Origin: Variovorax paradoxus
GTDB taxonomy: Bacteria > Pseudomonadota > Gammaproteobacteria > Burkholderiales > Burkholderiaceae_C
Reading direction: 5' to 3'
DNA: 64,000 bases
NCBI RefSeq assembly: GCF_009755665.1
Contig: NZ_CP046622.1
Coordinates: forward strand, 4,774,001-4,838,000
In this document: positions 1 to 64,000 of the stretch, one piece after another
Numbering within the stretch: position 1 is the stretch's first letter
Layout of the letters: every line of letters begins with the position of its first letter
Notes under the pieces: generated by a model
The model's database searches: none
Seen by the model: only the letters and a program-made list of their open reading frames with translations
What the model was told of the DNA's origin: nothing
Translations under genes and position numbers: made by a program

Positions 1-1550
1 TGCAGGTCGCGCGCCTGAAAGCGATAGGCGATGCGGCCGTTGGCACTGTTGAGCACGGCACGCTCCGCCTCCACGGTCCAGTCGCCGGACAGCGCCCATT
101 GGTTGGTGCGCAGCGAAGAAGCCGCCTGGTAGACCTTTGCACGATCTCGCACGACGCCGCCCGGCGAGGCAAAACCGTGCGCGCGCTCGTGGCCCAGGTA
201 GGTTTCGCCGGACAAGGCGGTCTCGAGGCCGGGCTGCGCCTGGGTACCCTGCCCTGAGGGCGAGACCAGCCCGGCGGGAACGCGGGCCTGCCCCGCCTCG
301 GCCAGCAGTTGCTGGATGACCTGTTCGGCCTTGTCGTACCGGCCCTCGCCGAACTGGTGGTGGCGGATGCGCCCCTCCGCATCGATGAAGTAAAACGCCG
401 GCCAGGCCCGGTTACCGAAGGCGCGCCAGATCGCGTAGTCGTTGTCGGTGGCCACGGGGAAGCCGATGCCCAGGTCCTTGGTCGCCCGGCGCACATTGGC
501 CGAGCGTTTCTCGAAAGCGAACTCCGGCGTATGAACGCCCAGCACCACGAGGCCCGCGTCCCTGTACTTCTCGGCCCATGCATTCAGGTAGGGCAGCGTG
601 CGCAGGCAGTTGATGCACGAATAGGTCCAGAAGTCGACCAGCACCACCTTGCCGCGCAGCGCCTCGGGCGTGAGCGGCGGGGAGTTGATCCATTCGGTGG
701 CGCCAGCCAGCGAAGGAAAGCTGCCTTCCACTTGCAGGCCGCGCGCAGGCACCGCGGCCGGGCGGTTGTCCGCCACCCGCACGAAGCCCGGGTCTTCCTG
801 CAAGGCAACCGGCTCCCCATGCGGCTTGCCAGGCTTGATCTTGTCTACCAGCGCCTGCTCCAGCGCCGACGTGGTACCGACCGACAGGCGCGCGAGCAGG
901 CCGGTGTCCAGCCCCAATGCGATTGCGCCCACGCCCACCAGCACGGCCGCACCGGCGGCACGCCGCACCCATTCGCCGGTATGCAGCGACCGCTTCATGA
1001 CCGAGAACACGCGCCCGCCGAACAGCAGCGCGGCCGCCAGCGACGTGCACGCACCCGCGGCATAGGCCAGCAGCAACAGCGAGGTACCCACGCTCGCGCC
1101 ATTGAGCGCCGCGCCGGTCAGGATGAGGCCGAGGATCGGACCCGCGCACGGCGCCCAGAGCAGGCCGGTGCCCACGCCCAGCATGAGCGGCGAGAACACC
1201 GAGCTTGGCACGGCATTGCCTTGCGGCTCGGACATGCGAACGCCCAGCGCCACCAGTGGCCGGCTCATGCGGTCTGCAATGCGCGGAAACAGCAGCGTGG
1301 CGCCGAAAAGCGCGAGCATCGCAATGGCGGCATAGCGCCCATATTCGTTGAGCGTGACGATCCAGCCGCCGCCCACCGCTGCCAGCGTGGCAACGGCGGC
1401 AAAGGCCAGCGCCATGCCCAGCAGCATCGGCAGGCCGTGCGAGCGAAACGGACGGTCGGCGCGTGCGAACACGAAAGGCAGCACCGGCAGGATGCAGGGG
1501 CTCAGGATGGTGAGCACCCCGCCCAGGTAGGCGATGAGGAGGATGAGCAT
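1..1550 (-). CDS. DipZ-like cytochrome c biogenesis/thioredoxin membrane protein (3' end beyond window)
   Basis: Frame reading leftward from ATG 1550 and still open at base 1, so the C-terminus is missing; about 516 codons are visible. The first ~230 residues are hydrophobic segments of the CcdA/DsbD transmembrane type, beginning MLILLIAYLGGVLTILSPC with the conserved proline-cysteine. A second cysteine follows in the segment LLWAPCAGP. A periplasmic thioredoxin domain follows with the active site Cys312-Ile-Asn-Cys315 inside VDFWTYSCINC. The remaining C-terminal part resembles the beta-rich extension of DipZ proteins. The CcdA part of this family passes electrons from cytoplasmic thioredoxin across the membrane to the fused domain. 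The start lies 28 bp after the histidine kinase stop, so co-transcription with it and ohr is likely. The fused thioredoxin is strikingly similar to the free one at 4445-5041. Confidence 0.85.
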   Translation of the reverse strand, partial: MLILLIAYLGGVLTILSPCILPVLPFVFARADRPFRSHGLPMLLGMALAFAAVATLAAVGGGWIVTLNEYGRYAAIAMLALFGATLLFPRIADRMSRPLVALGVRMSEPQGNAVPSSVFSPLMLGVGTGLLWAPCAGPILGLILTGAALNGASVGTSLLLLAYAAGACTSLAAALLFGGRVFSVMKRSLHTGEWVRRAAGAAVLVGVGAIALGLDTGLLARLSVGTTSALEQALVDKIKPGKPHGEPVALQEDPGFVRVADNRPAAVPARGLQVEGSFPSLAGATEWINSPPLTPEALRGKVVLVDFWTYSCINCLRTLPYLNAWAEKYRDAGLVVLGVHTPEFAFEKRSANVRRATKDLGIGFPVATDNDYAIWRAFGNRAWPAFYFIDAEGRIRHHQFGEGRYDKAEQVIQQLLAEAGQARVPAGLVSPSGQGTQAQPGLETALSGETYLGHERAHGFASPGGVVRDRAKVYQAASSLRTNQWALSGDWTVEAERAVLNSANGRIAYRFQARDL

Positions 1551-1578
1551 GATCGGGGTCGTCCGTGAAAGGATGTGT

Positions 1579-2955
1579 TCAATGCGCGGGCGCGGTGCCC
1601 AGCGTGAGCCGGGCCTCCAGCCCGCCTTCGGCGCGGTTGTTGAGCGTGAGCTCGGCGCCCATGGCCATGGCGAGCTGGTGCGCAATGGCCAGGCCCAGGC
1701 CCGTTCCGCCGGTGCTGCGGTTGCGCGAGCTCTCGACGCGGTAGAAGGGCTTGAGCACTGCTTCGAGCTCCTCCGGCGGAATGCCCGGTCCGTTGTCGAG
1801 CACGGCAACCACCAGCTTGCCGCCCTCGGCATGCACCTGCACGCGCACGTCGGTGCCGAACTTCAGTGCGTTGTCGATCAGGTTCATCAAGATCCTGCGC
1901 AGCGCGTTGGGGCGGCTCACGATGGGCGCGCCGGCTTTGCCTTCGAGCCGCACCTGCTGGCCCACGTCTTCGTAGTCGGCCACCATGCTCTCGAGCAGCG
2001 CGTCTGCATCGATGCGCAGTGGCGGCTCCGTCGCGCCATGCAGCGTGCGAGCGTAGGTAACGCCCTCGCGCACGAGGGAGTTCATGGCGTCCAGGTCTTG
2101 CCGAAACTTCTCGCGGTCGTGCTCGTTGTCCATCAGGTCGGTGCGCAGGCGCATGCGGGTGATGGGCGTCTGCAGGTCGTGAGAAATGGCCGCCAGAATC
2201 TCGACGCGCTCGGCCATGTAGCCCGCGATGCGCTGCTGCATGGCGTTGAAGGCGCGCGCCGCATGCGCAACCTCGCTGGGGCCGTCTTCCGCGAGCGCCT
2301 GTCCCTTGAGGTCGGGGCCCAGCTCGTCGGCCGCGGCAGACAGCTGCGCGAGCGGGCGCGTGACCAGCCTCACCGCATACCAGGCGCAAATGGCCAGCAC
2401 CAGCAGCTGCACGACAAGCAGCCACATCACCCAGCCCGACACAGGCATGCCCACGCGCCTGGCATGCACCACCACCGAAGACCCGTCCCCCAGCCGCACC
2501 TGGATCTGCAGCCCCTCGGGCGGCCAGGCCACCTCTCCCACCTTGACGATCTCGAACGGGCGCATCGCTTCGACGATGGCGGCGGCAAACTGGCGAGAAG
2601 CGGGCGAGCCGGGCTCGGTGCCCTCCGCGCTGCCGCCCAGAACAAAGCGGTAGTTGCGCCGCTCCAGCCGCTCGAGCCAACCTGCGCGCTCGGCTGCGGG
2701 AAGGCGGTCGAGAATGGCGACCGAGCTCGCGATGTCGCGCTCGATGCCGATCATCATCAGCTCGCGAAGCGCCATGTTCCGCTCGTAGCGGATCGCGGCA
2801 AAAGTAAGGAGCTGCGCAACGGCCAGGCCCACCACGATGATCAGCGTCACGCGGTAGAACAGCGAATCCGGCAGCAGCCTGCGCCACCCCCTGGCGGCAC
2901 TTGCGGCATTCGCGGCACCGGCCGTGTTCGCAGAAAGGTTCGCGGGAGTGGGCAT
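1579..2955 (-). CDS. Sensor histidine kinase (HAMP, HisKA, HATPase)
   Basis: A 458-residue membrane sensor kinase. The first transmembrane segment is about residues 34-54, followed by a ~115-residue periplasmic sensor region. The second membrane segment is about 174-196, then a HAMP linker. The phosphoacceptor is His259 in ISHDLQTPITR, with N box LMNLIDNALKFG and G boxes LDNGPGIP and GTGLGLAI. The architecture is EnvZ/OmpR-type. The gene lies 32 bp downstream of ohr on the same strand and 28 bp upstream of the dipZ-like gene. Its probable partner is the OmpR-family regulator at 3617-4357, on the other strand beyond ohr, so the usual regulator-kinase operon is split. I infer that the signal relates to redox or envelope stress from the neighbours; no ligand-binding motif identifies it. 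Confidence 0.92.
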   Translation of the reverse strand: MPTPANLSANTAGAANAASAARGWRRLLPDSLFYRVTLIIVVGLAVAQLLTFAAIRYERNMALRELMMIGIERDIASSVAILDRLPAAERAGWLERLERRNYRFVLGGSAEGTEPGSPASRQFAAAIVEAMRPFEIVKVGEVAWPPEGLQIQVRLGDGSSVVVHARRVGMPVSGWVMWLLVVQLLVLAICAWYAVRLVTRPLAQLSAAADELGPDLKGQALAEDGPSEVAHAARAFNAMQQRIAGYMAERVEILAAISHDLQTPITRMRLRTDLMDNEHDREKFRQDLDAMNSLVREGVTYARTLHGATEPPLRIDADALLESMVADYEDVGQQVRLEGKAGAPIVSRPNALRRILMNLIDNALKFGTDVRVQVHAEGGKLVVAVLDNGPGIPPEELEAVLKPFYRVESSRNRSTGGTGLGLAIAHQLAMAMGAELTLNNRAEGGLEARLTLGTAPAH

Positions 2956-2987
2956 GGGCGCTTTCTTCTATGGGCGGCGTGACCGGA

Positions 2988-3407
2988 TCACACCAGGTTG
3001 ATGGCAACGTCGATGTTGCCTCGGGTGGCCTTGGAGTATGGGCAGGTCTGGTGCGCCGCGTCAGTCAGGGCCTGTGCCACTTCGCGGTCCAGGCCCGGCA
3101 GGCTCACGTTCAGCCGCGCCTGCAGAAAATACTCGTTGCCGGCCATGCCCAGGTCGACTTCGGCGTCCACGGCCAGGTCGGGCGGCAGCGTGACTTTCAT
3201 CTTGCCGGCCGCCTTGCCCATGGCGCCGATGAAGCAGGCGGACCAGCCGGCGGCAAACAGCTGCTCAGGGTTGGTGCCGGTGCCGGCGCTGCCGGGCGAA
3301 GAGAGCTTGATGTCCAGGCGGCCGTCGGAGCTGCGCGCTTCGCCGTCGCGGCCGCCCGAAGAGGTGTGGGTCTTGCCGGTGTAGAGGACTTTTTCGATGC
3401 GGGTCAT
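2988..3407 (-). CDS. ohr: Organic hydroperoxide resistance protein Ohr (OsmC family)
   Basis: A 139-residue protein of typical Ohr length. Ohr reduces organic and fatty-acid hydroperoxides to alcohols using two reactive cysteines recycled by a lipoyl system. Here these are Cys58 (GWSACFIGA) and Cys122 (QTCPYSKATRG), in the family positions. The Ohr hallmark near the N-terminus, YTGKTHTSSGGRDG, distinguishes it from OsmC. I chose ATG 3407 because AAGGAATCACC gives a good ribosome site and an upstream in-frame start would add 25 non-homologous residues. It is the first gene of a likely ohr-kinase-dipZ unit. It shares a 47-bp upstream element with the thioredoxin gene at 4445-5041. No MarR-type ohrR is visible nearby, so control may be by that element or the two-component pair. 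Confidence 0.94.
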   Translation of the reverse strand: MTRIEKVLYTGKTHTSSGGRDGEARSSDGRLDIKLSSPGSAGTGTNPEQLFAAGWSACFIGAMGKAAGKMKVTLPPDLAVDAEVDLGMAGNEYFLQARLNVSLPGLDREVAQALTDAAHQTCPYSKATRGNIDVAINLV

Positions 3408-3490
3408 GGTGATTCCTTGATGAAGGTTGACTTGCGTTGGCTTGCGAACGAACGGATTGTTGGGCCGCCCCCGCCCTGCCAACCCGCATT

Positions 3491-3537
3491 GCGTATGCCT
3501 ATGTATCCGCGCAAGAAATCAACACACTACGTTTCAC
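3491..3537 (-). promoter_or_regulatory. Conserved upstream element A (before ohr)
   Basis: A 47-bp stretch 84 bp before the ohr start. It matches 42 of 47 bases of the stretch at 5126-5172, which lies 85 bp before the thioredoxin start. On the minus strand its core reads GTGAAACGTAGTGTGTTGATT followed by GATACA. A shorter match, AACAATCCG, sits at a similar place in both leaders. Equal spacing to two redox genes argues for a shared promoter or regulator site. I cannot assign a sigma factor: TTGATT could be a -35 box, but no good -10 lies at the normal distance. A GC-rich hairpin (CCGCC TTCG GGCGG) lies just beyond it in the divergent spacer. Confidence 0.6.
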
Positions 3538-3616
3538 TGTCGGCCGCCTTCGGGCGGCGGTGACGCTACATTGCGGCTGCGGCCCCTTCCGCACCATCCT
3601 TTCCTTGTTCATTGCC

Positions 3617-4357
3617 ATGACACCCAAGACTTCCGACCACATCCTCATCGTCGACGACGACCGGGAAATCCGCGAGCTGCTCACCACCTACCTGGTGAAG
3701 AACGGCCTGCGGGTGGTCGCGGTGCCCACCGGGCGGCACATGCGCGCCGCGCTCGAGGAGTCGGGCCCGTTCGACCTGATCATTCTGGATTTGATGCTGC
3801 CCGGCGAAGACGGACTGACGCTGTGCCGGGACCTGCGCACCGGCAAGTACAAGGCCACGCCCATCCTCATGCTGACCGCGCGCAGCGAGGAGGCCGACCG
3901 AATCCTGGGCCTGGAGATGGGCGCCGACGACTACCTCGCCAAGCCCTTTTCGGCGCGCGAACTGCTTGCGCGGCTGCGCGCCGTGATGCGCCGCACGCGC
4001 ATGCTGCCGCCCAACATGAATGCCGCCGAGCCGGCGCAGAAGCTGGCATTCGGCGAATGGGAGGTCGACACCGTGGCGCGCCACCTGATTGACGAAAGCG
4101 GCGTGATGGTGGCGCTTAGCGGCGCCGAGTACCGGCTGCTGCGCGTGTTTCTGGACCACCCGCAGAAGGTGCTGAGCCGCGACCAGTTGCTGAGCCTTAC
4201 CCAGGGCCGCGAGGCAGAGCTCTTCGAGCGCTCCATCGACCTGCTGGTGAGCCGGCTGCGCCAGCGGCTGCGCGACGATGCGCGCGAGCCGCGCTACATC
4301 AAGACCGTGCGCAGCGAAGGCTACGTCCTCGCTTCGTCGGTCGAGGCGAAAGACTGA
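3617..4357 (+). CDS. OmpR/PhoB-family response regulator
   Basis: A 246-residue DNA-binding response regulator. The receiver domain covers residues ~8-120, with acidic pocket Asp13-Asp14-Asp15, phosphoacceptor Asp58 (LIILDLMLPGEDG) and conserved Lys109 (YLAKPFSARE). A winged-helix effector domain covers ~145-240, with the typical run FERSIDLLVSRLRQRLRDD. The receiver is of the OmpR subfamily. I chose ATG 3617 (MTPKTSDH); longer in-frame starts run into the divergent promoter region. It is transcribed away from ohr, and the only kinase in the window (1579-2955) is its likely partner. It is convergent with the thioredoxin gene and with a tiny ORF that may overlap its 3' end. Confidence 0.93.
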   Translation: MTPKTSDHILIVDDDREIRELLTTYLVKNGLRVVAVPTGRHMRAALEESGPFDLIILDLMLPGEDGLTLCRDLRTGKYKATPILMLTARSEEADRILGLEMGADDYLAKPFSARELLARLRAVMRRTRMLPPNMNAAEPAQKLAFGEWEVDTVARHLIDESGVMVALSGAEYRLLRVFLDHPQKVLSRDQLLSLTQGREAELFERSIDLLVSRLRQRLRDDAREPRYIKTVRSEGYVLASSVEAKD

Positions 4358-4448
4358 CCGAGGCAACGCACTGGCAGTTGGTCGGGTTGCGCACCTCGTG
4401 CGCCACGCCGCCCGCAAAAAAGAGCAGCGCAAACCAGAGCTTCTTCAT
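4299..4448 (-). CDS. Possible small exported protein (49 aa), coupled to the thioredoxin gene
   Basis: A short frame whose ATG (4448) overlaps the TGA of the thioredoxin gene as ATGA, an arrangement seen for real gene pairs elsewhere in this window. It begins MKKLWFALLFFAGGVAHEV, which looks like a signal peptide, and carries a Cys-Gln-Cys near residue 25. The 3' part overlaps the end of the response-regulator gene on the other strand, and the C-terminal half is Arg/Ser-rich and unconvincing. It is either a small translationally coupled periplasmic protein or chance. I do not recognise it. Confidence 0.35.
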   Translation of the reverse strand: MKKLWFALLFFAGGVAHEVRNPTNCQCVASVSLSPRPTKRGRSLRCARS

Positions 4449-5041
4449 TTGACGCCCCCGCCTGGCGCCGGGGCAGTGGCCGCAGTGCCCGAGGGTTCCG
4501 CAAGCAGCGCCTGGATCTTCTTCTCGGTGACGCCGTAGCTGCCCTCGCCAAAGTGCGAATAGGCAATGCGGCCCTGCTTGTCGATCAGGTACACGGCCGG
4601 CCAGTACTGGTTGTTGAAGGCCCGCCAGGTGCCGTAGCTGTTGTCCTGTGCCACCGCGTGCCTGATCTGCAGGCGCTGGATGGCGTCCTTCACGTTCTTC
4701 GTCGATTTCTCGAACGCGAACTCGGGTGTGTGCACGCCCACCACGGTGAGGCCCTTGTCCTTGTATTTATCGTGCCACTCTTTCACGTGCGGCAGGTGGT
4801 TGAGGCAGTTGATGCAGGTGTAGGTCCAGAAATCGACCAGCACCACCTGGCCCCGCAGCGCTTCGAGCTTGAGCGGCGGCGAGTTGAGCCATGTGTCGAT
4901 ATTCTGGAACTCGGGCGCTGGGCGCGCAAGGCCGGCGGATGCATTGGCGCCGAGCTGCGGCGCGGCAAACGCCAGGGCGGCCACCGATGCGGCGATGGTC
5001 GCGGCAATGCTCGAAGCAATGGCAACGCGGGAGAGCTTCAT
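4445..5041 (-). CDS. Periplasmic TlpA-like thioredoxin-family protein
   Basis: A 198-residue protein with an N-terminal signal peptide (about residues 1-27, ending ALAFAAP) and one thioredoxin/redoxin domain. The active site is Cys76-Ile-Asn-Cys79 within FWTYTCINC. The cis-proline region is NQYWPAVYLID. It should act in the periplasm as a thiol-disulfide exchanger, probably reducing, like TlpA or ResA. The whole domain is closely similar to the thioredoxin half of the dipZ-like gene at 1-1550, including NSPPL, VGVHTPEFAFEK and HFGEG, so the two are probably duplicates. The ATG at 5041 has AAGGAAATCACC upstream, almost the same leader as ohr. The upstream region carries the 47-bp element shared with ohr. 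Confidence 0.92.
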   Translation of the reverse strand: MKLSRVAIASSIAATIAASVAALAFAAPQLGANASAGLARPAPEFQNIDTWLNSPPLKLEALRGQVVLVDFWTYTCINCLNHLPHVKEWHDKYKDKGLTVVGVHTPEFAFEKSTKNVKDAIQRLQIRHAVAQDNSYGTWRAFNNQYWPAVYLIDKQGRIAYSHFGEGSYGVTEKKIQALLAEPSGTAATAPAPGGGVK

Positions 5042-5125
5042 GGTGATTTCCTTGGAGCAATGCGCATGGGCGCGGGTTGATGACGAGCGGATTGTTTTCC
5101 GCCCGCCAAGCCCTCGATGCGTACT

Positions 5126-5172
5126 GCGTATGCCTCTGTATCAGGGCAGAAAATCAACACACTACGTTTCAC
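5126..5172 (-). promoter_or_regulatory. Conserved upstream element B (before the thioredoxin gene)
   Basis: The second copy of the 47-bp element (see 3491-3537), 85 bp before the thioredoxin start. The last 24 bases on the plus strand, from AAATCAACACACTACG to GTTTCAC, are identical in both copies. Its outer end overlaps a perfect 13-bp inverted repeat (5166-5199), so the end of the Bug gene's transcript and the start of the thioredoxin leader are interlocked. Confidence 0.6.
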
Positions 5173-5199
5173 AAGGCGCAGCCGCCCGCCTTGTGAAAC
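5166..5199 (-). terminator. Hairpin after the Bug gene (13-bp perfect stem)
   Basis: GTTTCACAAGGCG and its exact complement, separated by 8 bases, lie 2 bp after the stop of the 5201-6208 gene. The stem is strong enough for an intrinsic terminator, but no run of T follows on the minus strand. It may instead be a processing site or part of the downstream regulatory element, whose GTGAAAC end it includes. Confidence 0.5.
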
Positions 5200-5200
5200 C

Positions 5201-6208
5201 TCAATCCAGCGAAACGTTCGCCTTGCGGATCACATCTCCGAACCGCTTCGTTTCGCTTGCGACGAACTCGTCGAACTGCGGCCGCGTGGTTGGGAATGGC
5301 TCATAGCCGAAGCTCTTGAACTTTTCCTGCACGTCGGGTTCGGCCAGTCCCTTTTCGATGTCGCGCTTGATCTTCTCGGTGACTGCAACAGGCAGGCCCT
5401 TGGGCACCGCAATGGCGTTCCAGCCGATCACCTCGAAGCCTTTGGGACCGCCCGATTCGGCGACGGTCGGCACATCGGGGAAGGCGGCTACGCGCGCAGG
5501 CGCTGCCGCGGCCAGGAAACGGAGCTTGTTCGCGCGCTGCAGCGGCCCGGCGGTGGCACTGCTGCCAAGCGCAAAGGCCAGTTCGCCGGTAGCCACCGAG
5601 GTGTAGAGCTGCGTGGTTTCCTTGTAGATCACGTGCTCCATCTGCGTGCCGGTGGCGGACTCAAAGAGCTCCGAACCCAGGTGCACGGGGTTGCCGACCG
5701 ACCATGAGCCGTAGTCGAGCTTGCCGGGGTTGGCCTTGGCGTCCGCAATCAGGTCGCCGATGGTCTTGTACTTGCTGTTGGTGGCAACGGTAAAGAAGAA
5801 GTAGGTCTTGAAGAGCGGCAGCAGCGCGTCGAAGTCCTTGCCGGCGTCATAAGGCAGCTTCTTGAACAGCGCCGGGTAGGCAGCCAGGTGCACGTTGTCC
5901 AGCACGATGATGTCGTGCCCGTCCTTGGCGCCGCGCTTGAACGCGTCGATGGCGATGAAGCCGTTGCCACCCGGGCGGTTCTCGACCACCACCGGCTGTC
6001 CCCAAGCGCGGGAGAGCTTGTCGGCCACGAGGCGGGCCACACCGTCGGGGCCGCCGCCGACCGGGAACGGCGTGATGATGCGCACCGGCTTGGTGGGAAA
6101 TGCGGCTTGCTGCGCCCCGGCAGTCATCGGCAGCAGGCTGCCGGCAGTGAATGCGAGCACGGCGGCTGCGACGGCGCGGCGCGAAGCCGGCGAACGGAAA
6201 AAGGTCAT
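5201..6208 (-). CDS. Bug-family (TctC) tripartite tricarboxylate solute-binding protein
   Basis: A 335-residue periplasmic binding protein. The signal peptide covers about residues 1-32 and ends TAGAQQ. The Bug core begins FPTKPVRIITPFPVGGGPDG, followed by VVVENRPGGNGFIAID, the two loops that clasp a carboxylate through water molecules. Bug proteins bind small acids or aromatic acids and can work with TctAB permeases; no tctA or tctB is in the window. It lies 70 bp after another Bug gene that is coupled to pcaF, so it is probably the last gene of the pcaIJF transcript. The ligand cannot be told from sequence. Confidence 0.9.
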   Translation of the reverse strand: MTFFRSPASRRAVAAAVLAFTAGSLLPMTAGAQQAAFPTKPVRIITPFPVGGGPDGVARLVADKLSRAWGQPVVVENRPGGNGFIAIDAFKRGAKDGHDIIVLDNVHLAAYPALFKKLPYDAGKDFDALLPLFKTYFFFTVATNSKYKTIGDLIADAKANPGKLDYGSWSVGNPVHLGSELFESATGTQMEHVIYKETTQLYTSVATGELAFALGSSATAGPLQRANKLRFLAAAAPARVAAFPDVPTVAESGGPKGFEVIGWNAIAVPKGLPVAVTEKIKRDIEKGLAEPDVQEKFKSFGYEPFPTTRPQFDEFVASETKRFGDVIRKANVSLD

Positions 6209-6278
6209 GCGGGAAGTCTCCGACTGCTTTTATGAAGAAAGGGAAAGTGGCCGCGGGTCCGGCGGCGGCCGCGCAGAA

Positions 6279-7256
6279 TCAATCGACCGAAGCGCCGGAA
6301 GCCTTGACGATGCCGGCCCACAGCGCACTTTCTCTTGCGATGAGTGCGGCATATTCGGCCGGCCCGCCGAGCAACGGCACGGCGCCCTCCACATCGAGGC
6401 GCGACTGGAATTCGGCGCCGCCTGCCACCTGGAGCATCTGCGCCGACAGCTCTTTCACGAACGCGTCAGGCGTGCCGCGCGGCGCGAGGACACCGTAGGT
6501 GAGCGTGCTTTCGAAGCCAGCTAGCTCGCGCAGCCCCGATTCGGCCACGGTGGGCACGTCGGGCAGCGTGGGCAAGCGCCTGGCTCCGGTGACGGCAATC
6601 GCACGCAGCCGGCCGCCTTTCACCAGCGCGAGCGCGGGCGGAATGACGCTGAACATCATCTGAACCTGCCCGCCCGCGAGGTCGGTGAGCGCAGGATTGG
6701 TGCCCTTGTAGGGAATGTGATTGAGCTTGCTGCCCGTGCGCTGCGCGAAGAGTTCGCCGGTCAGGTGGCCGCCTGTGCCGCTGCCGCTCGATGCGTAGTC
6801 GAGCAGGCCCGGCCGCGCCCTGGCTTCGGCGACGAGGTCGGCCACGCTGCGCACCTTCGATGCAGCAGGCACCACGAGCACCAGCGCGGACGAGGCGAAC
6901 ATCGCGACCGGCAGCAAATCCTTGCGCGCATCGAACTTCAGGCCCTTGTAGAGCGCGGAATTGATCGACACGGTGCCCGTGTGCCCGAGCAGCAGCGTGC
7001 TGCCGTCAGGCGTGCTGCGCACCACCTGCTCGGTGCCGAGATTGCCGCCCGCGCCGGGCTTGTTGTCGACGATGACGCTCGACTTGCGCACTTCGCCGAG
7101 GCCCTTGGCCATCTGGCGCGCGAACACGTCGTTGCCGCCGCCGGCCGCAAACGGAACAACGATGCGAATGGGCTTGCCGCCGGCCTGCTGCGCATTCGCG
7201 GGCAAGCCCACCGCGGCCAGAAGGCCCAGCAGCAAATCGCGTCGGGCGAGATCCAT
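6279..7256 (-). CDS. Bug-family solute-binding protein, coupled to pcaF
   Basis: A 325-residue Bug/TctC-family protein. The start is taken at ATG 7256 (MDLARRDLLLGLLA), giving a normal Tat- or Sec-like leader that ends PANAQQ. A longer frame would run back inside pcaF. The mature part starts with PIRIVVPFAAGGGNDVF, and the second loop is VIVDNKPGAGGNLGTE. The ATG overlaps the pcaF stop codon as TGATG, so translation is coupled to the thiolase. I infer uptake of an aromatic acid or a beta-ketoadipate-pathway intermediate. Confidence 0.9.
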   Translation of the reverse strand: MDLARRDLLLGLLAAVGLPANAQQAGGKPIRIVVPFAAGGGNDVFARQMAKGLGEVRKSSVIVDNKPGAGGNLGTEQVVRSTPDGSTLLLGHTGTVSINSALYKGLKFDARKDLLPVAMFASSALVLVVPAASKVRSVADLVAEARARPGLLDYASSGSGTGGHLTGELFAQRTGSKLNHIPYKGTNPALTDLAGGQVQMMFSVIPPALALVKGGRLRAIAVTGARRLPTLPDVPTVAESGLRELAGFESTLTYGVLAPRGTPDAFVKELSAQMLQVAGGAEFQSRLDVEGAVPLLGGPAEYAALIARESALWAGIVKASGASVD

Positions 7257-8461
7257 CAGACGCGTTCCAGGATCACGGCAATGCCTTGCCCCACGCCGAT
7301 GCACATGGTGCACAGCGCATAGCGTCCGCCGCCCTTGTGCAGCTGGTTGACGGCGGTGGTGGCCAAGCGCGCGCCGCTGGCGCCCAGCGGGTGGCCGAGC
7401 GCAATGGCGCCGCCGTTGATGTTGACGCGTGCGTCGTCATCCTTCAGGCCGAGCAGGCGCAGCACGGCAAGGCCCTGGGCCGCGAAGGCTTCGTTGAGTT
7501 CGATGACGTCGATCTGGTCGATCGAGAGGCCGGTGAGCGCCAGCACCTTTTGCGTGGCGGGTGCCGGGCCGATGCCCATTACGCGCGGCGCAACGCCGGC
7601 GGTGGCCATGCCGACCACGCGGGCGCGCGGCGTGAGGCCGTGCTTGGCGGCGCTGGCTTCGTCGGCCAGGAGCAGCGCGCAGGCGCCGTCGTTCACGCCG
7701 CTGGCATTGCCTGCGGTCACGGTGCCGTCGGGGCGCACCACGCCCTTGAGCTTGGCAAGCGACTCCAGGCTGGTTTCGCGCGGATGCTCGTCCTTGTTGA
7801 CGATGAGCGCATCGCCCTTTTTCTGGGGCACGGTCACGGGCACGATCTCGGCGTCGAAGAAGCCGGACTTCTGCGATGCGACGGCGCGCAGCTGCGAGTT
7901 GAGCGCCATCAGGTCTTGCGCCTCGCGCTCGATCTTGTAGTCGGTGGCCACGTTCTCCGCCGTTTCGGGCATGGAGTCGACGCCGTACTGCGCCTTCATG
8001 AGCTTGTTGACGAAGCGCCAGCCGATGGTGGTGTCGTACACCGCGTTGTTGCGGCTGAAGGCGCTTTCGGCCTTGGGCATGACAAAGGGTGCGCGGCTCA
8101 TGCTTTCCACACCGCCCGCAATCATGAGGCCCGCCTCGCCGGCGCGGATGGCGCGCGCCGCGGTGCCCACGGCATCGAGGCCGGAGCCGCACAGGCGGTT
8201 GATGGTGGCGCCGCCGAGCTCGATCGGCAGGCCCGCCAGCAGCGCCGACATGCGCGCGACGTTGCGGTTGTCTTCGCCGGCCTGGTTGGCGCAGCCGTAG
8301 AGCACGTCGCTCACGGCCTGCCAGTCGACGTTCTTGTTGCGTTCCATCAGCGCCTTGAGCGGCACGGCGCCGAGGTCGTCGGTGCGCACGCTGCTGAGCG
8401 AACCACCGTAGCGGCCGAAGGGGGTGCGAACGGCGTCGCAGATGAAGGCTTGGTTGGTCAT
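7256..8461 (-). CDS. pcaF: 3-oxoadipyl-CoA thiolase (acetyl-CoA acyltransferase)
   Basis: A 401-residue thiolase, the usual PcaF length. It cleaves 3-oxoadipyl-CoA with CoA to succinyl-CoA and acetyl-CoA, the last step of the beta-ketoadipate pathway. Active-site residues are Cys91 (NRLCGSGLDAV), His357 (GHPLGASGAR) and Cys387 (CTMCIGVGQG). The start at ATG 8461 (MTNQAFICDAVRTPFGRYGG) matches the family N-terminus; a 14-residue upstream extension is rejected. It follows pcaJ by 31 bp and overlaps the next Bug gene by one base. Assignment to PcaF rather than another degradative thiolase rests on the pcaIJ neighbours. Confidence 0.92.
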   Translation of the reverse strand: MTNQAFICDAVRTPFGRYGGSLSSVRTDDLGAVPLKALMERNKNVDWQAVSDVLYGCANQAGEDNRNVARMSALLAGLPIELGGATINRLCGSGLDAVGTAARAIRAGEAGLMIAGGVESMSRAPFVMPKAESAFSRNNAVYDTTIGWRFVNKLMKAQYGVDSMPETAENVATDYKIEREAQDLMALNSQLRAVASQKSGFFDAEIVPVTVPQKKGDALIVNKDEHPRETSLESLAKLKGVVRPDGTVTAGNASGVNDGACALLLADEASAAKHGLTPRARVVGMATAGVAPRVMGIGPAPATQKVLALTGLSIDQIDVIELNEAFAAQGLAVLRLLGLKDDDARVNINGGAIALGHPLGASGARLATTAVNQLHKGGGRYALCTMCIGVGQGIAVILERV

Positions 8462-8492
8462 GTCTTTTGTCTCAAAGGTGAATGAATCCGCT

Positions 8493-9143
8493 TCATGCGG
8501 CAATGGGAAGGCCTACGAGCTCTTCGAGCTCTTCGCGGCTGAGGCCGTCGACCAGGTCGACGAGCTTCAGGCCCTGGGGCGTGCATTCGAGCGTGGCAAG
8601 GTCGGAGTACACGCGCTTCACGCAGCCTATGCCGGTGAGCGGATAGCTGCATTCCTGCACCAGCTTGCTCACGCCCTGCTTGGTGAGCAGGTCCATCATC
8701 ACCCAGGTCTGCTTGGCACCGATGGCCAGGTCCATGGCGCCGCCGACGGCGGGAATGGCGTCTTTCTCGCCGGTATGCCAGTTGGCAAGATCGCCCGTGG
8801 CCGACACCTGGAAAGCGCCGAGCACGCAAATGTCGAGGTGGCCGCCGCGCATCATCGCGAAGCTGTCGGCATGGTGAAAGAACGAGCCGCCCGGCAGCAG
8901 CGTGACGGGCTGCTTGCCAGCATTGATGAGGTCGTAGTCTTCTTCGCCGGCGGCAGGCGCGGGGCCCATGCCGAGAATGCCGTTCTCGCTTTGCAGGATG
9001 ACCTCGCGGCCCTTCGGCAAGTGGTTGGCCACCAGCGTGGGCTGGCCGATACCCAGGTTGACGACGGCGCCATCGAAGATGTCTTGCGCCACGCGGGCGG
9101 CGAGCTGGTCCTTGGTGCGACGTTGGTAAGTTGTCATGGTCAT
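8493..9143 (-). CDS. pcaJ: 3-oxoadipate CoA-transferase subunit B
   Basis: A 216-residue beta subunit of a family I CoA-transferase. With PcaI it moves CoA from succinyl-CoA to beta-ketoadipate. The catalytic glutamate is Glu53 in SENGILGMGP, followed by the GGSFFHHADSFAMMRGGH block typical of subunit B. The ATG at 9143 overlaps the pcaI stop as ATGA; a second in-frame ATG two codons later could also be used. Paralogues such as catJ or acetoacetate ScoB look alike. The adjacent thiolase and IclR regulator favour pcaJ. Confidence 0.9.
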   Translation of the reverse strand: MTMTTYQRRTKDQLAARVAQDIFDGAVVNLGIGQPTLVANHLPKGREVILQSENGILGMGPAPAAGEEDYDLINAGKQPVTLLPGGSFFHHADSFAMMRGGHLDICVLGAFQVSATGDLANWHTGEKDAIPAVGGAMDLAIGAKQTWVMMDLLTKQGVSKLVQECSYPLTGIGCVKRVYSDLATLECTPQGLKLVDLVDGLSREELEELVGLPIAA

Positions 9144-9841
9144 GCCGCCTTCTTGAAACCGCCGGCTTGCGTCGCCACGCGGTCGATGCGCACCACCTGG
9201 TGCACGAAGATGCCCGGGGTCACGATGGTCTCAGGGTCGAGCGTGCCGAGTTCGGCAATGTCGTGCACGGTGGCAATGGTCTTCTTCGAGGCCATGGCCA
9301 TCACAGGGCCGAAGTTGCGCGCGGCCTTGCGGTAGACCAGGTTGCCCCAGCGGTCGCCGCGCTCGGCCTTGATGAGCGCCACGTCACCGTGGATGGGGTA
9401 CTCCAGCACATATTGCTTGCCGTCGATCTCGCGCGTTTCGCGGTTGCCCGCGAGTTGCGTGCCGTACCCCGTTGGGCAGAAGAAGGCGCCAATGCCGGCG
9501 CCCGCGGCACGAATGCGTTCTGCCAGGTTGCCTTGGGGCACCAGTTCGAGCTCGAGCTTGCCGCTGCGGTAGAGCCCGTCGAACACCTGGCTGTCGGCCT
9601 GGCGCGGAAAGCTGCAGATGATCTTGCGCACGCGGCCGGCCTTGAGCAGCGCCGCCAGTCCGGTTTCGCCGTTGCCGGCGTTGTTGTTGACGACGGTGAG
9701 GTCCTTGGCGCCCTGCTCGACGAGGCCGTCGATAAGTTCGCCGGGAATGCCGGCGGTGCCGAAGCCGCCGATGAGAACCGTGGCGCCGTCCTGGATGCCT
9801 TCAAGGGCATCGGCGACCGAGCGCGCGATCTTGTTGATCAT
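9140..9841 (-). CDS. pcaI: 3-oxoadipate CoA-transferase subunit A
   Basis: A 233-residue alpha subunit of a family I CoA-transferase. The CoA-binding loop is GGFGTAGIPGEL near residue 25, and the SFPRQADSQVFD region is typical of 3-oxoacid transferases. The start is set at ATG 9841 (MINKIARSV); the open frame extends 63 codons further through the operator region with no homology. It is the first gene of pcaI-pcaJ-pcaF-Bug and is divergent from the IclR regulator at 9982. The operator at 9925-9952 probably serves both directions. Confidence 0.91.
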   Translation of the reverse strand: MINKIARSVADALEGIQDGATVLIGGFGTAGIPGELIDGLVEQGAKDLTVVNNNAGNGETGLAALLKAGRVRKIICSFPRQADSQVFDGLYRSGKLELELVPQGNLAERIRAAGAGIGAFFCPTGYGTQLAGNRETREIDGKQYVLEYPIHGDVALIKAERGDRWGNLVYRKAARNFGPVMAMASKKTIATVHDIAELGTLDPETIVTPGIFVHQVVRIDRVATQAGGFKKAA

Positions 9842-9924
9842 GAAGCCTGTCTCCGGGAATGAAGAAAGAAACCGAACTGCCTGCGATCCGCTCGGGCGAC
9901 CCGATCGATTCTGCGAACTGCCGA

Positions 9925-9957
9925 TTTGTTCGTCTAAAGAACATTTGTTCGTATAAT
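9925..9957. promoter_or_regulatory. Probable IclR (PcaR/PcaU-type) operator and promoter
   Basis: TGTTC (9927-9931) and GAACA (9939-9943) form an inverted repeat. A third copy, TTTGTTCG (9944-9951), repeats the first in direct orientation (TTTGTTCG at 9925-9932). Two half-sites in a palindrome plus one direct repeat is the known operator layout of the IclR activators PcaU and PobR of Acinetobacter. A perfect TATAAT at 9952-9957 directly abuts the third repeat and could be the -10 box of the regulator gene. Confidence 0.65.
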
Positions 9958-9981
9958 GAATTCTAAAGAGGATCACCCCGC

Positions 9982-10785
9982 ATGGCAACCCACGCTCTGA
10001 AAACCGGCACGCCCAAGACACCCGAGGCACCCGCCCCCGGCGACAGCTACGTGCAGTCGTTTGCGCGCGGCCTGCAGGTGATTCGCTCGTTCAGCGAAAG
10101 CGCCCCCAGGCAGACGCTGAGCGAGGTGGCTGCCGCGAGCGGCCTCACGCGGGCTGGCGCGCGGCGCATTCTGCTCACGCTGCAGACCTTGGGCTATGTG
10201 GTGACCGACGGCAAGCTCTTTACGCTCACGCCGCGAATCCTCGACCTGGGTTTTGCGTACCTCTCGTCGATGCCGATATGGAACCGCGCCGAACCGGTGA
10301 TGGAAGCGCTGGTGCAGCAAGTGCAGGAGTCTTGCTCGGCCGCCGTGCTGGACGCGACCGACATCGTCTACGTGATGCGCGTGCCCACGCAGAAGATCAT
10401 GCGCATCAGCCTGGGCGTGGGCTCGCGCCTGCCGGCGTACTGCACCTCGCTGGGCCGGCTGCTCCTGGCCGACCTGGACGACGACGAGGTGCGCGCCCGG
10501 CTCGAGGCCTCGGAGCGCGAGGCTCTCACGAAGCACACGGTGACCGATGTCGATGCGCTCATGGCAAAGGTGGCGCAGGCGCGCAGGCAACAGTGGTGCC
10601 TGGTGAACCAGGAGCTCGAAGAAGGCTTGATCTCAGTGGCCGCCCCCATCGTCAATCGACAGGGCCGCATGGTCGCGGCACTGAACATCAGCGGCCAGGC
10701 CAACCGCACCAGCGCCAAGGTGATGCAGGAGACCATCCTCCCGGCGCTGATCGACGCCGCAAAGAAGGTCTCGCTACTGCTGTAG
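9982..10785 (+). CDS. IclR-family transcriptional regulator of the pca genes
   Basis: A 267-residue regulator. The winged helix-turn-helix lies at about residues 28-80 (LSEVAAASGLTRAGARRILLTL), followed by the IclR effector domain, with the conserved block RLPAYCTSLGRLLLA. It closely follows the PcaR/PcaU/PobR subgroup, which senses beta-ketoadipate or protocatechuate and activates pca genes. It is transcribed divergently from pcaIJF across 140 bp containing a three-repeat operator. AGAGGATCACCCCGC precedes the ATG. The exact inducer is not visible in the sequence. Confidence 0.9.
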   Translation: MATHALKTGTPKTPEAPAPGDSYVQSFARGLQVIRSFSESAPRQTLSEVAAASGLTRAGARRILLTLQTLGYVVTDGKLFTLTPRILDLGFAYLSSMPIWNRAEPVMEALVQQVQESCSAAVLDATDIVYVMRVPTQKIMRISLGVGSRLPAYCTSLGRLLLADLDDDEVRARLEASEREALTKHTVTDVDALMAKVAQARRQQWCLVNQELEEGLISVAAPIVNRQGRMVAALNISGQANRTSAKVMQETILPALIDAAKKVSLLL

Positions 10786-10796
10786 AGAAAAGCGCC

Positions 10797-10886
10797 CATT
10801 CCAAGGCACCCGCGGAACCGGCTTTGCCGGGCCGCCGGGTGCGCCCCCCAGTGGGGGGAGGCGCCGAAGGCGCTTCGGGGGGCGTC
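10797..10886. repeat. GC-rich hairpin repeat between convergent genes
   Basis: Two strong stem-loops lie between the stops of the IclR gene and the next Bug gene. The first pairs GCACCCG with CGGGTGC around CCGGC/GCCGG. The second pairs CCCCCC with GGGGGG and continues into GGCGCCGAAGGCGC. It probably ends transcription from both sides. The composition looks like an intergenic repeat family of Comamonadaceae genomes, which is my recollection and not a search result. Confidence 0.55.
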
Positions 10887-11903
10887 CTAAGTCTCTGACT
10901 GAATGCCCTTCATGATGATCACGCCGCCGAGGCGGGCCGTGTCGGAGCGCATGCGCTTGGCGAGCGCATCGGGCGTGCCCGGCTGCGCTTGCCAGCCGGT
11001 CTTCAGCAAGGCTTGGCTCACGTCGGGCGAGCTGGTCACCTCGACCAGCGCCGCATTCAGCTTGGCGACGGCGGCCGGCTTCATGCCTGCAGGCGCGGCC
11101 AGCGCGGTCCAGATCTCGAGGTCGGCGCCGCGCACGTCGGCATCGCGAATCGTGGGCAGCTCGTTAGCCAGGGGGCTGCGCTCGGGCGAGGTCACGCCAA
11201 TGGCCTTGATCTTTCCCGACTTCACATGCGGCAGTGCCAGGCCGGGCGGCAGCAGCGCGAGCTGGATCTCACCCGCCAGCAAGCCGGCGATGACCTGCGG
11301 GTTACCGGTGTAGGGCTTATGTTGCGCGGTGATGGCGGCGCGGCTCTTGATGAGCTCCATGCCCAGATGGCCCACCGTGCCCACACCCGGCGTGCCGTAC
11401 TTGCCGCTGCTGCTCAGATTGCGCGTCCACAGCAGCAGCTCGGCCGCGGTCTTGCCAGGCGCGTTGCCCGAAACCGCGAGCACCAGCGGTGCGGTACCGA
11501 TCATGCCGACCGGCAGGAAGTCCTTTTCGGGATCGAAGCTGAGCTTGGGGTTGAGCAGTTTGGCAATGGTGAGATTGCCGTTGATCAACGCGCCGATGGT
11601 GTGGTCGTCGGTGGCCTTGGCCACCTGCTCAGCCACCAGGTTGCCGCTTGCGCCCGGCTTGTTCTCGACCGTGACGGGCTGGCGCAGGATCTTCGACAGC
11701 GGCTCCGCAATGGCGCGGGCCGCCAGGTCGGGCGATGCACCGGCGGGAAAGCCCACGAGGATGCGGACCGGCTTGGTAGGCCACGCGTCGCCGCCGGCCG
11801 CGCCGGCTGCGGTGCGCTGCTGCGCCAAGGAGCCCGGCGCAAAAAGCGACGCGGCAAATGCTGCTGCGCCGCCTTCCAGCAAGCGGCGTTTGGTGATCTT
11901 CAA
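10887..11903 (-). CDS. Bug-family (TctC) solute-binding protein, TTG start
   Basis: A 338-residue periplasmic binding protein if translation starts at TTG 11903, which has GGAG five bases upstream and gives a leader (KITKRRLLEGGAAAFAASLF) with a twin-arginine-like start. The first ATG lies 25 codons further up and adds a non-homologous extension. The mature part carries WPTKPVRILVGFPAGASPD and VTVENKPGASGNLVAEQ, the two Bug ligand loops. It stands alone, convergent with the IclR gene, without transporter genes beside it. The ligand is unknown. Confidence 0.87.
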   Translation of the reverse strand: MKITKRRLLEGGAAAFAASLFAPGSLAQQRTAAGAAGGDAWPTKPVRILVGFPAGASPDLAARAIAEPLSKILRQPVTVENKPGASGNLVAEQVAKATDDHTIGALINGNLTIAKLLNPKLSFDPEKDFLPVGMIGTAPLVLAVSGNAPGKTAAELLLWTRNLSSSGKYGTPGVGTVGHLGMELIKSRAAITAQHKPYTGNPQVIAGLLAGEIQLALLPPGLALPHVKSGKIKAIGVTSPERSPLANELPTIRDADVRGADLEIWTALAAPAGMKPAAVAKLNAALVEVTSSPDVSQALLKTGWQAQPGTPDALAKRMRSDTARLGGVIIMKGIQSET

Positions 11904-12144
11904 GGTGGCTCCAGAGAGTGAAGGAACTGGGAGATTGCTGACAATCTGCTTACACAACGTTACATGATCGTGCTGCATTGCGCAAGTCGATGCGTCTTCA
12001 TGGATGTGGGCATCCGATGGCCTGTTGACGGATGCGTATTTCGGTGCTTTGGCCCTTGGAGTTTGCCGTTGTATCCGTAAGTTAACTGCCCACTTACAAT
12101 CCCTGCCGCATCTCCCTTTCCCCTCCTACGAGGCCTCGTCCGCA

Positions 12145-13257
12145 ATGCCCAAGAGCCCCCTCCCGCGCGCCCGTTTCAGCCTTACTCCTGCCGTGCGCGC
12201 CCTGCTCCTGGCAAGCGCCTGCGGCATGGCGCTGCCTGCGCTCGCCGCGGCCGAGCACGATGAAGTCGACCGGCTCATGCAGGCCGGCAAGCTCGACGAA
12301 GCCATGGGCCGCGCCGACGCCTTCCTGAAGGACAAGCCGAAGGATCCGCAGATGCGCTTCCTCAAGGGCGTGATCCAGCTCGACACCGGCAAGCGCGCCG
12401 AAGCCATTGCGGCTTTTACGCAACTCACGCAGGACGCGCCCGAGCTGCCCGAGCCCTACAACAACCTGGCGGTGATCTACGCGAGCCAGAACCAGTTCGA
12501 CAAGGCGCGCAGCGCGCTCGAAAGCGCGATTCGCACCAACCCGAGCTACGCCACGGCGCAAGAAAACCTGGGCGATGTGTACGCACGGCTGGCGAGCCAG
12601 GCCTACAGCAAGGCATTGCAGCTCGACCAGAACAACACGGCGGTGCAACCCAAGCTCGCTGTGATCCGCACCCTGTTCACTCCCGCGCCGGCTGGTGGCA
12701 AGCCCGCGGCAACGGTGGCGGCGGCTGCGCCCATGGCAAAGGCACCTGTCGCCGCCGCACCGGCGCCTGCGCCCGCTCCGGTCGCCAAGGCAGCGCCCCC
12801 CGCACCGGCGCCCGCGGTGGTTGCCAAGGCGCCGGAAGCTTCGGCACCGTCCGCTTCGACATCTACGGCTGCATCCGCGGCGGCACCCGCGCCCGCGCCG
12901 GCCGCAGCCTCCCCCGCCGCGACAGCTGAAGTCGAATCCGCCGTACGCGGATGGGCTTCCGCGTGGGCAGGCCAGGACATGGACCGTTATCTCGCCGCTT
13001 ACGGGCCCGACTTCAATCCCGGCGGCGGACAAAGCCGCAAGAGCTGGGAAGAAGAGCGCCGCGCCCGCATCGTCGGCAAGTCGAGCATCAGCGTGAACAT
13101 CGAAAACCTGGTGATCAACGTCAACGGGCAGGCGGCGACCGCCAAGTTCCGGCAGATCTACCGCGCCGACAACCTCAACATCTCGAGCCGCAAGACGCTG
13201 GAGCTGCAGCGCTCCGGCAATCAATGGCAAATTCGCAAGGAAAGCGTCGGCGGATAG
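12145..13257 (+). CDS. Exported TPR protein with C-terminal NTF2-like domain
   Basis: A 370-residue protein with a signal peptide (residues ~1-35, ending ALPALAAAE). Three to four tetratricopeptide repeats cover ~38-175 (PELPEPYNNLAVIYASQNQFDKA is the clearest). An Ala/Pro-rich linker follows (~185-255). The C-terminal ~110 residues (VESAVRGWASAWAGQDMDRY) look like an NTF2/SnoaL fold, as found after L,D-transpeptidase domains. I start it at ATG 12145; a longer frame from 12004 has no signal peptide. It overlaps or abuts the L,D-transpeptidase gene. The pair probably acts on the periplasmic cell wall, with this protein as a partner scaffold. Confidence 0.82.
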   Translation: MPKSPLPRARFSLTPAVRALLLASACGMALPALAAAEHDEVDRLMQAGKLDEAMGRADAFLKDKPKDPQMRFLKGVIQLDTGKRAEAIAAFTQLTQDAPELPEPYNNLAVIYASQNQFDKARSALESAIRTNPSYATAQENLGDVYARLASQAYSKALQLDQNNTAVQPKLAVIRTLFTPAPAGGKPAATVAAAAPMAKAPVAAAPAPAPAPVAKAAPPAPAPAVVAKAPEASAPSASTSTAASAAAPAPAPAAASPAATAEVESAVRGWASAWAGQDMDRYLAAYGPDFNPGGGQSRKSWEEERRARIVGKSSISVNIENLVINVNGQAATAKFRQIYRADNLNISSRKTLELQRSGNQWQIRKESVGG

Positions 13258-14690
13258 TGGCGGACATCGTCCGGCACGCCCGGCCACAGACCTCCCCGCT
13301 GCAACGCGGCCGGACAAGGCTTGCCGCACTCCTGGCCGCATCGGCCCTGATGCTGGCGGCGCCCGGCGCGGCCAGCGCGTCGACGCCGGCCCAATCGGGC
13401 AGCACCAAGGCGAGCAGCGCAAAGCCCAAGGGGTCTGGCGCAGGACGCACGGCTGCACATGGGGCTGGCAGGGCAGCAAAAGCCAATACCCGGAACGCCT
13501 CCGCGGCGACAACCAGACCGGCAGCGGCCAAGCCCGCACCGCGTAAAGCGGCCGCATCTTCATCGGCCGCCATCCAGGAAGCCACCGGCGCCGAAGCCCG
13601 CCTGATTGCGGTCTACGAGCTGTTCGGCCGCGGCAAGACCCGGCCCGCGCTGGCAAAAGCGCGCGACCTTGTGCGCGACTATCCCAACTTTCAGCTCGCC
13701 CAGCTTGTCTACGCCGACCTGCTGGCAACGCAGGTGCCACCCGCGCACGCCTTTTCCGACTCCGGCATTGCGCGGCTGCGCAGCGATCCGGCCATGGCCG
13801 ACTTGCGCGAAGAATCCCGCCGGCGCCTGCAGGCCCTGCGCGAGCGGCCGGCGGCCGGCACCGTGCCCTCGCAGTTCCTGGCGCTCTCCACGCGCAGCCG
13901 CTATGCCATTGCGGTCGACGCCTCGCGCTCGCGGCTTTACCTGCTCGAGAACTCCGACAAGGGGCTGCAGCTCGTGGCCGACTACTACGTGTCGGTCGGC
14001 AAGTCTGGCATCGACAAAGCCGCCGAAGGCGACGCACGCACGCCGCTGGGGGTGTACTACATCACCAGCAGCCTCGACCCCAAGTCGCTGCGCGACTTCT
14101 ACGGCGCCGGGGCGCTCCCCATCAACTACCCCAACCCCTATGACGTGCGGCGCGGAAAGACCGGCGGCGGCATATGGCTGCACGGCACGCCGTCGCAGCA
14201 GTTTGCCCGCGCGCCGCAGGCAAGCGACGGCTGCGTGGTCATGGCCAACCCCGACCTGAAGCAATTGCTGCGCAAAGTGCAGATCGGCGCCACGCCGGTG
14301 ATCACCGCACGCAGCCTGCAATGGATCTCACCGCCGCAGGCCGAAAAGGAAGCACAGGCGTTCACAAGCACCATCGCGGCCTGGAAAGAGGCGCGGGCGA
14401 GCGGCAATGAAGCGCAATTGAAGAAATTCTATTTGCCGGATTTCCAGCGCAGCAACAATAAAAAATCCACAGAAGGATTTGCAGTCCTTCGGGATGAAGT
14501 GGAATACGCCCGAGGCAAGCGCGTCCAGTTCAAGGATGTGTCCTATCTGCATTGGCGTGACGGCGATGACACCATGGTCGCCACTTTCGGCGAGGTGTTC
14601 GAAGGCGAAAAAAGCGGGCGCACACGTCGCCAGTATTGGCTGCGCCACGGCAGCGAATGGAAACTTTTTTACGAAGAAGTACCAGGCTGA
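13257..14690 (+). CDS. L,D-transpeptidase (YkuD family) with NTF2-like C-terminus
   Basis: About 477 residues from GTG 13257, which overlaps the upstream stop as TAGTG; an ATG at 13224 is the alternative. An N-terminal signal/anchor (RLAALLAASALMLAAPG) is followed by a Lys/Ala-rich linker. A YkuD catalytic domain follows with His309 (IWLHGTPS) and Cys326 (SDGCVVM), the usual catalytic pair. The last ~130 residues are an NTF2-like domain similar to that of the neighbouring TPR protein. Such enzymes make 3-3 peptidoglycan cross-links or attach proteins to peptidoglycan. The enzyme family is clear, but the specific reaction is not. Confidence 0.88.
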   Translation: MADIVRHARPQTSPLQRGRTRLAALLAASALMLAAPGAASASTPAQSGSTKASSAKPKGSGAGRTAAHGAGRAAKANTRNASAATTRPAAAKPAPRKAAASSSAAIQEATGAEARLIAVYELFGRGKTRPALAKARDLVRDYPNFQLAQLVYADLLATQVPPAHAFSDSGIARLRSDPAMADLREESRRRLQALRERPAAGTVPSQFLALSTRSRYAIAVDASRSRLYLLENSDKGLQLVADYYVSVGKSGIDKAAEGDARTPLGVYYITSSLDPKSLRDFYGAGALPINYPNPYDVRRGKTGGGIWLHGTPSQQFARAPQASDGCVVMANPDLKQLLRKVQIGATPVITARSLQWISPPQAEKEAQAFTSTIAAWKEARASGNEAQLKKFYLPDFQRSNNKKSTEGFAVLRDEVEYARGKRVQFKDVSYLHWRDGDDTMVATFGEVFEGEKSGRTRRQYWLRHGSEWKLFYEEVPG

Positions 14691-14772
14691 GCGCCTGCTC
14701 AGGCCCGTCTCGCAACGGGGTTGCCCCCCCAAAAATGTGATTTTTTCCTCAGATGGAACGCGAAATTTCGGC

Positions 14773-14865
14773 GTTACACCTTGCCTCACATGCGCTTCGT
14801 TACGTAACACGCAACCCATTCGTTCCCGTAACAAGACTCTTCCGCGCGTTTCGTGAGGTCGTAAC
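14773..14865. promoter_or_regulatory. Cluster of GTTAC/GTAAC half-sites (candidate activator binding region)
   Basis: Half-sites at 14773-14777, 14799-14803, 14804-14808, 14828-14832 and 14861-14865. The middle two form the perfect palindrome GTTACGTAAC. The same palindrome occurs upstream of the repeat-protein gene (40716-40725). It lies ~186 bp before the -12 element of the sigma-54-like promoter, a normal distance for an enhancer-binding protein. A sixth half-site is at 15054-15058. Confidence 0.5.
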
Positions 14866-14975
14866 GCGCGTCCCACATTCATGGGATACGGGCGCTCTGC
14901 CACAGAGGGAAAAATCCATTCTCGGAAGGCCTGTTCTCCTCTGAACGAGGAGCTTCCATGAGCGCGGCAGCAGGC

Positions 14976-14991
14976 TGGCCGCTATCGTGCT
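14976..14991 (+). promoter_or_regulatory. Possible sigma-54 promoter of the flp operon
   Basis: TGGCCGC-TATC-GTGCT keeps the invariant GG and GC with ten bases between them, and TGGC and TGC of the consensus TGGCACG-N4-TTGC. It lies ~124 bp before the flp ATG. It is weaker than the site before the repeat-protein gene. The sigma-54-type regulator that ends the operon supports it. Confidence 0.45.
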
Positions 14992-15114
14992 TACGCCTAG
15001 TTGCTAGCACATGAACGACAGGGTCTCACGGGTTCACCTTCTTGATACACGGAGTTACGCTGTATAACATTCACCTTGCCAGTCGTTGTTAACAACTTTC
15101 AAAAGGGGTAAATC

Positions 15115-15300
15115 ATGCTCAATTCAATTAATCGTTTTCTGCGTGACGAAGAAGGTGCAACCGCAATTGAATATGGAATCATTGCAGGACTGATTTCGGT
15201 AGTGATGATCACGGCCATTACCGGGGACGGTGGAATCGGCAAAAGCTTGGAAACCATTTGGGGGGACATTAAATCCTCCATTGCCACCGCCGCCGCTTGA
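15115..15300 (+). CDS. flp: Flp-family type IVb pilin
   Basis: A 61-residue pilin precursor. A short charged leader ends at Gly14, followed by ATAIEYGIIAGLISVVMI, the conserved Flp motif with Glu19 (position 5 of the mature pilin) and a hydrophobic helix. Cleavage is expected between Gly14 and Ala15 by the peptidase encoded next. It polymerises into thin bundled Tad pili that mediate surface attachment. AAAGGGGTAAATC gives the ribosome site. It is the first gene of the Tad operon, and its codon use is less GC-rich than its neighbours. There is a single pilin gene here. Confidence 0.95.
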   Translation: MLNSINRFLRDEEGATAIEYGIIAGLISVVMITAITGDGGIGKSLETIWGDIKSSIATAAA

Positions 15301-15315
15301 GGCATGTGAAAAGCA

Positions 15316-15816
15316 ATGGCGTCAGCCTATTTGGTCTGGTTGCTCTTCATTGCCGTCTATGACTTCAGGCAGCGCCGCGTTCCCAACCGGCTTGTGCTTG
15401 CAGGCGCTTTCCTGGCTCTTGCGGCACTGGCAACGGGAATGGCTCCCATCGAGCAAGACTGGACTGCCGCCCTGCTCGGCGCAGGCGCCGGCTTCGGCTT
15501 TCTGCTTCTTTTCTATGCACTCCGAGTCATGGGAGCCGGCGACGTGAAGTTCGCCGGAGCTCTCGGACTCTGGGTGGGCCTTTCTGCTTTGCCGGCCATA
15601 TGGCTCATCGGCAGCCTGCTCGCCGGTCTTCACGCCGCGCTTTGGCTCGCTCTTCAGCGCTGGCCCGTTTTTCCCCGGCTTTCGCTGGTGCTTTTCGGGC
15701 CATCGTCTTCGCCGGAGGGCCAGCCCACGTCCACCCGGATTCGATTTATTCCTTATGCGGCCTACCTCGCGCTGGCCGCCGCGGTGTGGATGGTTTGGGG
15801 TCGACAGGGTAGCTAG
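15316..15816 (+). CDS. cpaA: Prepilin peptidase CpaA/TadV (A24 family)
   Basis: A 166-residue inner-membrane aspartic peptidase with about five transmembrane helices. The two catalytic aspartates are Asp16 (AVYDFRQRRVPNRL) and Asp76 in the GxGD motif MGAGDVKFAGALGLW. It removes the leader of the Flp pilin and the TadE/F pseudopilins. It lacks the N-methylase domain of PilD, as usual for this short class. It sits 15 bp after flp in the same operon. Confidence 0.93.
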   Translation: MASAYLVWLLFIAVYDFRQRRVPNRLVLAGAFLALAALATGMAPIEQDWTAALLGAGAGFGFLLLFYALRVMGAGDVKFAGALGLWVGLSALPAIWLIGSLLAGLHAALWLALQRWPVFPRLSLVLFGPSSSPEGQPTSTRIRFIPYAAYLALAAAVWMVWGRQGS

Positions 15817-15881
15817 CCGCCCCGTCACCACGAGTTGTTCATCGATGACTCTCGAATGGCCCCTTCCTTGACCTGCCGCAC

Positions 15882-16877
15882 ATGATCAATCTCACCAAAA
15901 TCGTCGCCGCCATCCTCGTGCTCCTGGCCCTTGCGCTCGGCGGCTATGCATGGCTGCTCAGCCGGCAGCCGCCACGGCCGGTTGCGGTCGCCGCCTCCAC
16001 CGTCGCCCCGGCAAAGGCGGCTCAGGCGCAAACGTTCAGGGTGGTCGTGGCGTCCAAGCCGCTGCCCGCGGGCCGCGTGATACCCGCCGATGCGCTTCGC
16101 GTCGAACGCCTCACGATCAATCCTGCAGGCGCTTTCCAGGAGGCGGCGCAGCTCGCGGGCCGAGTGCCCGTCATCGACCTGGGCGAGGGCACGCCGCTGG
16201 TTGAAGGCCAACTGGTTTCCGGCCTGGCCTTGCGCGTCGGCGAAGGCGAACGCGCGGTCGCCATCAAGGCCGACGAGGTCATGGGCGTGGGCAACAAAGT
16301 ACGGCCCGGCGACTTCGTCGATGTCTTCCTCATGCTCAAGTCCGACGGCAAGGACATCGACCGCAGCCAGGCGCGCCTGCTCCTGTCGCGGAAACGGGTG
16401 CTGGCCTACGGCGGCGCCTCCATTGATGGAATGCCTTCCGGAATGGACAAGAACGGCGCAGCCCAGCAGCAGGCCCAGCGCGCCGAGGCAGCCCGCACCG
16501 CGGTGCTCGCCGTGCCCGTGGACGACATCAACCGGCTGACGCTCGCCGAGAACAGCGGCCGCCTGCTTCTGGCGCTACGCAATCCCACCGATATGTCGGA
16601 ACCCGACCCGAAGCTTTTTGCCGAACTGCCCACGGCTCTGCAGCCGGTGGCGCAAAAAGCCGGCGAGGCCCGCAGGCCGCCGCTCGAAGGCCTGGACCGG
16701 GCCCAAGCCGGTTTGACCGCCGCCGACTTCGTGACAGGCGGCAAGCCGGGCAACTCGCGAATACCAGCCGTTGCCGCCGCAGCCCCCGCAAATCCCCCGG
16801 CCCGCACGGGCGGTTCCCGCGGCGGACTGCAGGTCGAGGTCATTCGCGGCGACCGCAGCGAAACCATCAACTACTGA
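15882..16877 (+). CDS. cpaB: Flp pilus assembly protein CpaB/RcpC
   Basis: A 331-residue protein with one N-terminal membrane segment (residues ~7-25), followed by a SAF domain (RVVVASKPLPAGRVIPADALRVERL) and the RcpC/CpaB core (GERAVAIKADEVMGVGNKVRPGDFVDVFLM). CpaB is a periplasmic assembly factor that works with the secretin. The C-terminal ~60 residues are Pro/Ala-rich and probably disordered. It begins 65 bp after cpaA, inside the Tad operon. Confidence 0.92.
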   Translation: MINLTKIVAAILVLLALALGGYAWLLSRQPPRPVAVAASTVAPAKAAQAQTFRVVVASKPLPAGRVIPADALRVERLTINPAGAFQEAAQLAGRVPVIDLGEGTPLVEGQLVSGLALRVGEGERAVAIKADEVMGVGNKVRPGDFVDVFLMLKSDGKDIDRSQARLLLSRKRVLAYGGASIDGMPSGMDKNGAAQQQAQRAEAARTAVLAVPVDDINRLTLAENSGRLLLALRNPTDMSEPDPKLFAELPTALQPVAQKAGEARRPPLEGLDRAQAGLTAADFVTGGKPGNSRIPAVAAAAPANPPARTGGSRGGLQVEVIRGDRSETINY

Positions 16878-16925
16878 TCAGCAACCAGTGGCACGCACAT
16901 GCACGCCACCCAGGAAACGAACACC

Positions 16926-18293
16926 ATGACGATCGCCCCTTGTGCGAAAACAACCGGCACGGCGCGCTCCATGCGCCCGACCCTTGCGGTGCTGTGCCTG
17001 CTGGCCTCGGGCGTCTGGCCGGTGGCGCCCGCAACGGCGGCCGAGGCAGAGGCGGCGCCTGTGCGCGCGGCGCTTCAACTGCGCATCGATGCCGGCACGC
17101 AAAAGGAACTGCTGATCGGCAAGGGCATCGAGCGCATGGCCATTGCGGACGAAACCGTGGCGGGCGTTGCGCTCACCCGCCAGTCGCCCAGCTCGCCGGC
17201 GGCGCGCCTCATCGTCACCGGCAAGGCGGCGGGCCGCACGACGCTCATGGTCTGGGAAAAGGGCCAGGCCAACGCCATCGTCTATGCGCTCGAAGTACGG
17301 CGCCGCACCTCCACGCTCAATGGCTCGCTCAACAGCATGGAGGCGCACCAGGAGGCGCGCGATGCGGCCATGTCGTCCGGCGGAGAAAAGTCGGCGCTGA
17401 TCGATCGCTCCGTGGTCAATGTGCGCAGCAACACGGTGCAGGTCGAGGTCAAGATCGTCGAGTTCAACCGCAGCGTGCTCAAGCAGGCCGGCCTCAACAT
17501 CTTCAGCACGCGCGCCAACTCCAACGGCTTCAGCTTCGGTGTGTTCACGCCGTCGTCGCTGCGTTCGGCCTCGTTCGCTCCGGACGGTTCGCTCAGCGGC
17601 GAACACAACAACCCGCTCGCGCAGGCATTCAGCCTGCTGTTCAATTTCGGCAAGGCCGGCATCGGCCTGAACGTGGGTTTTCTCGAGGGCAACGGCATGG
17701 CCCGCGTGCTCGCCGAACCCACGCTGGTGGCACTGTCGGGCCAGAGCGCAAGCTTTCTGGCGGGCGGCGAACTGCCCGTGCCGGCGCCTCAGGGCCTGGG
17801 CACCACGAGCATTGAATACAAGGCTTTCGGCATCGGCCTCACCCTCACTCCCACTGTGCTGTCGAACGACCGCATCGTGCTCAAGGTTGCGCCCGAGGCC
17901 AGCGACCTGGACTACACCAACTCGCTCAGCATCGGCGGCGTGGCCGTGCCCGCCATCAGCACGCGGCGCGCCGACACCACGGTGGAACTTGGCGACGGCG
18001 AGAGCTTCATCATCGGCGGCCTCGTGAGCCGCACCACCACGTCGAACGCCGACAAGGTTCCGCTGCTCGGCGACATCCCGGTGCTCGGAACCTTCTTCAA
18101 GCAGAACAAGTACCAGATGAGCGAGAAGGAACTGGTGATCCTCGTCACGCCGCACCTGGTGAAGCCCATTGCGCGCGGCACCGATCTCGCCCCGTACCTG
18201 CCTGGCGGCGCCGAGCAGCGCGACGGCCCCGTGTGGCGCGCTCACCTTCTTGGGCCCGCTTCGGGCACCACTGTTCCGGGCTTCTCACGTTGA
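16926..18293 (+). CDS. cpaC: Flp pilus secretin CpaC/RcpA
   Basis: About 455 residues from ATG 16926 (MTIAPCAK), chosen because AGGAAA lies eight bases upstream; an ATG nine codons earlier has no ribosome site. A signal peptide ends near PATAAE. The N-terminal pilus/BON-like domain includes IDAGTQKELLIGKGIERMAI. The secretin domain ends with ADTTVELGDGESFIIGGLVS and VPLLGDIPVLGTFFKQ, the standard secretin signature. It forms the outer-membrane channel for the pilus. Confidence 0.93.
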   Translation: MTIAPCAKTTGTARSMRPTLAVLCLLASGVWPVAPATAAEAEAAPVRAALQLRIDAGTQKELLIGKGIERMAIADETVAGVALTRQSPSSPAARLIVTGKAAGRTTLMVWEKGQANAIVYALEVRRRTSTLNGSLNSMEAHQEARDAAMSSGGEKSALIDRSVVNVRSNTVQVEVKIVEFNRSVLKQAGLNIFSTRANSNGFSFGVFTPSSLRSASFAPDGSLSGEHNNPLAQAFSLLFNFGKAGIGLNVGFLEGNGMARVLAEPTLVALSGQSASFLAGGELPVPAPQGLGTTSIEYKAFGIGLTLTPTVLSNDRIVLKVAPEASDLDYTNSLSIGGVAVPAISTRRADTTVELGDGESFIIGGLVSRTTTSNADKVPLLGDIPVLGTFFKQNKYQMSEKELVILVTPHLVKPIARGTDLAPYLPGGAEQRDGPVWRAHLLGPASGTTVPGFSR

Positions 18294-18328
18294 CTGAAAC
18301 AAACCCCACAGATCCGTTGGCAGACGCC

Positions 18329-19624
18329 ATGAACGCTCCCCGCGACAGCCTTCCAGAGACCGGTGCGGAGACCTATCTCTTCGCATCGCCCAACAGCGGC
18401 CACATCAACTGGCTGACAGACGCACTCGCGCGGCTGGGCACGGTGGTGAACCTTCCCGCCGAGGCCAAGTCGCTGGACGAGCGCATGACCTTGCTCGGTC
18501 CCGCCGCGGTTTTTCTGGATTTTTCGGGCGACCACGCCGCGGCTGCAAGCGAGCTCCACCAGCGCCTCAAGCGCGAATGGCCGACGCTGCTGGTGCTGGC
18601 CACGGGCGTTTCAGCCGAGCCGGCTTCCATGCTGGCTGCCTTGCGCGCCGGCGTGGACGACTTCGTGGACATGGCCGCGCCGCCGGCGGATGCGGTCAAC
18701 ACGCTGCGCAAGCTGCTCGATCGCCAGAGCAGCCTGCCGGGCCGCACGCGCGGACGCACGCTGGCGCTGCTGGGCGCCCGTGCCGGCATTGGCGTGACCA
18801 CGCTCGCGGCCAGCCTGTCGCTCGTGCTCAAGGACCAGCTGTGCCAGGCCGGCGCCATGCCCCGGGGCGGCCGCAACACGCGCGGCGGCGTCGCGTTGCT
18901 CGACCTCGGGCTTCCGGCGCGAGACGGTCTCCTTTACCTCGACACGCAAAGCGGCTTCAGCTTTGTCGACGGCGTGCGCAACCTGCGCCGCCTCGACCAG
19001 ACGCTGCTGCACACGGCGCTGGCCCACCACGCGAGCGGCGTGGCCGTGCTCCCGTTGCCTGCGAGCCTTGCGCAGGTGCGCGAGATCTCGCACGCAGATT
19101 CGGTGGCGCTGATCAAGCGGCTCGGCGATTTCTTCGACTTCCAGATCGCCGACCTGGGGGGCTTTTCGACCCTCGACTTCGTCGCCCAAACGGTGAAGGC
19201 GGCGCCGCGCAGCTGGGTCGTGTGCGACCAGAGCATCGGCGCGATCGTTTCGACGGCGACCATGCTCAAGGAACTGCGCACGCGCGGGGTGGAAACCGAG
19301 CGGCTGTCGCTCGTGGTCAACAAGTTCGACAACCACGTGGGCCTGTCTGCCAAGGACATCGCCGAGCGGCTCGAGCTGCCGCTGCACCACGTTGTGCCGG
19401 CGCGCAGCACGCAACTGCTGGCGGCGGCAAGCCGCGGCGAAATGCTGGTGCGCACCGCGCGCAGCGACGCCTATTCGCAAGCCGTGGCCGAACTGGCGCG
19501 CGGCCTGCACCAGGAATTCATGTCCGGCACAGGCCAGCCGCCGGCCAGGGAATCCAGATGGGCCGCGCGAATGCCGCGGGTGCCGCGACTTGCCGGCTTC
19601 TGGAAAAGCTCTAGTGAAGGTTGA
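18329..19624 (+). CDS. cpaE: TadZ/CpaE-type pilus assembly ATPase
   Basis: About 431 residues from ATG 18329; a TTG at 18290 next to the cpaC stop is an alternative. An N-terminal atypical receiver domain (LFASPNSGHINWLTDALARLG) is followed by a ParA/MinD-like ATPase fold. The nucleotide loop reads LLGARAGIGVTTLAASL, so the conserved lysine of GKT is replaced. Such deviant loops are known in the TadZ family. The protein localises the Tad machine, often to a pole. The final segment (SRGEMLVRTARSDAYSQAV) is typical. Confidence 0.88.
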   Translation: MNAPRDSLPETGAETYLFASPNSGHINWLTDALARLGTVVNLPAEAKSLDERMTLLGPAAVFLDFSGDHAAAASELHQRLKREWPTLLVLATGVSAEPASMLAALRAGVDDFVDMAAPPADAVNTLRKLLDRQSSLPGRTRGRTLALLGARAGIGVTTLAASLSLVLKDQLCQAGAMPRGGRNTRGGVALLDLGLPARDGLLYLDTQSGFSFVDGVRNLRRLDQTLLHTALAHHASGVAVLPLPASLAQVREISHADSVALIKRLGDFFDFQIADLGGFSTLDFVAQTVKAAPRSWVVCDQSIGAIVSTATMLKELRTRGVETERLSLVVNKFDNHVGLSAKDIAERLELPLHHVVPARSTQLLAAASRGEMLVRTARSDAYSQAVAELARGLHQEFMSGTGQPPARESRWAARMPRVPRLAGFWKSSSEG

Positions 19625-19633
19625 ACCGCCCTT

Positions 19634-20953
19634 ATGTCCAACGATCTCGAATTCGCCGACGACGACCAGGCGTTCATCAACTCCCAGCAGTTCCAGGACA
19701 TCAAGAGCTGGACGCACGACCATCTGCTGAGCCGCATCGAAGAGCTCGGCGCAGAGTTCGGCCGCTGGTCGCGTGCATCCATCCAGCAGTTCGTCGAACT
19801 GGAGGTCGACAGTTTCGTGCGGCTGCGCCGTGTGCCGATCAACGACCGCGAGATGCAGCTCATCTCCGACGCGCTGACCAAGGAGCTTGCGGGCTTCGGA
19901 CCGCTGGAAGACCTGCTCAACGATCCGGCCGTCGAAGACATCCTGATCAACGGCTACCAGAACGTGTACGTGTCGCGCCACGGCATGCTCGAGCGCGAGA
20001 CGGTGCGCTTTGCCGATGCCGAGCACGTGATGCGCATCGTGCGCCGCATCCTCGCGCCGCTCGGCCGGCGGCTGGACGAATCCAATCCGATGGTCGATGC
20101 GCGCCTGCCGGACGGCGGTCGCATCAACGTGATCATCGAGCCGCTCGCGATCGACGGGCTCTCGGTTTCCATTCGCAAGTTCCGCAAGGAACCGCTCACG
20201 CCGGCCGACATGGTGAAGCTCGGCACCTTCGACGCGGGCATGGCGCAGCTGCTGGAGATTGCGGTTCGCGCACGCTGCAACATTCTTGTGAGCGGCGGCA
20301 CCAGTTCGGGCAAGACCTCGCTGCTGAATGCGCTGGCCACCTTCATCCCGCCGCGAGAGCGCGTCATCACCATCGAAGACACGGCGGAGCTTTCGCTCGG
20401 CACCAGCCACGTGGTGCGCCTCGAGAGCCGCCCGGGCGGATTCGACGGCACCGGCGTGGTGTCCATCCGCGACCTGCTGCGCAACAGCCTGCGCATGCGG
20501 CCCGACCGCATCATCGTGGGCGAGGTGCGCGGTGCCGAAGTGATCGAGATGATGCAGGCGATGAACACGGGCCACGAAGGCTCGATGGGCACCATCCACG
20601 CCAGCTCGCCGCGCGAATGCCTGTATCGCCTTGAAATGCTCGCGGGCTTTGCGGGCTACCAGGGCAGCGAAGTGAGCCTGCGCCGGCAGATTGCCAATGC
20701 CATCGATTTCATCGTGCAGATCGGCCGCCTTTCGAACGGGCAGCGCCGCATCCTCTCGCTGAGCGAAGTCACGGGCGTCAACGACAACGTGGTGGCCATG
20801 CAGGAGCTCTACCGCTACGAGCCCATCACGTCGCCCGACGGCGAGGAGCGCGACCGCTGGATATCGCTGGGCATTGCGCCGCATTCACCCAAGATCACGC
20901 GCTTCAGGCAGTCGCTGACACGCGCGCAGCAGGGAGACAACAGCCGTGCGTGA
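19634..20953 (+). CDS. cpaF: Tad pilus secretion ATPase CpaF/TadA
   Basis: A 439-residue hexameric traffic ATPase of the type II/IV secretion superfamily. The N-terminal domain covers ~1-130. Walker A is GGTSSGKTS with Lys227, followed by an Asp box (VITIEDTAEL), a Walker B-type segment (RPDRIIVGEVRGAE) and a His box (GHEGSMGTIHASS). It powers pilus assembly at the inner membrane with TadB and TadC. It overlaps tadB by 8 bp. Confidence 0.95.
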   Translation: MSNDLEFADDDQAFINSQQFQDIKSWTHDHLLSRIEELGAEFGRWSRASIQQFVELEVDSFVRLRRVPINDREMQLISDALTKELAGFGPLEDLLNDPAVEDILINGYQNVYVSRHGMLERETVRFADAEHVMRIVRRILAPLGRRLDESNPMVDARLPDGGRINVIIEPLAIDGLSVSIRKFRKEPLTPADMVKLGTFDAGMAQLLEIAVRARCNILVSGGTSSGKTSLLNALATFIPPRERVITIEDTAELSLGTSHVVRLESRPGGFDGTGVVSIRDLLRNSLRMRPDRIIVGEVRGAEVIEMMQAMNTGHEGSMGTIHASSPRECLYRLEMLAGFAGYQGSEVSLRRQIANAIDFIVQIGRLSNGQRRILSLSEVTGVNDNVVAMQELYRYEPITSPDGEERDRWISLGIAPHSPKITRFRQSLTRAQQGDNSRA

Positions 20954-21944
20954 AATGCTGCTCGCCGTGGCCTGCCTTGCGCTGCTGTTCGCAGCCGCGG
21001 GGTTGCTGCTGTGGCAATGGGCCAAGGGCCGCCAGGCACGCCAGGCCGCGGCGCGGCACCTGAACCAGCAGATCCAGGCCAGTACGGCCGCGGGCACACC
21101 GGTGCCGATGCCCATCCCGCTGCGCGACCCGGCCAATGACAACCTCATGGCGGGCGTGACCTCGGACCCATGGCTCAACGCCGACGCAGGCACTCCGGCC
21201 GCCGCACCCGCAGGGTTGCTTGAAAAGGCCCTGCCCGAATGGCTCATAGGCGTGGTTGCTCCGCGCACGGCCGCATTGGGGCTGGCCGTCATCGTGGCGG
21301 CGGCCGCACTCGCCGGCCTGCTTGCCGGCTGGGTGTCGGGCCTGAGCGCGCTCGCGCTCTTGGTTCTTCTTGCAGCCTTCGGGGTCTGGCTGCGGCTGCA
21401 GAAATTCCGCCGCAAGCTCGTGAGCCAGCTGCCCGCGTACATCGACGCGATGGTGCGGCTGATCACCATCGGCAACTCCACGCAGGCGGCGTTCCAGCTT
21501 GCGATTGCCACCACCGAGGCGCCGCTGCGCGGCCAGCTGGAGCGCTCGGCATCGCTGGTGCGCGCGGGCATGGATCTGGATCGCGCCCTGCACCAGACGG
21601 CCAGCAACGTGCGCATTGAGGAAATGTTCCTGTTGGCGTCCATCCTCGGGCTTGGCGTGCGCTACGGCGGACGCTCCGACCTGCTGCTGGAGCGCGTGGG
21701 CAACTTCATGCGCGATCGCGAGCAAGCCGAGCATGAGCTGCTCGCCCTGTCGTCCGAAACGCGGCTTTCCGCCTGGATTCTCGGGTTGCTGCCTGTGAGC
21801 GTGGGCGCCTTCTTCATTCTCACCAATCCCGGCTACTTCATGGGAATGTGGAACGACGGGACCGGCCGCATGATGGTCCTCTCAGCCGCAGGCTTTCAGC
21901 TGTTCGGTGCGGCGCTTCTCTACCGGCTGGCGAAACTCACATGA
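20946..21944 (+). CDS. tadB: Tad inner-membrane platform protein TadB
   Basis: A 332-residue GspF-like platform protein starting at GTG 20946, with GGGAG upstream, overlapping cpaF. There is an N-terminal membrane segment, a linker, two central hydrophobic stretches (~105-135) and C-terminal helices. The GspF domain core is LPAYIDAMVRLITIGNSTQAAFQ. With TadC it forms the membrane base of the pilus. It overlaps tadC as ATGA. Confidence 0.92.
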   Translation: MREMLLAVACLALLFAAAGLLLWQWAKGRQARQAAARHLNQQIQASTAAGTPVPMPIPLRDPANDNLMAGVTSDPWLNADAGTPAAAPAGLLEKALPEWLIGVVAPRTAALGLAVIVAAAALAGLLAGWVSGLSALALLVLLAAFGVWLRLQKFRRKLVSQLPAYIDAMVRLITIGNSTQAAFQLAIATTEAPLRGQLERSASLVRAGMDLDRALHQTASNVRIEEMFLLASILGLGVRYGGRSDLLLERVGNFMRDREQAEHELLALSSETRLSAWILGLLPVSVGAFFILTNPGYFMGMWNDGTGRMMVLSAAGFQLFGAALLYRLAKLT

Positions 21945-22906
21945 CCTTCACCACCAACCAGCTGGCGATCATCAGCCTGGCGCTGCTGGCCCTGGGCCTG
22001 ATGACCGGTGCCGGCGCGCTGATCGCGGCCGACTTGCGGCGCTCGCGCAGCGGCAAGGTCATCGGCCGCGCCATCCAGCAGGTCACCACGGCGCCGGTCG
22101 AATCCGCGGCGTCCGCCGGTGCGGCCGACGTGTTCAACGCCCCGGCAAAGCCGGACATCGAGTTGCCGTTTCACTGGCTCGACTCGCGCATCGGCCGCGC
22201 GCTCGTGGCCAACGAGGACCGCAACCTCATCGATCAATGCGGCTTTTCCTCGAAGCGGGCGCAGCTGGTGTTTCTGGTGACCCGCATCTTCTTCACGTTC
22301 CTTCTTCCCTTTGCCGCCTATGTGCTGTGGAGCGCCGGCCGTCCGCAGCGTACTGTCACCATCGTGCTTGCCGCCGCGTTCGTCATCGGCTTCATGGCGC
22401 CCAAGTGGGTGCTCGGCCGCATTGCCGCCAAGCGCCGCGAGCGGGTGAACCAGGAGCTGCCGCTGTTCATCGACCTGCTTCGCCTGCTGCAAGGCGTGGG
22501 GCTGAGCCTGGACCAGAGCCTGCAGATCATGGCCAGCGACTTCTCGCACGTGCTGCGCGTGCTCGGCTACGAGCTGACCTTTGCCAACAACCAGTACAGC
22601 CGAGGCCGCAGCCGCGAACATTCGCTGCAGCGCCTTGCAACCTTGCACAAGAACGAGAACCTCCGCGGGCTCGTGTCCTTGCTGGTGCAGGTCGACAAGC
22701 ACGGCGGCGCCGTGCAGGAGCCGCTGCGCGTCTTCAGCGACCGGCTGCGCGAACACCGGCGTTCCGAAATGAAGGAACGCATCGGAAAGATCACCGTGAA
22801 GATGACCGCCGTGATGGTGACCACGTTGCTGCCGGCGCTGGTCATCGTTACTGCGGGGCCAGCCTTTCTTGCCATCTTCCGTTCACTGGGAGCCGCCGCC
22901 AAATGA
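21941..22906 (+). CDS. tadC: Tad inner-membrane platform protein TadC
   Basis: A 321-residue GspF-like protein. The start is set at ATG 21941 (MTFTTNQLAIISLALLALGL), which overlaps the tadB stop; the open frame further upstream lies inside tadB. The core motif ELPLFIDLLRLLQGVGLSLD and the ending KITVKMTAVMVTTLLPAL are typical of TadC. It is the paralogue and partner of TadB. Its stop overlaps the tadD start as ATGA. Confidence 0.92.
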   Translation: MTFTTNQLAIISLALLALGLMTGAGALIAADLRRSRSGKVIGRAIQQVTTAPVESAASAGAADVFNAPAKPDIELPFHWLDSRIGRALVANEDRNLIDQCGFSSKRAQLVFLVTRIFFTFLLPFAAYVLWSAGRPQRTVTIVLAAAFVIGFMAPKWVLGRIAAKRRERVNQELPLFIDLLRLLQGVGLSLDQSLQIMASDFSHVLRVLGYELTFANNQYSRGRSREHSLQRLATLHKNENLRGLVSLLVQVDKHGGAVQEPLRVFSDRLREHRRSEMKERIGKITVKMTAVMVTTLLPALVIVTAGPAFLAIFRSLGAAAK

Positions 22907-23838
22907 AGCCACTCGACTTTTGCGCAAGCCCGCGCCCTGCTTGCCGCTTGCTGGCCATCGCCTGCGCCGCGGCCGCGGCCCTTGCCGTTGCCGGCTGCGC
23001 CGGCCCCAAGGACCAGTACGCCGCCAGCACCGATGCGCAGCAGCGCATGGCCGCCGAGGCCGCGGCGGACACCAAGGCCGGCGCGGCCGTGGACACGCAG
23101 GCCACCTATCTCAAGCTCGTCGAGCAGATGCAGAAGGAAGACCTGTGGTTTGCATCGCTCGCGCACATCGATGCGCTGGAACAGCGGTGGGGCGTGTCGC
23201 CCGAATCCACACGCACGCGCGCCGAGGCGCTGCGCCAGACCGGGCAGACCGCGGCTGCCGAAGCCGCCTACAAGCGCCTGTTGGCCACGCCACTGGCGAG
23301 CGCGGGCTACCGTGGACTGGGGCTCCTGGCGGGCATGCGCGGCAACTATGCCGAGGCGGTCCAGCTGCTTGCGCAAGCGCAGCGCCGCACCCCGACCGAT
23401 GCGCTGCTGCTGAGCGATCTCGGCTATGCGCACCTGGGCGCCGGCCAGATCGAGGAAGCGCGGCTGCCGCTGATGCAGGCCCTGCAGTTGCGCCCTGACA
23501 GCACCCAGGCGCAAGCCAATCTCGCGCTCTATCTCGAAGTGACCAACCAGCCCGAGCGCGCGGCAGCGCTGATGGATGCCCACCGCATGCCCCAGCCGAC
23601 ACGCCTTGCCGTGCGCCAGGCCGCACTGCAGATGCGCGCCTCGGGCAAGCTGCCTGCACCGGTTGCTGCTGCCGCAGCGGCGGGAACTCGCATCGACGCT
23701 GCTGTGGCGCCCCTTGCGCTCAAGCCGTCCCGATGGACAGGCGCGGGCGGCATGAGAACCGCGAGCCAGACCAACCCTTCGGCCTCCGCACCTGAAGCGC
23801 CGCTTTCACTGAACTCGACCTCGCGAGGTACCCCATGA
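22903..23838 (+). CDS. tadD: TadD-like TPR lipoprotein
   Basis: A 311-residue protein with a lipoprotein signal: hydrophobic stretch then LAVAGC, with the acylated cysteine at Cys32. Tetratricopeptide repeats cover about 100-225 (DALLLSDLGYAHLGAGQIEEA and following). TadD is an outer-membrane pilotin-like lipoprotein thought to assist the secretin. The C-terminal ~60 residues are Ala/Pro/Ser-rich. It overlaps tadC and the next gene by 4 bp each, so translation is tightly coupled. Confidence 0.88.
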   Translation: MKPLDFCASPRPACRLLAIACAAAAALAVAGCAGPKDQYAASTDAQQRMAAEAAADTKAGAAVDTQATYLKLVEQMQKEDLWFASLAHIDALEQRWGVSPESTRTRAEALRQTGQTAAAEAAYKRLLATPLASAGYRGLGLLAGMRGNYAEAVQLLAQAQRRTPTDALLLSDLGYAHLGAGQIEEARLPLMQALQLRPDSTQAQANLALYLEVTNQPERAAALMDAHRMPQPTRLAVRQAALQMRASGKLPAPVAAAAAAGTRIDAAVAPLALKPSRWTGAGGMRTASQTNPSASAPEAPLSLNSTSRGTP

Positions 23839-24224
23839 ACCACCAGCTTGCCGAGCGGATCGCGTTGACAGCCGCACTCTTCTTCATGGCGACCGCAGTC
23901 TCGGCGCAAGCCGTGCCGCCGGCGTCGCAACCCGCGGAGGCGCTGAAAGCGCAGGAGGCGCGGGAGGTCGAAGCCGAGGCCGAGGCCGAAGAGTTCGAAT
24001 CGCCGCCGCCGCTGCTCATGGGCGACGCGACGCAGAGCCTGCTCGCCTGGCAACGCAGCGGAGAAATCGCCTCGCGCACACCCCGGCCCATTGCCGGCAG
24101 CATCGCCAGCCGCAGCTATGAGCGCTACATCAAGAGCTTCGAGCATCCGATTCCCGAGCACCTTGGCTCCACGGTGTCCAAGTCGAAGGGCGGCGGTGGC
24201 GCCTCCTCTTCCGCAGGCCGATAG
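23835..24224 (+). CDS. DUF3613-type protein of the Tad locus
   Basis: A 129-residue exported protein with a signal peptide ending AVSAQA, then a Glu/Ala-rich stretch. The conserved block is GDATQSLLAWQRSGEIAS, followed by RPIAGSIASRSYERYIKSF and HPIPEHL. I recognise this as the DUF3613 pattern found next to tadD in many betaproteobacteria. Its role in pilus assembly is unknown. The start overlaps the tadD stop (ATGA). Confidence 0.8.
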   Translation: MNHQLAERIALTAALFFMATAVSAQAVPPASQPAEALKAQEAREVEAEAEAEEFESPPPLLMGDATQSLLAWQRSGEIASRTPRPIAGSIASRSYERYIKSFEHPIPEHLGSTVSKSKGGGGASSSAGR

Positions 24225-24261
24225 GCAAAACGCCGACCCTCGCCGCGCAAAGAGAACCACC

Positions 24262-24747
24262 ATGGAAACACGCAACCACGCAAAGCCCGGACACGCCCAA
24301 CACGGCGTGTACGCGATCGAGTTTGCGTTCGTGTTCCTGATCATCTTTGCGCTGCTGTACGCGGTGATTTGCTATGGCTTCTTGTTGACGATGCGCATGA
24401 GCCTGCAGAACGCGGCGGAAGACGGTGCGCGTGCGGGGCTGCGTTATCAAATCAACCTTGAAGCCAGAAAAACCAAGGCAAACGACATTGCCGTAGAGCG
24501 CAGCGACTGGCTGCCCGCGGGCCTGAAAGCGAACCGGAATGTCGAGGCAAGAATCTGCCTGGCTGGAACGGACGACTGCTCGCAGGCGGCGCCCCCTTGC
24601 GGCCCGGAATGGAACAACCGGTGCCAGGTGGTCGTGACCGTCGCCGTCAGTGGGATAGACACGCTGTTTCCCGCGTTCCCGAGCTTTGCTGTCCCCACCA
24701 GGATCGCGGGCCAGGCCAGCATGCTGCTCGACGGGAGGTCGTTGTGA
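24262..24747 (+). CDS. tadE: TadE-like pseudopilin
   Basis: A 161-residue protein. After a short polar leader comes GVYAIEFAFVFLIIFALLYAV, the TadE motif with the conserved glutamate in a hydrophobic N-terminal helix. Residues ~95-115 contain three cysteines, possibly forming disulfides. TadE and TadF are minor pseudopilins processed by CpaA. AGAGAACCACC precedes ATG 24262; the longer open frame upstream lies inside the previous gene. Confidence 0.88.
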   Translation: METRNHAKPGHAQHGVYAIEFAFVFLIIFALLYAVICYGFLLTMRMSLQNAAEDGARAGLRYQINLEARKTKANDIAVERSDWLPAGLKANRNVEARICLAGTDDCSQAAPPCGPEWNNRCQVVVTVAVSGIDTLFPAFPSFAVPTRIAGQASMLLDGRSL

Positions 24748-25232
24748 AGTCCGGCCGGCTCAAGCTCGAACGGACCATGGCTCGCCGCCAGCGAGGCGTT
24801 GCCGCCATCGAGTTTGCACTCGTCTTCGGTGTTCTGTTCCTCGGCATCTATGGCCTCGTGACGTTCTGCGGCGTTCTCTACGTTCAGCAAGTCGTCTCTC
24901 GCGCGGCAGAAGACGGCGCGAGAGCTGCTCAGTCTTTCCGCAGCGACACGCCGGCCGTAGACCTGCAAACGAATGTTCGAACGGCGGTCTATCGGTCTCT
25001 GGCGCTCTCGACGATTACCCCCGCTTCCGCAGGCAGCGCGCCTTCTTCAAAAGAGACTTGGCTTCGGGCGAAGATGGCGTCCCCTGAAGTGACTGTTTCG
25101 CCTGGAGAAATCGCGGTGAAGGTGACATACCCCTACCGCGAAAACCCGCTGCTGCCGGCCGTTCCGCTGACCGGAAGCTGGATGCCCGAGCACCTGCTTG
25201 GCAAGGCCACGGCCGCCAGATCCTCGTCATAA
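24744..25232 (+). CDS. Second TadE/TadF-like pseudopilin
   Basis: A 162-residue protein that I start at GTG 24744, overlapping the previous stop as GTGA, with GGGAGG five bases upstream. An ATG eleven codons later (MARRQRGV) is possible. The motif RGVAAIEFALVFGVLFLGIYG has the conserved Glu, followed by VVSRAAEDGARAAQSF, which is nearly the same as in the previous gene. It is probably the TadF equivalent. The paired TadE-like genes suggest an old duplication. Confidence 0.85.
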   Translation: MKSGRLKLERTMARRQRGVAAIEFALVFGVLFLGIYGLVTFCGVLYVQQVVSRAAEDGARAAQSFRSDTPAVDLQTNVRTAVYRSLALSTITPASAGSAPSSKETWLRAKMASPEVTVSPGEIAVKVTYPYRENPLLPAVPLTGSWMPEHLLGKATAARSSS

Positions 25233-25236
25233 ACAG

Positions 25237-27324
25237 ATGCGAACAATGCGCGCATTCAGTCGAAGAACAGCACGGCGGCAACGCGGGTCGGTGGTCATCA
25301 CTTCGGTCATCGCGTTGAGCCTTGTGGTCATCGTGCTTGTCGGCGTTGAGTTGGGCTACATGTTCTTTCTGAAACGCGAGCTTCAGAAGACTGCCGATCT
25401 TGCTGCGCTGGCGGGTGCGCAGGCCTTGCTACCCGCAAGCTGCGGCGAGGCAACAACCGCAGCAGTTGCGAACGGCGGGCAAAACATGCCCCAACTGATG
25501 GCGCCGATCACAGCAGCAGAAGTCCAATGCGGCAACTGGGACCCGACCTTGCGCCCAGCGCCCCTTCACTTTGGCACACCCGAGAGCGGGCAGATCCTCA
25601 ATGCCGTGCGCGTAACACTCACCAGGACCGCACCACCCCTGCTGCCGAATCTGCCGGGCAACCAGTCTTCTGCCATCAGCGTCGAAGCGCTCGCGGCCAA
25701 GAAACAGCCACTCGCTTCACTGAGTATCCGCAGCACGATCGCAGCCATCGACCCCCAGCGTTCGTCGATCTTGAACGCCCTCTTTGGCGGAATGCTCGGG
25801 GGTGCCGTCGATGTGTCTGTCGGCGGTTGGCAAGGTTTGCTCGACACCAATATCAAGCTGCTCGATTTCCTCGACCAGCTCAAGCTGGATCTCAACATCA
25901 ATGCTGCCAACTACGACGAAGTGCTTGGCACCAATGTGAACGCCGGCATCCTTCTGCAGAGCATGATCACGGTCATGGAACGCGGGGGCACGAGCACCAG
26001 TATTGCGGTGCAGACGTTGCAGCAACTTCTGACAGCATCGGCCGGGTCGCCCCAGCCGCTCACCGTCGGTGAACTGCTGAACATTGCTACAGGCACGGAG
26101 GCCGCGGGATTGCAGTCCGACCTGCAGCTCTTTCAACTCGTTCAGGGTGTGGTGCAACTTGCGAATGGAAAGAACGCGCTGGCAGCCGATCTTCCGGTGA
26201 ATGTTCCCGGGGTCGCCGGTATCACCGCCAAGGTTCGTGCGATCGAGCCACCGCAGGTTTCAGCGGTCGGGGATCCTTCCTTGATCGATGCAAGTCTGGG
26301 TGTGAACGATCCCAACAAGATTTATGTGCGGACGGCACAGATCAGAGTCCTGTTGTCTCTTAATCTAAGTGGACTGACTGATGTCGTCTCCAATATTGCA
26401 TTGGCCGCCGTTCAGGCGTTGGCACCAATCATCGGGTTTCTTGAGAGCGTTTTAACTCTGAACCTGCAAGGCCTTGTCGTTGACCTTCTTCAAGCAGCGC
26501 TTGGCTGCGGGAATTTTTTGCAGCCTGCGTGTCCGCCGCAGAAGATCGTCTACACAACTGCACTGCAAAGTCCCATCGATATCAGCATAAGTGCCGGCAA
26601 CGGCTCCGCTCTCATTACCGATCACGATTGTGGAACGGAGGACGCCAAGTCACTGGTTGTACAGGCAGACACGAACGTTGTCCGGCTACATGTTGGGAAA
26701 ATTTCTAACGCATTTTCTACATCGCTGCCTGTCCATGCGGATCCAATTGAACTCCTTGAGATCGGTTATCGCGAAGCTAAGTTTGATACTTGTCCTCCCT
26801 TGGGCTTGGGCGAATGCCAGGGGAAAAAATGGAGGACCGTTAGCGGCGCTTATGTAGATGATGAAACGAGTGCCCAAAAAACCATCATCGCCGGCCTGGG
26901 ACTAGCCATCAATCCACCGAGTAGCGGAGGAGGCGCGACTAGCAATACCCTGACTTATGCGGCACCGGCGGCTGCGAATTTGCCCGAGATTGACGCTCCA
27001 CCTTACGATGGCGTCGGCCCTGATCCATCATTTCAGCCGATCAGCGAGCAGGCGCTAGTCCAGAGCCTAGGTTCTCAACTCGCTGGCATCGACACCAAGC
27101 CGTACAAGAGCGACACCACCGGCATCCTCGGACCGCTCCTCAACGGCACTTTGACCCTGGTGAGTGGCCTGCTCAACACCATACAGACCATCATCACGGA
27201 TGCGCTCTTCCCATTGCTCGACCCCGCAGTCAACCTGCTTCTGGACTTGCTCGGCATCGATCTCGCGAAAGCCGAGGTCGGGGCTCGCCTTTCCTGCAAC
27301 CGGGGTGCCGAGCTTGTCTATTGA
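25237..27324 (+). CDS. tadG: TadG-like Tad secretion protein
   Basis: A 695-residue protein. The N-terminal Flp-assembly motif is RQRGSVVITSVIALSLVVIV, then FLKRELQKTADLAALAGAQAL. The remainder is a large periplasmic region rich in Leu, Val and Asn that I cannot match to domains by eye. It includes the repeated style of LLGPLLNGTLTLVSGLLNTI near the C-terminus. TadG is an inner-membrane-anchored protein with a large exposed part that contributes to pilus function. About 26340-27060 is distinctly less GC-rich than the rest of the operon, as if this segment had a different origin. Start ATG 25237, 4 bp after the previous stop. Confidence 0.85.
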   Translation: MRTMRAFSRRTARRQRGSVVITSVIALSLVVIVLVGVELGYMFFLKRELQKTADLAALAGAQALLPASCGEATTAAVANGGQNMPQLMAPITAAEVQCGNWDPTLRPAPLHFGTPESGQILNAVRVTLTRTAPPLLPNLPGNQSSAISVEALAAKKQPLASLSIRSTIAAIDPQRSSILNALFGGMLGGAVDVSVGGWQGLLDTNIKLLDFLDQLKLDLNINAANYDEVLGTNVNAGILLQSMITVMERGGTSTSIAVQTLQQLLTASAGSPQPLTVGELLNIATGTEAAGLQSDLQLFQLVQGVVQLANGKNALAADLPVNVPGVAGITAKVRAIEPPQVSAVGDPSLIDASLGVNDPNKIYVRTAQIRVLLSLNLSGLTDVVSNIALAAVQALAPIIGFLESVLTLNLQGLVVDLLQAALGCGNFLQPACPPQKIVYTTALQSPIDISISAGNGSALITDHDCGTEDAKSLVVQADTNVVRLHVGKISNAFSTSLPVHADPIELLEIGYREAKFDTCPPLGLGECQGKKWRTVSGAYVDDETSAQKTIIAGLGLAINPPSSGGGATSNTLTYAAPAAANLPEIDAPPYDGVGPDPSFQPISEQALVQSLGSQLAGIDTKPYKSDTTGILGPLLNGTLTLVSGLLNTIQTIITDALFPLLDPAVNLLLDLLGIDLAKAEVGARLSCNRGAELVY

Positions 27325-27342
27325 TATACGTATTCCCCTGCC

Positions 27343-28773
27343 ATGAGCGCTCCTCCCAATTTCGACGAACTCGACCTCTTTGTCTGGGAAGGCAAGGCCG
27401 ACATCCTCGACCGTATCGCGCGGTGCATGGCGAGCTTCGACGTGGAGGTGATCCGGGCCGACGGCATGCCGGCGCCGCAGCAGGAGCGCGGCACTGCGCT
27501 TCGGCCGTCGGTTGCCATCATCAGCGTCACGGTCATCGATAGCGGGGCGCTGGCCCATGCGACCGAATTGCTGCAGGGCATGCCGGTGATCTGGGTGGCG
27601 GCGGCTTCGCGCGAGCGCGACTCGCGCACTTACCCGCCGGAGTACCTGCACGTTCTGCCATATGACTTCACCTGTGCCGAGTTGCGCACCATGGTGGCAA
27701 AGCTGGTGCGGCAGCTGCGGGCGCGCGACGTGGCGCCGCAGGCGCCCGACGTGCTGGTGGCGCATTCGGACGCGATGAAATCACTGCTTGCCGAAGTGTC
27801 CGCCTTTGCCGATTGCAACCACAGCGTGCTGGTGCGCGGCGAAACAGGCGTAGGCAAGGAGCGCATTGCGCAGCAGCTGCACCTGGGGCACCAGCACTAC
27901 AGCAAGGGCGCATTCGTGGCGGTGAACTGCGGCGCCATTCCCGACGGCCTGTTCGAGTCGCTTTTCTTCGGCCATACCAAGGGCTCGTTCACTGGCGCGG
28001 TGCATGCGCACCGCGGCTATTTCGAGCAGGCGACGGGCGGCACACTGTTTCTCGACGAGATCGGCGACCTGCCCAAGTACCAGCAGGTCAAGCTGCTGCG
28101 CGTGCTGGAAGACAACGCGGTCACGCGGCTGGGTGCCACGGCGCCGGTCCGGGTCGACTTTCGGCTGGTGGCCGCCACCAACCGCAACCTGCGCGAGATG
28201 GTCGCGAGCGGCGAGTTCCGCGCCGACCTGTTCTATCGGCTCGCGGTGATCGAGCTGCATGTGCCCAGCCTCGAAGAGCGCGGCGAGATCGACAAGATCG
28301 CGATCTTCAAGGCGCTGCTTGCCAATGTGCTGGGCGACGAGCTCGAGGCGCTGGGTGAAACGCCGCACTGGCTGAGCGATGCGGTGGCGGAAACGTACTT
28401 TCCCGGCAACGTGCGGCAGCTGCGCAACCTGGCCGAGCGGGTGGGCGTGATTGCGCGGCAGCTGCATGCATGGGACCAGAACCTGATCCAGCGCGCCATT
28501 GCACTGACGCGCGGCACGCCGACCCCCTCGCCCAACGCGGCAGACAGAAACGGCCACGGCGCAGGCGCCAACGGCGCGGCGCTCGACGCCAGCGGCGACC
28601 GCAAGGGATGGAACGGCAGCGAGCGCAACCGCATCATCGCGGCCCTGGAAATCAACGACTGGAAGCGCCAGGACACCGCGCAGCATCTGGGCATCAGCCG
28701 CAAGGTGCTGTGGGAAAAGATGCGCAAGTATCAAATCCTGGACGGAGAGCCAGGCATCCCCGAGGACGCCTGA
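27343..28773 (+). CDS. Sigma-54-type transcriptional activator at the end of the Tad operon
   Basis: A 476-residue enhancer-binding-protein homologue. Residues 1-125 form a degenerate receiver-like domain without the acidic phosphorylation pocket. The AAA+ domain (~136-370) has Walker A GETGVGKE (166-173), the sigma-54 loop as GSFTGA (214-219, canonical GAFTGA), Walker [11 protein letters not shown] and the arginine-finger region [12 protein letters not shown] Fis-type helix-turn-helix ends the protein ([26 protein letters not shown]). FleQ and VpsR, which bind cyclic di-GMP, share the unphosphorylatable front domain. I infer that it controls flp and the repeat-protein gene. It follows tadG by 18 bp. 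Confidence 0.88.
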
Positions 28774-28788
28774 GCCCTTCTCCGCCCC

Positions 28789-30345
28789 TCAGCGCTCCGC
28801 CAGGCGGGCGCTCCGGCGCAGCGGCGGGTTTGCCGCTGCCGCGGCGGCGCCGCGATCGACAACGGGTTCGCTGGCGCAGCTTGCGTTGCTCGAAATGCAC
28901 AGCGCGGTGAGCAGGCCGTCCTCGCTCAGCGCCGGCGGGCTCGGCGGGCCGAAGATGCGGTCGATCCACGCGTTGCTGGCTTCGGGGTCGATGCGCAGTT
29001 CGCCGGTGGTGCGCGCCAGGCGCAGCTCCGAAATGCGCAGGTCGAACACGGCATCGACATAGTCGAACAGCAGGTTGTAGTAGTCGAGCTGCGCGTCGAG
29101 CACGGCGGGCAAAGTCTCGCGCCCGAACTCCATCAGGCGGCGCCGGCCGCGGAAGGCCTGGCCCGATGTGCTGACGGCCTCCATCAGCTGGCGCTCGCGC
29201 TCTCGGCCCGACACAGTGCGCGCCCATGAGGCCGATGTGAGCTCCAGCAGATTCAGCTTCACGCCTTCGAGCTTGGCTTCCTGGTTGGCAACCTCGGCCA
29301 GCGCGGACTTCAGGCGCAACTGGCGGTCGAAGCCATTGCCGAAGTTCCAGTTCAGCTCGAAGGCCGCGCGCGTCGGGTCTTGCGGCGACACGCCGCGCGG
29401 GTCCTTGCTTTTCACGAACACCGCGTCCACGGTCGGGTAGATGCTGGCCTCCTGCTGGTCGACGAGCGCCTGGGCCCGTGCGACGCGGCCCTTGGCTTCG
29501 GCAATTTCGGTGCTGCGCTCCTCGGCGCGGCGCAGGGCTTCTTCATGCGAAGCGATGCGCCAGAACGTGGGTGCCGCGAGCACGGGCAGCGAATCGGTAT
29601 TGGGCGTGAACTTGAAGTAGGTGTTGAACTTGGCCACCGCCTCATCACGCTGCGCCTGAAAGTCGGATTCGCGCGCGGCTACGCTGGCGCGGCGCGCGGC
29701 CGCCATGTTCAGGTCGTTCTCGCCCGCGGCGCCGAGCGCAACGCGCCGGGCCTCGGCCTTCGACAGCTCGGCCACCACCTCGGTGGACTTGCGTGCGATC
29801 TGCTTCTTCAGGTCGAAGCGCTGCACCTGCAGGTAGGCGGTCAGCGCATCGAGCACCACCTTCTGCGACGTGGTCACCACCGCCTCGTCGTCCGCCTGGT
29901 TGCCGGCTTCGGCCGCGCGCACCGCGGCGCTCATGGCGCCGCCGTCGATCAGGCTCACGCGCGCCTCGGCGGTCAGCACGGTGTAGTTCTCGGTCTTGGC
30001 GTTGGCCGCACCGCTGTTGTAGTTGCCCGAGGCGGTGCCCATCTTGAAGCGCGGAAAGCGCGCCTTCTTGGCAGCGTCCACGCTGAAGCTGCTGGTGTTG
30101 GCGGCCGCCTGCGCAGTCTGCACTTCAGGGTATTCCTGCGAGAGCGCGACCAGCGCCTGCTTCACACGCTGGGCATAGCTTGCAGCGCCGATCGACGGGG
30201 TGGAAAGGCGGCGTGCCGGCACCAGCTGCGCGGGCGGCTCCTGCGCGAAGGCGGCGCCCGGCGGCAGCGCGAAGCTCGCGCACAGCGCTGCGCAGAGAAC
30301 GCCGCGGCCCATGCGGCGCGGGCCTGCCGATTTGCTGCCCCTCAT
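28789..30345 (-). CDS. TolC-family outer-membrane channel of a type I secretion system
   Basis: A 518-residue protein with a signal peptide ending GAAFAQEP and two OEP-type coiled-coil repeats (~70-260 and ~270-470). Family positions include LTAEARVSLIDGG and AAFELNWNFGNGF. It should be the outer-membrane exit duct that docks to the HlyD-like adaptor encoded just upstream. Its ATG overlaps the hlyD stop as ATGA. The stop lies 15 bp from the end of the convergent sigma-54 regulator gene. Confidence 0.9.
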   Translation of the reverse strand: MRGSKSAGPRRMGRGVLCAALCASFALPPGAAFAQEPPAQLVPARRLSTPSIGAASYAQRVKQALVALSQEYPEVQTAQAAANTSSFSVDAAKKARFPRFKMGTASGNYNSGAANAKTENYTVLTAEARVSLIDGGAMSAAVRAAEAGNQADDEAVVTTSQKVVLDALTAYLQVQRFDLKKQIARKSTEVVAELSKAEARRVALGAAGENDLNMAAARRASVAARESDFQAQRDEAVAKFNTYFKFTPNTDSLPVLAAPTFWRIASHEEALRRAEERSTEIAEAKGRVARAQALVDQQEASIYPTVDAVFVKSKDPRGVSPQDPTRAAFELNWNFGNGFDRQLRLKSALAEVANQEAKLEGVKLNLLELTSASWARTVSGRERERQLMEAVSTSGQAFRGRRRLMEFGRETLPAVLDAQLDYYNLLFDYVDAVFDLRISELRLARTTGELRIDPEASNAWIDRIFGPPSPPALSEDGLLTALCISSNASCASEPVVDRGAAAAAANPPLRRSARLAER

Positions 30346-31658
30346 GGTTCGCGAAACGCTTCGCGCCGAAGCTTGAGCACGGGACGAAGGATGTACCAGA
30401 TGAACGGATCGGTTCCCACCTTCAGGTCGACCTCGGACTCCATGCCGGCGGTGACCCGGTTGTCCTGGTGCCCCACATAGGCCTGCCCGGTGCCGACCAG
30501 GATGCGGTAGTAAGGCGCTGCATTGGCAACAGCCGGATCGCGGTCGGCATCGGCGGCCACCAGCGTGACCTTGCCGTCGATGGCGCCGTAGCGCAGGTAG
30601 TCGTAGGCGGTGATCTTCACGCGCGCCGCCTGCCCCACTTCGACAAAGCCGCGGTCGTTCGGATTCAGGCGCGCCTCGATCATGACCTCGTCCTTGTCGG
30701 GCACCACTTCCATGATGGCCTCGCCGGGCTTGATAACCCAGCCGGGGCTGGCGCTGCGCAGGCCCTTGACGATGCCGTCGGCGGGCGCCTTGACGATGGT
30801 GCGGGAGCGCTGGGTGCGCGCGCGCGCAAGGTCTTCGCTCAGGCTTGCGAACTGGCGTTCCACGGTGGCCAGTTCGTCGGAGGCGCGGCGCCGGAAGCGC
30901 CCTTCGGCCTCGGCCATCTTGGCCTGTGCCTCGGCAATGACCGCACTGGCGGAAATGGCGCCCTGGCGTGCCGCGGCCAGCTCGCTTCGCACCCCCTCGA
31001 CCAGCCTGCGCTTTTCGAGCACCTCGACCTGCCCGACCAGTTTTTCGGCCAGCAGCTGCTCCGAAATTTCGAGTTCCTTCTGCATCAGCGCCAGGCGGTC
31101 GTTCAGGCCCTTGACCTTGGCCTGCTGTTCGAGCTCCTTGCTGCGCGCCTGTTCCAGCCCCGACACCGCGCCGGCCATCACGCCGCGCTGCTCGAGCGCG
31201 CGTGCTTCATACGCCCCGGTTTCGCCGTCGAGCACGCTCTCGTCGATGTCGGCCGCGAAACTCTCGCGCTTGAGCGGCTTGCCGCGGCTCTCGGCCATGA
31301 GGCGGATGCGGGTGGCTTGCGTGGCCGCGTGGCGCGCAGTGAGCTCCTCGAAATTAAGGCCGCTGCCGCCCAGGTCGATCTCGACCAGCGACTGGCCCTG
31401 CTTCACGCGGTCGCCTTCCTTCACCAGCACGTTGCTGACAATGCCGCCTTCCAGATGCTGGATCGACTTGACGCGGTCCGACGGAATCACGCGGCCGGGC
31501 GCCACCACCACCGTCTCCATCGGAAAGCCGAGGCCAACGACGGCCAGCACGGCCACCACGCCGCCGATCACCCACTGTCGGCGCCGGCCCTCCGGCGATG
31601 CATGCGCGGCGCGCTTGTGCTCTTCGTCCTGGAGTATCTGCGGCAGATCTGATTTCAA
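30342..31658 (-). CDS. HlyD-family membrane fusion protein (type I secretion)
   Basis: About 438 residues if started at TTG 31658 (KSDLPQILQDEEH), with AGGGA upstream and 34 bp after the ABC gene stop; the first ATG would lie inside the ABC gene. One transmembrane segment covers ~32-52, followed by APGRVIPSDRVKSIQHLEGG, the lipoyl/biotinyl half (VLVKEGDRVKQGQSLVEID), a long coiled coil and the second half-motif VKAPADGIVKGL. This is the LapC/PrtE type that bridges the inner-membrane ABC protein to TolC. Confidence 0.9.
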   Translation of the reverse strand: MKSDLPQILQDEEHKRAAHASPEGRRRQWVIGGVVAVLAVVGLGFPMETVVVAPGRVIPSDRVKSIQHLEGGIVSNVLVKEGDRVKQGQSLVEIDLGGSGLNFEELTARHAATQATRIRLMAESRGKPLKRESFAADIDESVLDGETGAYEARALEQRGVMAGAVSGLEQARSKELEQQAKVKGLNDRLALMQKELEISEQLLAEKLVGQVEVLEKRRLVEGVRSELAAARQGAISASAVIAEAQAKMAEAEGRFRRRASDELATVERQFASLSEDLARARTQRSRTIVKAPADGIVKGLRSASPGWVIKPGEAIMEVVPDKDEVMIEARLNPNDRGFVEVGQAARVKITAYDYLRYGAIDGKVTLVAADADRDPAVANAAPYYRILVGTGQAYVGHQDNRVTAGMESEVDLKVGTDPFIWYILRPVLKLRREAFREP

Positions 31659-31692
31659 GTCGCGGTCCCTGTTTGTTCTTTGATCGCCTGGC

Positions 31693-33537
31693 TCAAGCCA
31701 TGGAACGGTTCGCCGCGGCGGCGCCCAGCGAGTGCGCATCGGCGTCGCTGTCTCCCGCGGCCGGATCGGTCAGCGCCACCAGCGGCTTCTTCACGCCGAA
31801 AAGCTTTGGCACCATCACGGCGGCCGTTCCCTGTTCGACATTGCCCTGCCCAGTGACGTGATAGACCACCGTGGCGGCCGACACGATGCGCAGCGAATGC
31901 GTGACCACCACCACGGTGCGCACCTTGGCCACCGCGAGCAGCGTGGCGAGCAGCGTGCGCTCGCTCTGAAAGTCGAGGTCGTTGCTCGGCTCGTCGAGCA
32001 CCAGCACCGAGGGCTTGCGCAAGAAGCTCATGGCCAGCGCCAGCTTGCGCCGCTCGCCTACCGAAAAGCCCGTGCCTCCTTCGCCCACCACGGTGCGGTA
32101 GCCGTCGGGGAGCTTCGAGATGAAGTCGTGCGCACCCGAGAGCTTGCACGCCGCCACCACCTGCTCGTCGCTCTGGCCCGGGGCCGTGCGGCGCATGGTG
32201 TCGATCAGCGGCCCGCCAAACCAGTACACCTCTTGCGAGAGATAGCTGATCCAGCGCGAGAGCTCTTCGCGGCCGAACTGCGAAAGGTCGTACTCGCCGA
32301 TGCTGATGACCCCGCGCGTGGGCGTGTACAGGCCCGAGAGCAGCTTGACCAGTGTCGACTTGCCGGCGCCGTTGCGCCCGACGACCACATGCAGGCCGCC
32401 GGGCCCGATGTCGAGGTCGACGTTCTCGAGCACCGGCTTCTGCGCGGCCTCGGTGAAGCTGAAGCTCACGTCCTTGAACGTCACGCGGCCCAGCGGCTGC
32501 GGCAGCGTCATGCCGCTCGGCGGTTTTTCGACCGGCTCGGAAAGCACCTTCTCGAGCCGCTTGGCCGCCTCCTTGGCGGCGGCCAGCGAACGCCAGCTCG
32601 AGACCAGGCCCGCCACCGGCTGTAGTGCCTTGAGGGCCAGCATGTTCGAGGCGACCAGGCCGCCCACCGTCATCCACTGCTGCATCACGGAGACAGCGCC
32701 CACCGTCACCACGATCACCGAAAAGACCGTCAGCAGCACGGTGGTGCCGTCGCGCGCGGATTCGATCTGGCCGTTCTTGCTGAAGCTTTCGCTCAGCCAG
32801 GCGTTGTAGGTCTGACGCCACATCTCGATGGTGGGGCCGTCGTTCGATTGCGTCTTGAGCGTTTCGCGCGCATTGCAGATCTCGGAGGTCATGCGGTCGA
32901 GGCCGCGCCCGCGCTGCACTTCTTCCACCCGGCCGGTGCGCACCTCGTCGGCCCACCACCAGGCCAGGAAGGCCATGACACCCAGGAACAAAGCCACCAC
33001 CGGCAATACCGGCAAGGCGACGATGCCGATCACCACCAGCGCGAAGATCGCCATCGGCAGATCGAAGATCGATTGCGCCAGGCCGCCGCTGACCGTGCCG
33101 CGCACCGAAGCCACGTCACGAAAGAACTGGTGCCAGATCGACGCCGGCCGCGCTTCGAGCGCACGCAACGGCCGGTTCAGCATCGAATGGAGCAGCGCAC
33201 CCGACACGCCGTGGTCGATGATGGCGCCCGCATTGCGCAGCAGGCGCGAGCGCCGCGCGCGCAACCAGAACTCGAGGCACAGGAAAAACAAGATGCCGCT
33301 CACCAGCGCGGCCAGCGTCGAGATGCCGCCGCGCGAGAGCACGCGGTCATACACCTGAAGCAGGAAGATCGACGGCAGCAAGCCGAAAAGGCTGATGGGC
33401 AGCGAGCGCCAGGCCGCGCTCTTGACCAGCGGATAGGCGTCGCGAAAGGCTTTGTTCAGCGCACCTGCGTACGGACTCGCGCCCGGCTCTTCGGGCGCAT
33501 CGGCAACCAGCTGGCTGGGCAAGAGAAACTTGATCAT
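31693..33537 (-). CDS. Type I secretion ABC transporter (permease-ATPase)
   Basis: A 614-residue fused half-transporter. Six membrane helices lie in ~45-320. The ATPase domain has Walker A GRNGAGKST (387-395), Q-loop YLSQE, Walker B VLVLDEPSND (Asp515, Glu516) and switch histidine VVVTHSL. The signature motif reads FSVGERRKLALA instead of LSGGQ, an unusual change at a conserved catalytic site. There is no N-terminal C39 or C39-like domain, so the substrate should carry a C-terminal secretion signal. It is the first gene of ABC-hlyD-tolC. The likely cargo is the repeat protein at 37682-40537, an inference from position. Confidence 0.88.
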   Translation of the reverse strand: MIKFLLPSQLVADAPEEPGASPYAGALNKAFRDAYPLVKSAAWRSLPISLFGLLPSIFLLQVYDRVLSRGGISTLAALVSGILFFLCLEFWLRARRSRLLRNAGAIIDHGVSGALLHSMLNRPLRALEARPASIWHQFFRDVASVRGTVSGGLAQSIFDLPMAIFALVVIGIVALPVLPVVALFLGVMAFLAWWWADEVRTGRVEEVQRGRGLDRMTSEICNARETLKTQSNDGPTIEMWRQTYNAWLSESFSKNGQIESARDGTTVLLTVFSVIVVTVGAVSVMQQWMTVGGLVASNMLALKALQPVAGLVSSWRSLAAAKEAAKRLEKVLSEPVEKPPSGMTLPQPLGRVTFKDVSFSFTEAAQKPVLENVDLDIGPGGLHVVVGRNGAGKSTLVKLLSGLYTPTRGVISIGEYDLSQFGREELSRWISYLSQEVYWFGGPLIDTMRRTAPGQSDEQVVAACKLSGAHDFISKLPDGYRTVVGEGGTGFSVGERRKLALAMSFLRKPSVLVLDEPSNDLDFQSERTLLATLLAVAKVRTVVVVTHSLRIVSAATVVYHVTGQGNVEQGTAAVMVPKLFGVKKPLVALTDPAAGDSDADAHSLGAAAANRSMA

Positions 33538-33575
33538 GGGAAATGGCCGATCCGTCGGGCAGTCACGCCTCGATG

Positions 33576-33603
33576 ATTATCAACTGTTACCCGGCTGTTA
33601 CAA
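33576..33603 (-). promoter_or_regulatory. Probable sigma-70 promoter of the type I secretion operon
   Basis: On the minus strand TTGTAA (33603-33598), 16 bases, then GATAAT (33581-33576), 38 bp before the ABC start. The spacer and -35 region hold two GTAAC words (plus strand GTTAC at 33586-33590 and 33597-33601). These are the same half-sites found before flp and the repeat protein. I see no sigma-54 match here. Confidence 0.5.
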
Positions 33604-33616
33604 GCAAAATCTACCC

Positions 33617-33916
33617 TTACACGCCGCGGCATCGAAGCGCTCGCGCAGCCTCCTGGGTTGCCGTTCCGCCGAGGGCAGCGACGGGCTTCAGGAGACCTTC
33701 GGCGGCCACGCAATCTGCGGGTTTTCTGGCCCCCTGGCGGGCGTCATCCATAGGTAGTCCTTTGGCCAGCACCAAGGCGATGTTGGCGCACAGCAACATG
33801 CACAGAAGCCATGCGCCGAGCAGTTGCAGCCAGCCGAGCCACCAGCGGCGGGCGGGCGCTGCCGCCTTTGCTGGATAGCGTTGAATGGGCAGTGGCAGAT
33901 ACGCGCTGAATTTCAT
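33617..33916 (-). CDS. Small membrane protein coupled to the MurF-like gene
   Basis: A 99-residue protein starting MKFSAYLPLPIQRYP, with one strong transmembrane helix at about 29-53 (WLQLLGAWLLCMLLCANIALVL) and a short C-terminal tail. Its ATG overlaps the stop of the 1023-residue MurF-like gene as ATGA, so the two are probably made together. A much longer open frame upstream is the overlap with that gene and is rejected. I do not recognise the family. It may anchor or partner the large protein at the inner membrane. Confidence 0.65.
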   Translation of the reverse strand: MKFSAYLPLPIQRYPAKAAAPARRWWLGWLQLLGAWLLCMLLCANIALVLAKGLPMDDARQGARKPADCVAAEGLLKPVAALGGTATQEAARALRCRGV

Positions 33917-36900
33917 GGCAGTGCTTTCAAAACCCGGGCCAGCCGGGACAGGCCGACGCCTGCGGAACTCTTGGCCAGCACCCAGTCCCCCGGCTGCAGC
34001 AGGCTTCCGAGTGCGGTCGACAAATCGGACACATCGACGAACCAGTGCGACCGGACCTTGGTGCGGATGCGCGCATGCAGTCCCCGCATGAGCGGGCCGC
34101 ACAGCAGCACGCGGTCGGGTTGCGATGCGAGCAGCTCCGGCTCAAGGTCGAGGTGATGCCGCTGCGCGGCAGGGCCGAGCTCCTGCATGTCGCCGAGGAT
34201 CGCCACGCGGCGCGACGGCTCGCAGGGCGCCTGCGACAGCAGCTCGAGCGCGGCGCGCATCGAGCTCGGGTTGGCGTCGTAGGTCTCGTCGATCAGCTTG
34301 AAGCTGCCGCCGCCGATGTGAATGGTGTGCAGAGCGCCGCGCCCGCCCGACGGTTCGAAATGGGCGAAGGGCTCCACCGCGGCGGCCAGCTTCAGGCGCA
34401 TGGCCTGCAGTGCCGCGAGCACGGCCACGGCGCTTGAGCCCATGTGTCGCCCGGGCGCATTGAGCCGCAGCTGGAGCGGTTCGCCGAGCACCAGGGCCTG
34501 GACCTCGCCGTGGTCGAAGGCGAGCAGCCGCACGTCGGCGTCCTTGTGCTCGCCGTACGTGACGATCTGGAGCTGCTGCGCCATCGCAGCCTCTGCAAAG
34601 GTCGCGAACTCGGGAATGTCGCGGTTCAGAACAGCGCCGTCGCCAGGTGCCATGCCCTGGAAGACGCGGCTGTCCAGGCGCGCGGCGGCCTCCGATGGGC
34701 CGCGCGTTTTTTGCGCAGCCGCGGAAAGCCCCGTGACCACCGCCAGCATCGGGCGCACCAGCTGCGCCGAAGCCAGCATGTGCGGCGAGCCCATCTCTAG
34801 CACCCAGTAGGCGGCGTGCCGCGGCATGCAGGTGAGGTTCCAGGCAATGCCCGAGGGCAGGCTGACGTTGCCTTCGGGCCGGCCTACTTCACCCCAGACG
34901 GCCAATGCATTGGCGAGCATCGCGGCCACGGTGCTGCTGCCTGTGCCGCTGCCCAGCACGCCGCATACGCGCCCGCCGAACCCGGTGCGCGCATGTGCGC
35001 CCAGCGCCAGCACCGCCTGCTGCACGTCGGGCACCTGGAGCACGGGCACGCGCTTGTCGAGGTGGGGCGCGGGATCGGTGCACAGCACCGCGGCGGCTGG
35101 CTGCAAGACGCCCTTGAGCGCCACCGCGGCCAGCGGTGTCTTCGAAGGGCGCACCTGGTGCTCGAACACCACGCGCCCCTTGCGCAGGAAGGAGCGCTGC
35201 GTCACGCCGGTGGCGCGCCAGCCCTCCTCCGGCCGCACGACCCATTCGCCACCTGTGACGCGCGCCATCTCGTTCGCGCTCCACGCGGCGCCGTCGTCCC
35301 GGGCACTGCCGGCGGCGGGCAATGCGCGGCGCTCGAGCAGGTAGCGGTGGTAGGCCGCAAGGCCCGACACGTACTGCGCCACGTCGTCCACGCGCACCCG
35401 GAAGGCGTGATGCCGGGTGAAGAACGACCCGGCAACGGTGGACGGCCGCCGGAAGTACATCGCCATCTCGGGCCAGAAGAATCCGTTGAGCAGGTAGTGC
35501 GCGCGGTACTCGAGCGCGCGGTGGAATTTTTCGGTGTCCAGTTCTTCGAGCAGGTGCCGCATGGCGGGCATGCCCTCGAGCTGCTGCAGCATCTGCTGTG
35601 CGGACAGCATGAGCTCGAGCAGCGTCGGAAACGTGGTCTTGCGGTCGAGCACGAAGTCCAGGTAGCCCGCGACGTTCTGCAGGCCGAAGCGAAAGTACTT
35701 TTCCTGCGGGTTCCAGCGCGTGAGCTCGTTGACGCAGCAGCTCAACCGGTGGTCGTGCGCCTGCCAGTGCTGGCTTGCGATGAAATGCTCGAACGCCTTC
35801 TCGACCGCTGCGAGCCACCGCGCATCGCGCGTGAGGCCGTACAGGCGCATGAGGCCCAGGGCCGCCTCGCCGTCGTAATAGATGGCGCGCGAGGCCTGCT
35901 TCACCGTCAGGTCGGCGGCATGCAGCACGTGGTTGAAGCGGCCCGTGTCGGCGTCCTGCATCGACACGATGCCCAGCGCCAGCTTTTCGAGCAGCGGCAG
36001 CCAGTGGCGCGTGTCGGTCGCCTCGCAATACTTCGCCAACGCGAGCACGCAGGCCGCGTTGCCGCTCAGCTTGATCTCATCACCGGCCTCGACGAGAAAC
36101 GCGGCTTCGCTGCCGTCCGCGAGCCTGTAGCCCCGTATGAGCCCGTTCGACAGATGGTTCAGCGCGCGGTCGATGGCGGCCCGCAGCTTGTCTTCGCGCG
36201 TGAGCTCCCACGCCTCGATCATGGCGTGGAGCACGCTCGGATGGCGCGTGGGGTCGGAGGTCGGAATGCGGCGGTCGAAGCACGGGAAATAGCCGTAGGC
36301 GAACCGCCCGTCGGCCTGGACCTGCCGCGCGAGATAGGACGCGCCGCTGCGCACGAGGTCGAGCGCCGAATTCGGGGTGAGCGCGGGCGCCTGGCGCCGC
36401 CCTGCGTCGAGCCCCGTTCCCACCAGCTTGTGCACCACGCAGTCGGACTGGCAAAAAACACCCACGGTGGCCAGCAGGTAGACCGGCCTGTCCGCCGGCA
36501 GGTCGAGCAGGAGCGTGCGTGCGAAGCGCGCCTGGGCGTAGCTCTCGAAGTTGCGCATGTTCACCACCGCATGCGCGATGGACGAATCGGCATAGAGCAT
36601 GGCGTTGGCATTGAGCTCCTGCTCGGTGAATGCCGTCTCGAAGTTCTTGTCGAATGCCAGGCCGAGCCGGAAGTAGTTGCGCTTGACGGCGGCGAGCTGG
36701 GCCTTGAACTGGGCCCATTCGATGGGGCTTGCGCCCTCGACCCAGTCGATGCGCAGCCAAGGCGACACGATGCCGTTTTCGCGCACCCAGCGCGCGATGA
36801 TGCCGGCGCCTTCGCGCCACGCGGTCTCGAACTCGGGCGCGCGCGCATGCACCACGTGCGCACGCTGCGACCCATCGCTGACCGAGAAGAAAAGCGTGAA

Positions 36901-36984
36901 CGCCGGATAAGGCGCCGGCAGCGCCGCGCATACCGAGACCAGGCGCTCGTGGCAGGCATGGAGCTGGTCGGAGAAGGACATCAT
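33913..36984 (-). CDS. MurF-like ligase fused to an alpha-helical repeat domain; degenerate ATP loop
   Basis: A 1023-residue protein without signal peptide. Residues 1-190 are unrecognised (NYFRLGLAFDKNFETAF). About 205-550 is helical with repeating AIYYDGEAALGLMRLYG-type segments, like an alpha/alpha toroid of sugar-active or epimerase proteins. About 565-1023 follows MurF: an N-terminal Mur fold, VLEMGSPHML, LIDETYDANPSSMRAAL (898-913), VAILGDMQELG and a C-terminal WVLAKSS. The P-loop that should read GSNGKTT is VLGSGTGSST (676-685) with no lysine, and the carbamylated-lysine segment is also altered (AARLDSRVF). Either ATP use is lost, or the site works differently. It lies in the secretion/adhesin block. 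Its function is unknown. Confidence 0.72.
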   Translation of the reverse strand: MMSFSDQLHACHERLVSVCAALPAPYPAFTLFFSVSDGSQRAHVVHARAPEFETAWREGAGIIARWVRENGIVSPWLRIDWVEGASPIEWAQFKAQLAAVKRNYFRLGLAFDKNFETAFTEQELNANAMLYADSSIAHAVVNMRNFESYAQARFARTLLLDLPADRPVYLLATVGVFCQSDCVVHKLVGTGLDAGRRQAPALTPNSALDLVRSGASYLARQVQADGRFAYGYFPCFDRRIPTSDPTRHPSVLHAMIEAWELTREDKLRAAIDRALNHLSNGLIRGYRLADGSEAAFLVEAGDEIKLSGNAACVLALAKYCEATDTRHWLPLLEKLALGIVSMQDADTGRFNHVLHAADLTVKQASRAIYYDGEAALGLMRLYGLTRDARWLAAVEKAFEHFIASQHWQAHDHRLSCCVNELTRWNPQEKYFRFGLQNVAGYLDFVLDRKTTFPTLLELMLSAQQMLQQLEGMPAMRHLLEELDTEKFHRALEYRAHYLLNGFFWPEMAMYFRRPSTVAGSFFTRHHAFRVRVDDVAQYVSGLAAYHRYLLERRALPAAGSARDDGAAWSANEMARVTGGEWVVRPEEGWRATGVTQRSFLRKGRVVFEHQVRPSKTPLAAVALKGVLQPAAAVLCTDPAPHLDKRVPVLQVPDVQQAVLALGAHARTGFGGRVCGVLGSGTGSSTVAAMLANALAVWGEVGRPEGNVSLPSGIAWNLTCMPRHAAYWVLEMGSPHMLASAQLVRPMLAVVTGLSAAAQKTRGPSEAAARLDSRVFQGMAPGDGAVLNRDIPEFATFAEAAMAQQLQIVTYGEHKDADVRLLAFDHGEVQALVLGEPLQLRLNAPGRHMGSSAVAVLAALQAMRLKLAAAVEPFAHFEPSGGRGALHTIHIGGGSFKLIDETYDANPSSMRAALELLSQAPCEPSRRVAILGDMQELGPAAQRHHLDLEPELLASQPDRVLLCGPLMRGLHARIRTKVRSHWFVDVSDLSTALGSLLQPGDWVLAKSSAGVGLSRLARVLKALP

Positions 36985-37091
36985 TCGGCCCCGATCGAAT
37001 ACGGGAGACCGATCCCGCCCGTCATGTGCTCTCGTGCTTTTGACGCAGCGGACCGGAAGCTCCCCTCGAAGGCATCGCAGATCTCCGGATT

Positions 37092-37595
37092 TCAGCGGTA
37101 GCTGAATTCGGCTCGGCGATTGAGCTGGTAGCCCTCCTCGGTGGTTTCAGCGGACGCAGGCTTTTCGATGCCCCAGCTGACGGCCTCGATGCGCTCGGCC
37201 GGCACGCCGAGTTGCGTGAGCGCGCGCTGCACGGATTCGGCCCGGCGCTGGCCCAGCGCAAGGTTGTATTCGCGACCGCCGCGCGAGTCGGTGTGCCCTT
37301 CGATCATCACCTTGCTGGCAGGCCGGTTCCGCAGAAAGTTCGCATGCGCTTCCACCACGCTGCGGTACTGCGCCTTGATGTCGTATTTGTCGAAATCGAA
37401 GTACACGATCTTCGATGCGGCCGGGCTCTCCTGCACCGGCGCAGCGGCCGGAGGCGGCTCTACCTTGGCCACCGGCGTGGCCTTGTTCGAGTAGTAGTAC
37501 GTCGCGTCTTCGCGTCCGCTCTTGGGCCCTGTTCCGCAGGCGGCAAGGCTTGCCCCCAGTGCGACGACGGCCAGTATCCGGGAAGTGTTTTTCAT
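37092..37595 (-). CDS. OmpA-like (Pal-type) lipoprotein
   Basis: A 167-residue protein with a lipoprotein signal ending SLAACG (Cys20) and a Pro-rich linker. The OmpA C-terminal peptidoglycan-binding domain covers ~62-165. Key motif: VMIEGHTDSRGGREYNLALG with the diaminopimelate-binding Asp and Arg (NRRAEFSYR). It should anchor the outer membrane to peptidoglycan. It follows the repeat-protein gene by 86 bp, with a strong hairpin between them. It may hold or help display the secreted repeat protein, which is inferred only from position. Confidence 0.9.
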   Translation of the reverse strand: MKNTSRILAVVALGASLAACGTGPKSGREDATYYYSNKATPVAKVEPPPAAAPVQESPAASKIVYFDFDKYDIKAQYRSVVEAHANFLRNRPASKVMIEGHTDSRGGREYNLALGQRRAESVQRALTQLGVPAERIEAVSWGIEKPASAETTEEGYQLNRRAEFSYR

Positions 37596-37613
37596 GTTCG
37601 GTCCTTTTTGCGC

Positions 37614-37638
37614 GGGGCAGGCCGGCGAAGCCTGCCCC
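37614..37638 (-). terminator. Hairpin between the repeat-protein gene and the OmpA-like gene
   Basis: A perfect 9-bp stem, GGGGCAGGC paired with GCCTGCCCC, with a 7-base loop. No T-run follows on the minus strand, though T-rich sequence lies on the other side. It probably tunes readthrough from the repeat-protein gene into the lipoprotein gene, or protects the upstream message. Confidence 0.4.
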
Positions 37639-37681
37639 TTGCTTTTGCTTTTTCTTCTTCTCCTGCTGCTGCCCTTGTTCC

Positions 37682-40537
37682 TTAGCCCAGCAAGCCGTGC
37701 AGGATGTTCGTGACCGGAGTCAGAACGCTGCCGGTGCCGGCTGCCTGATCGACCAGGCTCGTGATCGGGGTCACGACATCGGTGACGATCGGTGCGGCTT
37801 GTTCCACGTTGTCCAACAGGCCGGCGACCGTTTCGACCACCGGCGCGAGCGTCGGGGCCGTGCCGGCCAGGATGTCGGTAACCGGCTCGGCCACCTCGGA
37901 CACTGCGGCCACCACCGGCTCCAGCGTCTCACCGACGGAACCTGCGGCGTCGAGGACCGGGTCCAGGATGTTGGCAACCGGGTTGGTGTCGCCCAGCCCG
38001 CCACCAAGCAGGCCGCCATTGCCGAGCAAGCTGCCCACGAGGCCCTCATCGCCCAGGAGACCGCCGAGAAGGTCGCCACCGAGGACGTCGCCTCCCAGCA
38101 GATCGCCGCCGAGCAGGCTGCCGACGACTCCGTCTTCGCCGAGCACACCGCCCAGCAGGTCACCGCCGAGCAGATCGCCGCCAAGGAGGTCGCCACCGAG
38201 CAGGTTGCCGACGACGCCGTCTTCGCCGAGCACACCGCCCAGCAAGTCGCCACCGAGCAGATCGCCGCCAAGGAGGTCGCCGCCGAGCAGGTTGCCGACG
38301 ATGCCGTCTTCGCCGAGCACACCGCCCAGCAAGTCACCGCCGAGCAGATCGCCGCCAAGGAGGTCGCCACCGAGCAGGTTGCCGACGACGCCGTCTTCGC
38401 CGAGCACACCGCCCAGCAAGTCGCCACCGAGCAGATCGCCGCCAAGGAGGTCGCCACCGAGCAGGTTGCCGACGATGCCGTCTTCGCCGAGCACACCGCC
38501 CAGCAAGTCACCGCCGAGCAGATCGCCGCCAAGGAGGTCGCCACCGAGCAGGTTGCCGACGATGCCGTCTTCGCCAAGCACACCGCCCAGCAAGTCGCCG
38601 CCGAGCAGATCGCCGCCAAGGAGGTCGCCGCCGAGCAGGTTGCCGACGATGCCGTCTTCGCCGAGCACACCGCCCAGCAGGTCACCGCCGAGCAGATCGC
38701 CGCCAAGGAGGTCGCCACCGAGCAGGCCGTCTTCGGCAAGAAGGCTGCCCAGCGGACCGGTACCACCGAGCAGACCGTCGTTCCCGAGCAAGCCGCCCAC
38801 CAAGCCTTCGCTGTCGAGAACGCCGCCCAGCACGCCATCGGTCAAACCACCGAGCAGCCCGTCTTCCCCACCCAGCAGCCCACCGAGCGGACCGTCTTCG
38901 ATCAGCCCGCCGAACACGCCGTTCGCGCCGAGCAGGTTGTCGACCACGCCCTCCTGACCCAGCAAACCGCCGGTCAGGCCTTCGCTGCCCAGCAGGCCGG
39001 CCGCGGTGCCCTCTCCGCCGAGCAGTCCACCCACCAGGCCGTCACCCAGCAGGCCGCCCACGATGCCGTCGCCGCCGAGCACACCACCCAGCAGGCCGTC
39101 GTCGCCGAGCGATCCACCGAGCACGCCGCCCAGCAAACCGTCGTCACCCAGGAGGCCGCCGACCAGGCCGTCGTCGCTCAGCACGTTGTTCAACAGGCCG
39201 CCCACGGCGGTGTCTTCTCCGATCAGGTTGCCCAGGGCACCGTCCTCCGCGAGAAGCCCACCCACGAGGCCGTCCTCGCTCACAAGGGTGGTGACCAGGC
39301 TGCCGTCGCCAAGCACGCCTTCGACCACGTTGCCGAGCACGCCGCAGTCGCCGACGACATCTTCAAGAACGCCGTCCAGGCCGAGGGCCGCGGTTGCGCC
39401 GCTCAGGATGCCGTCCTCGCCCACGAGGTTGTCCAGGCCATTCTGAAGAGCGTCCGTGAGATGGTCGACCTGGCCGACCAGCGCATCGGTGGCGCCTTCA
39501 CCCAGAAGGGCATCTACGACGGGACTTGCAACGCCGCCCACGCCGTCGACAACGGTTTCGGCGAAATCGTCCACCGGGTCGAACTGGTTCGGATCGTCGC
39601 GTGTGAAGTTCTCGCCGAACACCGGGGCCACCAAGTCATCGACCAGGTCGGTGGTGCTGTCGATCACACCCGGCACCGGGTTGAGAGAACCACCGAGGCC
39701 CAGGTTGTCGTCTGTCGAGCCGACTGCGCCTTCGAGGAGGTTGTCGCCGGGGTTGAGGAGGCCATTGCCGTCGGCATCGGAGTCCGAGTCGGCGTCTGCA
39801 TCGGCATCGGCATCGGCATCGGCATCGGCGTCTGCATCGGCATCGGCGTCGGCGTCCGCATCCGCGTCGGCATCGCCGTCCGCATCGGCATCCGCGTCGG
39901 CGTCCGCATCCGCATCGGCATCCGTCTCGCCGCCGCCGACGAAGAACGGAATCGTTCCACCGTCGCCGCCGCCGCCACCGCCGAGTGCGGCACCCAGGGC
40001 CGCAGCGCCCAGTGCGCCGAGTGCGAATTCGCCCAGGCCGAGGCCGCCGCCTGCGGCGACCTTCTTCGTGACGGCCAGCGCGGCCGCATCGGCGTCGCTG
40101 TCAGGCGGGGTCACCTGCAGGTCGCCCGAGGCGACATCCACGTTCACTTGTTCAAGGCCGCCGGGCAGCTTGGTCGAGCCGATGGTGGCGTCGGTGCCGC
40201 CGGTAAAGACGCCGGCCAGCGGGGCCTTGTTGGCGGCCGAGCCTGGGAACAGCACGTTGGCCTGGCCGCCTTCGGGAACGATCACGCGGTCGCCCGCCAT
40301 CAATGTCTGGTTGCCCTCCACCGGAATGCGGACGCCTTCGCGCATCACGGCAACGCCCGGCGTAGCATTGGACAATGTGCCAATGCCGGCAGGCGCCGCG
40401 GTTGCGGCGGGCGCCATCGAGCTGGCTGCGGCGGGAGCGCCGAGCGGCATGCTGGTGGCTTGGGCAATGACCACGGGAGCCACGCCACTGGCGGCGGGTC
40501 CTTCGGTCGAAACGGTCGATGCTTGGGGTGCGTTCAT
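37682..40537 (-). CDS. Large Gly/Leu/Asp repeat protein, probable type I-secreted adhesin
   Basis: A 951-residue protein starting at ATG 40537 (MNAPQASTVS), with no signal peptide. Residues ~60-100 contain GVRIPVEGNQTLMAGDRVIV, reminiscent of the N-terminal retention modules of LapA-type adhesins. A Gly-rich hydrophobic stretch follows (~170-195), then an Asp-Ala run (~205-255). The rest is built of LLGG-rich repeats, seven of which form near-identical 29-residue units (about 600-800). The C-terminus is Val/Pro/Thr-rich. It lacks classical RTX nonapeptides. Location beside ABC-hlyD-tolC suggests export by that system. A sigma-54 promoter lies 36 bp upstream. Confidence 0.75.
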   Translation of the reverse strand: MNAPQASTVSTEGPAASGVAPVVIAQATSMPLGAPAAASSMAPAATAAPAGIGTLSNATPGVAVMREGVRIPVEGNQTLMAGDRVIVPEGGQANVLFPGSAANKAPLAGVFTGGTDATIGSTKLPGGLEQVNVDVASGDLQVTPPDSDADAAALAVTKKVAAGGGLGLGEFALGALGAAALGAALGGGGGGDGGTIPFFVGGGETDADADADADADADADGDADADADADADADADADADADADADADADSDSDADGNGLLNPGDNLLEGAVGSTDDNLGLGGSLNPVPGVIDSTTDLVDDLVAPVFGENFTRDDPNQFDPVDDFAETVVDGVGGVASPVVDALLGEGATDALVGQVDHLTDALQNGLDNLVGEDGILSGATAALGLDGVLEDVVGDCGVLGNVVEGVLGDGSLVTTLVSEDGLVGGLLAEDGALGNLIGEDTAVGGLLNNVLSDDGLVGGLLGDDGLLGGVLGGSLGDDGLLGGVLGGDGIVGGLLGDGLVGGLLGGEGTAAGLLGSEGLTGGLLGQEGVVDNLLGANGVFGGLIEDGPLGGLLGGEDGLLGGLTDGVLGGVLDSEGLVGGLLGNDGLLGGTGPLGSLLAEDGLLGGDLLGGDLLGGDLLGGVLGEDGIVGNLLGGDLLGGDLLGGDLLGGVLGEDGIVGNLLGGDLLGGDLLGGDLLGGVLGEDGIVGNLLGGDLLGGDLLGGDLLGGVLGEDGVVGNLLGGDLLGGDLLGGDLLGGVLGEDGIVGNLLGGDLLGGDLLGGDLLGGVLGEDGVVGNLLGGDLLGGDLLGGDLLGGVLGEDGVVGSLLGGDLLGGDVLGGDLLGGLLGDEGLVGSLLGNGGLLGGGLGDTNPVANILDPVLDAAGSVGETLEPVVAAVSEVAEPVTDILAGTAPTLAPVVETVAGLLDNVEQAAPIVTDVVTPITSLVDQAAGTGSVLTPVTNILHGLLG
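38132..38740 (-). repeat. Seven tandem 87-bp repeats inside the adhesin gene
   Basis: Units begin at 38132, 38219, 38306, 38393, 38480, 38567 and 38654; the last is shortened by 12 bp. A degenerate unit lies before them (38045). Each encodes GGDLLGGDLLGGDLLGGVL followed by GEDGIVGNLL or a one-residue variant. The bases are almost identical between units, implying recent expansion or gene conversion. Copy number may vary between strains and could be misassembled. Confidence 0.92.
39770..39924 (-). repeat. Asp-Ala dipeptide repeat (hexamer-based) in the adhesin gene
   Basis: Runs of GCATCG and close variants (plus strand) encode about 25 Asp-Ala pairs with occasional Ser-Asp and Gly-Asp. This gives a highly acidic, flexible linker that could bind calcium. 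Slippage here would change length by whole dipeptides without breaking the frame. Confidence 0.88.
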
Positions 40538-40572
40538 GGTTGGCCTCTGTGACAAAAGATGCATGTACAGGG

Positions 40573-40587
40573 GCAACTGGCGTGCCA
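40573..40587 (-). promoter_or_regulatory. Sigma-54 promoter of the repeat-protein gene
   Basis: The minus strand reads TGGCACG-CCAG-TTGC, an exact match to the -24/-12 consensus TGGCACG-N4-TTGC, with the invariant GG and GC ten bases apart. The -12 GC is 36 bp before the ATG at 40537, leaving room for a start site near 40561 and a short leader with AGAGGCC. A palindrome, AACAGCTGTT (40595-40604), lies just upstream. Confidence 0.8.
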
Positions 40588-40714
40588 AATCGTTAACAGC
40601 TGTTCGCCGCCGCATCACAAACGACGCAACTCCTTGATTTACATGGCTATTTTTTTATTTTCCGGGTCAAAATATCCGGCCGAAAACAGCCGTCGCGGGG
40701 GTCTTTTGGCCATT

Positions 40715-40733
40715 CGTTACGTAACGATGTAAC
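40715..40733. promoter_or_regulatory. GTTACGTAAC palindrome upstream of the repeat-protein gene
   Basis: CGTTACGTAACG (40715-40726) followed by a third half-site, GTAAC (40729-40733). The palindrome centre is ~147 bp before the -12 element of the sigma-54 promoter, a normal enhancer distance. The identical 10-bp palindrome occurs upstream of the flp operon. It lies in the spacer to the divergent DUF1841 gene and could also affect that gene. Confidence 0.55.
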
Positions 40734-40823
40734 GTCGTGCTACCGGAACATCGGGCGCGTTCAGAGCCCGTCCACACGCGGACTTCTCCCCTCTTCTTCT
40801 CTTTTTCGGTCCCTCATATAGAT

Positions 40824-41258
40824 ATGTTCAATCCCTCCCAGGAAGACGTGCGCCGCTTCTTCTGCGACGTGTATGCGAAGCACCGGCAAGGCCGGCCGAT
40901 GGAAGCCCTCGAGACGATTGCCGCGGGATGGATCGACGCGCACCCCGAATACCACGAAGACCTGGCCGATGCCGACGCGGCGGTGGCGCGCGTGTACGAC
41001 GGCGCGAACGGCCGCGAGAACCCGTTCCTGCATCTGTCGATGCATCTGTCGATCAGCGAGCAATGCTCGATCGACCAGCCGCGCGGAATCCGCCAGGCCG
41101 TCGAGCTGCTGGCCGCGCGCCGCGGCTCATTGCTCGATGCGCATCACGAGGCGATGGAATGCCTCGGGCAGATGATGTGGGAGAGCCAGCGCGCCGGCCG
41201 CCCGCCTGATGGCGACAGCTACGTAGCCTGCGTGCAGCGCCGGGCAACCAAGGACTAG
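40824..41258 (+). CDS. DUF1841-family protein
   Basis: A 144-residue cytoplasmic protein beginning MFNPSQEDVRRFFCDVYAKH. The family block is NPFLHLSMHLSISEQCSIDQPRGIRQ, followed by AHHEAMECLGQMMWESQR. DUF1841 proteins are common in betaproteobacteria and have no known function. The conserved His and Glu residues could bind a metal. The start at 40824 fits the family; a 29-residue upstream extension is not conserved in character. Its stop shares the palindrome CTAG with the stop of pcaQ. Confidence 0.88.
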   Translation: MFNPSQEDVRRFFCDVYAKHRQGRPMEALETIAAGWIDAHPEYHEDLADADAAVARVYDGANGRENPFLHLSMHLSISEQCSIDQPRGIRQAVELLAARRGSLLDAHHEAMECLGQMMWESQRAGRPPDGDSYVACVQRRATKD

Positions 41259-42208
41259 CCGGCCTTTCGGGAAGGCAGCGCCCCCTGCTGCTTGGCGCCC
41301 TCGCGCAGCAGGGCTGCCATGGCGCCACGCAGGGCGGAAGGCTCGGCCTCGCTGCGCAGCAGCAGTCCCACGGGCTCGTCGGTGCCCGCGGTTTCGATGC
41401 GCAGCCTGACCAGGCGCGCGTCGGCCAGTTCACCGCGCGCGGCGCCCAGGGGAGTGATCCATACCGCGTCGGACACCGCCAGCAGGCCGCGCGCCACCGC
41501 AACGTCGAGCGTCTGCAGCGCGTTGGCGGGTAGCGCCAGGCCGCGCGCGGACAGGAAGCTTTCTGTGTTGTGGCGGGGAATCGTGCCTTCGCCGTACACC
41601 ACGAGCGGATAGGCGAGCACCGCCTGCACCGACACCGCCCGGGCGGGACGCGCCGCGAGCGGATGGCCGGCTCGCACGGCAAACACCAGCGGCTCGGTGT
41701 AGAGCAGCTCGAAGCTGAGCCCGCCCATCAGGCGCGGGTCGCTCATGCGGCCGACCACCAGGTCGAGCTCGCCGGCGCGCAATTCATCGAGCAACACCGG
41801 GTTGGCGGCACTCTTCACCATCACCTGAACCGCGGGCCAGCGCTCTCGAAAGCGCGCAAGCGCCATGGGCAGCAGGGCCGGCGCCACGCTCGGCAGCGCG
41901 CCGATGCGCAGCCGCTCGACGCGCTCGCCCGAGGCGGGCGCCACCGCCTCGGCGCTGGCGTCGAGCGCCTCGAGCACACGCAGCGCATGGGCCAGCAGTT
42001 GCTCGCCGGCGGGTGCGAGCCCCTGCACGCCGCGCCGGCCGGCCTTGCTGCGCTCGACCAGGCGTGTGCCAACAATGGATTCAAGCTCGGAGAGCGTCTT
42101 GGAAACCGCCGGCTGGCTCAGCGAAAGCCGCTCGGCGGCGCGCGCCAGATGGCGCTCCTGGGCCACCGCGACAAGGCAGCGCAGGTGGCGCAGCTGCACG
42201 TTGCGCAC
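41255..42208 (-). CDS. pcaQ: LysR-family regulator PcaQ
   Basis: About 317 residues from GTG 42208, with AGGA four bases upstream; a TTG at 42241 would add 11 residues and cover the operator. The helix-turn-helix is LARAAERLSLSQPAVSKTLSEL, very close to PcaQ of other proteobacteria. The effector domain contains LPSVAPALLPMALARFRERWP. PcaQ activates protocatechuate dioxygenase genes in response to beta-carboxy-cis,cis-muconate. It is divergent from pcaH across ~140 bp that contain a fitting binding site. Confidence 0.88.
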   Translation of the reverse strand: MRNVQLRHLRCLVAVAQERHLARAAERLSLSQPAVSKTLSELESIVGTRLVERSKAGRRGVQGLAPAGEQLLAHALRVLEALDASAEAVAPASGERVERLRIGALPSVAPALLPMALARFRERWPAVQVMVKSAANPVLLDELRAGELDLVVGRMSDPRLMGGLSFELLYTEPLVFAVRAGHPLAARPARAVSVQAVLAYPLVVYGEGTIPRHNTESFLSARGLALPANALQTLDVAVARGLLAVSDAVWITPLGAARGELADARLVRLRIETAGTDEPVGLLLRSEAEPSALRGAMAALLREGAKQQGALPSRKAG

Positions 42209-42240
42209 AAAATCCTGGCGTAGGTCGGCGGTGTTTTTCA

Positions 42241-42255
42241 ATTACCGTTGGTTAT
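42241..42255. promoter_or_regulatory. Probable PcaQ binding site
   Basis: ATTACC-GTT-GGTTAT is a near-perfect 15-bp palindrome in the pcaQ-pcaH spacer. Its complement ATAACC-AAC-GGTAAT resembles the PcaQ motif described in rhizobia (ATAACC-N4-GGTTAA), but is one base shorter in the centre. It lies 95 bp before the pcaH start. Confidence 0.6.
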
Positions 42256-42349
42256 TCAGAACGAATCAATCTTCAATTTACATCATCGGACGGGACTTCT
42301 AAAGTCCGGGTTCCGGATTCGATCCGTCCCCACGACAGGAGACAACGAC

Positions 42350-43081
42350 ATGTTGACCAACACCAAGGCCAAGACCCCCTCGGCCATCCTCACGCCGCGC
42401 GACTGGGAGGCCCACCCCTCTTACGTCTACCCCGGCTACAAGTCCACCGTGAAGCGCGGCCCGCAAAAGCCGCTGGTTCCGTTGAAGGCCTCGCTGGGCG
42501 AGCTGCAGCAGCCGGTCTACGGCCACGACAGCATCGGCGAGTTCGACCATGACCTGACGCGCAACGCGCGCAAGAACGGCGAGCCGCTGGGCGAACGCAT
42601 GATCCTGACCGGCCAGGTGCTCGACGAGCGCCGCCGCCCGGTCGCCAACACGCTGGTGGAGCTGTGGCAGGCCAATGCCTCGGGCCGCTACGTGCACAAG
42701 GTCGACCAGCACGACGCGCCGCTCGACCCCAACTTTCTGGGTGCGGGCCGCTGCCTGACGGACAGCGAGGGCCGCTACCGCTTTCTCACCATCAAGCCCG
42801 GCGCCTACCCGTGGGGCAACCATCCGAACGCCTGGCGCCCGCAGCACATCCACCTGTCGCTGTTCGGCCAGAGCTTTGCGAGCCGCCTGGTCACGCAGAT
42901 GTACTTTCCCGGCGATCCGCTGCTGCAGTACGACCCGATGATCACCGGCACGCCCGAGCGCTACCGCAACCGCCTCATCGCCGATTTCAGCCTCGACATC
43001 ACCGAAGAGGGCTATGCGCTGGGCTACCAGTTCGACATCGTGCTGCGCGGCGCCGACGAAACGCCGTTCGAGAACCGCTGA
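42350..43081 (+). CDS. pcaH: Protocatechuate 3,4-dioxygenase beta subunit
   Basis: A 243-residue iron-binding subunit of the intradiol dioxygenase that opens protocatechuate to beta-carboxy-cis,cis-muconate. The four Fe(III) ligands are present with the family spacing: Tyr in SGRYVHK, Tyr in GAYPWGN 39 residues later, and both His of QHIHLS 13 and 15 residues after that. ACAGGAGACAACGAC precedes ATG 42350; the longer frame runs through the promoter. It is followed by pcaG after 11 bp. Confidence 0.96.
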   Translation: MLTNTKAKTPSAILTPRDWEAHPSYVYPGYKSTVKRGPQKPLVPLKASLGELQQPVYGHDSIGEFDHDLTRNARKNGEPLGERMILTGQVLDERRRPVANTLVELWQANASGRYVHKVDQHDAPLDPNFLGAGRCLTDSEGRYRFLTIKPGAYPWGNHPNAWRPQHIHLSLFGQSFASRLVTQMYFPGDPLLQYDPMITGTPERYRNRLIADFSLDITEEGYALGYQFDIVLRGADETPFENR

Positions 43082-43092
43082 AAGGATTTCCC

Positions 43093-43704
43093 ATGCCATT
43101 GATGACCGCCCAGGAAGCCGACTTCGGCCAGACCCCCTCCCAGACGGTGGGCCCCTACTTCGCCTACGGCCTTACTGCCACGCAGTACGGCTACGACTTC
43201 AACCAGCCCTTCGACGCCGCCGTGGCGCTGGACAACGCCGCGGGCGAGCGCATCCGCCTCGAAGGCCGCGTGCTCGACGGCGACGGCAACCCGATCGGCG
43301 ACGCGCTGGTCGAGATCAGCCAGGCGGACGGCGAAGGCCGCTATCCGCAAACCCCGGCCGAGGCGCGCGAAATGGGCTTTCGCGCGTTCGGACGCGCCGG
43401 CACGGGCACCGACCCGCAGAGCCGCTTCGTGTTCTACACGGTGAAGCCGGGCGCTGAAGCGCCGGGCCAAGCCCCGCACATCAATGTGATCGTGCTGATG
43501 CGCGGCCTGCTGCTGCATGCGTTCACGCGCGTGTATTTCAGCGACGAGGCCGAGGCGAACGCAAAAGACGCCGTGCTGGCCAGCGTGCCGGCCGAGCGCC
43601 GCCACACGCTGATTGCCGAGCGCGTGGAGCGCGGCGGCGCGGTGAGCTACCGCATCGACATCCGCATGCAAGGCGCCGACGAAACGGTGTTCTTCGACGT
43701 CTGA
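43093..43704 (+). CDS. pcaG: Protocatechuate 3,4-dioxygenase alpha subunit
   Basis: A 203-residue alpha subunit, homologous to PcaH but without the iron ligands, as expected. It begins MPLMTAQEADFGQTPSQTVGPYFAYGL, the usual motif, and carries the ISQADGEGRYPQ block. It forms the heterodimer building block with PcaH and contributes to the substrate pocket. AAAGGATTTCCC precedes ATG 43093. A strong terminator follows. Confidence 0.95.
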   Translation: MPLMTAQEADFGQTPSQTVGPYFAYGLTATQYGYDFNQPFDAAVALDNAAGERIRLEGRVLDGDGNPIGDALVEISQADGEGRYPQTPAEAREMGFRAFGRAGTGTDPQSRFVFYTVKPGAEAPGQAPHINVIVLMRGLLLHAFTRVYFSDEAEANAKDAVLASVPAERRHTLIAERVERGGAVSYRIDIRMQGADETVFFDV

Positions 43705-43726
43705 CCGCGGGGAAACCCGCAGGCGC

Positions 43727-43755
43727 AAAAAAGCCCGCTCGAAGCGGGCTTTTTT
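43727..43755. terminator. Intrinsic terminator after pcaG (bidirectional)
   Basis: AAAAAAGCCCGCT-CGA-AGCGGGCTTTTTT: a GC-rich stem flanked by A-run and T-run, so it works in both directions. It serves pcaHG from the left and the cytochrome gene (ending at 43800) from the right. Confidence 0.93.
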
Positions 43756-43799
43756 CGTGCGCGGCAGGCAACTGGGTTGCTGCCGGGCCTTGGGGCTGC

Positions 43800-44495
43800 T
43801 TACTCGCCGCCGCTGCGGTGCAGGCGCGATTCAGGCACCGTCTTGAGCTCGCCGGGGAGCGAGCTGATGTAGTTGGCGAGCGTCTTGAGTTCGGCGTTGG
43901 TGAACTTCTTGGGCTCGACCTGCTGCGCCATGACGGCGTTCGAACGGCCCAGGTGCAGGTTGTTCTTGACGCGGTACGACTTGAGCGCGACGAAGAGGTA
44001 GTCGGCGTGCTGGCCGGCGAGCTTGGGCACGGTGCCGTCGTTCGGCGTGTTGAAGTTGGCGCCGTGGCACTTGGTGCAGCTGTTGTCCTTGTCGCGCGAC
44101 ACCAGGGCCTGGATGTTTTCAGGCATGGGCTTGGCCGTTGCGGCCGGGGGCGCGTCGCCTTCCTTCAGGCCCAGCTGGCTGTAGTAGGCCGCGACATCGG
44201 CGATGTCCTGCTCGCTCAGGCTGTCGGCAATGGCGCGCATGGTGGGGTGCTTGCGGTCGCCGCCCTTGTAGGCGGTGAGCGCTGCGGTGATGTAGCTGGC
44301 GCTCTGGCCGGCAATCATCGGAACCTTGTGGATCTCCGGAAAGCTGGCCTGATAGCCAATGATGCCGTGGCAGCCCACGCACATCGCCACCTTCTTGGAA
44401 CCGTCCTGGGCCTTGCCCGTGACTTGCTGGGCTTGCGCCGAGACCGTCACGCAAGCGACAGCGAAGGCAAACATCGTGGTCAACAACTTGTTCAT
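43800..44495 (-). CDS. Di-haem cytochrome c4
   Basis: A 231-residue periplasmic electron carrier with a signal peptide ending SAQAQQ. Two haem sites are present, CVGCH (Cys39, Cys42, His43) and CTKCH (Cys140, Cys143, His144), each in a class I cytochrome domain with axial Met segments (PTMRAIA and AVMAQQV). Cytochrome c4 proteins donate electrons to terminal oxidases. The start at 44495 (MNKLLTTMFAF) is preferred over a frame 15 codons longer. It stands alone, divergent from the MoxR gene. Confidence 0.92.
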   Translation of the reverse strand: MNKLLTTMFAFAVACVTVSAQAQQVTGKAQDGSKKVAMCVGCHGIIGYQASFPEIHKVPMIAGQSASYITAALTAYKGGDRKHPTMRAIADSLSEQDIADVAAYYSQLGLKEGDAPPAATAKPMPENIQALVSRDKDNSCTKCHGANFNTPNDGTVPKLAGQHADYLFVALKSYRVKNNLHLGRSNAVMAQQVEPKKFTNAELKTLANYISSLPGELKTVPESRLHRSGGE

Positions 44496-44657
44496 TTTGC
44501 GCGCACAATCTCGTGGAGATACAGTTTTTCGAATCAACATTCGATTATATGCAAGGGTCCTCCAAGACCCCCGGCAAGCCGCCCAAGAGGTTGCGCGAAG
44601 CGAATCGAGTGTGTTCTTTTCTCCACCCTGCCTCCTCCATTTGCTTTCCGTCCACTC

Positions 44658-45512
44658 ATGAAATTCAAGGGCTCAGACAATTACGTTGCCACCCAGGACC
44701 TGATGCTGGCCGTCAATGCCGCCATCACCCTCAAGCGCCCGCTGCTCGTCAAGGGCGAGCCCGGCACCGGCAAGACCATGCTGGCGGAGGAAGTGGCCGA
44801 ATCGCTCGGGCTGCCGCTTCTGCAGTGGCACATCAAGTCGACCACCAAGGCTCAGCAGGGCCTCTATGAATACGACGCGGTGAGCCGCCTGCGCGACTCG
44901 CAGCTCAAGGACGTGGACGGCGGCGAGCGCGTCAAGGACATCCAGAACTACATCGTCAAGGGCGTGCTCTGGCAGGCCTTCACGGCCGACCAGCCGGTGG
45001 CGCTTCTCATCGACGAGATCGACAAGGCCGACATCGAGTTTCCGAACGACCTGCTGCGAGAAATCGACCGCATGGAGTTCTACTGCTACGAAACGCGCGA
45101 GCTCATCCGCGCCAAGCACCGGCCGGTGGTGTTCATCACCTCCAACAACGAGAAGGAGCTGCCCGACGCCTTTTTGCGCCGCTGCTTCTTCCACTACATC
45201 AAGTTCCCCGACGCCGAGACGATGAAGCACATCGTCGCGGTGCACTTCCCCGGCCTCAAGCAAGAACTGCTCACGGCTGCGATGAAGACCTTCTACGACG
45301 TGCGCAACCTGCCGGGCCTGAAGAAGAAGCCGTCCACCTCCGAGCTGCTCGACTGGCTCAAGCTGCTGGTGGCCGAAGACATCCCGCTCGAAGCCCTGCA
45401 AAGCAAGGACGACAAGGTTGCAGTGCCGCCCCTGGTGGGCGCGCTGCTCAAGAACGAGCAAGACGTGACCCTGTTCGAGAAGCTCGTCTTCATGCAGCGG
45501 AACAATCGATGA
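44658..45512 (+). CDS. MoxR-family AAA+ ATPase
   Basis: A 284-residue ATPase. Walker A GEPGTGKT (33-40), Walker B LLIDEIDKAD and sensor 1 VFITSNNEKELPDAFLRRC. The MoxR-like group acts as a chaperone that inserts cofactors or remodels partner complexes together with a VWA protein. That partner is encoded at 46474, two short genes downstream. The start is ATG 44658 (MKFKGSDNYVATQD); a much longer open frame upstream overlaps the cytochrome gene on the other strand and is rejected. Confidence 0.9.
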   Translation: MKFKGSDNYVATQDLMLAVNAAITLKRPLLVKGEPGTGKTMLAEEVAESLGLPLLQWHIKSTTKAQQGLYEYDAVSRLRDSQLKDVDGGERVKDIQNYIVKGVLWQAFTADQPVALLIDEIDKADIEFPNDLLREIDRMEFYCYETRELIRAKHRPVVFITSNNEKELPDAFLRRCFFHYIKFPDAETMKHIVAVHFPGLKQELLTAAMKTFYDVRNLPGLKKKPSTSELLDWLKLLVAEDIPLEALQSKDDKVAVPPLVGALLKNEQDVTLFEKLVFMQRNNR

Positions 45513-45556
45513 GTCCCCGCCCGGCCGCTCCGAAGGGGACTCGCACCGCGGTGCGA
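45511..45556. repeat. Double hairpin repeat after the MoxR gene
   Basis: GAGTCCCC (45511-45518) pairs with GGGGACTC (45535-45542). The next sixteen bases, TCGCACCGCGGTGCGA (45541-45556), are a perfect palindrome. The element starts inside the MoxR stop region and ends 18 bp before the next gene. It resembles an intergenic repeat I associate with Variovorax-like genomes. It may reduce readthrough between moxR and the small gene. Confidence 0.6.
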
Positions 45557-45573
45557 AGCACGGAGGTTTCCTT

Positions 45574-45819
45574 GTGAGCCAGCAGCCGCATCCCGTCGGC
45601 CAACTGCTCAAGCTGGGTGTTGCCCAGGCCGTGCTTTTCGTGGCCGGTGCGCTGCTTGGCCGCTGGATCGGCCTCCAGCTGGGGCTCGACGCCTTCGGCG
45701 CCAACGGCTACGGCAACCGGGAGATCTTCGGCATTCTGCTGATTGGCCTGGGTGGCGGCGGCGGCGTGCAACTGGCGCGCGCGTGGTACGACCGCAAATA
45801 CGGCAAGCCGCAGCGCTGA
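45574..45819 (+). CDS. Small membrane protein (81 aa)
   Basis: Starts at GTG 45574 with CGGAGG eight bases upstream. It has two hydrophobic segments (LGVAQAVLFVAGALLGRWIGL and IFGILLIGLGGGGGVQLARAW) and a basic end. No family is recognised. It lies between the MoxR and acetyltransferase genes on the same strand, so it is probably part of the same transcript. Confidence 0.7.
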   Translation: MSQQPHPVGQLLKLGVAQAVLFVAGALLGRWIGLQLGLDAFGANGYGNREIFGILLIGLGGGGGVQLARAWYDRKYGKPQR

Positions 45820-45848
45820 AAAATTCAATCGAGAAGGGTGTCTGGAAG

Positions 45849-46445
45849 ATGGCGTTCGTCGAACCTGTCACGCTGAAGGCGCGCGACCTGGCCCTGGTGC
45901 CGCTGTCGCTCGACCATGAAGAGGGCCTTCGCGCCGCCGCGGCCGACGGCGAGCTCTGGAAGCTGCGCATCACCTCCGTGCCCGAGCCGCACGAAACCAG
46001 CGCCTACATCGAAGCCGCCTTGCAGGGGCGCGAAGCCGGCCACCGCTTTGCCTTTGCCGTGACCGAGGCCGAAACCGGCACCGTGCTCGGCAGCACCAGC
46101 TTCCACGACATCCTGCCGGCGGTGAAGCGCGTGGAGATCGGCTACACGTGGTACGCCAAGCGCTGCCAGCGCACGCACGTCAACACCACCTGCAAGCTGC
46201 TCATGCTGACGCACGCCTTCGATACCCTCGGCTGCAACGTGGTGGGCTGGCGCACCGACAATTTCAACTTCGCTTCGCAGCAAGCCATCGAGCGGCTCGG
46301 CGCCAAGAAGGACGGCGTGATTCGCGGGCATGCCATGCGGCGCGACGGCACGATCCGCGACACGGTCATGTACAGCTTGCGCTCGGGCGAATGGCCCGAA
46401 GTGAAGGCGCAGTTGCTCTACCTGCTCGACAAGCCGCGAAGCTGA
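45849..46445 (+). CDS. GNAT-family acetyltransferase (RimJ/RimL type)
   Basis: A 198-residue N-acetyltransferase. The acetyl-CoA region and fold are seen in VTEAETGTVLGSTSF, VEIGYTWYAKRCQRTHVNT and NVVGWRTDNFNFASQQAIERLGAKKDGV, the last being the typical RimJ/RimL helix. It could acetylate an N-terminus or a small amine; the substrate is not predictable. ATG 45849 is preferred over a frame 22 codons longer. It sits between the MoxR and VWA genes. Confidence 0.88.
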   Translation: MAFVEPVTLKARDLALVPLSLDHEEGLRAAAADGELWKLRITSVPEPHETSAYIEAALQGREAGHRFAFAVTEAETGTVLGSTSFHDILPAVKRVEIGYTWYAKRCQRTHVNTTCKLLMLTHAFDTLGCNVVGWRTDNFNFASQQAIERLGAKKDGVIRGHAMRRDGTIRDTVMYSLRSGEWPEVKAQLLYLLDKPRS

Positions 46446-46473
46446 ACGAAGTTCAAGGAAAGAAAAGCCCGCC

Positions 46474-47661
46474 ATGCTGATCGATTTCTTCTACACCCTG
46501 CGCTCGGCCAAGCTGCCGGTGTCGGTCAAGGAATACCTCACGCTGCTCGAGGCGCTGCAGGCCGATGTGGTGGGCCCCAACTCCGATGGCGCCTACGGCA
46601 TCGACGACTTCTACTATCTCTCGCGCACCGCGCTCGTCAAGGACGAGAAGCACTACGACAAGTTCGACCGCGCCTTTGCCGCCTATTTCAAGGGCGTGGA
46701 AATGCTGGCCGACTTCACCAAGGAAGTGCCGCTCGACTGGCTGCGCAAGACGCTGGAGCGGGAGTTCACCGCCGAGGAAAAAGCCAAGATCGAGAAGATG
46801 GGCTGGGACGAGCTCATGGAAACGCTCAAGAAGCGCTTCGAAGAGCAGAAAGAGCGCCACGAGGGCGGCAACAAGTGGATCGGCACGGGCGGCACCTCGC
46901 CCTTCGGCCACGGCGGCTACAACCCGCAGGGCATTCGCATCGGCGGCGCGGGCAAGAACAAGAGCGCCGTGAAGGTGTGGGACCAGCGGGCCTACAAGGA
47001 CTACGACGACAGCCAGGAGCTGGGCACGCGCAACATCAAGGTCGCGCTGCGGCGGCTGCGCAAGTTTGCGCGCGAGGGCCACGACGAAGAGCTGGACCTG
47101 GACGACACCATCCACTCCACCGCGGCCAATGCAGGCTACCTCGACATCAAGATGCGGCCCGAGCGCCACAACAACGTGAAGGTGCTGCTGCTGATGGACG
47201 TGGGCGGCACCATGGACGAGCACATCCAGCGCGTGGAAGAGCTGTTCTCGGCCGTGAAGACCGAGTTCAAGCACCTGGAGTTCTACTACTTCCACAACTG
47301 CGTGTACGACTTCATGTGGAAGAACAACAAGCGCCGCTTCTCCGAGAAGTTCGCAACCTGGGACATCCTGCGCAAGTACAACAAGGACTACAAGCTCATC
47401 TTCGTCGGCGACGCGACCATGAGCCCGTACGAAATCCTGCAGCCCGGCGGCAGCGTCGAATACAACAACGAGGAAGCCGGCGCCGAGTGGATCCAGCGGC
47501 TGACGCATGCGTTCCCGAAGTTCGCCTGGATCAACCCCGAGCCGCAGGGCGTGTGGCAATACCGCCAGAGCATCGCGGTGATGCAGCAGCTCATGTCCAA
47601 CCGCATGTACCCGCTCACGCTGCGGGGCCTCGAGGAAGCAATGCGCATGCTTTCGAAGTAA
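46474..47661 (+). CDS. VWA-domain protein, CoxE-like partner of the MoxR ATPase
   Basis: A 395-residue protein. Residues ~1-200 are helical and charged. The von Willebrand A domain starts at about 232 (NNVKVLLLMDVGGTMDEH). The metal site is D242-V-G-G-T rather than DxSxS, so metal binding is altered. MoxR-VWA pairs (CoxD/CoxE, RavA/ViaA) remodel or activate metalloenzymes. No such enzyme gene is nearby. AAAGAAAAGCCCGCC precedes the ATG. Confidence 0.85.
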   Translation: MLIDFFYTLRSAKLPVSVKEYLTLLEALQADVVGPNSDGAYGIDDFYYLSRTALVKDEKHYDKFDRAFAAYFKGVEMLADFTKEVPLDWLRKTLEREFTAEEKAKIEKMGWDELMETLKKRFEEQKERHEGGNKWIGTGGTSPFGHGGYNPQGIRIGGAGKNKSAVKVWDQRAYKDYDDSQELGTRNIKVALRRLRKFAREGHDEELDLDDTIHSTAANAGYLDIKMRPERHNNVKVLLLMDVGGTMDEHIQRVEELFSAVKTEFKHLEFYYFHNCVYDFMWKNNKRRFSEKFATWDILRKYNKDYKLIFVGDATMSPYEILQPGGSVEYNNEEAGAEWIQRLTHAFPKFAWINPEPQGVWQYRQSIAVMQQLMSNRMYPLTLRGLEEAMRMLSK

Positions 47662-47733
47662 GCCGGCGTGGGTCGGGCGGATGTGTTTCCGGATGCTTCC
47701 GGAGCCCGCTCGCCATGCTGTCAAAATCCGCCC

Positions 47734-49671
47734 ATGTTCAGGGTGGTCCCAGTCTTTGCGCCGGCATGGTTGCCGGCTTTGCTTTTTTGCGGCGTCATGC
47801 TTTTGCAGGGGTGCAGCCTGCTGCCCAAGAAAGACGCGGCCAAGGACTCCCCTGCGCCGGCACTGGTGCGCAGCGGCGATGCGGCCGCCACATCCACTGA
47901 CGAAGGCGCCAAGGAGGGCGAGAAGCGCGGCCGGCGCGACGCCTTCACGGTGGACGTTCGCGGGCCGGCCGCGGTGCGCGAATACCTCGCGCTGCACCTG
48001 GACATCCAGCGCTACCGCACGCTCGACGACCTGGGCGCCACCGAGATCTCGCGGCTCATGGTGGCGGCGGAAGCCAATGCCCGCGAACTGCTCGGCACGC
48101 TGGGCTACTTCACGCCCACGCTGACGCTGGAGCTCAACGAAACGCCGGCCAGCACCAAGGCCCCGCGCGAGATCGTCATTACCGTGCAGCCCGGCGAGCT
48201 CACCCGCGTGAGCACCGTGCAGATCAGCTACGGCGGCCAGATTGCCAGCGACCCCACCGCCGAGGCGCAGCGCGACTCGATCCGCACCGCCTGGGCGCTG
48301 CGGGCCGGCCAGCCCTTCACGCAGCAGGGCTGGGACAACGCCAAGAACACGGCCTTGCGCAGCCTCACCGCCAAGCGCTTTCCCACTGGCAGCATCGAGA
48401 TGAGCCGCGCCGAGGTCGATGCCGACCGGCAGGAGGTGCGGCTCAGCGTCACTTACCAATCGGGCCCGGCCTACCGCTTCGGCCCGCTCGTGCTGCGCGG
48501 TGTCGAGCGCTACGACGCCGAGGGCGCGCGGCGCATCGCGCAGCTCCCCACCGGCTCCGACTACGACCAGCAGAAGCTGCTCGATGCCCAGCAGCGCCTG
48601 GCCAGCAGCGGCTATTACGACTCGGTGTTCCTCACGCTCGACACCGAAAGCGGCACGCCGCTGGCCGCCCCGGTGATCGCGCAGCTGCGCGAAGCCCCCA
48701 TGCAGAAGGTGGTGCTGGGCGCCGGCTTCACCACCGACAACGGGCCGCGCTTGTCCGTCGACCACATCCACAACCGCCTGCCGCTGCTCGGCTGGCGCGC
48801 CGTGTCGCGCCTGTCCGTCGACCGGGACATCAAGTCGCTGGGCACGGAGTGGAACGGCATCCCGGACGACACCGGCTGGCGCTGGTTTGCGGGCGCCGAA
48901 CTCAAGAGCGAGACCTCCGGCAGCTATGTGGTCGACAGCGGCCGCGTGCGCAGCGGGCGCAACAAGTCGAGCGGCCACATCGACCGCAGCTACTTCCTGC
49001 AGTACGACTATGCGCAGAACCGCGGCATCAACGCCCCGCCCTCCGCCTCCGCCGTGACGGCCAACTGGGGCTGGACTGGCCGCTACTTCGACGACAACGC
49101 CGCGCCCACGCGCGGCTACGGCCTGGCGCTCGAACTTGCCGCGGGCTACACGCTGACTGGCGAGCAACTGCCTTTCACGCGCACCTATGCGCGCTGGCTC
49201 GGCGTGCTGCCGTTGGGCTTTGCGAACGGCCGCGACGCCGCCACGCTCGCGCGCCGCAGCCGGTTCCAGCTGCGCGCCGAAGCCGGCGCGGTGAGCGCCA
49301 AGGAAAGCGCGCAGATCCCCTCCACGCTGATGTTCCTGACCGGCGGCGACACCACGGTGCGCGGCTACAGCTACCGCCAGATCGGCACCGTGCGCAGCGA
49401 CGGCCAGATCGTGGCGGGCCGCTACCTGGGCGTGATGAGCCTCGAATGGCAGCGGCCCTTCGTCTACAACGACAAGCTCACCGAGTGGGAAAGCACCGTC
49501 TTCGTCGACGCGGGCGCAGTGGCCGACAAGCCCGGGGAGCTCAAGCCCAAGGTTGGCGTGGGCGTAGGTGCGCGCTGGCGCAGCCCGGTGGGGCCGGTGC
49601 AGGCCGACCTTGCCTATGGCGTGGACACGAAGAAGTTCCGCCTTCACTTTCGCCTGGGCTTCACCTTTTGA
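47734..49671 (+). CDS. tamA: TamA-like outer-membrane assembly protein (Omp85 family)
   Basis: A 645-residue Omp85-family protein. After a leader with a lipobox-like LLQGC (Cys27), POTRA-type domains cover ~70-330 (VQPGELTRVSTVQISYGG; GPAYRFGPLVLRGVERYDAE). A 16-strand-type barrel follows to the aromatic C-terminus (RLHFRLGFTF). The lid-lock motif region is GGDTTVRGYSYRQIG. With TamB it helps insert certain autotransporters and lipid-related proteins. A lipid-anchored TamA would be unusual. The gene is followed by tamB after 14 bp. Confidence 0.9.
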   Translation: MFRVVPVFAPAWLPALLFCGVMLLQGCSLLPKKDAAKDSPAPALVRSGDAAATSTDEGAKEGEKRGRRDAFTVDVRGPAAVREYLALHLDIQRYRTLDDLGATEISRLMVAAEANARELLGTLGYFTPTLTLELNETPASTKAPREIVITVQPGELTRVSTVQISYGGQIASDPTAEAQRDSIRTAWALRAGQPFTQQGWDNAKNTALRSLTAKRFPTGSIEMSRAEVDADRQEVRLSVTYQSGPAYRFGPLVLRGVERYDAEGARRIAQLPTGSDYDQQKLLDAQQRLASSGYYDSVFLTLDTESGTPLAAPVIAQLREAPMQKVVLGAGFTTDNGPRLSVDHIHNRLPLLGWRAVSRLSVDRDIKSLGTEWNGIPDDTGWRWFAGAELKSETSGSYVVDSGRVRSGRNKSSGHIDRSYFLQYDYAQNRGINAPPSASAVTANWGWTGRYFDDNAAPTRGYGLALELAAGYTLTGEQLPFTRTYARWLGVLPLGFANGRDAATLARRSRFQLRAEAGAVSAKESAQIPSTLMFLTGGDTTVRGYSYRQIGTVRSDGQIVAGRYLGVMSLEWQRPFVYNDKLTEWESTVFVDAGAVADKPGELKPKVGVGVGARWRSPVGPVQADLAYGVDTKKFRLHFRLGFTF

Positions 49672-49685
49672 CCCAGCACGCACGA

Positions 49686-52600
49686 ATGCAGACAGACGCC
49701 GAACCCCAGCCCGACAAGGCAGCGCCGCGCGCACGGCGCTCGCGCACGCGGCGGGTGCTGCGCGCGCTCGGCTGGACTGCCGCGGGCCTGCTCGCGCTGG
49801 TGCTTGTGCTGGGCGCGGGCACGTGGTGGTGGCTGGGCTCCAACCAGTCGCTGGCTTTTGCACTTGCCAAGGCCGCGCGCTACCTGCCCGCCGGCCAGAC
49901 GCTCGAAAGCCGCGACGTCACGGGCTCGCTGCGCACGGGCGGGCGCATCGGCTGGCTGCGCTGGCAAAGCGAGAAGCTGGCGGTGGAGGTGCATGAGGCG
50001 GACATCGGCTGGCAGCTCGCCCCGCTGTTCAAGCGCAAGCTGCAGCTGGGCGAAGTGCATGCGGCGCGGCTCCTCATCGAAAAGCGCGGCCCGCCGAGCG
50101 ACACGCCCACCGAGCCGCTCGAGCAACTCGTGCTGCCTGTCGAGGTCGACGTGCCGTTTCGCATCGACCAGCTGCAGTGGAGCGGCCCGCCCGCACTCCA
50201 GGCCAACCAGCTCGCGGGCAGCTACCGCTACACCGGCGCCGAGCACCACCTGGAGGTCAAGGGCGTCGACATTGCCGACGGCCACTACAGCGCGCGCGTG
50301 AAGCTGCAGGGCCCCGCGCCCATGGCGCTGGACGCCACGCTGAACGGCCGCGTGAAGGCACCGCTGGCGGAAGGACGCAGCATCGACGTGCTGGCCGAAG
50401 CGGCCATCAAGGGCACCCTTGCCGGCACCGGCGCGCGGCTGCAGGTTGCCGCCGAACTGAAGCCGGCGGAGCCCGCCGCGGAAGACCCGATGGAAGCGAA
50501 GCTGCAGGCCAACATCGCGCCGTGGCTGCCGCAGCCCGTCATCGACGCCAAGGCCGATCTGCGCAACGTGGATGCGGCCGCCCTGTGGCCCGGCGCGCCG
50601 CGCACACGGCTGACCGGCACGGTCGAACTGCAGCCCGACGCCGCCGCCGGCGCATCGGCCTGGCAAGCCTCGGCCAGCATCCGCAATGCGGTGCCGGGGC
50701 CCTGGGACAAGGGCGCGCTACCGCTCGAGCAGGTGGAAGCGCGCGTCGGCTTCGACGGCACCAACTGGACGATTCCCGGAGCCACCCTGCGCACGGGCGG
50801 CGGCCGCATCGAAGCAGAGGGCCGCTGGAGCCCCGCGCCTGCGCCATGGCAAGTGCGCGCCACCGTGCGCCGTGTGCGCGCCAGCCTGCTGCACAGCGAG
50901 TTGTCGGGCGCGCCCATCAGCGGCACGGCCACCGCGCAGCAGCGCGAAGACACCATCGGCTTCGACCTGGCGCTGCGCGCCGAAGGCGGGGCCGGCAGCA
51001 AGGCGATGCCCGGCTTCGGCGTGGACCGCGCGCTTGCACAGGGCCAATGGAAGAACCAGGTGCTCGACCTGCGCACGCTGCGCCTGGAGGCCGAGGGCGC
51101 CAGCATTACCGGCAAGCTGCAGGTGCGCGTGGCCGAGCAGGCCGCGAGCGGCAAGCTCGACCTGACGTTGCCGGGCGGCAGTGCGCAGCTCGAAGGCCGC
51201 ATCGCACCGTCGCAGGGCGGCGGCGACATCAAGGCACGCATCGACGATGCCGACGCGGTGCAGCGCTGGATCGAAGGCCTGCCCGAAATGGCGAACGTGT
51301 TCGCCGGCAAGACGGCCAAGGGCTCGGCGCAGCTGGACGCCAGTTGGCAGGGCGGATGGCAGACCATCCAGCGCCGGCTCGAGAACCCCGGTGCGCCGGC
51401 CCAGCGCGGCGCCGCAGAACCCAGCATCAAGGCCACGCTCGGCGTGCCGCGCCTCGACCTGCGCATGCCGGCGGCCAACGCAAATGCCAATGCCAATGCG
51501 GCAGCCACCACGGTTCAATTGAAGGACGTGCGCGCCAACCTCGACGGCAGCCTGGCGCAGGCCACGCTCGCGCTGCAGGGCGAAGCCACCACCGGCACGC
51601 AAAAGCTCACGCTCGACGCCCGCGCGAGCGGCGGCCTTGCGGGCCCGAACCATTGGCGCGCGGCCCTCGCGAGCCTGCGGCTGCAGGCCCAGGACAGCGC
51701 GCGGGTCAACGCCGCGGGCGCTGCCGCCGCCCCGTGGATCCTGGAGCTCGGCCGCGAAGTCACCGCCACCATCAGGACCAGCGGGAGCGGCAACACCAGT
51801 CGGCTCGAGCTGGAAGCCTCCGCTGCCGACGCCACGCTGAGCGGGCCGGCGCCCGGCACCGTTCGCATCGAATGGCAGCCGCTGCGCTTCACCCGGAGCG
51901 GCGCGGCGCCCAACCAGGCTTTTCGCGTGCAGTCGAAGGGCAAGCTGCAGGGCCTGCCGATGGCGTGGGCCGAGGCTTTCGGCGCCAGCACCACCTTCAA
52001 TGAACTGGGCGTGAGCGGCAATCTGATGTTCGACGGCGACTGGGACATCGATGCCGGCGACACGCTGCGCGCGCACGCGCGGCTTGCGCGCCAGAGCGGC
52101 GACATCCGCGTACAGGCCGGCGAAGCGGCCCTCGTCACACGCATCACGAGCCGAGGCACTGGCACGGCCAGCGAGCGCACGATGAACTCCGCCACCGCCG
52201 GTGCGGAAGCACCCAGCACGCCCGCCGGCCTGCGCCAGGCCGAACTGCGACTCGACGCGCAAGGCCAGTCCGTGCACGCCACCCTGGCGTGGGACAGCGA
52301 GCGCGCCGGAAAGATCAACGCCGAGCTGAACACGCGCATGCAGCAACGCGCGGACGGTTGGCAATGGGCACCCGATGCGCCACTGGCCGGCAACGTGAAG
52401 GCCACGCTGCCCAACCTGGGCGTGTGGTCGATGCTCGCGCCGCCCGGCTGGCGCGTGGCCGGCACGCTGGACGCGGACGCCGTTCTGGCGGGCAACCGCG
52501 CGGCGCCGCGCTGGAATGGCACGCTCGGCGCCGACAAGCTTGCGCTGCGCGCGCCGGTCGAAGGGCTGGACCTGCGCGACGGCCGCCTGCGCGCCACGCT

Positions 52601-53801
52601 CACGGGCGAGCGCATCGAGATCACCGAATTCACGCTCAAGGGCGGCGCCGGCAGCACCGCGCGCATTGCGGGGCAGAGCGGCAACCGCAGCACGGCGGCG
52701 AGCGAAGCCGGCACCGATGGCGGCTCGCTCACGGCGCGCGGCGACATCGGCTGGGGTGCGGCGGGCACATCGGGTGGTGCATCAGGCACCGGCATCCGCA
52801 TGGCCCTGCAGGCCGACCTGCGCGCACTGCGCGTGCTGGTGCGCACCGACCGGCAGGTCACGCTCTCGGGCAACCTGCAGGCGCGGCTCGACAGCGGCCA
52901 GTTCAACGTGCGCGGCAAGCTCAAGACCGACCGCGCCGTGATCATCCTGCCCGACGAGACCGCCCCCAGCCTGGGCTCCGACGTGGTCGTGCGCTCCGCC
53001 GCCAAGGACCGCGAAGCGGCCGAGCAGGCCCAGCGCGATGCCGCGCGCAACGAGGCGCAGGCCGCCAAGCCGCAGACCGCGAAGCCGCCCGACATCGTGG
53101 TGAACTTCGACCTGGGCGACGACTTCGCGGTGCAGGGCCGCGGCATCACGACGCGGCTCGAGGGCGACCTCGAAATCCGAAGCAACCGGCTCGATGCGCC
53201 GCCGCGCATCACCGGCGAGGTCAGGACCGTCAAGGGCCAATACCGCGCCTACGGGCAGCAGCTCGACGTGGAAACGGGCCTCGCGCGCTTCAACGGCCCG
53301 TTCGACAATCCGTCGCTCGACATCCTGGCCATCCGGCCCAACATCTCGCAGCGCGCCGGCGTGCAGATCACGGGCACCGCGCAGTCGCCGCGCGTCAAGC
53401 TCTATTCCGAGCCCGCGCTGTCGGATGCGGAAACCCTTTCATGGGTGGTGCTGGGCCGCGCATCGGCGACCAGCGGCGGCGAATCGGCACTGCTGCAGCA
53501 GGCGGCTCTCGCGCTGATCGGCCATGTCAGCAAAAGCGGAAGCGGCGGCAGCCTGGCCAGCCGCTTCGGCCTGGACGAACTCGGCTTCAAGGGGCCGGGC
53601 AACGGCGGCGACCTGCGCGAGTCGGCGGTAACGCTCGGCAAGCGGCTCTCGAAGGATTTCTACCTCACCTACGAGCGCAGCGTGGGCGGCACCTTCGGCA
53701 CTCTCTTCATCTTCTACGACCTGACGCAGCGGCTCACATTGCGCGGCCAGGCCGGGCAGACAAGCGGGCTCGACCTGATCTACACGCTGAAGTACGACTG
53801 A
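49686..53801 (+). CDS. tamB: TamB translocation and assembly module protein
   Basis: A 1371-residue AsmA-like inner-membrane-anchored protein. An N-terminal signal anchor (~30-52, GWTAAGLLALVLVLGAGTWWW region) is followed by a long beta-taco repeat region. The C-terminal DUF490/TamB domain contains NFDLGDDFAVQGRGITTRLEGDL and ends with TYERSVGGTFGTLFIFYDLTQRLTLRG. It spans the periplasm and pairs with TamA; it may carry lipids or assist barrel folding. The start is ATG 49686, just after the tamA stop. Confidence 0.92.
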   Translation: MQTDAEPQPDKAAPRARRSRTRRVLRALGWTAAGLLALVLVLGAGTWWWLGSNQSLAFALAKAARYLPAGQTLESRDVTGSLRTGGRIGWLRWQSEKLAVEVHEADIGWQLAPLFKRKLQLGEVHAARLLIEKRGPPSDTPTEPLEQLVLPVEVDVPFRIDQLQWSGPPALQANQLAGSYRYTGAEHHLEVKGVDIADGHYSARVKLQGPAPMALDATLNGRVKAPLAEGRSIDVLAEAAIKGTLAGTGARLQVAAELKPAEPAAEDPMEAKLQANIAPWLPQPVIDAKADLRNVDAAALWPGAPRTRLTGTVELQPDAAAGASAWQASASIRNAVPGPWDKGALPLEQVEARVGFDGTNWTIPGATLRTGGGRIEAEGRWSPAPAPWQVRATVRRVRASLLHSELSGAPISGTATAQQREDTIGFDLALRAEGGAGSKAMPGFGVDRALAQGQWKNQVLDLRTLRLEAEGASITGKLQVRVAEQAASGKLDLTLPGGSAQLEGRIAPSQGGGDIKARIDDADAVQRWIEGLPEMANVFAGKTAKGSAQLDASWQGGWQTIQRRLENPGAPAQRGAAEPSIKATLGVPRLDLRMPAANANANANAAATTVQLKDVRANLDGSLAQATLALQGEATTGTQKLTLDARASGGLAGPNHWRAALASLRLQAQDSARVNAAGAAAAPWILELGREVTATIRTSGSGNTSRLELEASAADATLSGPAPGTVRIEWQPLRFTRSGAAPNQAFRVQSKGKLQGLPMAWAEAFGASTTFNELGVSGNLMFDGDWDIDAGDTLRAHARLARQSGDIRVQAGEAALVTRITSRGTGTASERTMNSATAGAEAPSTPAGLRQAELRLDAQGQSVHATLAWDSERAGKINAELNTRMQQRADGWQWAPDAPLAGNVKATLPNLGVWSMLAPPGWRVAGTLDADAVLAGNRAAPRWNGTLGADKLALRAPVEGLDLRDGRLRATLTGERIEITEFTLKGGAGSTARIAGQSGNRSTAASEAGTDGGSLTARGDIGWGAAGTSGGASGTGIRMALQADLRALRVLVRTDRQVTLSGNLQARLDSGQFNVRGKLKTDRAVIILPDETAPSLGSDVVVRSAAKDREAAEQAQRDAARNEAQAAKPQTAKPPDIVVNFDLGDDFAVQGRGITTRLEGDLEIRSNRLDAPPRITGEVRTVKGQYRAYGQQLDVETGLARFNGPFDNPSLDILAIRPNISQRAGVQITGTAQSPRVKLYSEPALSDAETLSWVVLGRASATSGGESALLQQAALALIGHVSKSGSGGSLASRFGLDELGFKGPGNGGDLRESAVTLGKRLSKDFYLTYERSVGGTFGTLFIFYDLTQRLTLRGQAGQTSGLDLIYTLKYD

Positions 53802-53877
53802 GTCCGGGTCTGCCGCCTTGACCGCGGCAATCGCCAGGGATAAGAATCATCTGCGCCCTCCAATACAAGGAACGACG

Positions 53878-54183
53878 ATGCACGATGATGGAGACAAGGG
53901 CGAGTGTTCCCGGCTGGACCGTCAGAAGTACGACCCCCCTGGGTACTCGCGAACCACGTTCTTGCGCAACGCACTTCGCTGCGTGATCGCCGCCATTGCG
54001 GCGGGCGCCGCGGTGGCGTCCATTCCCTACTGGGGCGGCGATGACTTTCCGCTGATGGGCCTGATCGTCTACGTAGCCGGCATGGTGTTCATCGCAATGC
54101 CGCTGTGCCTTTACTACGAGTCGCTGCTCCAGTCGCACGAAGAGCGCGTGGCGCATGCAAGGCACACGCTGACGCCCACCTAG
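53878..54183 (+). CDS. Small membrane protein (101 aa)
   Basis: Starts at ATG 53878 with AAGGAACGACG upstream; an ATG 20 codons earlier has no ribosome site. It has two hydrophobic segments (CVIAAIAAGAAVASIPYW; GLIVYVAGMVFIAMPLCLYY) and charged ends. No family is recognised. Its TAG stop overlaps the LysR stop on the other strand through CTAG. Confidence 0.6.
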   Translation: MHDDGDKGECSRLDRQKYDPPGYSRTTFLRNALRCVIAAIAAGAAVASIPYWGGDDFPLMGLIVYVAGMVFIAMPLCLYYESLLQSHEERVAHARHTLTPT

Positions 54184-55040
54184 TCTGCGTTGGCAGGCTT
54201 GGTCTTCACCACCTGCCTGAGGCCCGCCAGCGCGGGATCGACGATGGCCGCCTCCGCACCCACCGCATACACCGCATAGGCGGGGTAAAGAAACTCCGGC
54301 GTGTTGGGCACGCGGCGCAGCCGGCCCGATTCGAGATGGCTGCGCACCACGTCGTGCCTGAAGTAGCCCGTGCCACCCGCGGCCAGCAAATACTCGCGGC
54401 CGAGCGGCCCCAGCCCGGCCATCACCGCTGCATTGGAGAGTTCCGGAAACGCAAGGCCGTGCTGCGCCGCAAACTCCGGGCCCCAGTCCACGTACACATA
54501 GTCCGCGGGCTTGGGCACGCGCGGACGTTGTGCGGTGGTGACCATGACGAGCTTTTCTTCGATGAGCAGCTCCACGCGCAGGCCGGGCCGCTGCTGCGGT
54601 GCATAGGCAATGGCAATGTCGAGCACGCCGGCCGCCACCTTGTCGAGCAGGTCGTGCGGAAAGCCGACCTCGGTGCGAATGGCCAGCTGCGGCGCGGCGG
54701 TGCGCATCCACAGCAGCCACTGCAGCAGCAGCGGATCCCACAGGCTGATCTCGCAGCCGATGGCGAGCACCGCGCGGCTGCCGCTTGGCACCGCAACCTG
54801 GTGGCGCGCACGCTCCCACACCTGCACCAGCGTGGTGGCGTGCGGCAAGAACTGCTCGCCGGCGGTGGTGAGCACCGCGCCGGCCTTGTTGCGCACGAAG
54901 AGCGGACGGCCCAGCAGCTCTTCGAGCGTGCGCACGCGCGCGCTCACCGAGGTCTGCGTCACGTGCAGCCGCTCAGCGGCGCGCTGAAAGCTGCGGGTGT
55001 CCACGATCGCGAGAAAGGTCCGGGCCAGGTTGATGTCCAT
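54180..55040 (-). CDS. LysR-family transcriptional regulator
   Basis: A 286-residue regulator. The helix-turn-helix is FQRAAERLHVTQTSVSARVRTL in the N-terminal 60 residues, followed by an effector domain. The start is ATG 55040 (MDINLARTFLAIVDTRSF), the family N-terminus. It is divergent from a small gene at 55162, and the 19-bp inverted repeat at 55060-55078 may be its operator. Regulated genes and ligand are not evident. Confidence 0.9.
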   Translation of the reverse strand: MDINLARTFLAIVDTRSFQRAAERLHVTQTSVSARVRTLEELLGRPLFVRNKAGAVLTTAGEQFLPHATTLVQVWERARHQVAVPSGSRAVLAIGCEISLWDPLLLQWLLWMRTAAPQLAIRTEVGFPHDLLDKVAAGVLDIAIAYAPQQRPGLRVELLIEEKLVMVTTAQRPRVPKPADYVYVDWGPEFAAQHGLAFPELSNAAVMAGLGPLGREYLLAAGGTGYFRHDVVRSHLESGRLRRVPNTPEFLYPAYAVYAVGAEAAIVDPALAGLRQVVKTKPANAD

Positions 55041-55059
55041 CTCGACGCCTCCAATTTTC

Positions 55060-55078
55060 AATGCATTATTTCTGCATT
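55060..55078. promoter_or_regulatory. Inverted repeat upstream of the LysR gene
   Basis: AATGCA-TTATTTC-TGCATT: perfect 6-bp arms separated by 7 bases, in an AT-rich spacer 20 bp before the LysR start. It has the size and dyad form of LysR sites, so autoregulation and control of the divergent 78-residue gene are plausible. Confidence 0.5.
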
Positions 55079-55161
55079 CAAATGGCAATTAATATCGTTT
55101 TACTTGATACGAACGCAGCCGGAAGATCGGGGCATCCAAAAAGCAACCAAGGAGCTCCCGA

Positions 55162-55398
55162 ATGCCAACCCTTCGCCAACCGTTCCATGCCGCTGCTTCC
55201 GAGAGCTTTGCCGATGCGTTCAAGGCGCTTGTCGACGAAGCGCTGATGCTCGCCGAGGCCCTGCTCAGCCCGAACAAGATCATCAGCGAGGTGGAACAGA
55301 TGCGTTCGCTGCAGGTTGCGGCGGACAACATCGAAGCCACCGATCCGGCGCAAGCCGAGGTGCTGCGCTCGCGCGCCTCGCGCATCGGCCTGCGCTGA
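55162..55398 (+). CDS. Small cytoplasmic protein (78 aa), unknown function
   Basis: Starts MPTLRQPFHAAASES with AAGGAGCTCCCGA upstream, a strong ribosome site. The protein is mostly helical and acidic (DEALMLAEALLSPNKIISEVEQMRSL). No family is recognised. It is divergent from the LysR gene at 54180 and convergent with the one at 55420; the first could be its regulator. Confidence 0.6.
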   Translation: MPTLRQPFHAAASESFADAFKALVDEALMLAEALLSPNKIISEVEQMRSLQVAADNIEATDPAQAEVLRSRASRIGLR

Positions 55399-55419
55399 GC
55401 CACTGCCGCCCGCGCGGCG

Positions 55420-56367
55420 TCAAGACAGCGGCGTGCCCTGCGAGGCCGACTCGAACGGCACGATCTGCGAAATGAGCGTCGGGCCGTCAGCGAGCAGAAA
55501 GTCCTTGAAGGCTTGCGCCACCGGCGGCAAACGCTTGGCACGCCGGTGCACCACGTACCAATTCAGCATGAGCGGAAAGCCCTGCACATCGAGCACGCGC
55601 AGGCTGCCCGCCCGGGTTTCCTGGCTGATGGTGTGGGCCGAGACAAAGCTCACGCCCATGCCCGCGATCACCGCCTGCTTGATGGTTTCGGTGCTGCGTA
55701 TTTCCATGGCAATGTTGATGCCGCTCAGGTCGCCGCCAAAGCCCTCTTCCATCGAATGCCAGGTGTCCGAAGCCTTCTCGCGCACCACGAAAGGCTCGCG
55801 CATCAGCCGGTCCAGCGGGATTCTGGGCACGCCCACCAGCGGATGGTTGGGAGCCGCAACAATCACGTAAGGGTGCGGCGCGAACGGCTGGTTGACGGTG
55901 TCCAGGTCGATCGGGGGCCGCACCATGATCGCCAGGTCGGTCAGGTTCTCCGCAATGTGGGTCATGAGCCCTTCGCGGTTGTGCACGGTGAAGTTGAGCG
56001 TCACGCCGCGGTGCCGGCTCGCAAACTCCACCAGAAGGCGTGGAAAGAAATAGTCGCCCGCGCTGATCACGCCCACGTTGAGCTTGCCGCCCGAGACGCC
56101 GTTGAACTGCAGCATTGCGTTCTCGGCCGCCTCGAACTGCTGGATGATCGCGCGGCTGATCTGCAGCAGCTCGGTGCCCGCGGGGGTGAGATAGATCTTC
56201 TTGCCGAACTGCTCGAACAGCGCATTGCCCGCATGCTCTTCAAGCTTGCGCACCTGGGTGGAAACGGCCGGCTGCGTGAGGTGCAGCTCTTCCGCTGCGC
56301 GCGAGAAGCTCAGCAGGCGCGCCACCGCTTCAAAGACTTTCAACTGGCGCAGGGTCGCGTGCTTCAT
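55420..56367 (-). CDS. LysR-family regulator (CbbR-like)
   Basis: A 315-residue regulator with helix-turn-helix FSRAAEELHLTQPAVSTQVRKL. The effector domain begins KLNVGVISAGDYFFPRLLVEF, which resembles the CbbR/RbcR subgroup. No Calvin-cycle genes are nearby. It begins 27 bp after the pyruvate kinase stop on the same strand, so it may be co-transcribed with, and respond to intermediates of, that operon. Confidence 0.88.
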   Translation of the reverse strand: MKHATLRQLKVFEAVARLLSFSRAAEELHLTQPAVSTQVRKLEEHAGNALFEQFGKKIYLTPAGTELLQISRAIIQQFEAAENAMLQFNGVSGGKLNVGVISAGDYFFPRLLVEFASRHRGVTLNFTVHNREGLMTHIAENLTDLAIMVRPPIDLDTVNQPFAPHPYVIVAAPNHPLVGVPRIPLDRLMREPFVVREKASDTWHSMEEGFGGDLSGINIAMEIRSTETIKQAVIAGMGVSFVSAHTISQETRAGSLRVLDVQGFPLMLNWYVVHRRAKRLPPVAQAFKDFLLADGPTLISQIVPFESASQGTPLS

Positions 56368-56394
56368 TCTGAAAAAGAACGTCGGACGAAACGC

Positions 56395-57810
56395 CTACGG
56401 TATTCGCGCAACGTGCAGCAGGTTCGTCGTTCCCGAAAGTCCGAACGGAAGGCCGGCTACCACCACCACGTCGCTGCCAGTGTTCGCAAACCCTTCGGCG
56501 CACGCCACGCGGCAGGCGCACTCGATCATTTCGGCCACGTCGTGCACGTCGTCGACCTGCACCGCATGCGTGCCCCACACCATGGCCATGCGCCGGGCGG
56601 TCGCAATGTCGGGCGTCAAGCTGAGAATGGGAACCGCCGGCCGCTCGCGCGCGGCACGCAGGCTGGTAAAGCCTGAGGATGTGTAGGTGACGGTGGCCGC
56701 AGGCGCCAGCAGCGCGGCCACCTGGCGCATCGAAGCGCACACCGCATCGGCCGTGGTCGAGAGCGAGGCCTCGTGCGTGGCGTCGATGCCAATGCGATAG
56801 GACGCGTCGGCTTCCACGCGCGAGATGATGCGGTCCATCATGGCCACAGCCTCGAGCGGGTATTTGCCGGAGGCGGATTCGGCGGAGAGCATCACCGCGT
56901 CCACACCGTCGTAGACGGCGGTTGCAACGTCGGACACTTCGGCACGCGTGGGCACCGGCGCGGCAATCATCGACTCGAGCATTTGCGTGGCCACCACCAC
57001 CGGCTTGCCGCGCTTGCGGCAGGCACGCACGATGAGGCGCTGCAACTCGGGCACGCGCTCGGGCGGCAGCTCCACGCCCAGGTCGCCGCGCGCCACCATG
57101 ACGCCGTCGCACAGGTCGACGATGGCGTCCAGGTGGTCGATGGCCGCGGGCTTCTCGAGCTTGGCCATGATCCATGCGCGGTTGCCGATGATGGCGCGTG
57201 CCTCTTCGATGTCTTCAGGGCGCTGCACGAAAGAAAGCGCCACCCAGTCCACGCCCATTGCAAGGCCGCAGGCCAGGTCGTCCAGGTCCTTGGGCGTGAG
57301 CGGCGAAATCGGCAGCAACACGCTTGGCACGTTCACGCCCTTGCGGTCCGAGATCGGCCCGCCGACGAGCACCGTGGTTTCGGCAAAGTCGGCGCCGTAG
57401 CTGTCCACACGCAACCGCAGCTTGCCGTCGTCGAGCAGCAGCTCGGTGCCCACTTGCAGCGCCGCAAAAATCTCGGGGTGCAGCAGCGGCGCGCGCCGCG
57501 CACTGCCGCTTGTCTTGTCCATGTCGAGCCGGAAGCGCGCGCCCGCATCGAGCTGCGCGCGACCGCCTTCGAACGTGCCCAGCCGCAGCTTCGGCCCCTG
57601 CAGGTCGAGCAGCACGCCGATGGGCCGGCCGAACTCTTTCTCGAGCCTGCGGATGGTGTCGAGCCGCCGCGCATGGTCGTGCTGCGTGCCGTGGCTGAAG
57701 TTGAGCCGGAACACATCGACACCGCGTTCGAACAGGGCACGAATGGCCGGCTCGTCGGTGGTGGCAGGGCCCAGCGTGGCCACGATCTTCGCGCTGCGTG
57801 TACGTCGCAT
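56395..57810 (-). CDS. Pyruvate kinase
   Basis: A 471-residue enzyme that converts phosphoenolpyruvate and ADP to pyruvate and ATP. It has KIVATLGPATTDEPAI, the substrate region FRLNFSHGT, the catalytic Lys-Glu segment IMAKLEKPAAID, and the metal-binding run VMVARGDLGVELP. The C-terminal regulatory domain is complete. I set the start at ATG 57810, six bases after GGAA; ATGs at 57813 and 57822 are alternatives. In several proteobacteria a similar enzyme (TtuE) belongs to glyoxylate/glycerate operons, which would fit the oxalate-type genes upstream. Confidence 0.93.
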   Translation of the reverse strand: MRRTRSAKIVATLGPATTDEPAIRALFERGVDVFRLNFSHGTQHDHARRLDTIRRLEKEFGRPIGVLLDLQGPKLRLGTFEGGRAQLDAGARFRLDMDKTSGSARRAPLLHPEIFAALQVGTELLLDDGKLRLRVDSYGADFAETTVLVGGPISDRKGVNVPSVLLPISPLTPKDLDDLACGLAMGVDWVALSFVQRPEDIEEARAIIGNRAWIMAKLEKPAAIDHLDAIVDLCDGVMVARGDLGVELPPERVPELQRLIVRACRKRGKPVVVATQMLESMIAAPVPTRAEVSDVATAVYDGVDAVMLSAESASGKYPLEAVAMMDRIISRVEADASYRIGIDATHEASLSTTADAVCASMRQVAALLAPAATVTYTSSGFTSLRAARERPAVPILSLTPDIATARRMAMVWGTHAVQVDDVHDVAEMIECACRVACAEGFANTGSDVVVVAGLPFGLSGTTNLLHVARIP

Positions 57811-57874
57811 CATCCGTTCCATTTCATTGATCACAGCGCACACATGCTGCGCAAAATCGCCCAGCCCAGCGGTG

Positions 57875-58888
57875 CTAGCCGGCCATCTCTTGAAGACAAA
57901 CCCGGCCGCGCTGCTCTTCCATCGTACGCGCCAGCAGCTTGACGAGCGCATACACGGTGTCGATGTGCGGCGTAGGGGTTTCGGTGAGCCGCGCCAGTTC
58001 GACCACCGCGCCCACCAGCGCATCGATCTCCGGCGCGCGCCCTGCCTCGACGTCCTGCAGCATCGATGTCTTGTGCTTGCCAACCTTCTCGGCGCCGGCA
58101 ATGCGCTTGTCGAGCGTCACGCGAAACTCGATGTCCAGCTTGTGGGCCACGGCCTGCGCCTCCTGCATCATTGCCGCGGCCAGCTCGCGCGAGGGCGGGT
58201 ACTGGCAGATGTCGACCAGCGTGGAGTGCGAGAGGCTGCTTATCGGATTGAAGGTCAGGTTGCCCCAGAGCTTGAGCCAGATTTCAGAGCGGATGTTGTC
58301 GAGCACCGGCGCCTTGAAGCCGGCCGCGGCGAAGCAGGCCGAGACGCGGTTCACGCGCTCGCTCGAAGAGCCGTCGAGCTCGCCGACGGGAAAGCGGTCG
58401 CCCTCGATGTGCTTCACCACGCCCGGCGCAATCAGCTCCGAAGCCGGGTACACGACGCAGCCGATGACACGCTCGGCCGGAATCTTTGCGGCGACGACGC
58501 CCGTTGGGTCGACACTGCGCACCGGGGTGCCCGCCAATGCGCCGCCATGGTTGTGGAAGTACCAGAACGGAATGCCGTTCTGCATGGTGACCACGACGGT
58601 CTCGGGCCCGAAGAGCTTGGGCACATCGTTCGCCACGGCCTCGACCTGGTGCGCCTTCATCGCCAGGATGACGATGTCCTGCGGACCCGCCTGGTCGTAG
58701 CGATCGGTCGCTTTTGCATTGAGCGCCACCTGCTCGGTGCCGTCGGCCCCGATGAGCTTGAAGCCGTTGGTGGCAATGGCGTCGAGATTTTTTCCGCGCA
58801 CGATGAACGTCACGTCCTCGCCGGCCAGGGCGAGCTTGGCGCCCACCAGGCCGCCAATGGCGCCCGCTCCGATGACTGCTATCTTCAT
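57875..58888 (-). CDS. 2-dehydropantoate 2-reductase family protein
   Basis: A 337-residue ApbA/PanE-family reductase. The NADPH fold begins MKIAVIGAGAIGGLVGAKLA. The catalytic lysine segment is VILAMKAHQ, and the C-terminal domain has IRSEIWLKLWGNLTFNPIS. Canonical PanE makes pantoate from ketopantoate. Many family members have other ketoacid substrates, and the neighbourhood of C2/C4-acid genes makes a different one possible. It lies 41 bp after the fumarylacetoacetase-family gene. Confidence 0.88.
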   Translation of the reverse strand: MKIAVIGAGAIGGLVGAKLALAGEDVTFIVRGKNLDAIATNGFKLIGADGTEQVALNAKATDRYDQAGPQDIVILAMKAHQVEAVANDVPKLFGPETVVVTMQNGIPFWYFHNHGGALAGTPVRSVDPTGVVAAKIPAERVIGCVVYPASELIAPGVVKHIEGDRFPVGELDGSSSERVNRVSACFAAAGFKAPVLDNIRSEIWLKLWGNLTFNPISSLSHSTLVDICQYPPSRELAAAMMQEAQAVAHKLDIEFRVTLDKRIAGAEKVGKHKTSMLQDVEAGRAPEIDALVGAVVELARLTETPTPHIDTVYALVKLLARTMEEQRGRVCLQEMAG

Positions 58889-58929
58889 GTCGATCCCCAA
58901 GTTGTTGATTCTTTGTGCGCGGGCAGGCT

Positions 58930-59721
58930 TCAGCCGAAGCGGTTGCCGAGCCTGCCGATGCCGCCGATCTCGACTTCGACAAGGCTGCCGGGCTTCATCG
59001 AACCAACGCCGATGGAAGTGCCGCACAGGATCACGTCGCCGGGGTACAGCGTCATGTCGAGGGAGATCAGGCTCACGAGTTGCTGGACCGAAAAGCGCAT
59101 GTCGCTGATCGGATAGTTCTGGCGCACCTCGCCGTTGAGCAGCGTGGTCACGGTCAGCGTGGCGGGGACGAGCCCGGTGGCCACTACCGGGCCCATCGGG
59201 CAGAAGGTGTCGAAGCCCTTGGCGCGCACCCACTGCGCGAACGAAGCGTCGCGGTTCAATATGTCGGCCACCGTCACATCGTTGGCGCAGGTGTAGCCGA
59301 ACACATGGCCAAGCGCCTCGGCCTCGGGCACCGCGGTGCAAGTCTTGCCGATGACGATGCCGAGCTCACCCTCGAACACCACCTTGCCGTCGCACAAGGG
59401 CTTGCGGATGTCCGCGCCGGGCGAGAGGTAGGAGTTAGGGGACTTCAGCAGGTAAAGGGGTTCCGCGGGCACCGGCAACTGGAGCTTTTCGCCGAGCGCG
59501 TGAAAGTTGTTCCACAGCGCAATGACCTTGGTGGGCTCGGTGGGTGTGAGGAGCCGCACGCCGGAGAGCACGAACACGCGGCCAGTGGGCTCGGGGCGCT
59601 CGAACATGTTGCCGCGGTGCTCGTGCACGGTGTCGCCTTCGAGCGTGCCGAAGCCGGTTTCACCGCCGTGCTCGAAACGGACCCATCGCTGTTGCTGCTG
59701 TGCTTGCTGTTGCTGCTGCAT
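58930..59721 (-). CDS. Fumarylacetoacetate hydrolase family protein
   Basis: A 263-residue FAH-fold protein. The metal-binding segment is VVFEGELGIVIGK with the two Glu residues. It also has GYTCANDVTVADILNRD, FDTFCPMGPVVA and GDVILCGTSIGVG, as in acylpyruvases and hydratase/decarboxylases of aromatic degradation. The N-terminal QQQQQAQQQQ stretch is peculiar to this start; a later start is possible. The substrate is unknown. It is 43 bp after sucD in the operon. Confidence 0.87.
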   Translation of the reverse strand: MQQQQQAQQQQRWVRFEHGGETGFGTLEGDTVHEHRGNMFERPEPTGRVFVLSGVRLLTPTEPTKVIALWNNFHALGEKLQLPVPAEPLYLLKSPNSYLSPGADIRKPLCDGKVVFEGELGIVIGKTCTAVPEAEALGHVFGYTCANDVTVADILNRDASFAQWVRAKGFDTFCPMGPVVATGLVPATLTVTTLLNGEVRQNYPISDMRFSVQQLVSLISLDMTLYPGDVILCGTSIGVGSMKPGSLVEVEIGGIGRLGNRFG

Positions 59722-59764
59722 GTCGTGCCTTCCTTGGTTTCTGTTGGAGTGGTTTTTTCAGGGC

Positions 59765-60664
59765 TCAGTCGAAAGGCAGGTAGTCGGGGACCACGAGCGA
59801 CGCGAGCAGCTTTCCCATTTCGGCGGGGTTGTCGGTCACGTGAATGCCGCACTCCTTCATGACCGCGAGCTTTTCCTGCGCGGTGCCCTTGCCACCGGAC
59901 ACGATGGCGCCCGCATGGCCCATGCGCTTGCCGGGCGGTGCGCTGGCACCGGCAATGAAGCCGACCACGGGCTTTTGCATGTGGTCCTTGATCCAGCGCG
60001 CGCAGATCTCTTCGTCGTTGCCGCCGATTTCGCCGACCATGATCACGGCGTCGGTGCGAGGATCGTCGTTGAACATCTTCAGCACATCGATGTGCCGAAG
60101 CCCGCCGACGGGGTCGCCGCCGATGCCGACGACGGTCGACTGCCCGATGCCGAAGCTCGCAAGCTGGCTCGCGGCCTCGTAGGTGAGCGTGCCCGAACGA
60201 GACACGACGCCGATGCGGCCCTTCTGGTGGATGTGGCCGGGCATGATCCCGATCTTGATTTCGTCGGGCGTGATGAGACCGGGGCAATTGGGGCCCAGCA
60301 GCAAGGTCTTGCTACCTTCCATGCGGTGTCGCGTGCGGATCATGTCGCGCACCGGAATGCCTTCGGTGATGCACACGACAAGATCGAGCCCGGCATCGAC
60401 GGCCTCGTCGATGGCTGCTGCGGCGAACGGCGGCGGCACATAGATGACGGAGACGGTGGCGCCGGTTTCGGCCTTGGCTTCTTTCACGGTGCCGAACACG
60501 GGAATACCGTCGAAGGTCTTGCCTGCCTTGTTGGGGTTGACTCCGGCGACGAAGCATTTCTGGCCGTGGCCGTAGTCGCGGCACATGGCAGTGTGGAACT
60601 GTCCTGTCTTGCCGGTGATACCTTGGGTGATCACGCGTGTGTGCTTGTTGATCAGGATCGACAT
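59765..60664 (-). CDS. sucD: Succinate-CoA ligase alpha subunit
   Basis: A 299-residue CoA-binding subunit. It has [22 protein letters not shown], the CoA loop, [12 protein letters not shown], and the phosphorylated His250 in [13 protein letters not shown]. With SucC it interconverts succinyl-CoA and succinate with nucleotide phosphate. It lies 347 bp from sucC, separated by a large inverted repeat; sucCD pairs are usually adjacent. As a possible second copy next to frc it could activate another dicarboxylate. I cannot tell from sequence. Confidence 0.9.
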
Positions 60665-61011
60665 GTCTCAGCTCTCCGTCTCTTGTTCTTGGCGCAGTTG
60701 CTGTTCTTTGGCGCTGTTGTTCAGGGCGGGTGCAAAGGCCACCGGGTACTCCCCTCCGCGAATGTCCCCCGGCCTGCGGCCTCCTCCTTTATTTCGCTGC
60801 GGGGAGCACCCGATGCCCTGTGCACCGGGGCACGCTGCTGGTGCACCGCTGATCAACGACCGGCGCGTATGACGCGCCCGTCGATGGGGTGCCTTGCGCA
60901 GCGAAATAAAGGAGGAGGGGCGCAGCCCCGGGGGACATTCGCGGAGCAAGGTACCCCGTCGGCGGGAGCGCCGCCCTGAATGCACGACTCGGCAAATCGA
61001 GCAGCGAGCCT
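60665..61011. other. Long spacer between sucC and sucD
   Basis: A 347-bp gene-free stretch in the middle of an otherwise compact operon. It is mostly filled by the inverted repeat at 60721-60979. Small open frames here read through the repeat arms in several frames and look like shadows. Confidence 0.75.
60721..60979. repeat. Large imperfect inverted repeat (arms ~95 bp) between sucC and sucD
   Basis: The left arm (60721-60815) and right arm (60883-60979) are imperfect complements. TCAGGGCGG at the outer end pairs with CCGCCCTGA. CCGCGAATGTCCCCCGG and TCCTCCTTTATTTCGCTGCG pair with their complements in the other arm. A smaller TGCACC/GGTGCA pair lies in the centre. The RNA would fold into a long stem. 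It could be a repeat element inserted between the genes, or a processing or attenuation structure. Confidence 0.75.
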
Positions 61012-62184
61012 TCATCGAGCCCCCCGACGAGCCGCAGCCACAACCGTCTGAGCCGCATCCGCCATGTCGTTGGCAGAAATGATCGGAAGCCCTGACTGCC
61101 CGAGGATGGTCCGGCCGAGGGTCTCGTTGGTGCCCTTCATGCGCACCACGAGCGGCACGGACAGCTCGACCTCGCGCGCCGCGGCGATGATGCCGCGCGC
61201 AATCACGTCGCATTTCATGATGCCGCCGAAGATGTTGACCAGGATGGCTCGTAGGTTCGGATTGCGCAGCATCAGCTTGAAGGCTTCTGTCACCTTCTCG
61301 GCCGTGGCGCCACCGCCCACGTCCAGAAAATTGGCCGGCGATCCGCCGTAGAGCTTGATCGCGTCCATCGTGGCCATTGCCAGCCCTGCGCCATTCACCA
61401 GGCAGCCGATGTCGCCCTCGAGCGGAATATAGGAAAGATCGAACCTCGAAGCTTCCACCTCGGCCGGGTCTTCCTCGTCGAAGTCGCGCATCGCGGCGAT
61501 CTCCGGTTGGCGGAAGAGCGCGTTGGGATCGAAGTTGAACTTGGCGTCCAGCGCCATCACGCGGCCGTCGCGCGTCAGCACCAGCGGGTTGATCTCTGCC
61601 AGCGATGCGTCGCAGGCGTCGAAGGCCTGGTAGAGGCTTTGCACCAGCGTGCGCACCTGCAGCATCGACTTTCCGGAAAAGCCGATATCGCGCGCCAGGC
61701 CGTCCGCCTCGGCCACCTTCACGCCGGTGGCGGGGTCGATGAACAGCTTGCGGATTTTTTCCGGGGTGCGCGCCGCGACCTCTTCGATGTCCATGCCGCC
61801 TTCGCTCGACGCCATCAGCGCAACGCGGCGCGATTCCCGGTCGACCACCATGCCGAGATAGAACTCCTTCTCGATCTCGACGCTCTCCTCGACCAGCAGG
61901 CGCTTGACCAAGCGGCCTTCGGGGCCGGTCTGGTGCGTTTTCAAGGTCATGCCCAACAGCTCGCTCGCGTGGCGCCGCACTTCGGCGGGCGACCAGGCCA
62001 GCCGGACGCCGCCGCCCTTGCCGCGGCCGCCGGCATGAATTTGCGCCTTGACCACCCAGGCCCTGCCACCGAGCCGCGCGGCGGCGTCGGCTGCCTCGTC
62101 GGGCGAAAAGCATGCATATCCACGCGGCGTGGGCACGCCGTATTTGCGCAATACGTCCTTGCCTTGGTATTCGTGGATATTCAT
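61012..62184 (-). CDS. sucC: Succinate-CoA ligase beta subunit
   Basis: A 390-residue ATP-grasp subunit. It begins [20 protein letters not shown]. It has [17 protein letters not shown], the nucleotide-binding segment [18 protein letters not shown] and the C-terminal CoA-ligase fold with [16 protein letters not shown]. It resembles SucC more than malate thiokinase MtkA in my comparison from memory. Its start lies 7 bp after the small unknown gene at 62192. Confidence 0.9.
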
Positions 62185-62191
62185 GGCAATT

Positions 62192-62521
62192 TCAGGCGCC
62201 GAGCTCGGCGCCGCGGCTTTCGGCCCAATTGAAATAGCGCTTTTTCATGGCGCCCGCTTCGAGCTCCCGCTTTTGATGCTTTTCCTTCTTCTGCTCGATC
62301 ACCTCGGCCAAGAATTTGGCGTCGTAGGCGCGCAGAAGATGCGGCTGGTGGGTATTCAGGTAATTGCAGACGCGCTCAATGCCGTCCTGGCTCTGGCGCA
62401 GCAGCTGGCAGTAGATTTCGCGGTCCCAATGCCAGCGAAAACCCAACTCGTAGAACGCCGCGTTGTACGCATTGCGTTCCGTTTCACTGCTCCAATATTG
62501 AACCGGCAAATCATCGATCAT
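62192..62521 (-). CDS. Unknown 109-aa protein upstream of sucC
   Basis: Starts [20 protein letters not shown] (ATG 62521, with TAGGAGAAATTTC upstream). The protein has aromatic-rich segments ([18 protein letters not shown]), is charged, and has no signal peptide or membrane segment. I do not recognise it. Only 7 bp separate it from sucC, so it is probably translated with it. The upstream ~150 bp are clearly AT-rich and contain ATAGTT-A-AACTAT, a possible regulatory palindrome. Confidence 0.7.
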
Positions 62522-62735
62522 GAAATTTCTCCTAGATATTGAGCGCCGGGCGGCAAATGTTTTGCGTGTCGGCATGATCAAAATGTAGATTCGATGATCG
62601 ATAAATAATAGTTAAACTATTTTATTGAATGCATTTGCCATAAGTTATACATAGATGGCCGCGAATTCCCACTGCGGATGAATTTGCACCCGCGATTTCC
62701 CCGGCCTTCAAAAACAGCGTTTCTTCAGCTCAGGC

Positions 62736-63983
62736 TCAAATCACGCCTTCGGCGCGCAGCGCCGCAACGTCGCCCGCCGTGTAGCCGAGCTGCGTCAGCA
62801 CTTCTTCTGTGTGCTCGCCGAGAAGCGGCGAGCGCGTCACTTCGGTCCGGCTGTCGGACATCTTGATCGGGTTGCCCACCGTCAGGTACTTGCCGCGGGT
62901 GGGGTGGTCCACCTCGACGATGGTGCCGGTCTCGCGCAGCGATTCGTCGGCGGCGATTTCCTTCATCGAGAGAATCGGGCCGCACGGAATGTCGTACTGG
63001 TTGAGGATGTCCATGGCCTCGAACTTGTCCTTGGTCATGGTCCATTGCTCGATGCGCGCGAAGATCGGCTTCAGGTGCAGCAGGCGCGCCGCCGGCGTGG
63101 CATAGGCCTCGTCGGTAATCCAGCCTTCTTCGCCGATGACCTTGCACACCGCGGGCCACACCGCCCCTTGGGTGATGAAGTAGATGTACGCGTTGGGGTC
63201 GGTCTCCCAGCCCTTGCACTTGAGAATGGAGCCCGGCTGGCCGCCGCCCGATGCATTGCCCGCACGCGGCACCGCGTCGCCGAACTTGCCGTCGGGGTAC
63301 TGCGGGTACTCGTGCATGGTGCCGGTGCGCTCCAGGCGCTGCTGGTCGCGCATCTTCACGCGGCAGAGGTTCAGCACTGCGTCCTGCATGGGCGCGAGCA
63401 CCTGCTGGCCGCGGCCCGTGCTGTTGCGCTGGTACAGCGCCGCCATGATGCCCAGCGCCAGGTGCAGGCCGGTGCCGCTGTCGCCGATCTGCGCGCCCGT
63501 GACAACAGGCGGGCCGTCTTCGAAGCCGGTGGTCGACGCCGCGCCGCCCGCGCACTGCGCCACGTTCTCGTACACCTTGCAGTGCTCGTACTTGCCGGGG
63601 CCAAAGCCCTTGACGGAGGCCACGATCATGCGCGGGTTGAGCTCCTGGATGTGGGCCCAGGTAATGCCCATGCGGTCGAGCGCGCCGGGTGCGAAGTTCT
63701 CCACTAGCACGTCGCAGGTCTTGATCAGCGAGTCGAGCACCTGCTTGCCCTTCGGCTTCTTGGTGTCCAGCGTGATCGAGCGCTTGTTGTGGTTCAGCAT
63801 CGTGAAGTAGAGGCTGTCCACACCGGGAATGTCGCGCAGCTGTGCGCGCGTTGCATCGCCTTCGCCGGCGCGCTCCACCTTGATCACGTCGGCGCCGAAC
63901 CACGCCAGCAGCTGGGTGCAGGTGGGGCCGGACTGGACATGGGTGAAGTCGAGAATGCGAACGCCCTCAAGTGCCTTGCTCAT
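62736..63983 (-). CDS. frc: Formyl-CoA transferase (CaiB/BaiF, class III)
   Basis: A 415-residue class III CoA-transferase very close to the Oxalobacter enzyme. It begins [20 protein letters not shown] and carries the catalytic Asp168 in [13 protein letters not shown]. The Gly-rich loop [10 protein letters not shown] is present, and the ending [12 protein letters not shown] is typical. It transfers CoA from formyl-CoA to oxalate, giving oxalyl-CoA, which a decarboxylase (oxc) converts back to formyl-CoA. AAAGGAGACAGCTG precedes the ATG. oxc is probably just beyond the right edge, but is not seen. Confidence 0.94.
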
Positions 63984-64000
63984 CAGCTGTCTCCTTTGAT

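What the first reader, a model, noticed from the sequence alone, without database searches (positions are those of the whole stretch)
33913..36984. MurF-like ligase fusion lacking the catalytic P-loop lysine
A 1023-residue protein joins an unrecognised N-terminal domain and an alpha-helical toroid-like domain to a MurF-like half. The MurF half keeps ETYDANPSSM and VAILGDMQELG but has GSGTGSST in place of GSNGKTT and an altered carbamylated-lysine segment. It sits in a type I secretion/adhesin block. It may be a repurposed or inactive Mur ligase.
Basis: partly seen in the sequence, partly recalled or inferred. Interest (0 to 1): 0.75.

Follow-up and report, generated by a model that had tools for sequence, protein, structure and literature searches.

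The report
Dead ligase fused to adhesin-linked toroid
A soil bacterium carries a protein whose cell-wall-enzyme half has lost its catalytic site yet is kept almost unchanged in one part, fused to an unnamed toroid-shaped domain that in other bacteria often lies beside sticky surface proteins carrying aspartate dipeptide repeats.

Summary
In detail: 33913-36984(-) encodes 1023 residues, an unnamed domain ("TOR", 1-550) joined to a complete MurF-like half without the P-loop lysine. The proposed key, a conserved deviant loop, is not: the loop varies in 120 Variovorax-type proteins (none with GK[ST]), and ten direct TOR-Mur fusions elsewhere keep GK[ST]. The dead halves are one Comamonadaceae branch. 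P-loop lysine, carbamylation lysine and histidine are lost in 120 of 120, yet the Mur C-terminal domain has dN/dS 0.023 in Variovorax, against 0.17-0.20 for the rest and 0.14-0.24 for neighbouring genes. So this is a retained pseudo-ligase, not debris.

TOR is an AGE/GH76-type toroid without a Pfam family. Asp-X dipeptide-repeat surface proteins lie close by in 31 of 49 diverse TOR loci (0 of 20 control stretches), in Gram-negatives and Gram-positives. Partner modules swap: Mur, ATP-grasp, PGA_cap, glycosyltransferase, none. The four GT4 loci with repeats are Ser-rich; 23 of 27 others Ala-rich. Best reading: a modular repeat-modification cassette in which the ligase has here become a binding or scaffold module. 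The chemistry is unproven.

The parts
35335..36984 (-). TOR domain, residues 1-550: alpha/beta N-terminal part (1-200) plus (alpha/alpha) toroid (200-550)
   Evidence: AlphaFold2 pLDDT 94.5; AGE/GH76 fold; no Pfam family above cut-off
34969..35289 (-). Mur domain 1 equivalent, residues 566-672
   Evidence: alignment with MurF and TOR-linked Mur halves; MurF fold of the full-length model; dN/dS 0.203
34381..34968 (-). Mur middle (ATPase) domain equivalent, residues 673-868
   Evidence: Pfam Mur_ligase_M 681-858; dN/dS 0.178
34930..34953 (-). degenerate P-loop GSGTGSST, residues 678-685
   Evidence: no GK[ST] in 120 of 120; dN/dS of 676-690 0.346
33916..34380 (-). Mur C-terminal domain, residues 869-1023, with IDETYDANPSSM and AILGDMQELG; hyperconserved in Variovorax
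   Evidence: dN/dS 0.023 at dS 0.53; IDETYDANPSSMRA in 118 of 120
33617..33916 (-). 99-aa small protein with one membrane-like stretch (by eye), ATG overlapping the stop of the fusion gene
   Evidence: sequence; tblastn hits in 35 loci: 29 of 29 of L001-L029, L044, L047-L049, L110 and L037
31693..33537 (-). type I secretion ABC transporter
30342..31739 (-). HlyD-type adaptor
   Evidence: TIGR01843 above cut-off
28789..30345 (-). TolC-type outer-membrane protein
   Evidence: PF02321 above cut-off
37092..37595 (-). Pal-like OmpA lipoprotein
   Evidence: TIGR02802 above cut-off
37682..40618 (-). 978-aa adhesin candidate: Asp-Ala run plus LLGGD-type repeats, proposed client
   Evidence: sequence; weak NCBIfam likeness of the Asp run to Sdr/Clf proteins, far below cut-off; run
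39767..39922 (-). Asp-X dipeptide run (52 residues, X = Ala 0.85)

Best explanation
The gene encodes a cytoplasmic helper of the adhesin encoded two genes upstream. The TOR domain is the core: a sugar-epimerase/GH76-type toroid that binds or modifies Asp-X dipeptide-repeat stalks before export. Fused or neighbouring modules add a second activity and are exchanged freely: SdgB-like glycosyltransferase where the repeat is Asp-Ser, and ATP-dependent carboxylate-amine ligases (MurF-like, YheC/D ATP-grasp) mostly where it is Asp-Ala and only the Asp side chain is reactive. In the Comamonadaceae branch that holds the window the MurF-like module lost ATP hydrolysis and was kept as a pseudo-ligase; its C-terminal domain now serves as a binding or scaffold surface. 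Shown: domain make-up, loss of the catalytic residues, selection on the C domain, module swapping, frequent nearness to repeat proteins. Inferred: that the repeat is the substrate, the chemistry of TOR, the ligase product in active relatives, and the role of the C domain.
For: P-loop GK[ST] absent in 120 of 120; carbamylation-lysine column D in 119 and E in 1, histidine column S/A/L, of 120. C-domain dN/dS 0.023 with dS 0.53 in 29 sequences; neighbours 0.141-0.236; C domain 96.2% identical in seven Variovorax proteins against 84-85% for the rest, while in GKT fusions it is below TOR and M. 18 of 23 TOR-linked Mur rows form one clade; the six dead rows one branch (99) next to a GKT member (97). 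Asp-X runs in 31 of 49 diverse TOR loci and 24 of 29 Variovorax orthologue loci, 0 of 20 control stretches (400 kb) and 0 of 16 MurF-only loci. Close TORs carry different modules (modules). GT4 loci Ser-majority 4 of 4, others 2 of 27, Fisher p 0.0005, or 0.0025 without the near-duplicate L112. The GT4s of L117 and L126 match SdgB structures at E 1e-184 and 5e-147 (7vfk is SdgB by PMC8561734, passages).
Against: 18 of 49 diverse TOR loci show no Asp-X run (eight of them have a contig or record end within 4 kb of the TOR gene). The own genome's second TOR (L101) lies beside an aldose 1-epimerase gene, with no Asp-X run in 20 kb; its relative L100 has no run either. L098, a GKT-bearing TOR-Mur, and L122 have Ser-rich repeats, and L017 is a dead-Mur Variovorax with a Ser-rich, N-masked repeat. 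Across the deeper dead comparison (window, P0120, L050) the C domain (62.5%) is above M (47.6%) but below TOR (68.8%), so the hyperconservation is shown for Variovorax only. Broken copies exist: P0119 and P0130 read as shifted in frame within or at the start of the Mur half, P0133 ends at the loop. In Variovorax TOR itself changed at H537 (Q in 118 of 120) and N244 (D in 119 of 120). Loci are not independent samples. No chemistry was tested.
Confidence: 0.5

Rival explanations
1. TOR-Mur is a chaperone or export-coupling factor for the repeat adhesin and modifies nothing; both halves act by binding the acidic repeat or the T1SS.
For: Catalytic residues of Mur lost and two TOR positions changed in this clade; C domain hyperconserved in Variovorax; the slot between Pal and the T1SS genes is kept in relatives.
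Against: Fourteen conserved TOR positions (E123, R197, H248, H352, H410, D411, H412, E420, E506, H525, R529, R531, D533, D534) are unchanged in 120 of 120; partner modules elsewhere belong to enzyme families.
Confidence: 0.2
2. The Mur half still catalyses something without ATP, for instance transfer from a pre-activated substrate, using the conserved C domain.
For: C domain dN/dS 0.023; much of the C-domain motif kept (IDETYDANP against IDDAYNANP); Walker-like strand-loop-helix geometry kept in the model (residues 672-697).
Against: Loop variable in sequence and length; three catalytic positions lost together.
Confidence: 0.12
3. The fusion acts on an envelope sugar or peptidoglycan-type substrate, for instance to anchor Pal or the adhesin, and the repeat is only a neighbour.
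For: MurF ancestry, epimerase-type fold, Pal-like gene beside it, TOR copies without a repeat run near, one beside an aldose 1-epimerase gene.
Against: Same TOR family beside repeat surface proteins in Gram-positives, where the annotated neighbours shown include no Pal or T1SS gene; repeat residue goes with module type.
Confidence: 0.13
4. The Mur half is simply decaying after loss of its role.
For: Loop dN/dS 0.346; related loci have TOR alone (L032, L033, L037, L038, L053/L095) or a Mur remnant (L039); a few broken copies (P0119, P0130, P0133).
Against: The rest of the Mur half is under purifying selection, the C domain most of all; 119 of the 120 proteins are 1022 residues or longer.
Confidence: 0.05

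Closest known systems
MurF (UDP-MurNAc-tripeptide D-Ala-D-Ala ligase)
   Same: three-domain fold; 19-24% identity to MurF structures by Foldseek; C-domain motifs
   Different: no P-loop lysine, carbamylation lysine or histidine; below NCBIfam MurF cut-offs; fused to TOR; the genome has a separate MurF-like gene with GSNGKT
SdgA/SdgB glycosylation of Ser-Asp repeat adhesins (PMC3794999: search listing only; PMC8561734: passages)
   Same: enzyme encoded beside an Asp-X repeat adhesin; SdgB-like GT4 lies next to TOR in staphylococcal loci L117 and L126, and a GT4 is fused to TOR in L106 and L112
   Different: no glycosyltransferase in the window's fusion; repeat is Asp-Ala; TOR was not mentioned in the passages read
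Cellobiose 2-epimerase / AGE superfamily and GH76
   Different: 13% identity; extra 200-residue N-terminal part; no Pfam match above cut-off for the window; no sugar activity shown
Paracoccus denitrificans BapA/BapBCD (PMC5588039, passages)
   Same: T1SS-linked adhesin with Asp-Ala repeats (891) needed for biofilm
   Different: no TOR gene is mentioned in the passages read; that genome was not searched by name here
Plastid RNA polymerase MurE-like subunit (rows 8r6s_Q, 8xzv_J; its non-ligase role is recalled)
   Same: a Mur ligase fold kept for another role
   Different: MurE-like, eukaryotic, unrelated setting

Membership tests
MurF / Mur ligase | three-domain Mur fold | tested here: met
MurF / Mur ligase | P-loop GxxGK[ST] | tested here: not met
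   0 of 120
MurF / Mur ligase | carbamylation lysine (which lysine this is, is recalled) | tested here: not met
   D in 119, E in 1 of 120; K in 8 of 8 GKT-bearing fusions aligned
MurF / Mur ligase | histidine of the AH motif | tested here: not met
   S 112, A 7, L 1 of 120; H in 8 of 8 GKT-bearing fusions aligned
MurF / Mur ligase | NCBIfam MurF model cut-off | tested here: not met
   TIGR01143 171.5 of 288.6 bits; NF010693 232.7 of 544
MurF / Mur ligase | ATP-dependent amide ligation | not testable with these tools
   needs an assay
AGE / cellobiose 2-epimerase superfamily | (alpha/alpha) toroid fold | tested here: met
AGE / cellobiose 2-epimerase superfamily | sequence match to a Pfam family of the fold | tested here: not met
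   over 31 TOR rows the best were GH88 E 0.00065, GH127 0.0038, GH76 0.022; the window's own best (GH76) is below its cut-off
AGE / cellobiose 2-epimerase superfamily | paired catalytic histidines (recalled) | tested here: inconclusive
   H412 and H537 are candidates by helix position only; H537 is Q in 118 of 120 Variovorax-type proteins; no residue-level superposition was made
Asp-X repeat adhesin cassette (SdgA/B-like in logic) | Asp-X repeat protein close by | tested here: met
   run at 39767-39922
Asp-X repeat adhesin cassette (SdgA/B-like in logic) | SdgB-like GT4 | tested here: not met
   none among the six block proteins scanned with Pfam or the nine scanned with NCBIfam; other window genes were not scanned
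Type I secretion of a Bap-type adhesin | ABC, HlyD and TolC genes | tested here: met
Type I secretion of a Bap-type adhesin | C-terminal secretion signal in the adhesin | not tested

The most novel reading that the evidence does not exclude
TOR is an unrecognised core enzyme of a widespread, modular pathway, in Gram-negative and Gram-positive bacteria alike, that modifies Asp-X dipeptide-repeat stalks of surface adhesins; GKT-bearing Mur and ATP-grasp modules ligate amines onto the Asp carboxylates, a protein side-chain amide modification that I did not meet in the listings of my ten paper searches, and in Variovorax the ligase became a pseudo-enzyme whose C-terminal domain was refitted to hold the repeat.
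Probability: 0.25. Interest if true: 0.85.

Novelty: new variant of a known kind. Interest (0 to 1): 0.62.

Why it matters
Asp-Ala and Ser-Asp stalks are found in biofilm and host-attachment proteins, but of the two I found only the Ser-Asp glycosylation explained. An unnamed domain family that sits beside such proteins across phyla, with exchangeable ligase and glycosyltransferase partners, would explain how the serine-free stalks are processed and gives a concrete gene to delete. Separately, the window's branch is a clean case of a Mur ligase half that lost catalysis while one domain became the most constrained part of the protein: a natural experiment in pseudo-enzyme formation.

Tried and rejected
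Conserved deviant loop: rejected, the loop varies. Fusion defined by a dead ligase: rejected, ten GKT-bearing fusions. Low-constraint debris: disfavoured by dN/dS. Overlap or gene conversion as cause of the conserved C domain: dS there is the highest of the regions (0.53), and the next gene overlaps by 4 bases only. TOR as a known Pfam family: no convincing match among the rows shown; a profile search of PDB sequences gave one weak hit. Strict rule 'GT4 = Ser, others = Ala': only a tendency (L098, L122, L017 against; L109 is Gly-rich, L099 mixed; L097 has a GT4 and no run). Literature: in the capped listings of ten searches I saw no paper tying a Mur ligase to a repeat adhesin; many hits were off the point, and only open-licence PMC papers are held. 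The full-length model gives no reliable placing of TOR against Mur (pTM 0.58).

How the 49 loci were put together, by hand: L030-L043 (14 of the 43 loci; the other 29 are the Variovorax orthologues, counted apart), 18 of the 20 regions (L110, a Variovorax orthologue, and L111, a likely duplicate of L041, left out) and 17 regions fetched from the 54 plasmid records. Nine of the 49 are staphylococcal. Loci with short flanks (such as L058, L059, L067, L070, L071, L130, L131) were not counted. L028 was left out of the dN/dS set beforehand (match length not a multiple of three). One search shows the best 120 of 1098 and the best 120 of 591.
Full report
What is there. The minus-strand ORF 33913-36984 encodes 1023 residues. 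Its second half matches Mur_ligase_M and Mur_ligase_C above cut-off and MurF crystal structures within residues 638-1019; the full-length AlphaFold2 model (mean pLDDT 85.5, pTM 0.58, low-confidence linker 553-565) hits MurF first by Foldseek (E 7e-25). The window lies in a 5.57-Mb single-contig genome; the named nearest relatives are Variovorax. The same genome has a separate MurF-like gene with GSNGKT.

Catalytic residues. In the 120 best of 1098 homologues (the window's own included) none has GK[ST] in the loop; there are 33 different loop strings, and the segment is 18 residues in 103 of 120 and 17 to 43 in the rest. One of 120 has any lysine in the loop columns. The lysine column of the RxKxxIF segment holds D in 119 and E in 1; the histidine column holds S in 112, A in 7 and L in 1; the eight GKT-bearing fusions aligned with them have K and H there. 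That these are the carbamylation lysine and an active-site histidine is recalled knowledge of Mur ligases. In contrast IDETYDANPSSMRA occurs in 118 of 120 and AILGDMQELGPA in 115 of 120.

The fusion is older than the loss. Direct TOR-Mur fusions with an intact loop: L030, L031, L034, L035, L061, L064, L065, L066, L115 and L119, the ten that I read outside the dead branch. The longer TOR-X-Mur proteins L036, L040, L041, L094 and L100 also have GK[ST]. Dead ones: the Variovorax-type set, L050 and L051. In the Mur tree 18 of 23 TOR-linked rows group together (SH-aLRT 99) away from 16 MurF rows; the six dead rows form one branch (99) next to L061, GKT-bearing and from the same family (97) (quick method, no bootstrap). 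The other five TOR-linked rows (PGA_cap type L036, L094, L100; Fic type L041; staphylococcal L116) fall elsewhere, some on long branches, so they may be separate recruitments. In the TOR tree the dead fusions share a clade (94) with TOR-alone genes and the L039 remnant.

Selection. Over 28 of 29 fetched Variovorax loci plus the window, dN/dS (Nei-Gojobori, ratio of means) is 0.170 for residues 1-200, 0.180 for 201-550, 0.203 for 566-672, 0.178 for 673-868, 0.346 for the loop 676-690, and 0.023 for the C-terminal domain 869-1023, where dS is 0.53. Neighbouring genes: ABC 0.141 (30 sequences), HlyD 0.154 (20), TolC 0.222 (28), Pal 0.236 (30). Identity agrees: in seven Variovorax proteins the C domain is 96.2% identical on average against 84-85% for TOR, D1 and M, while among GKT-bearing fusions, at greater distances, the C domain (61.9, 62.2, 36.8% in three groupings of 3, 2 and 5 proteins) is below TOR (68.0, 71.0, 50.4) and M (66.3, 66.7, 45.0). 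Against a simple story: between the window, P0120 and L050, the deepest dead members compared, C (62.5%) is above M (47.6%) but below TOR (68.8%). So the extreme constraint on the C domain is shown for Variovorax, after the loss. It is the strongest single result here. Broken copies are known: P0119 (967 aa) and P0130 read as shifted in frame, P0133 ends at the loop; whether these are real or sequence errors was not tested.

Genomic setting. In close relatives the slot between a Pal-like gene and the T1SS genes holds TOR alone (L032, L037, L095), TOR-PGA_cap-Mur (L094), GKT TOR-Mur (L098) or dead TOR-Mur (L092, L093); L038 has TOR alone before the T1SS genes; some loci are cut by contig ends. 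TOR occurs with PGA_cap and Mur, YheC/D ATP-grasp with VanY and Mur, Fic (below its cut-off) and Mur, PGA_cap alone, GT4 or YheC/D, several ATP-grasp domains (L128) and GT2 (P0159). Of 54 plasmid records with a TOR match I opened 17: there TOR lies beside an LPXTG protein in Listeria, Sdr-type or Pls-like proteins in staphylococci and an 'adhesive domain' protein in Enterococcus, with a separate Mur ligase gene (L116, L120, L121, L123) or a GT4 (L117, L126) next to it in the staphylococci. The names given to these TOR genes, such as poly(glycerol-phosphate) alpha-glucosyltransferase or Mur ligase, probably come from fused relatives.

Asp-X repeats. A run of at least eight Asp-X pairs is found in 31 of 49 diverse TOR loci (884 kb) and in 24 of 29 Variovorax orthologue loci; in 0 of 20 control stretches (400 kb) from TOR-bearing genomes and 0 of 16 MurF-only loci (69 kb). 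Of the 18 negatives, L036, L038, L040, L092, L103, L107, L108 and L124 have a contig or record end within 4 kb of the TOR gene; L113 has an Ig-like type I secreted protein beside it. The five negative Variovorax loci all end less than 2 kb upstream of the gene. Ser is the main X residue in 4 of 4 GT4 loci with a run (L106, L112, L117, L126) and in 2 of 27 others (L098, L122); Fisher p 0.0005, or 0.0025 without L112, whose TOR is nearly identical to that of L106. Ala is above half in 23 of the 27 others (exceptions L098, L122, Gly-rich L109, mixed L099). A fifth GT4 locus, L097, has no run. Loci are related, so these p values are too good. L017, outside this count, is a dead-Mur Variovorax with a Ser-rich masked repeat. 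The GT4s of L117 and L126 match SdgB structures at E 1e-184 and 5e-147 and that of L106 at 9e-29.

Reading. SdgB puts GlcNAc on Ser of DSD motifs (PMC8561734, passages). Asp-Ala stalks have no such acceptor; the partners found there include Mur and ATP-grasp ligases, which join amines to carboxylates, so amidation of Asp side chains is a natural guess, not a result. Asp-Ala stalk proteins matter for biofilm in Paracoccus (PMC5588039, passages) and occur in Listeria Lmo1799 (226 Ala-Asp repeats; PMC8687577, passages). For the window I propose that the Mur half is now a binding or scaffold module. TOR may have changed its chemistry too.

Limits. No coordinates were available for residue-level superposition of TOR on epimerases; trees are quick ones; loci come from what the collections hold and were partly chosen by hand; the literature library is open-licence only.

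Noticed in passing
G000:C1:1132518-1134194 (L045, L101): Second TOR gene in the same genome, about 50% identical to the first, TOR alone, next to an aldose 1-epimerase gene and near an HTH/cupin regulator gene, with no Asp-X run in 20 kb; a relative in G122 (L100) is fused to PGA_cap and Mur.
   Followed up: partly
33617-33916 (-): 99-aa small protein, ATG overlapping the stop of the fusion gene, found in 29 of 29 fetched Variovorax orthologue loci and in L037.
   Followed up: partly
L098:9010-12234 (+): Mirror case: TOR-Mur fusion with intact GKT but a TOR in which many otherwise conserved positions are changed, and a changed C-domain motif, beside a Ser-Asp repeat protein.
   Followed up: partly
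L116, L120, L121, L123 (staphylococcal plasmid records): TOR and Mur ligase genes side by side on plasmids, with an Asp-X repeat run close by; in S. epidermidis L117 and L126 an SdgB-like GT4 gene stands in place of the Mur gene.
   Followed up: partly
25198-28773 (+): A gene with a weak TadE-like match and a sigma-54-activator-like gene beside the adhesin block; relatives of both lie beside the block in several related loci.
   Followed up: no
41255-42241 (-): LysR regulator close to PcaQ (286.4 bits against a cut-off of 303.8).
   Followed up: no
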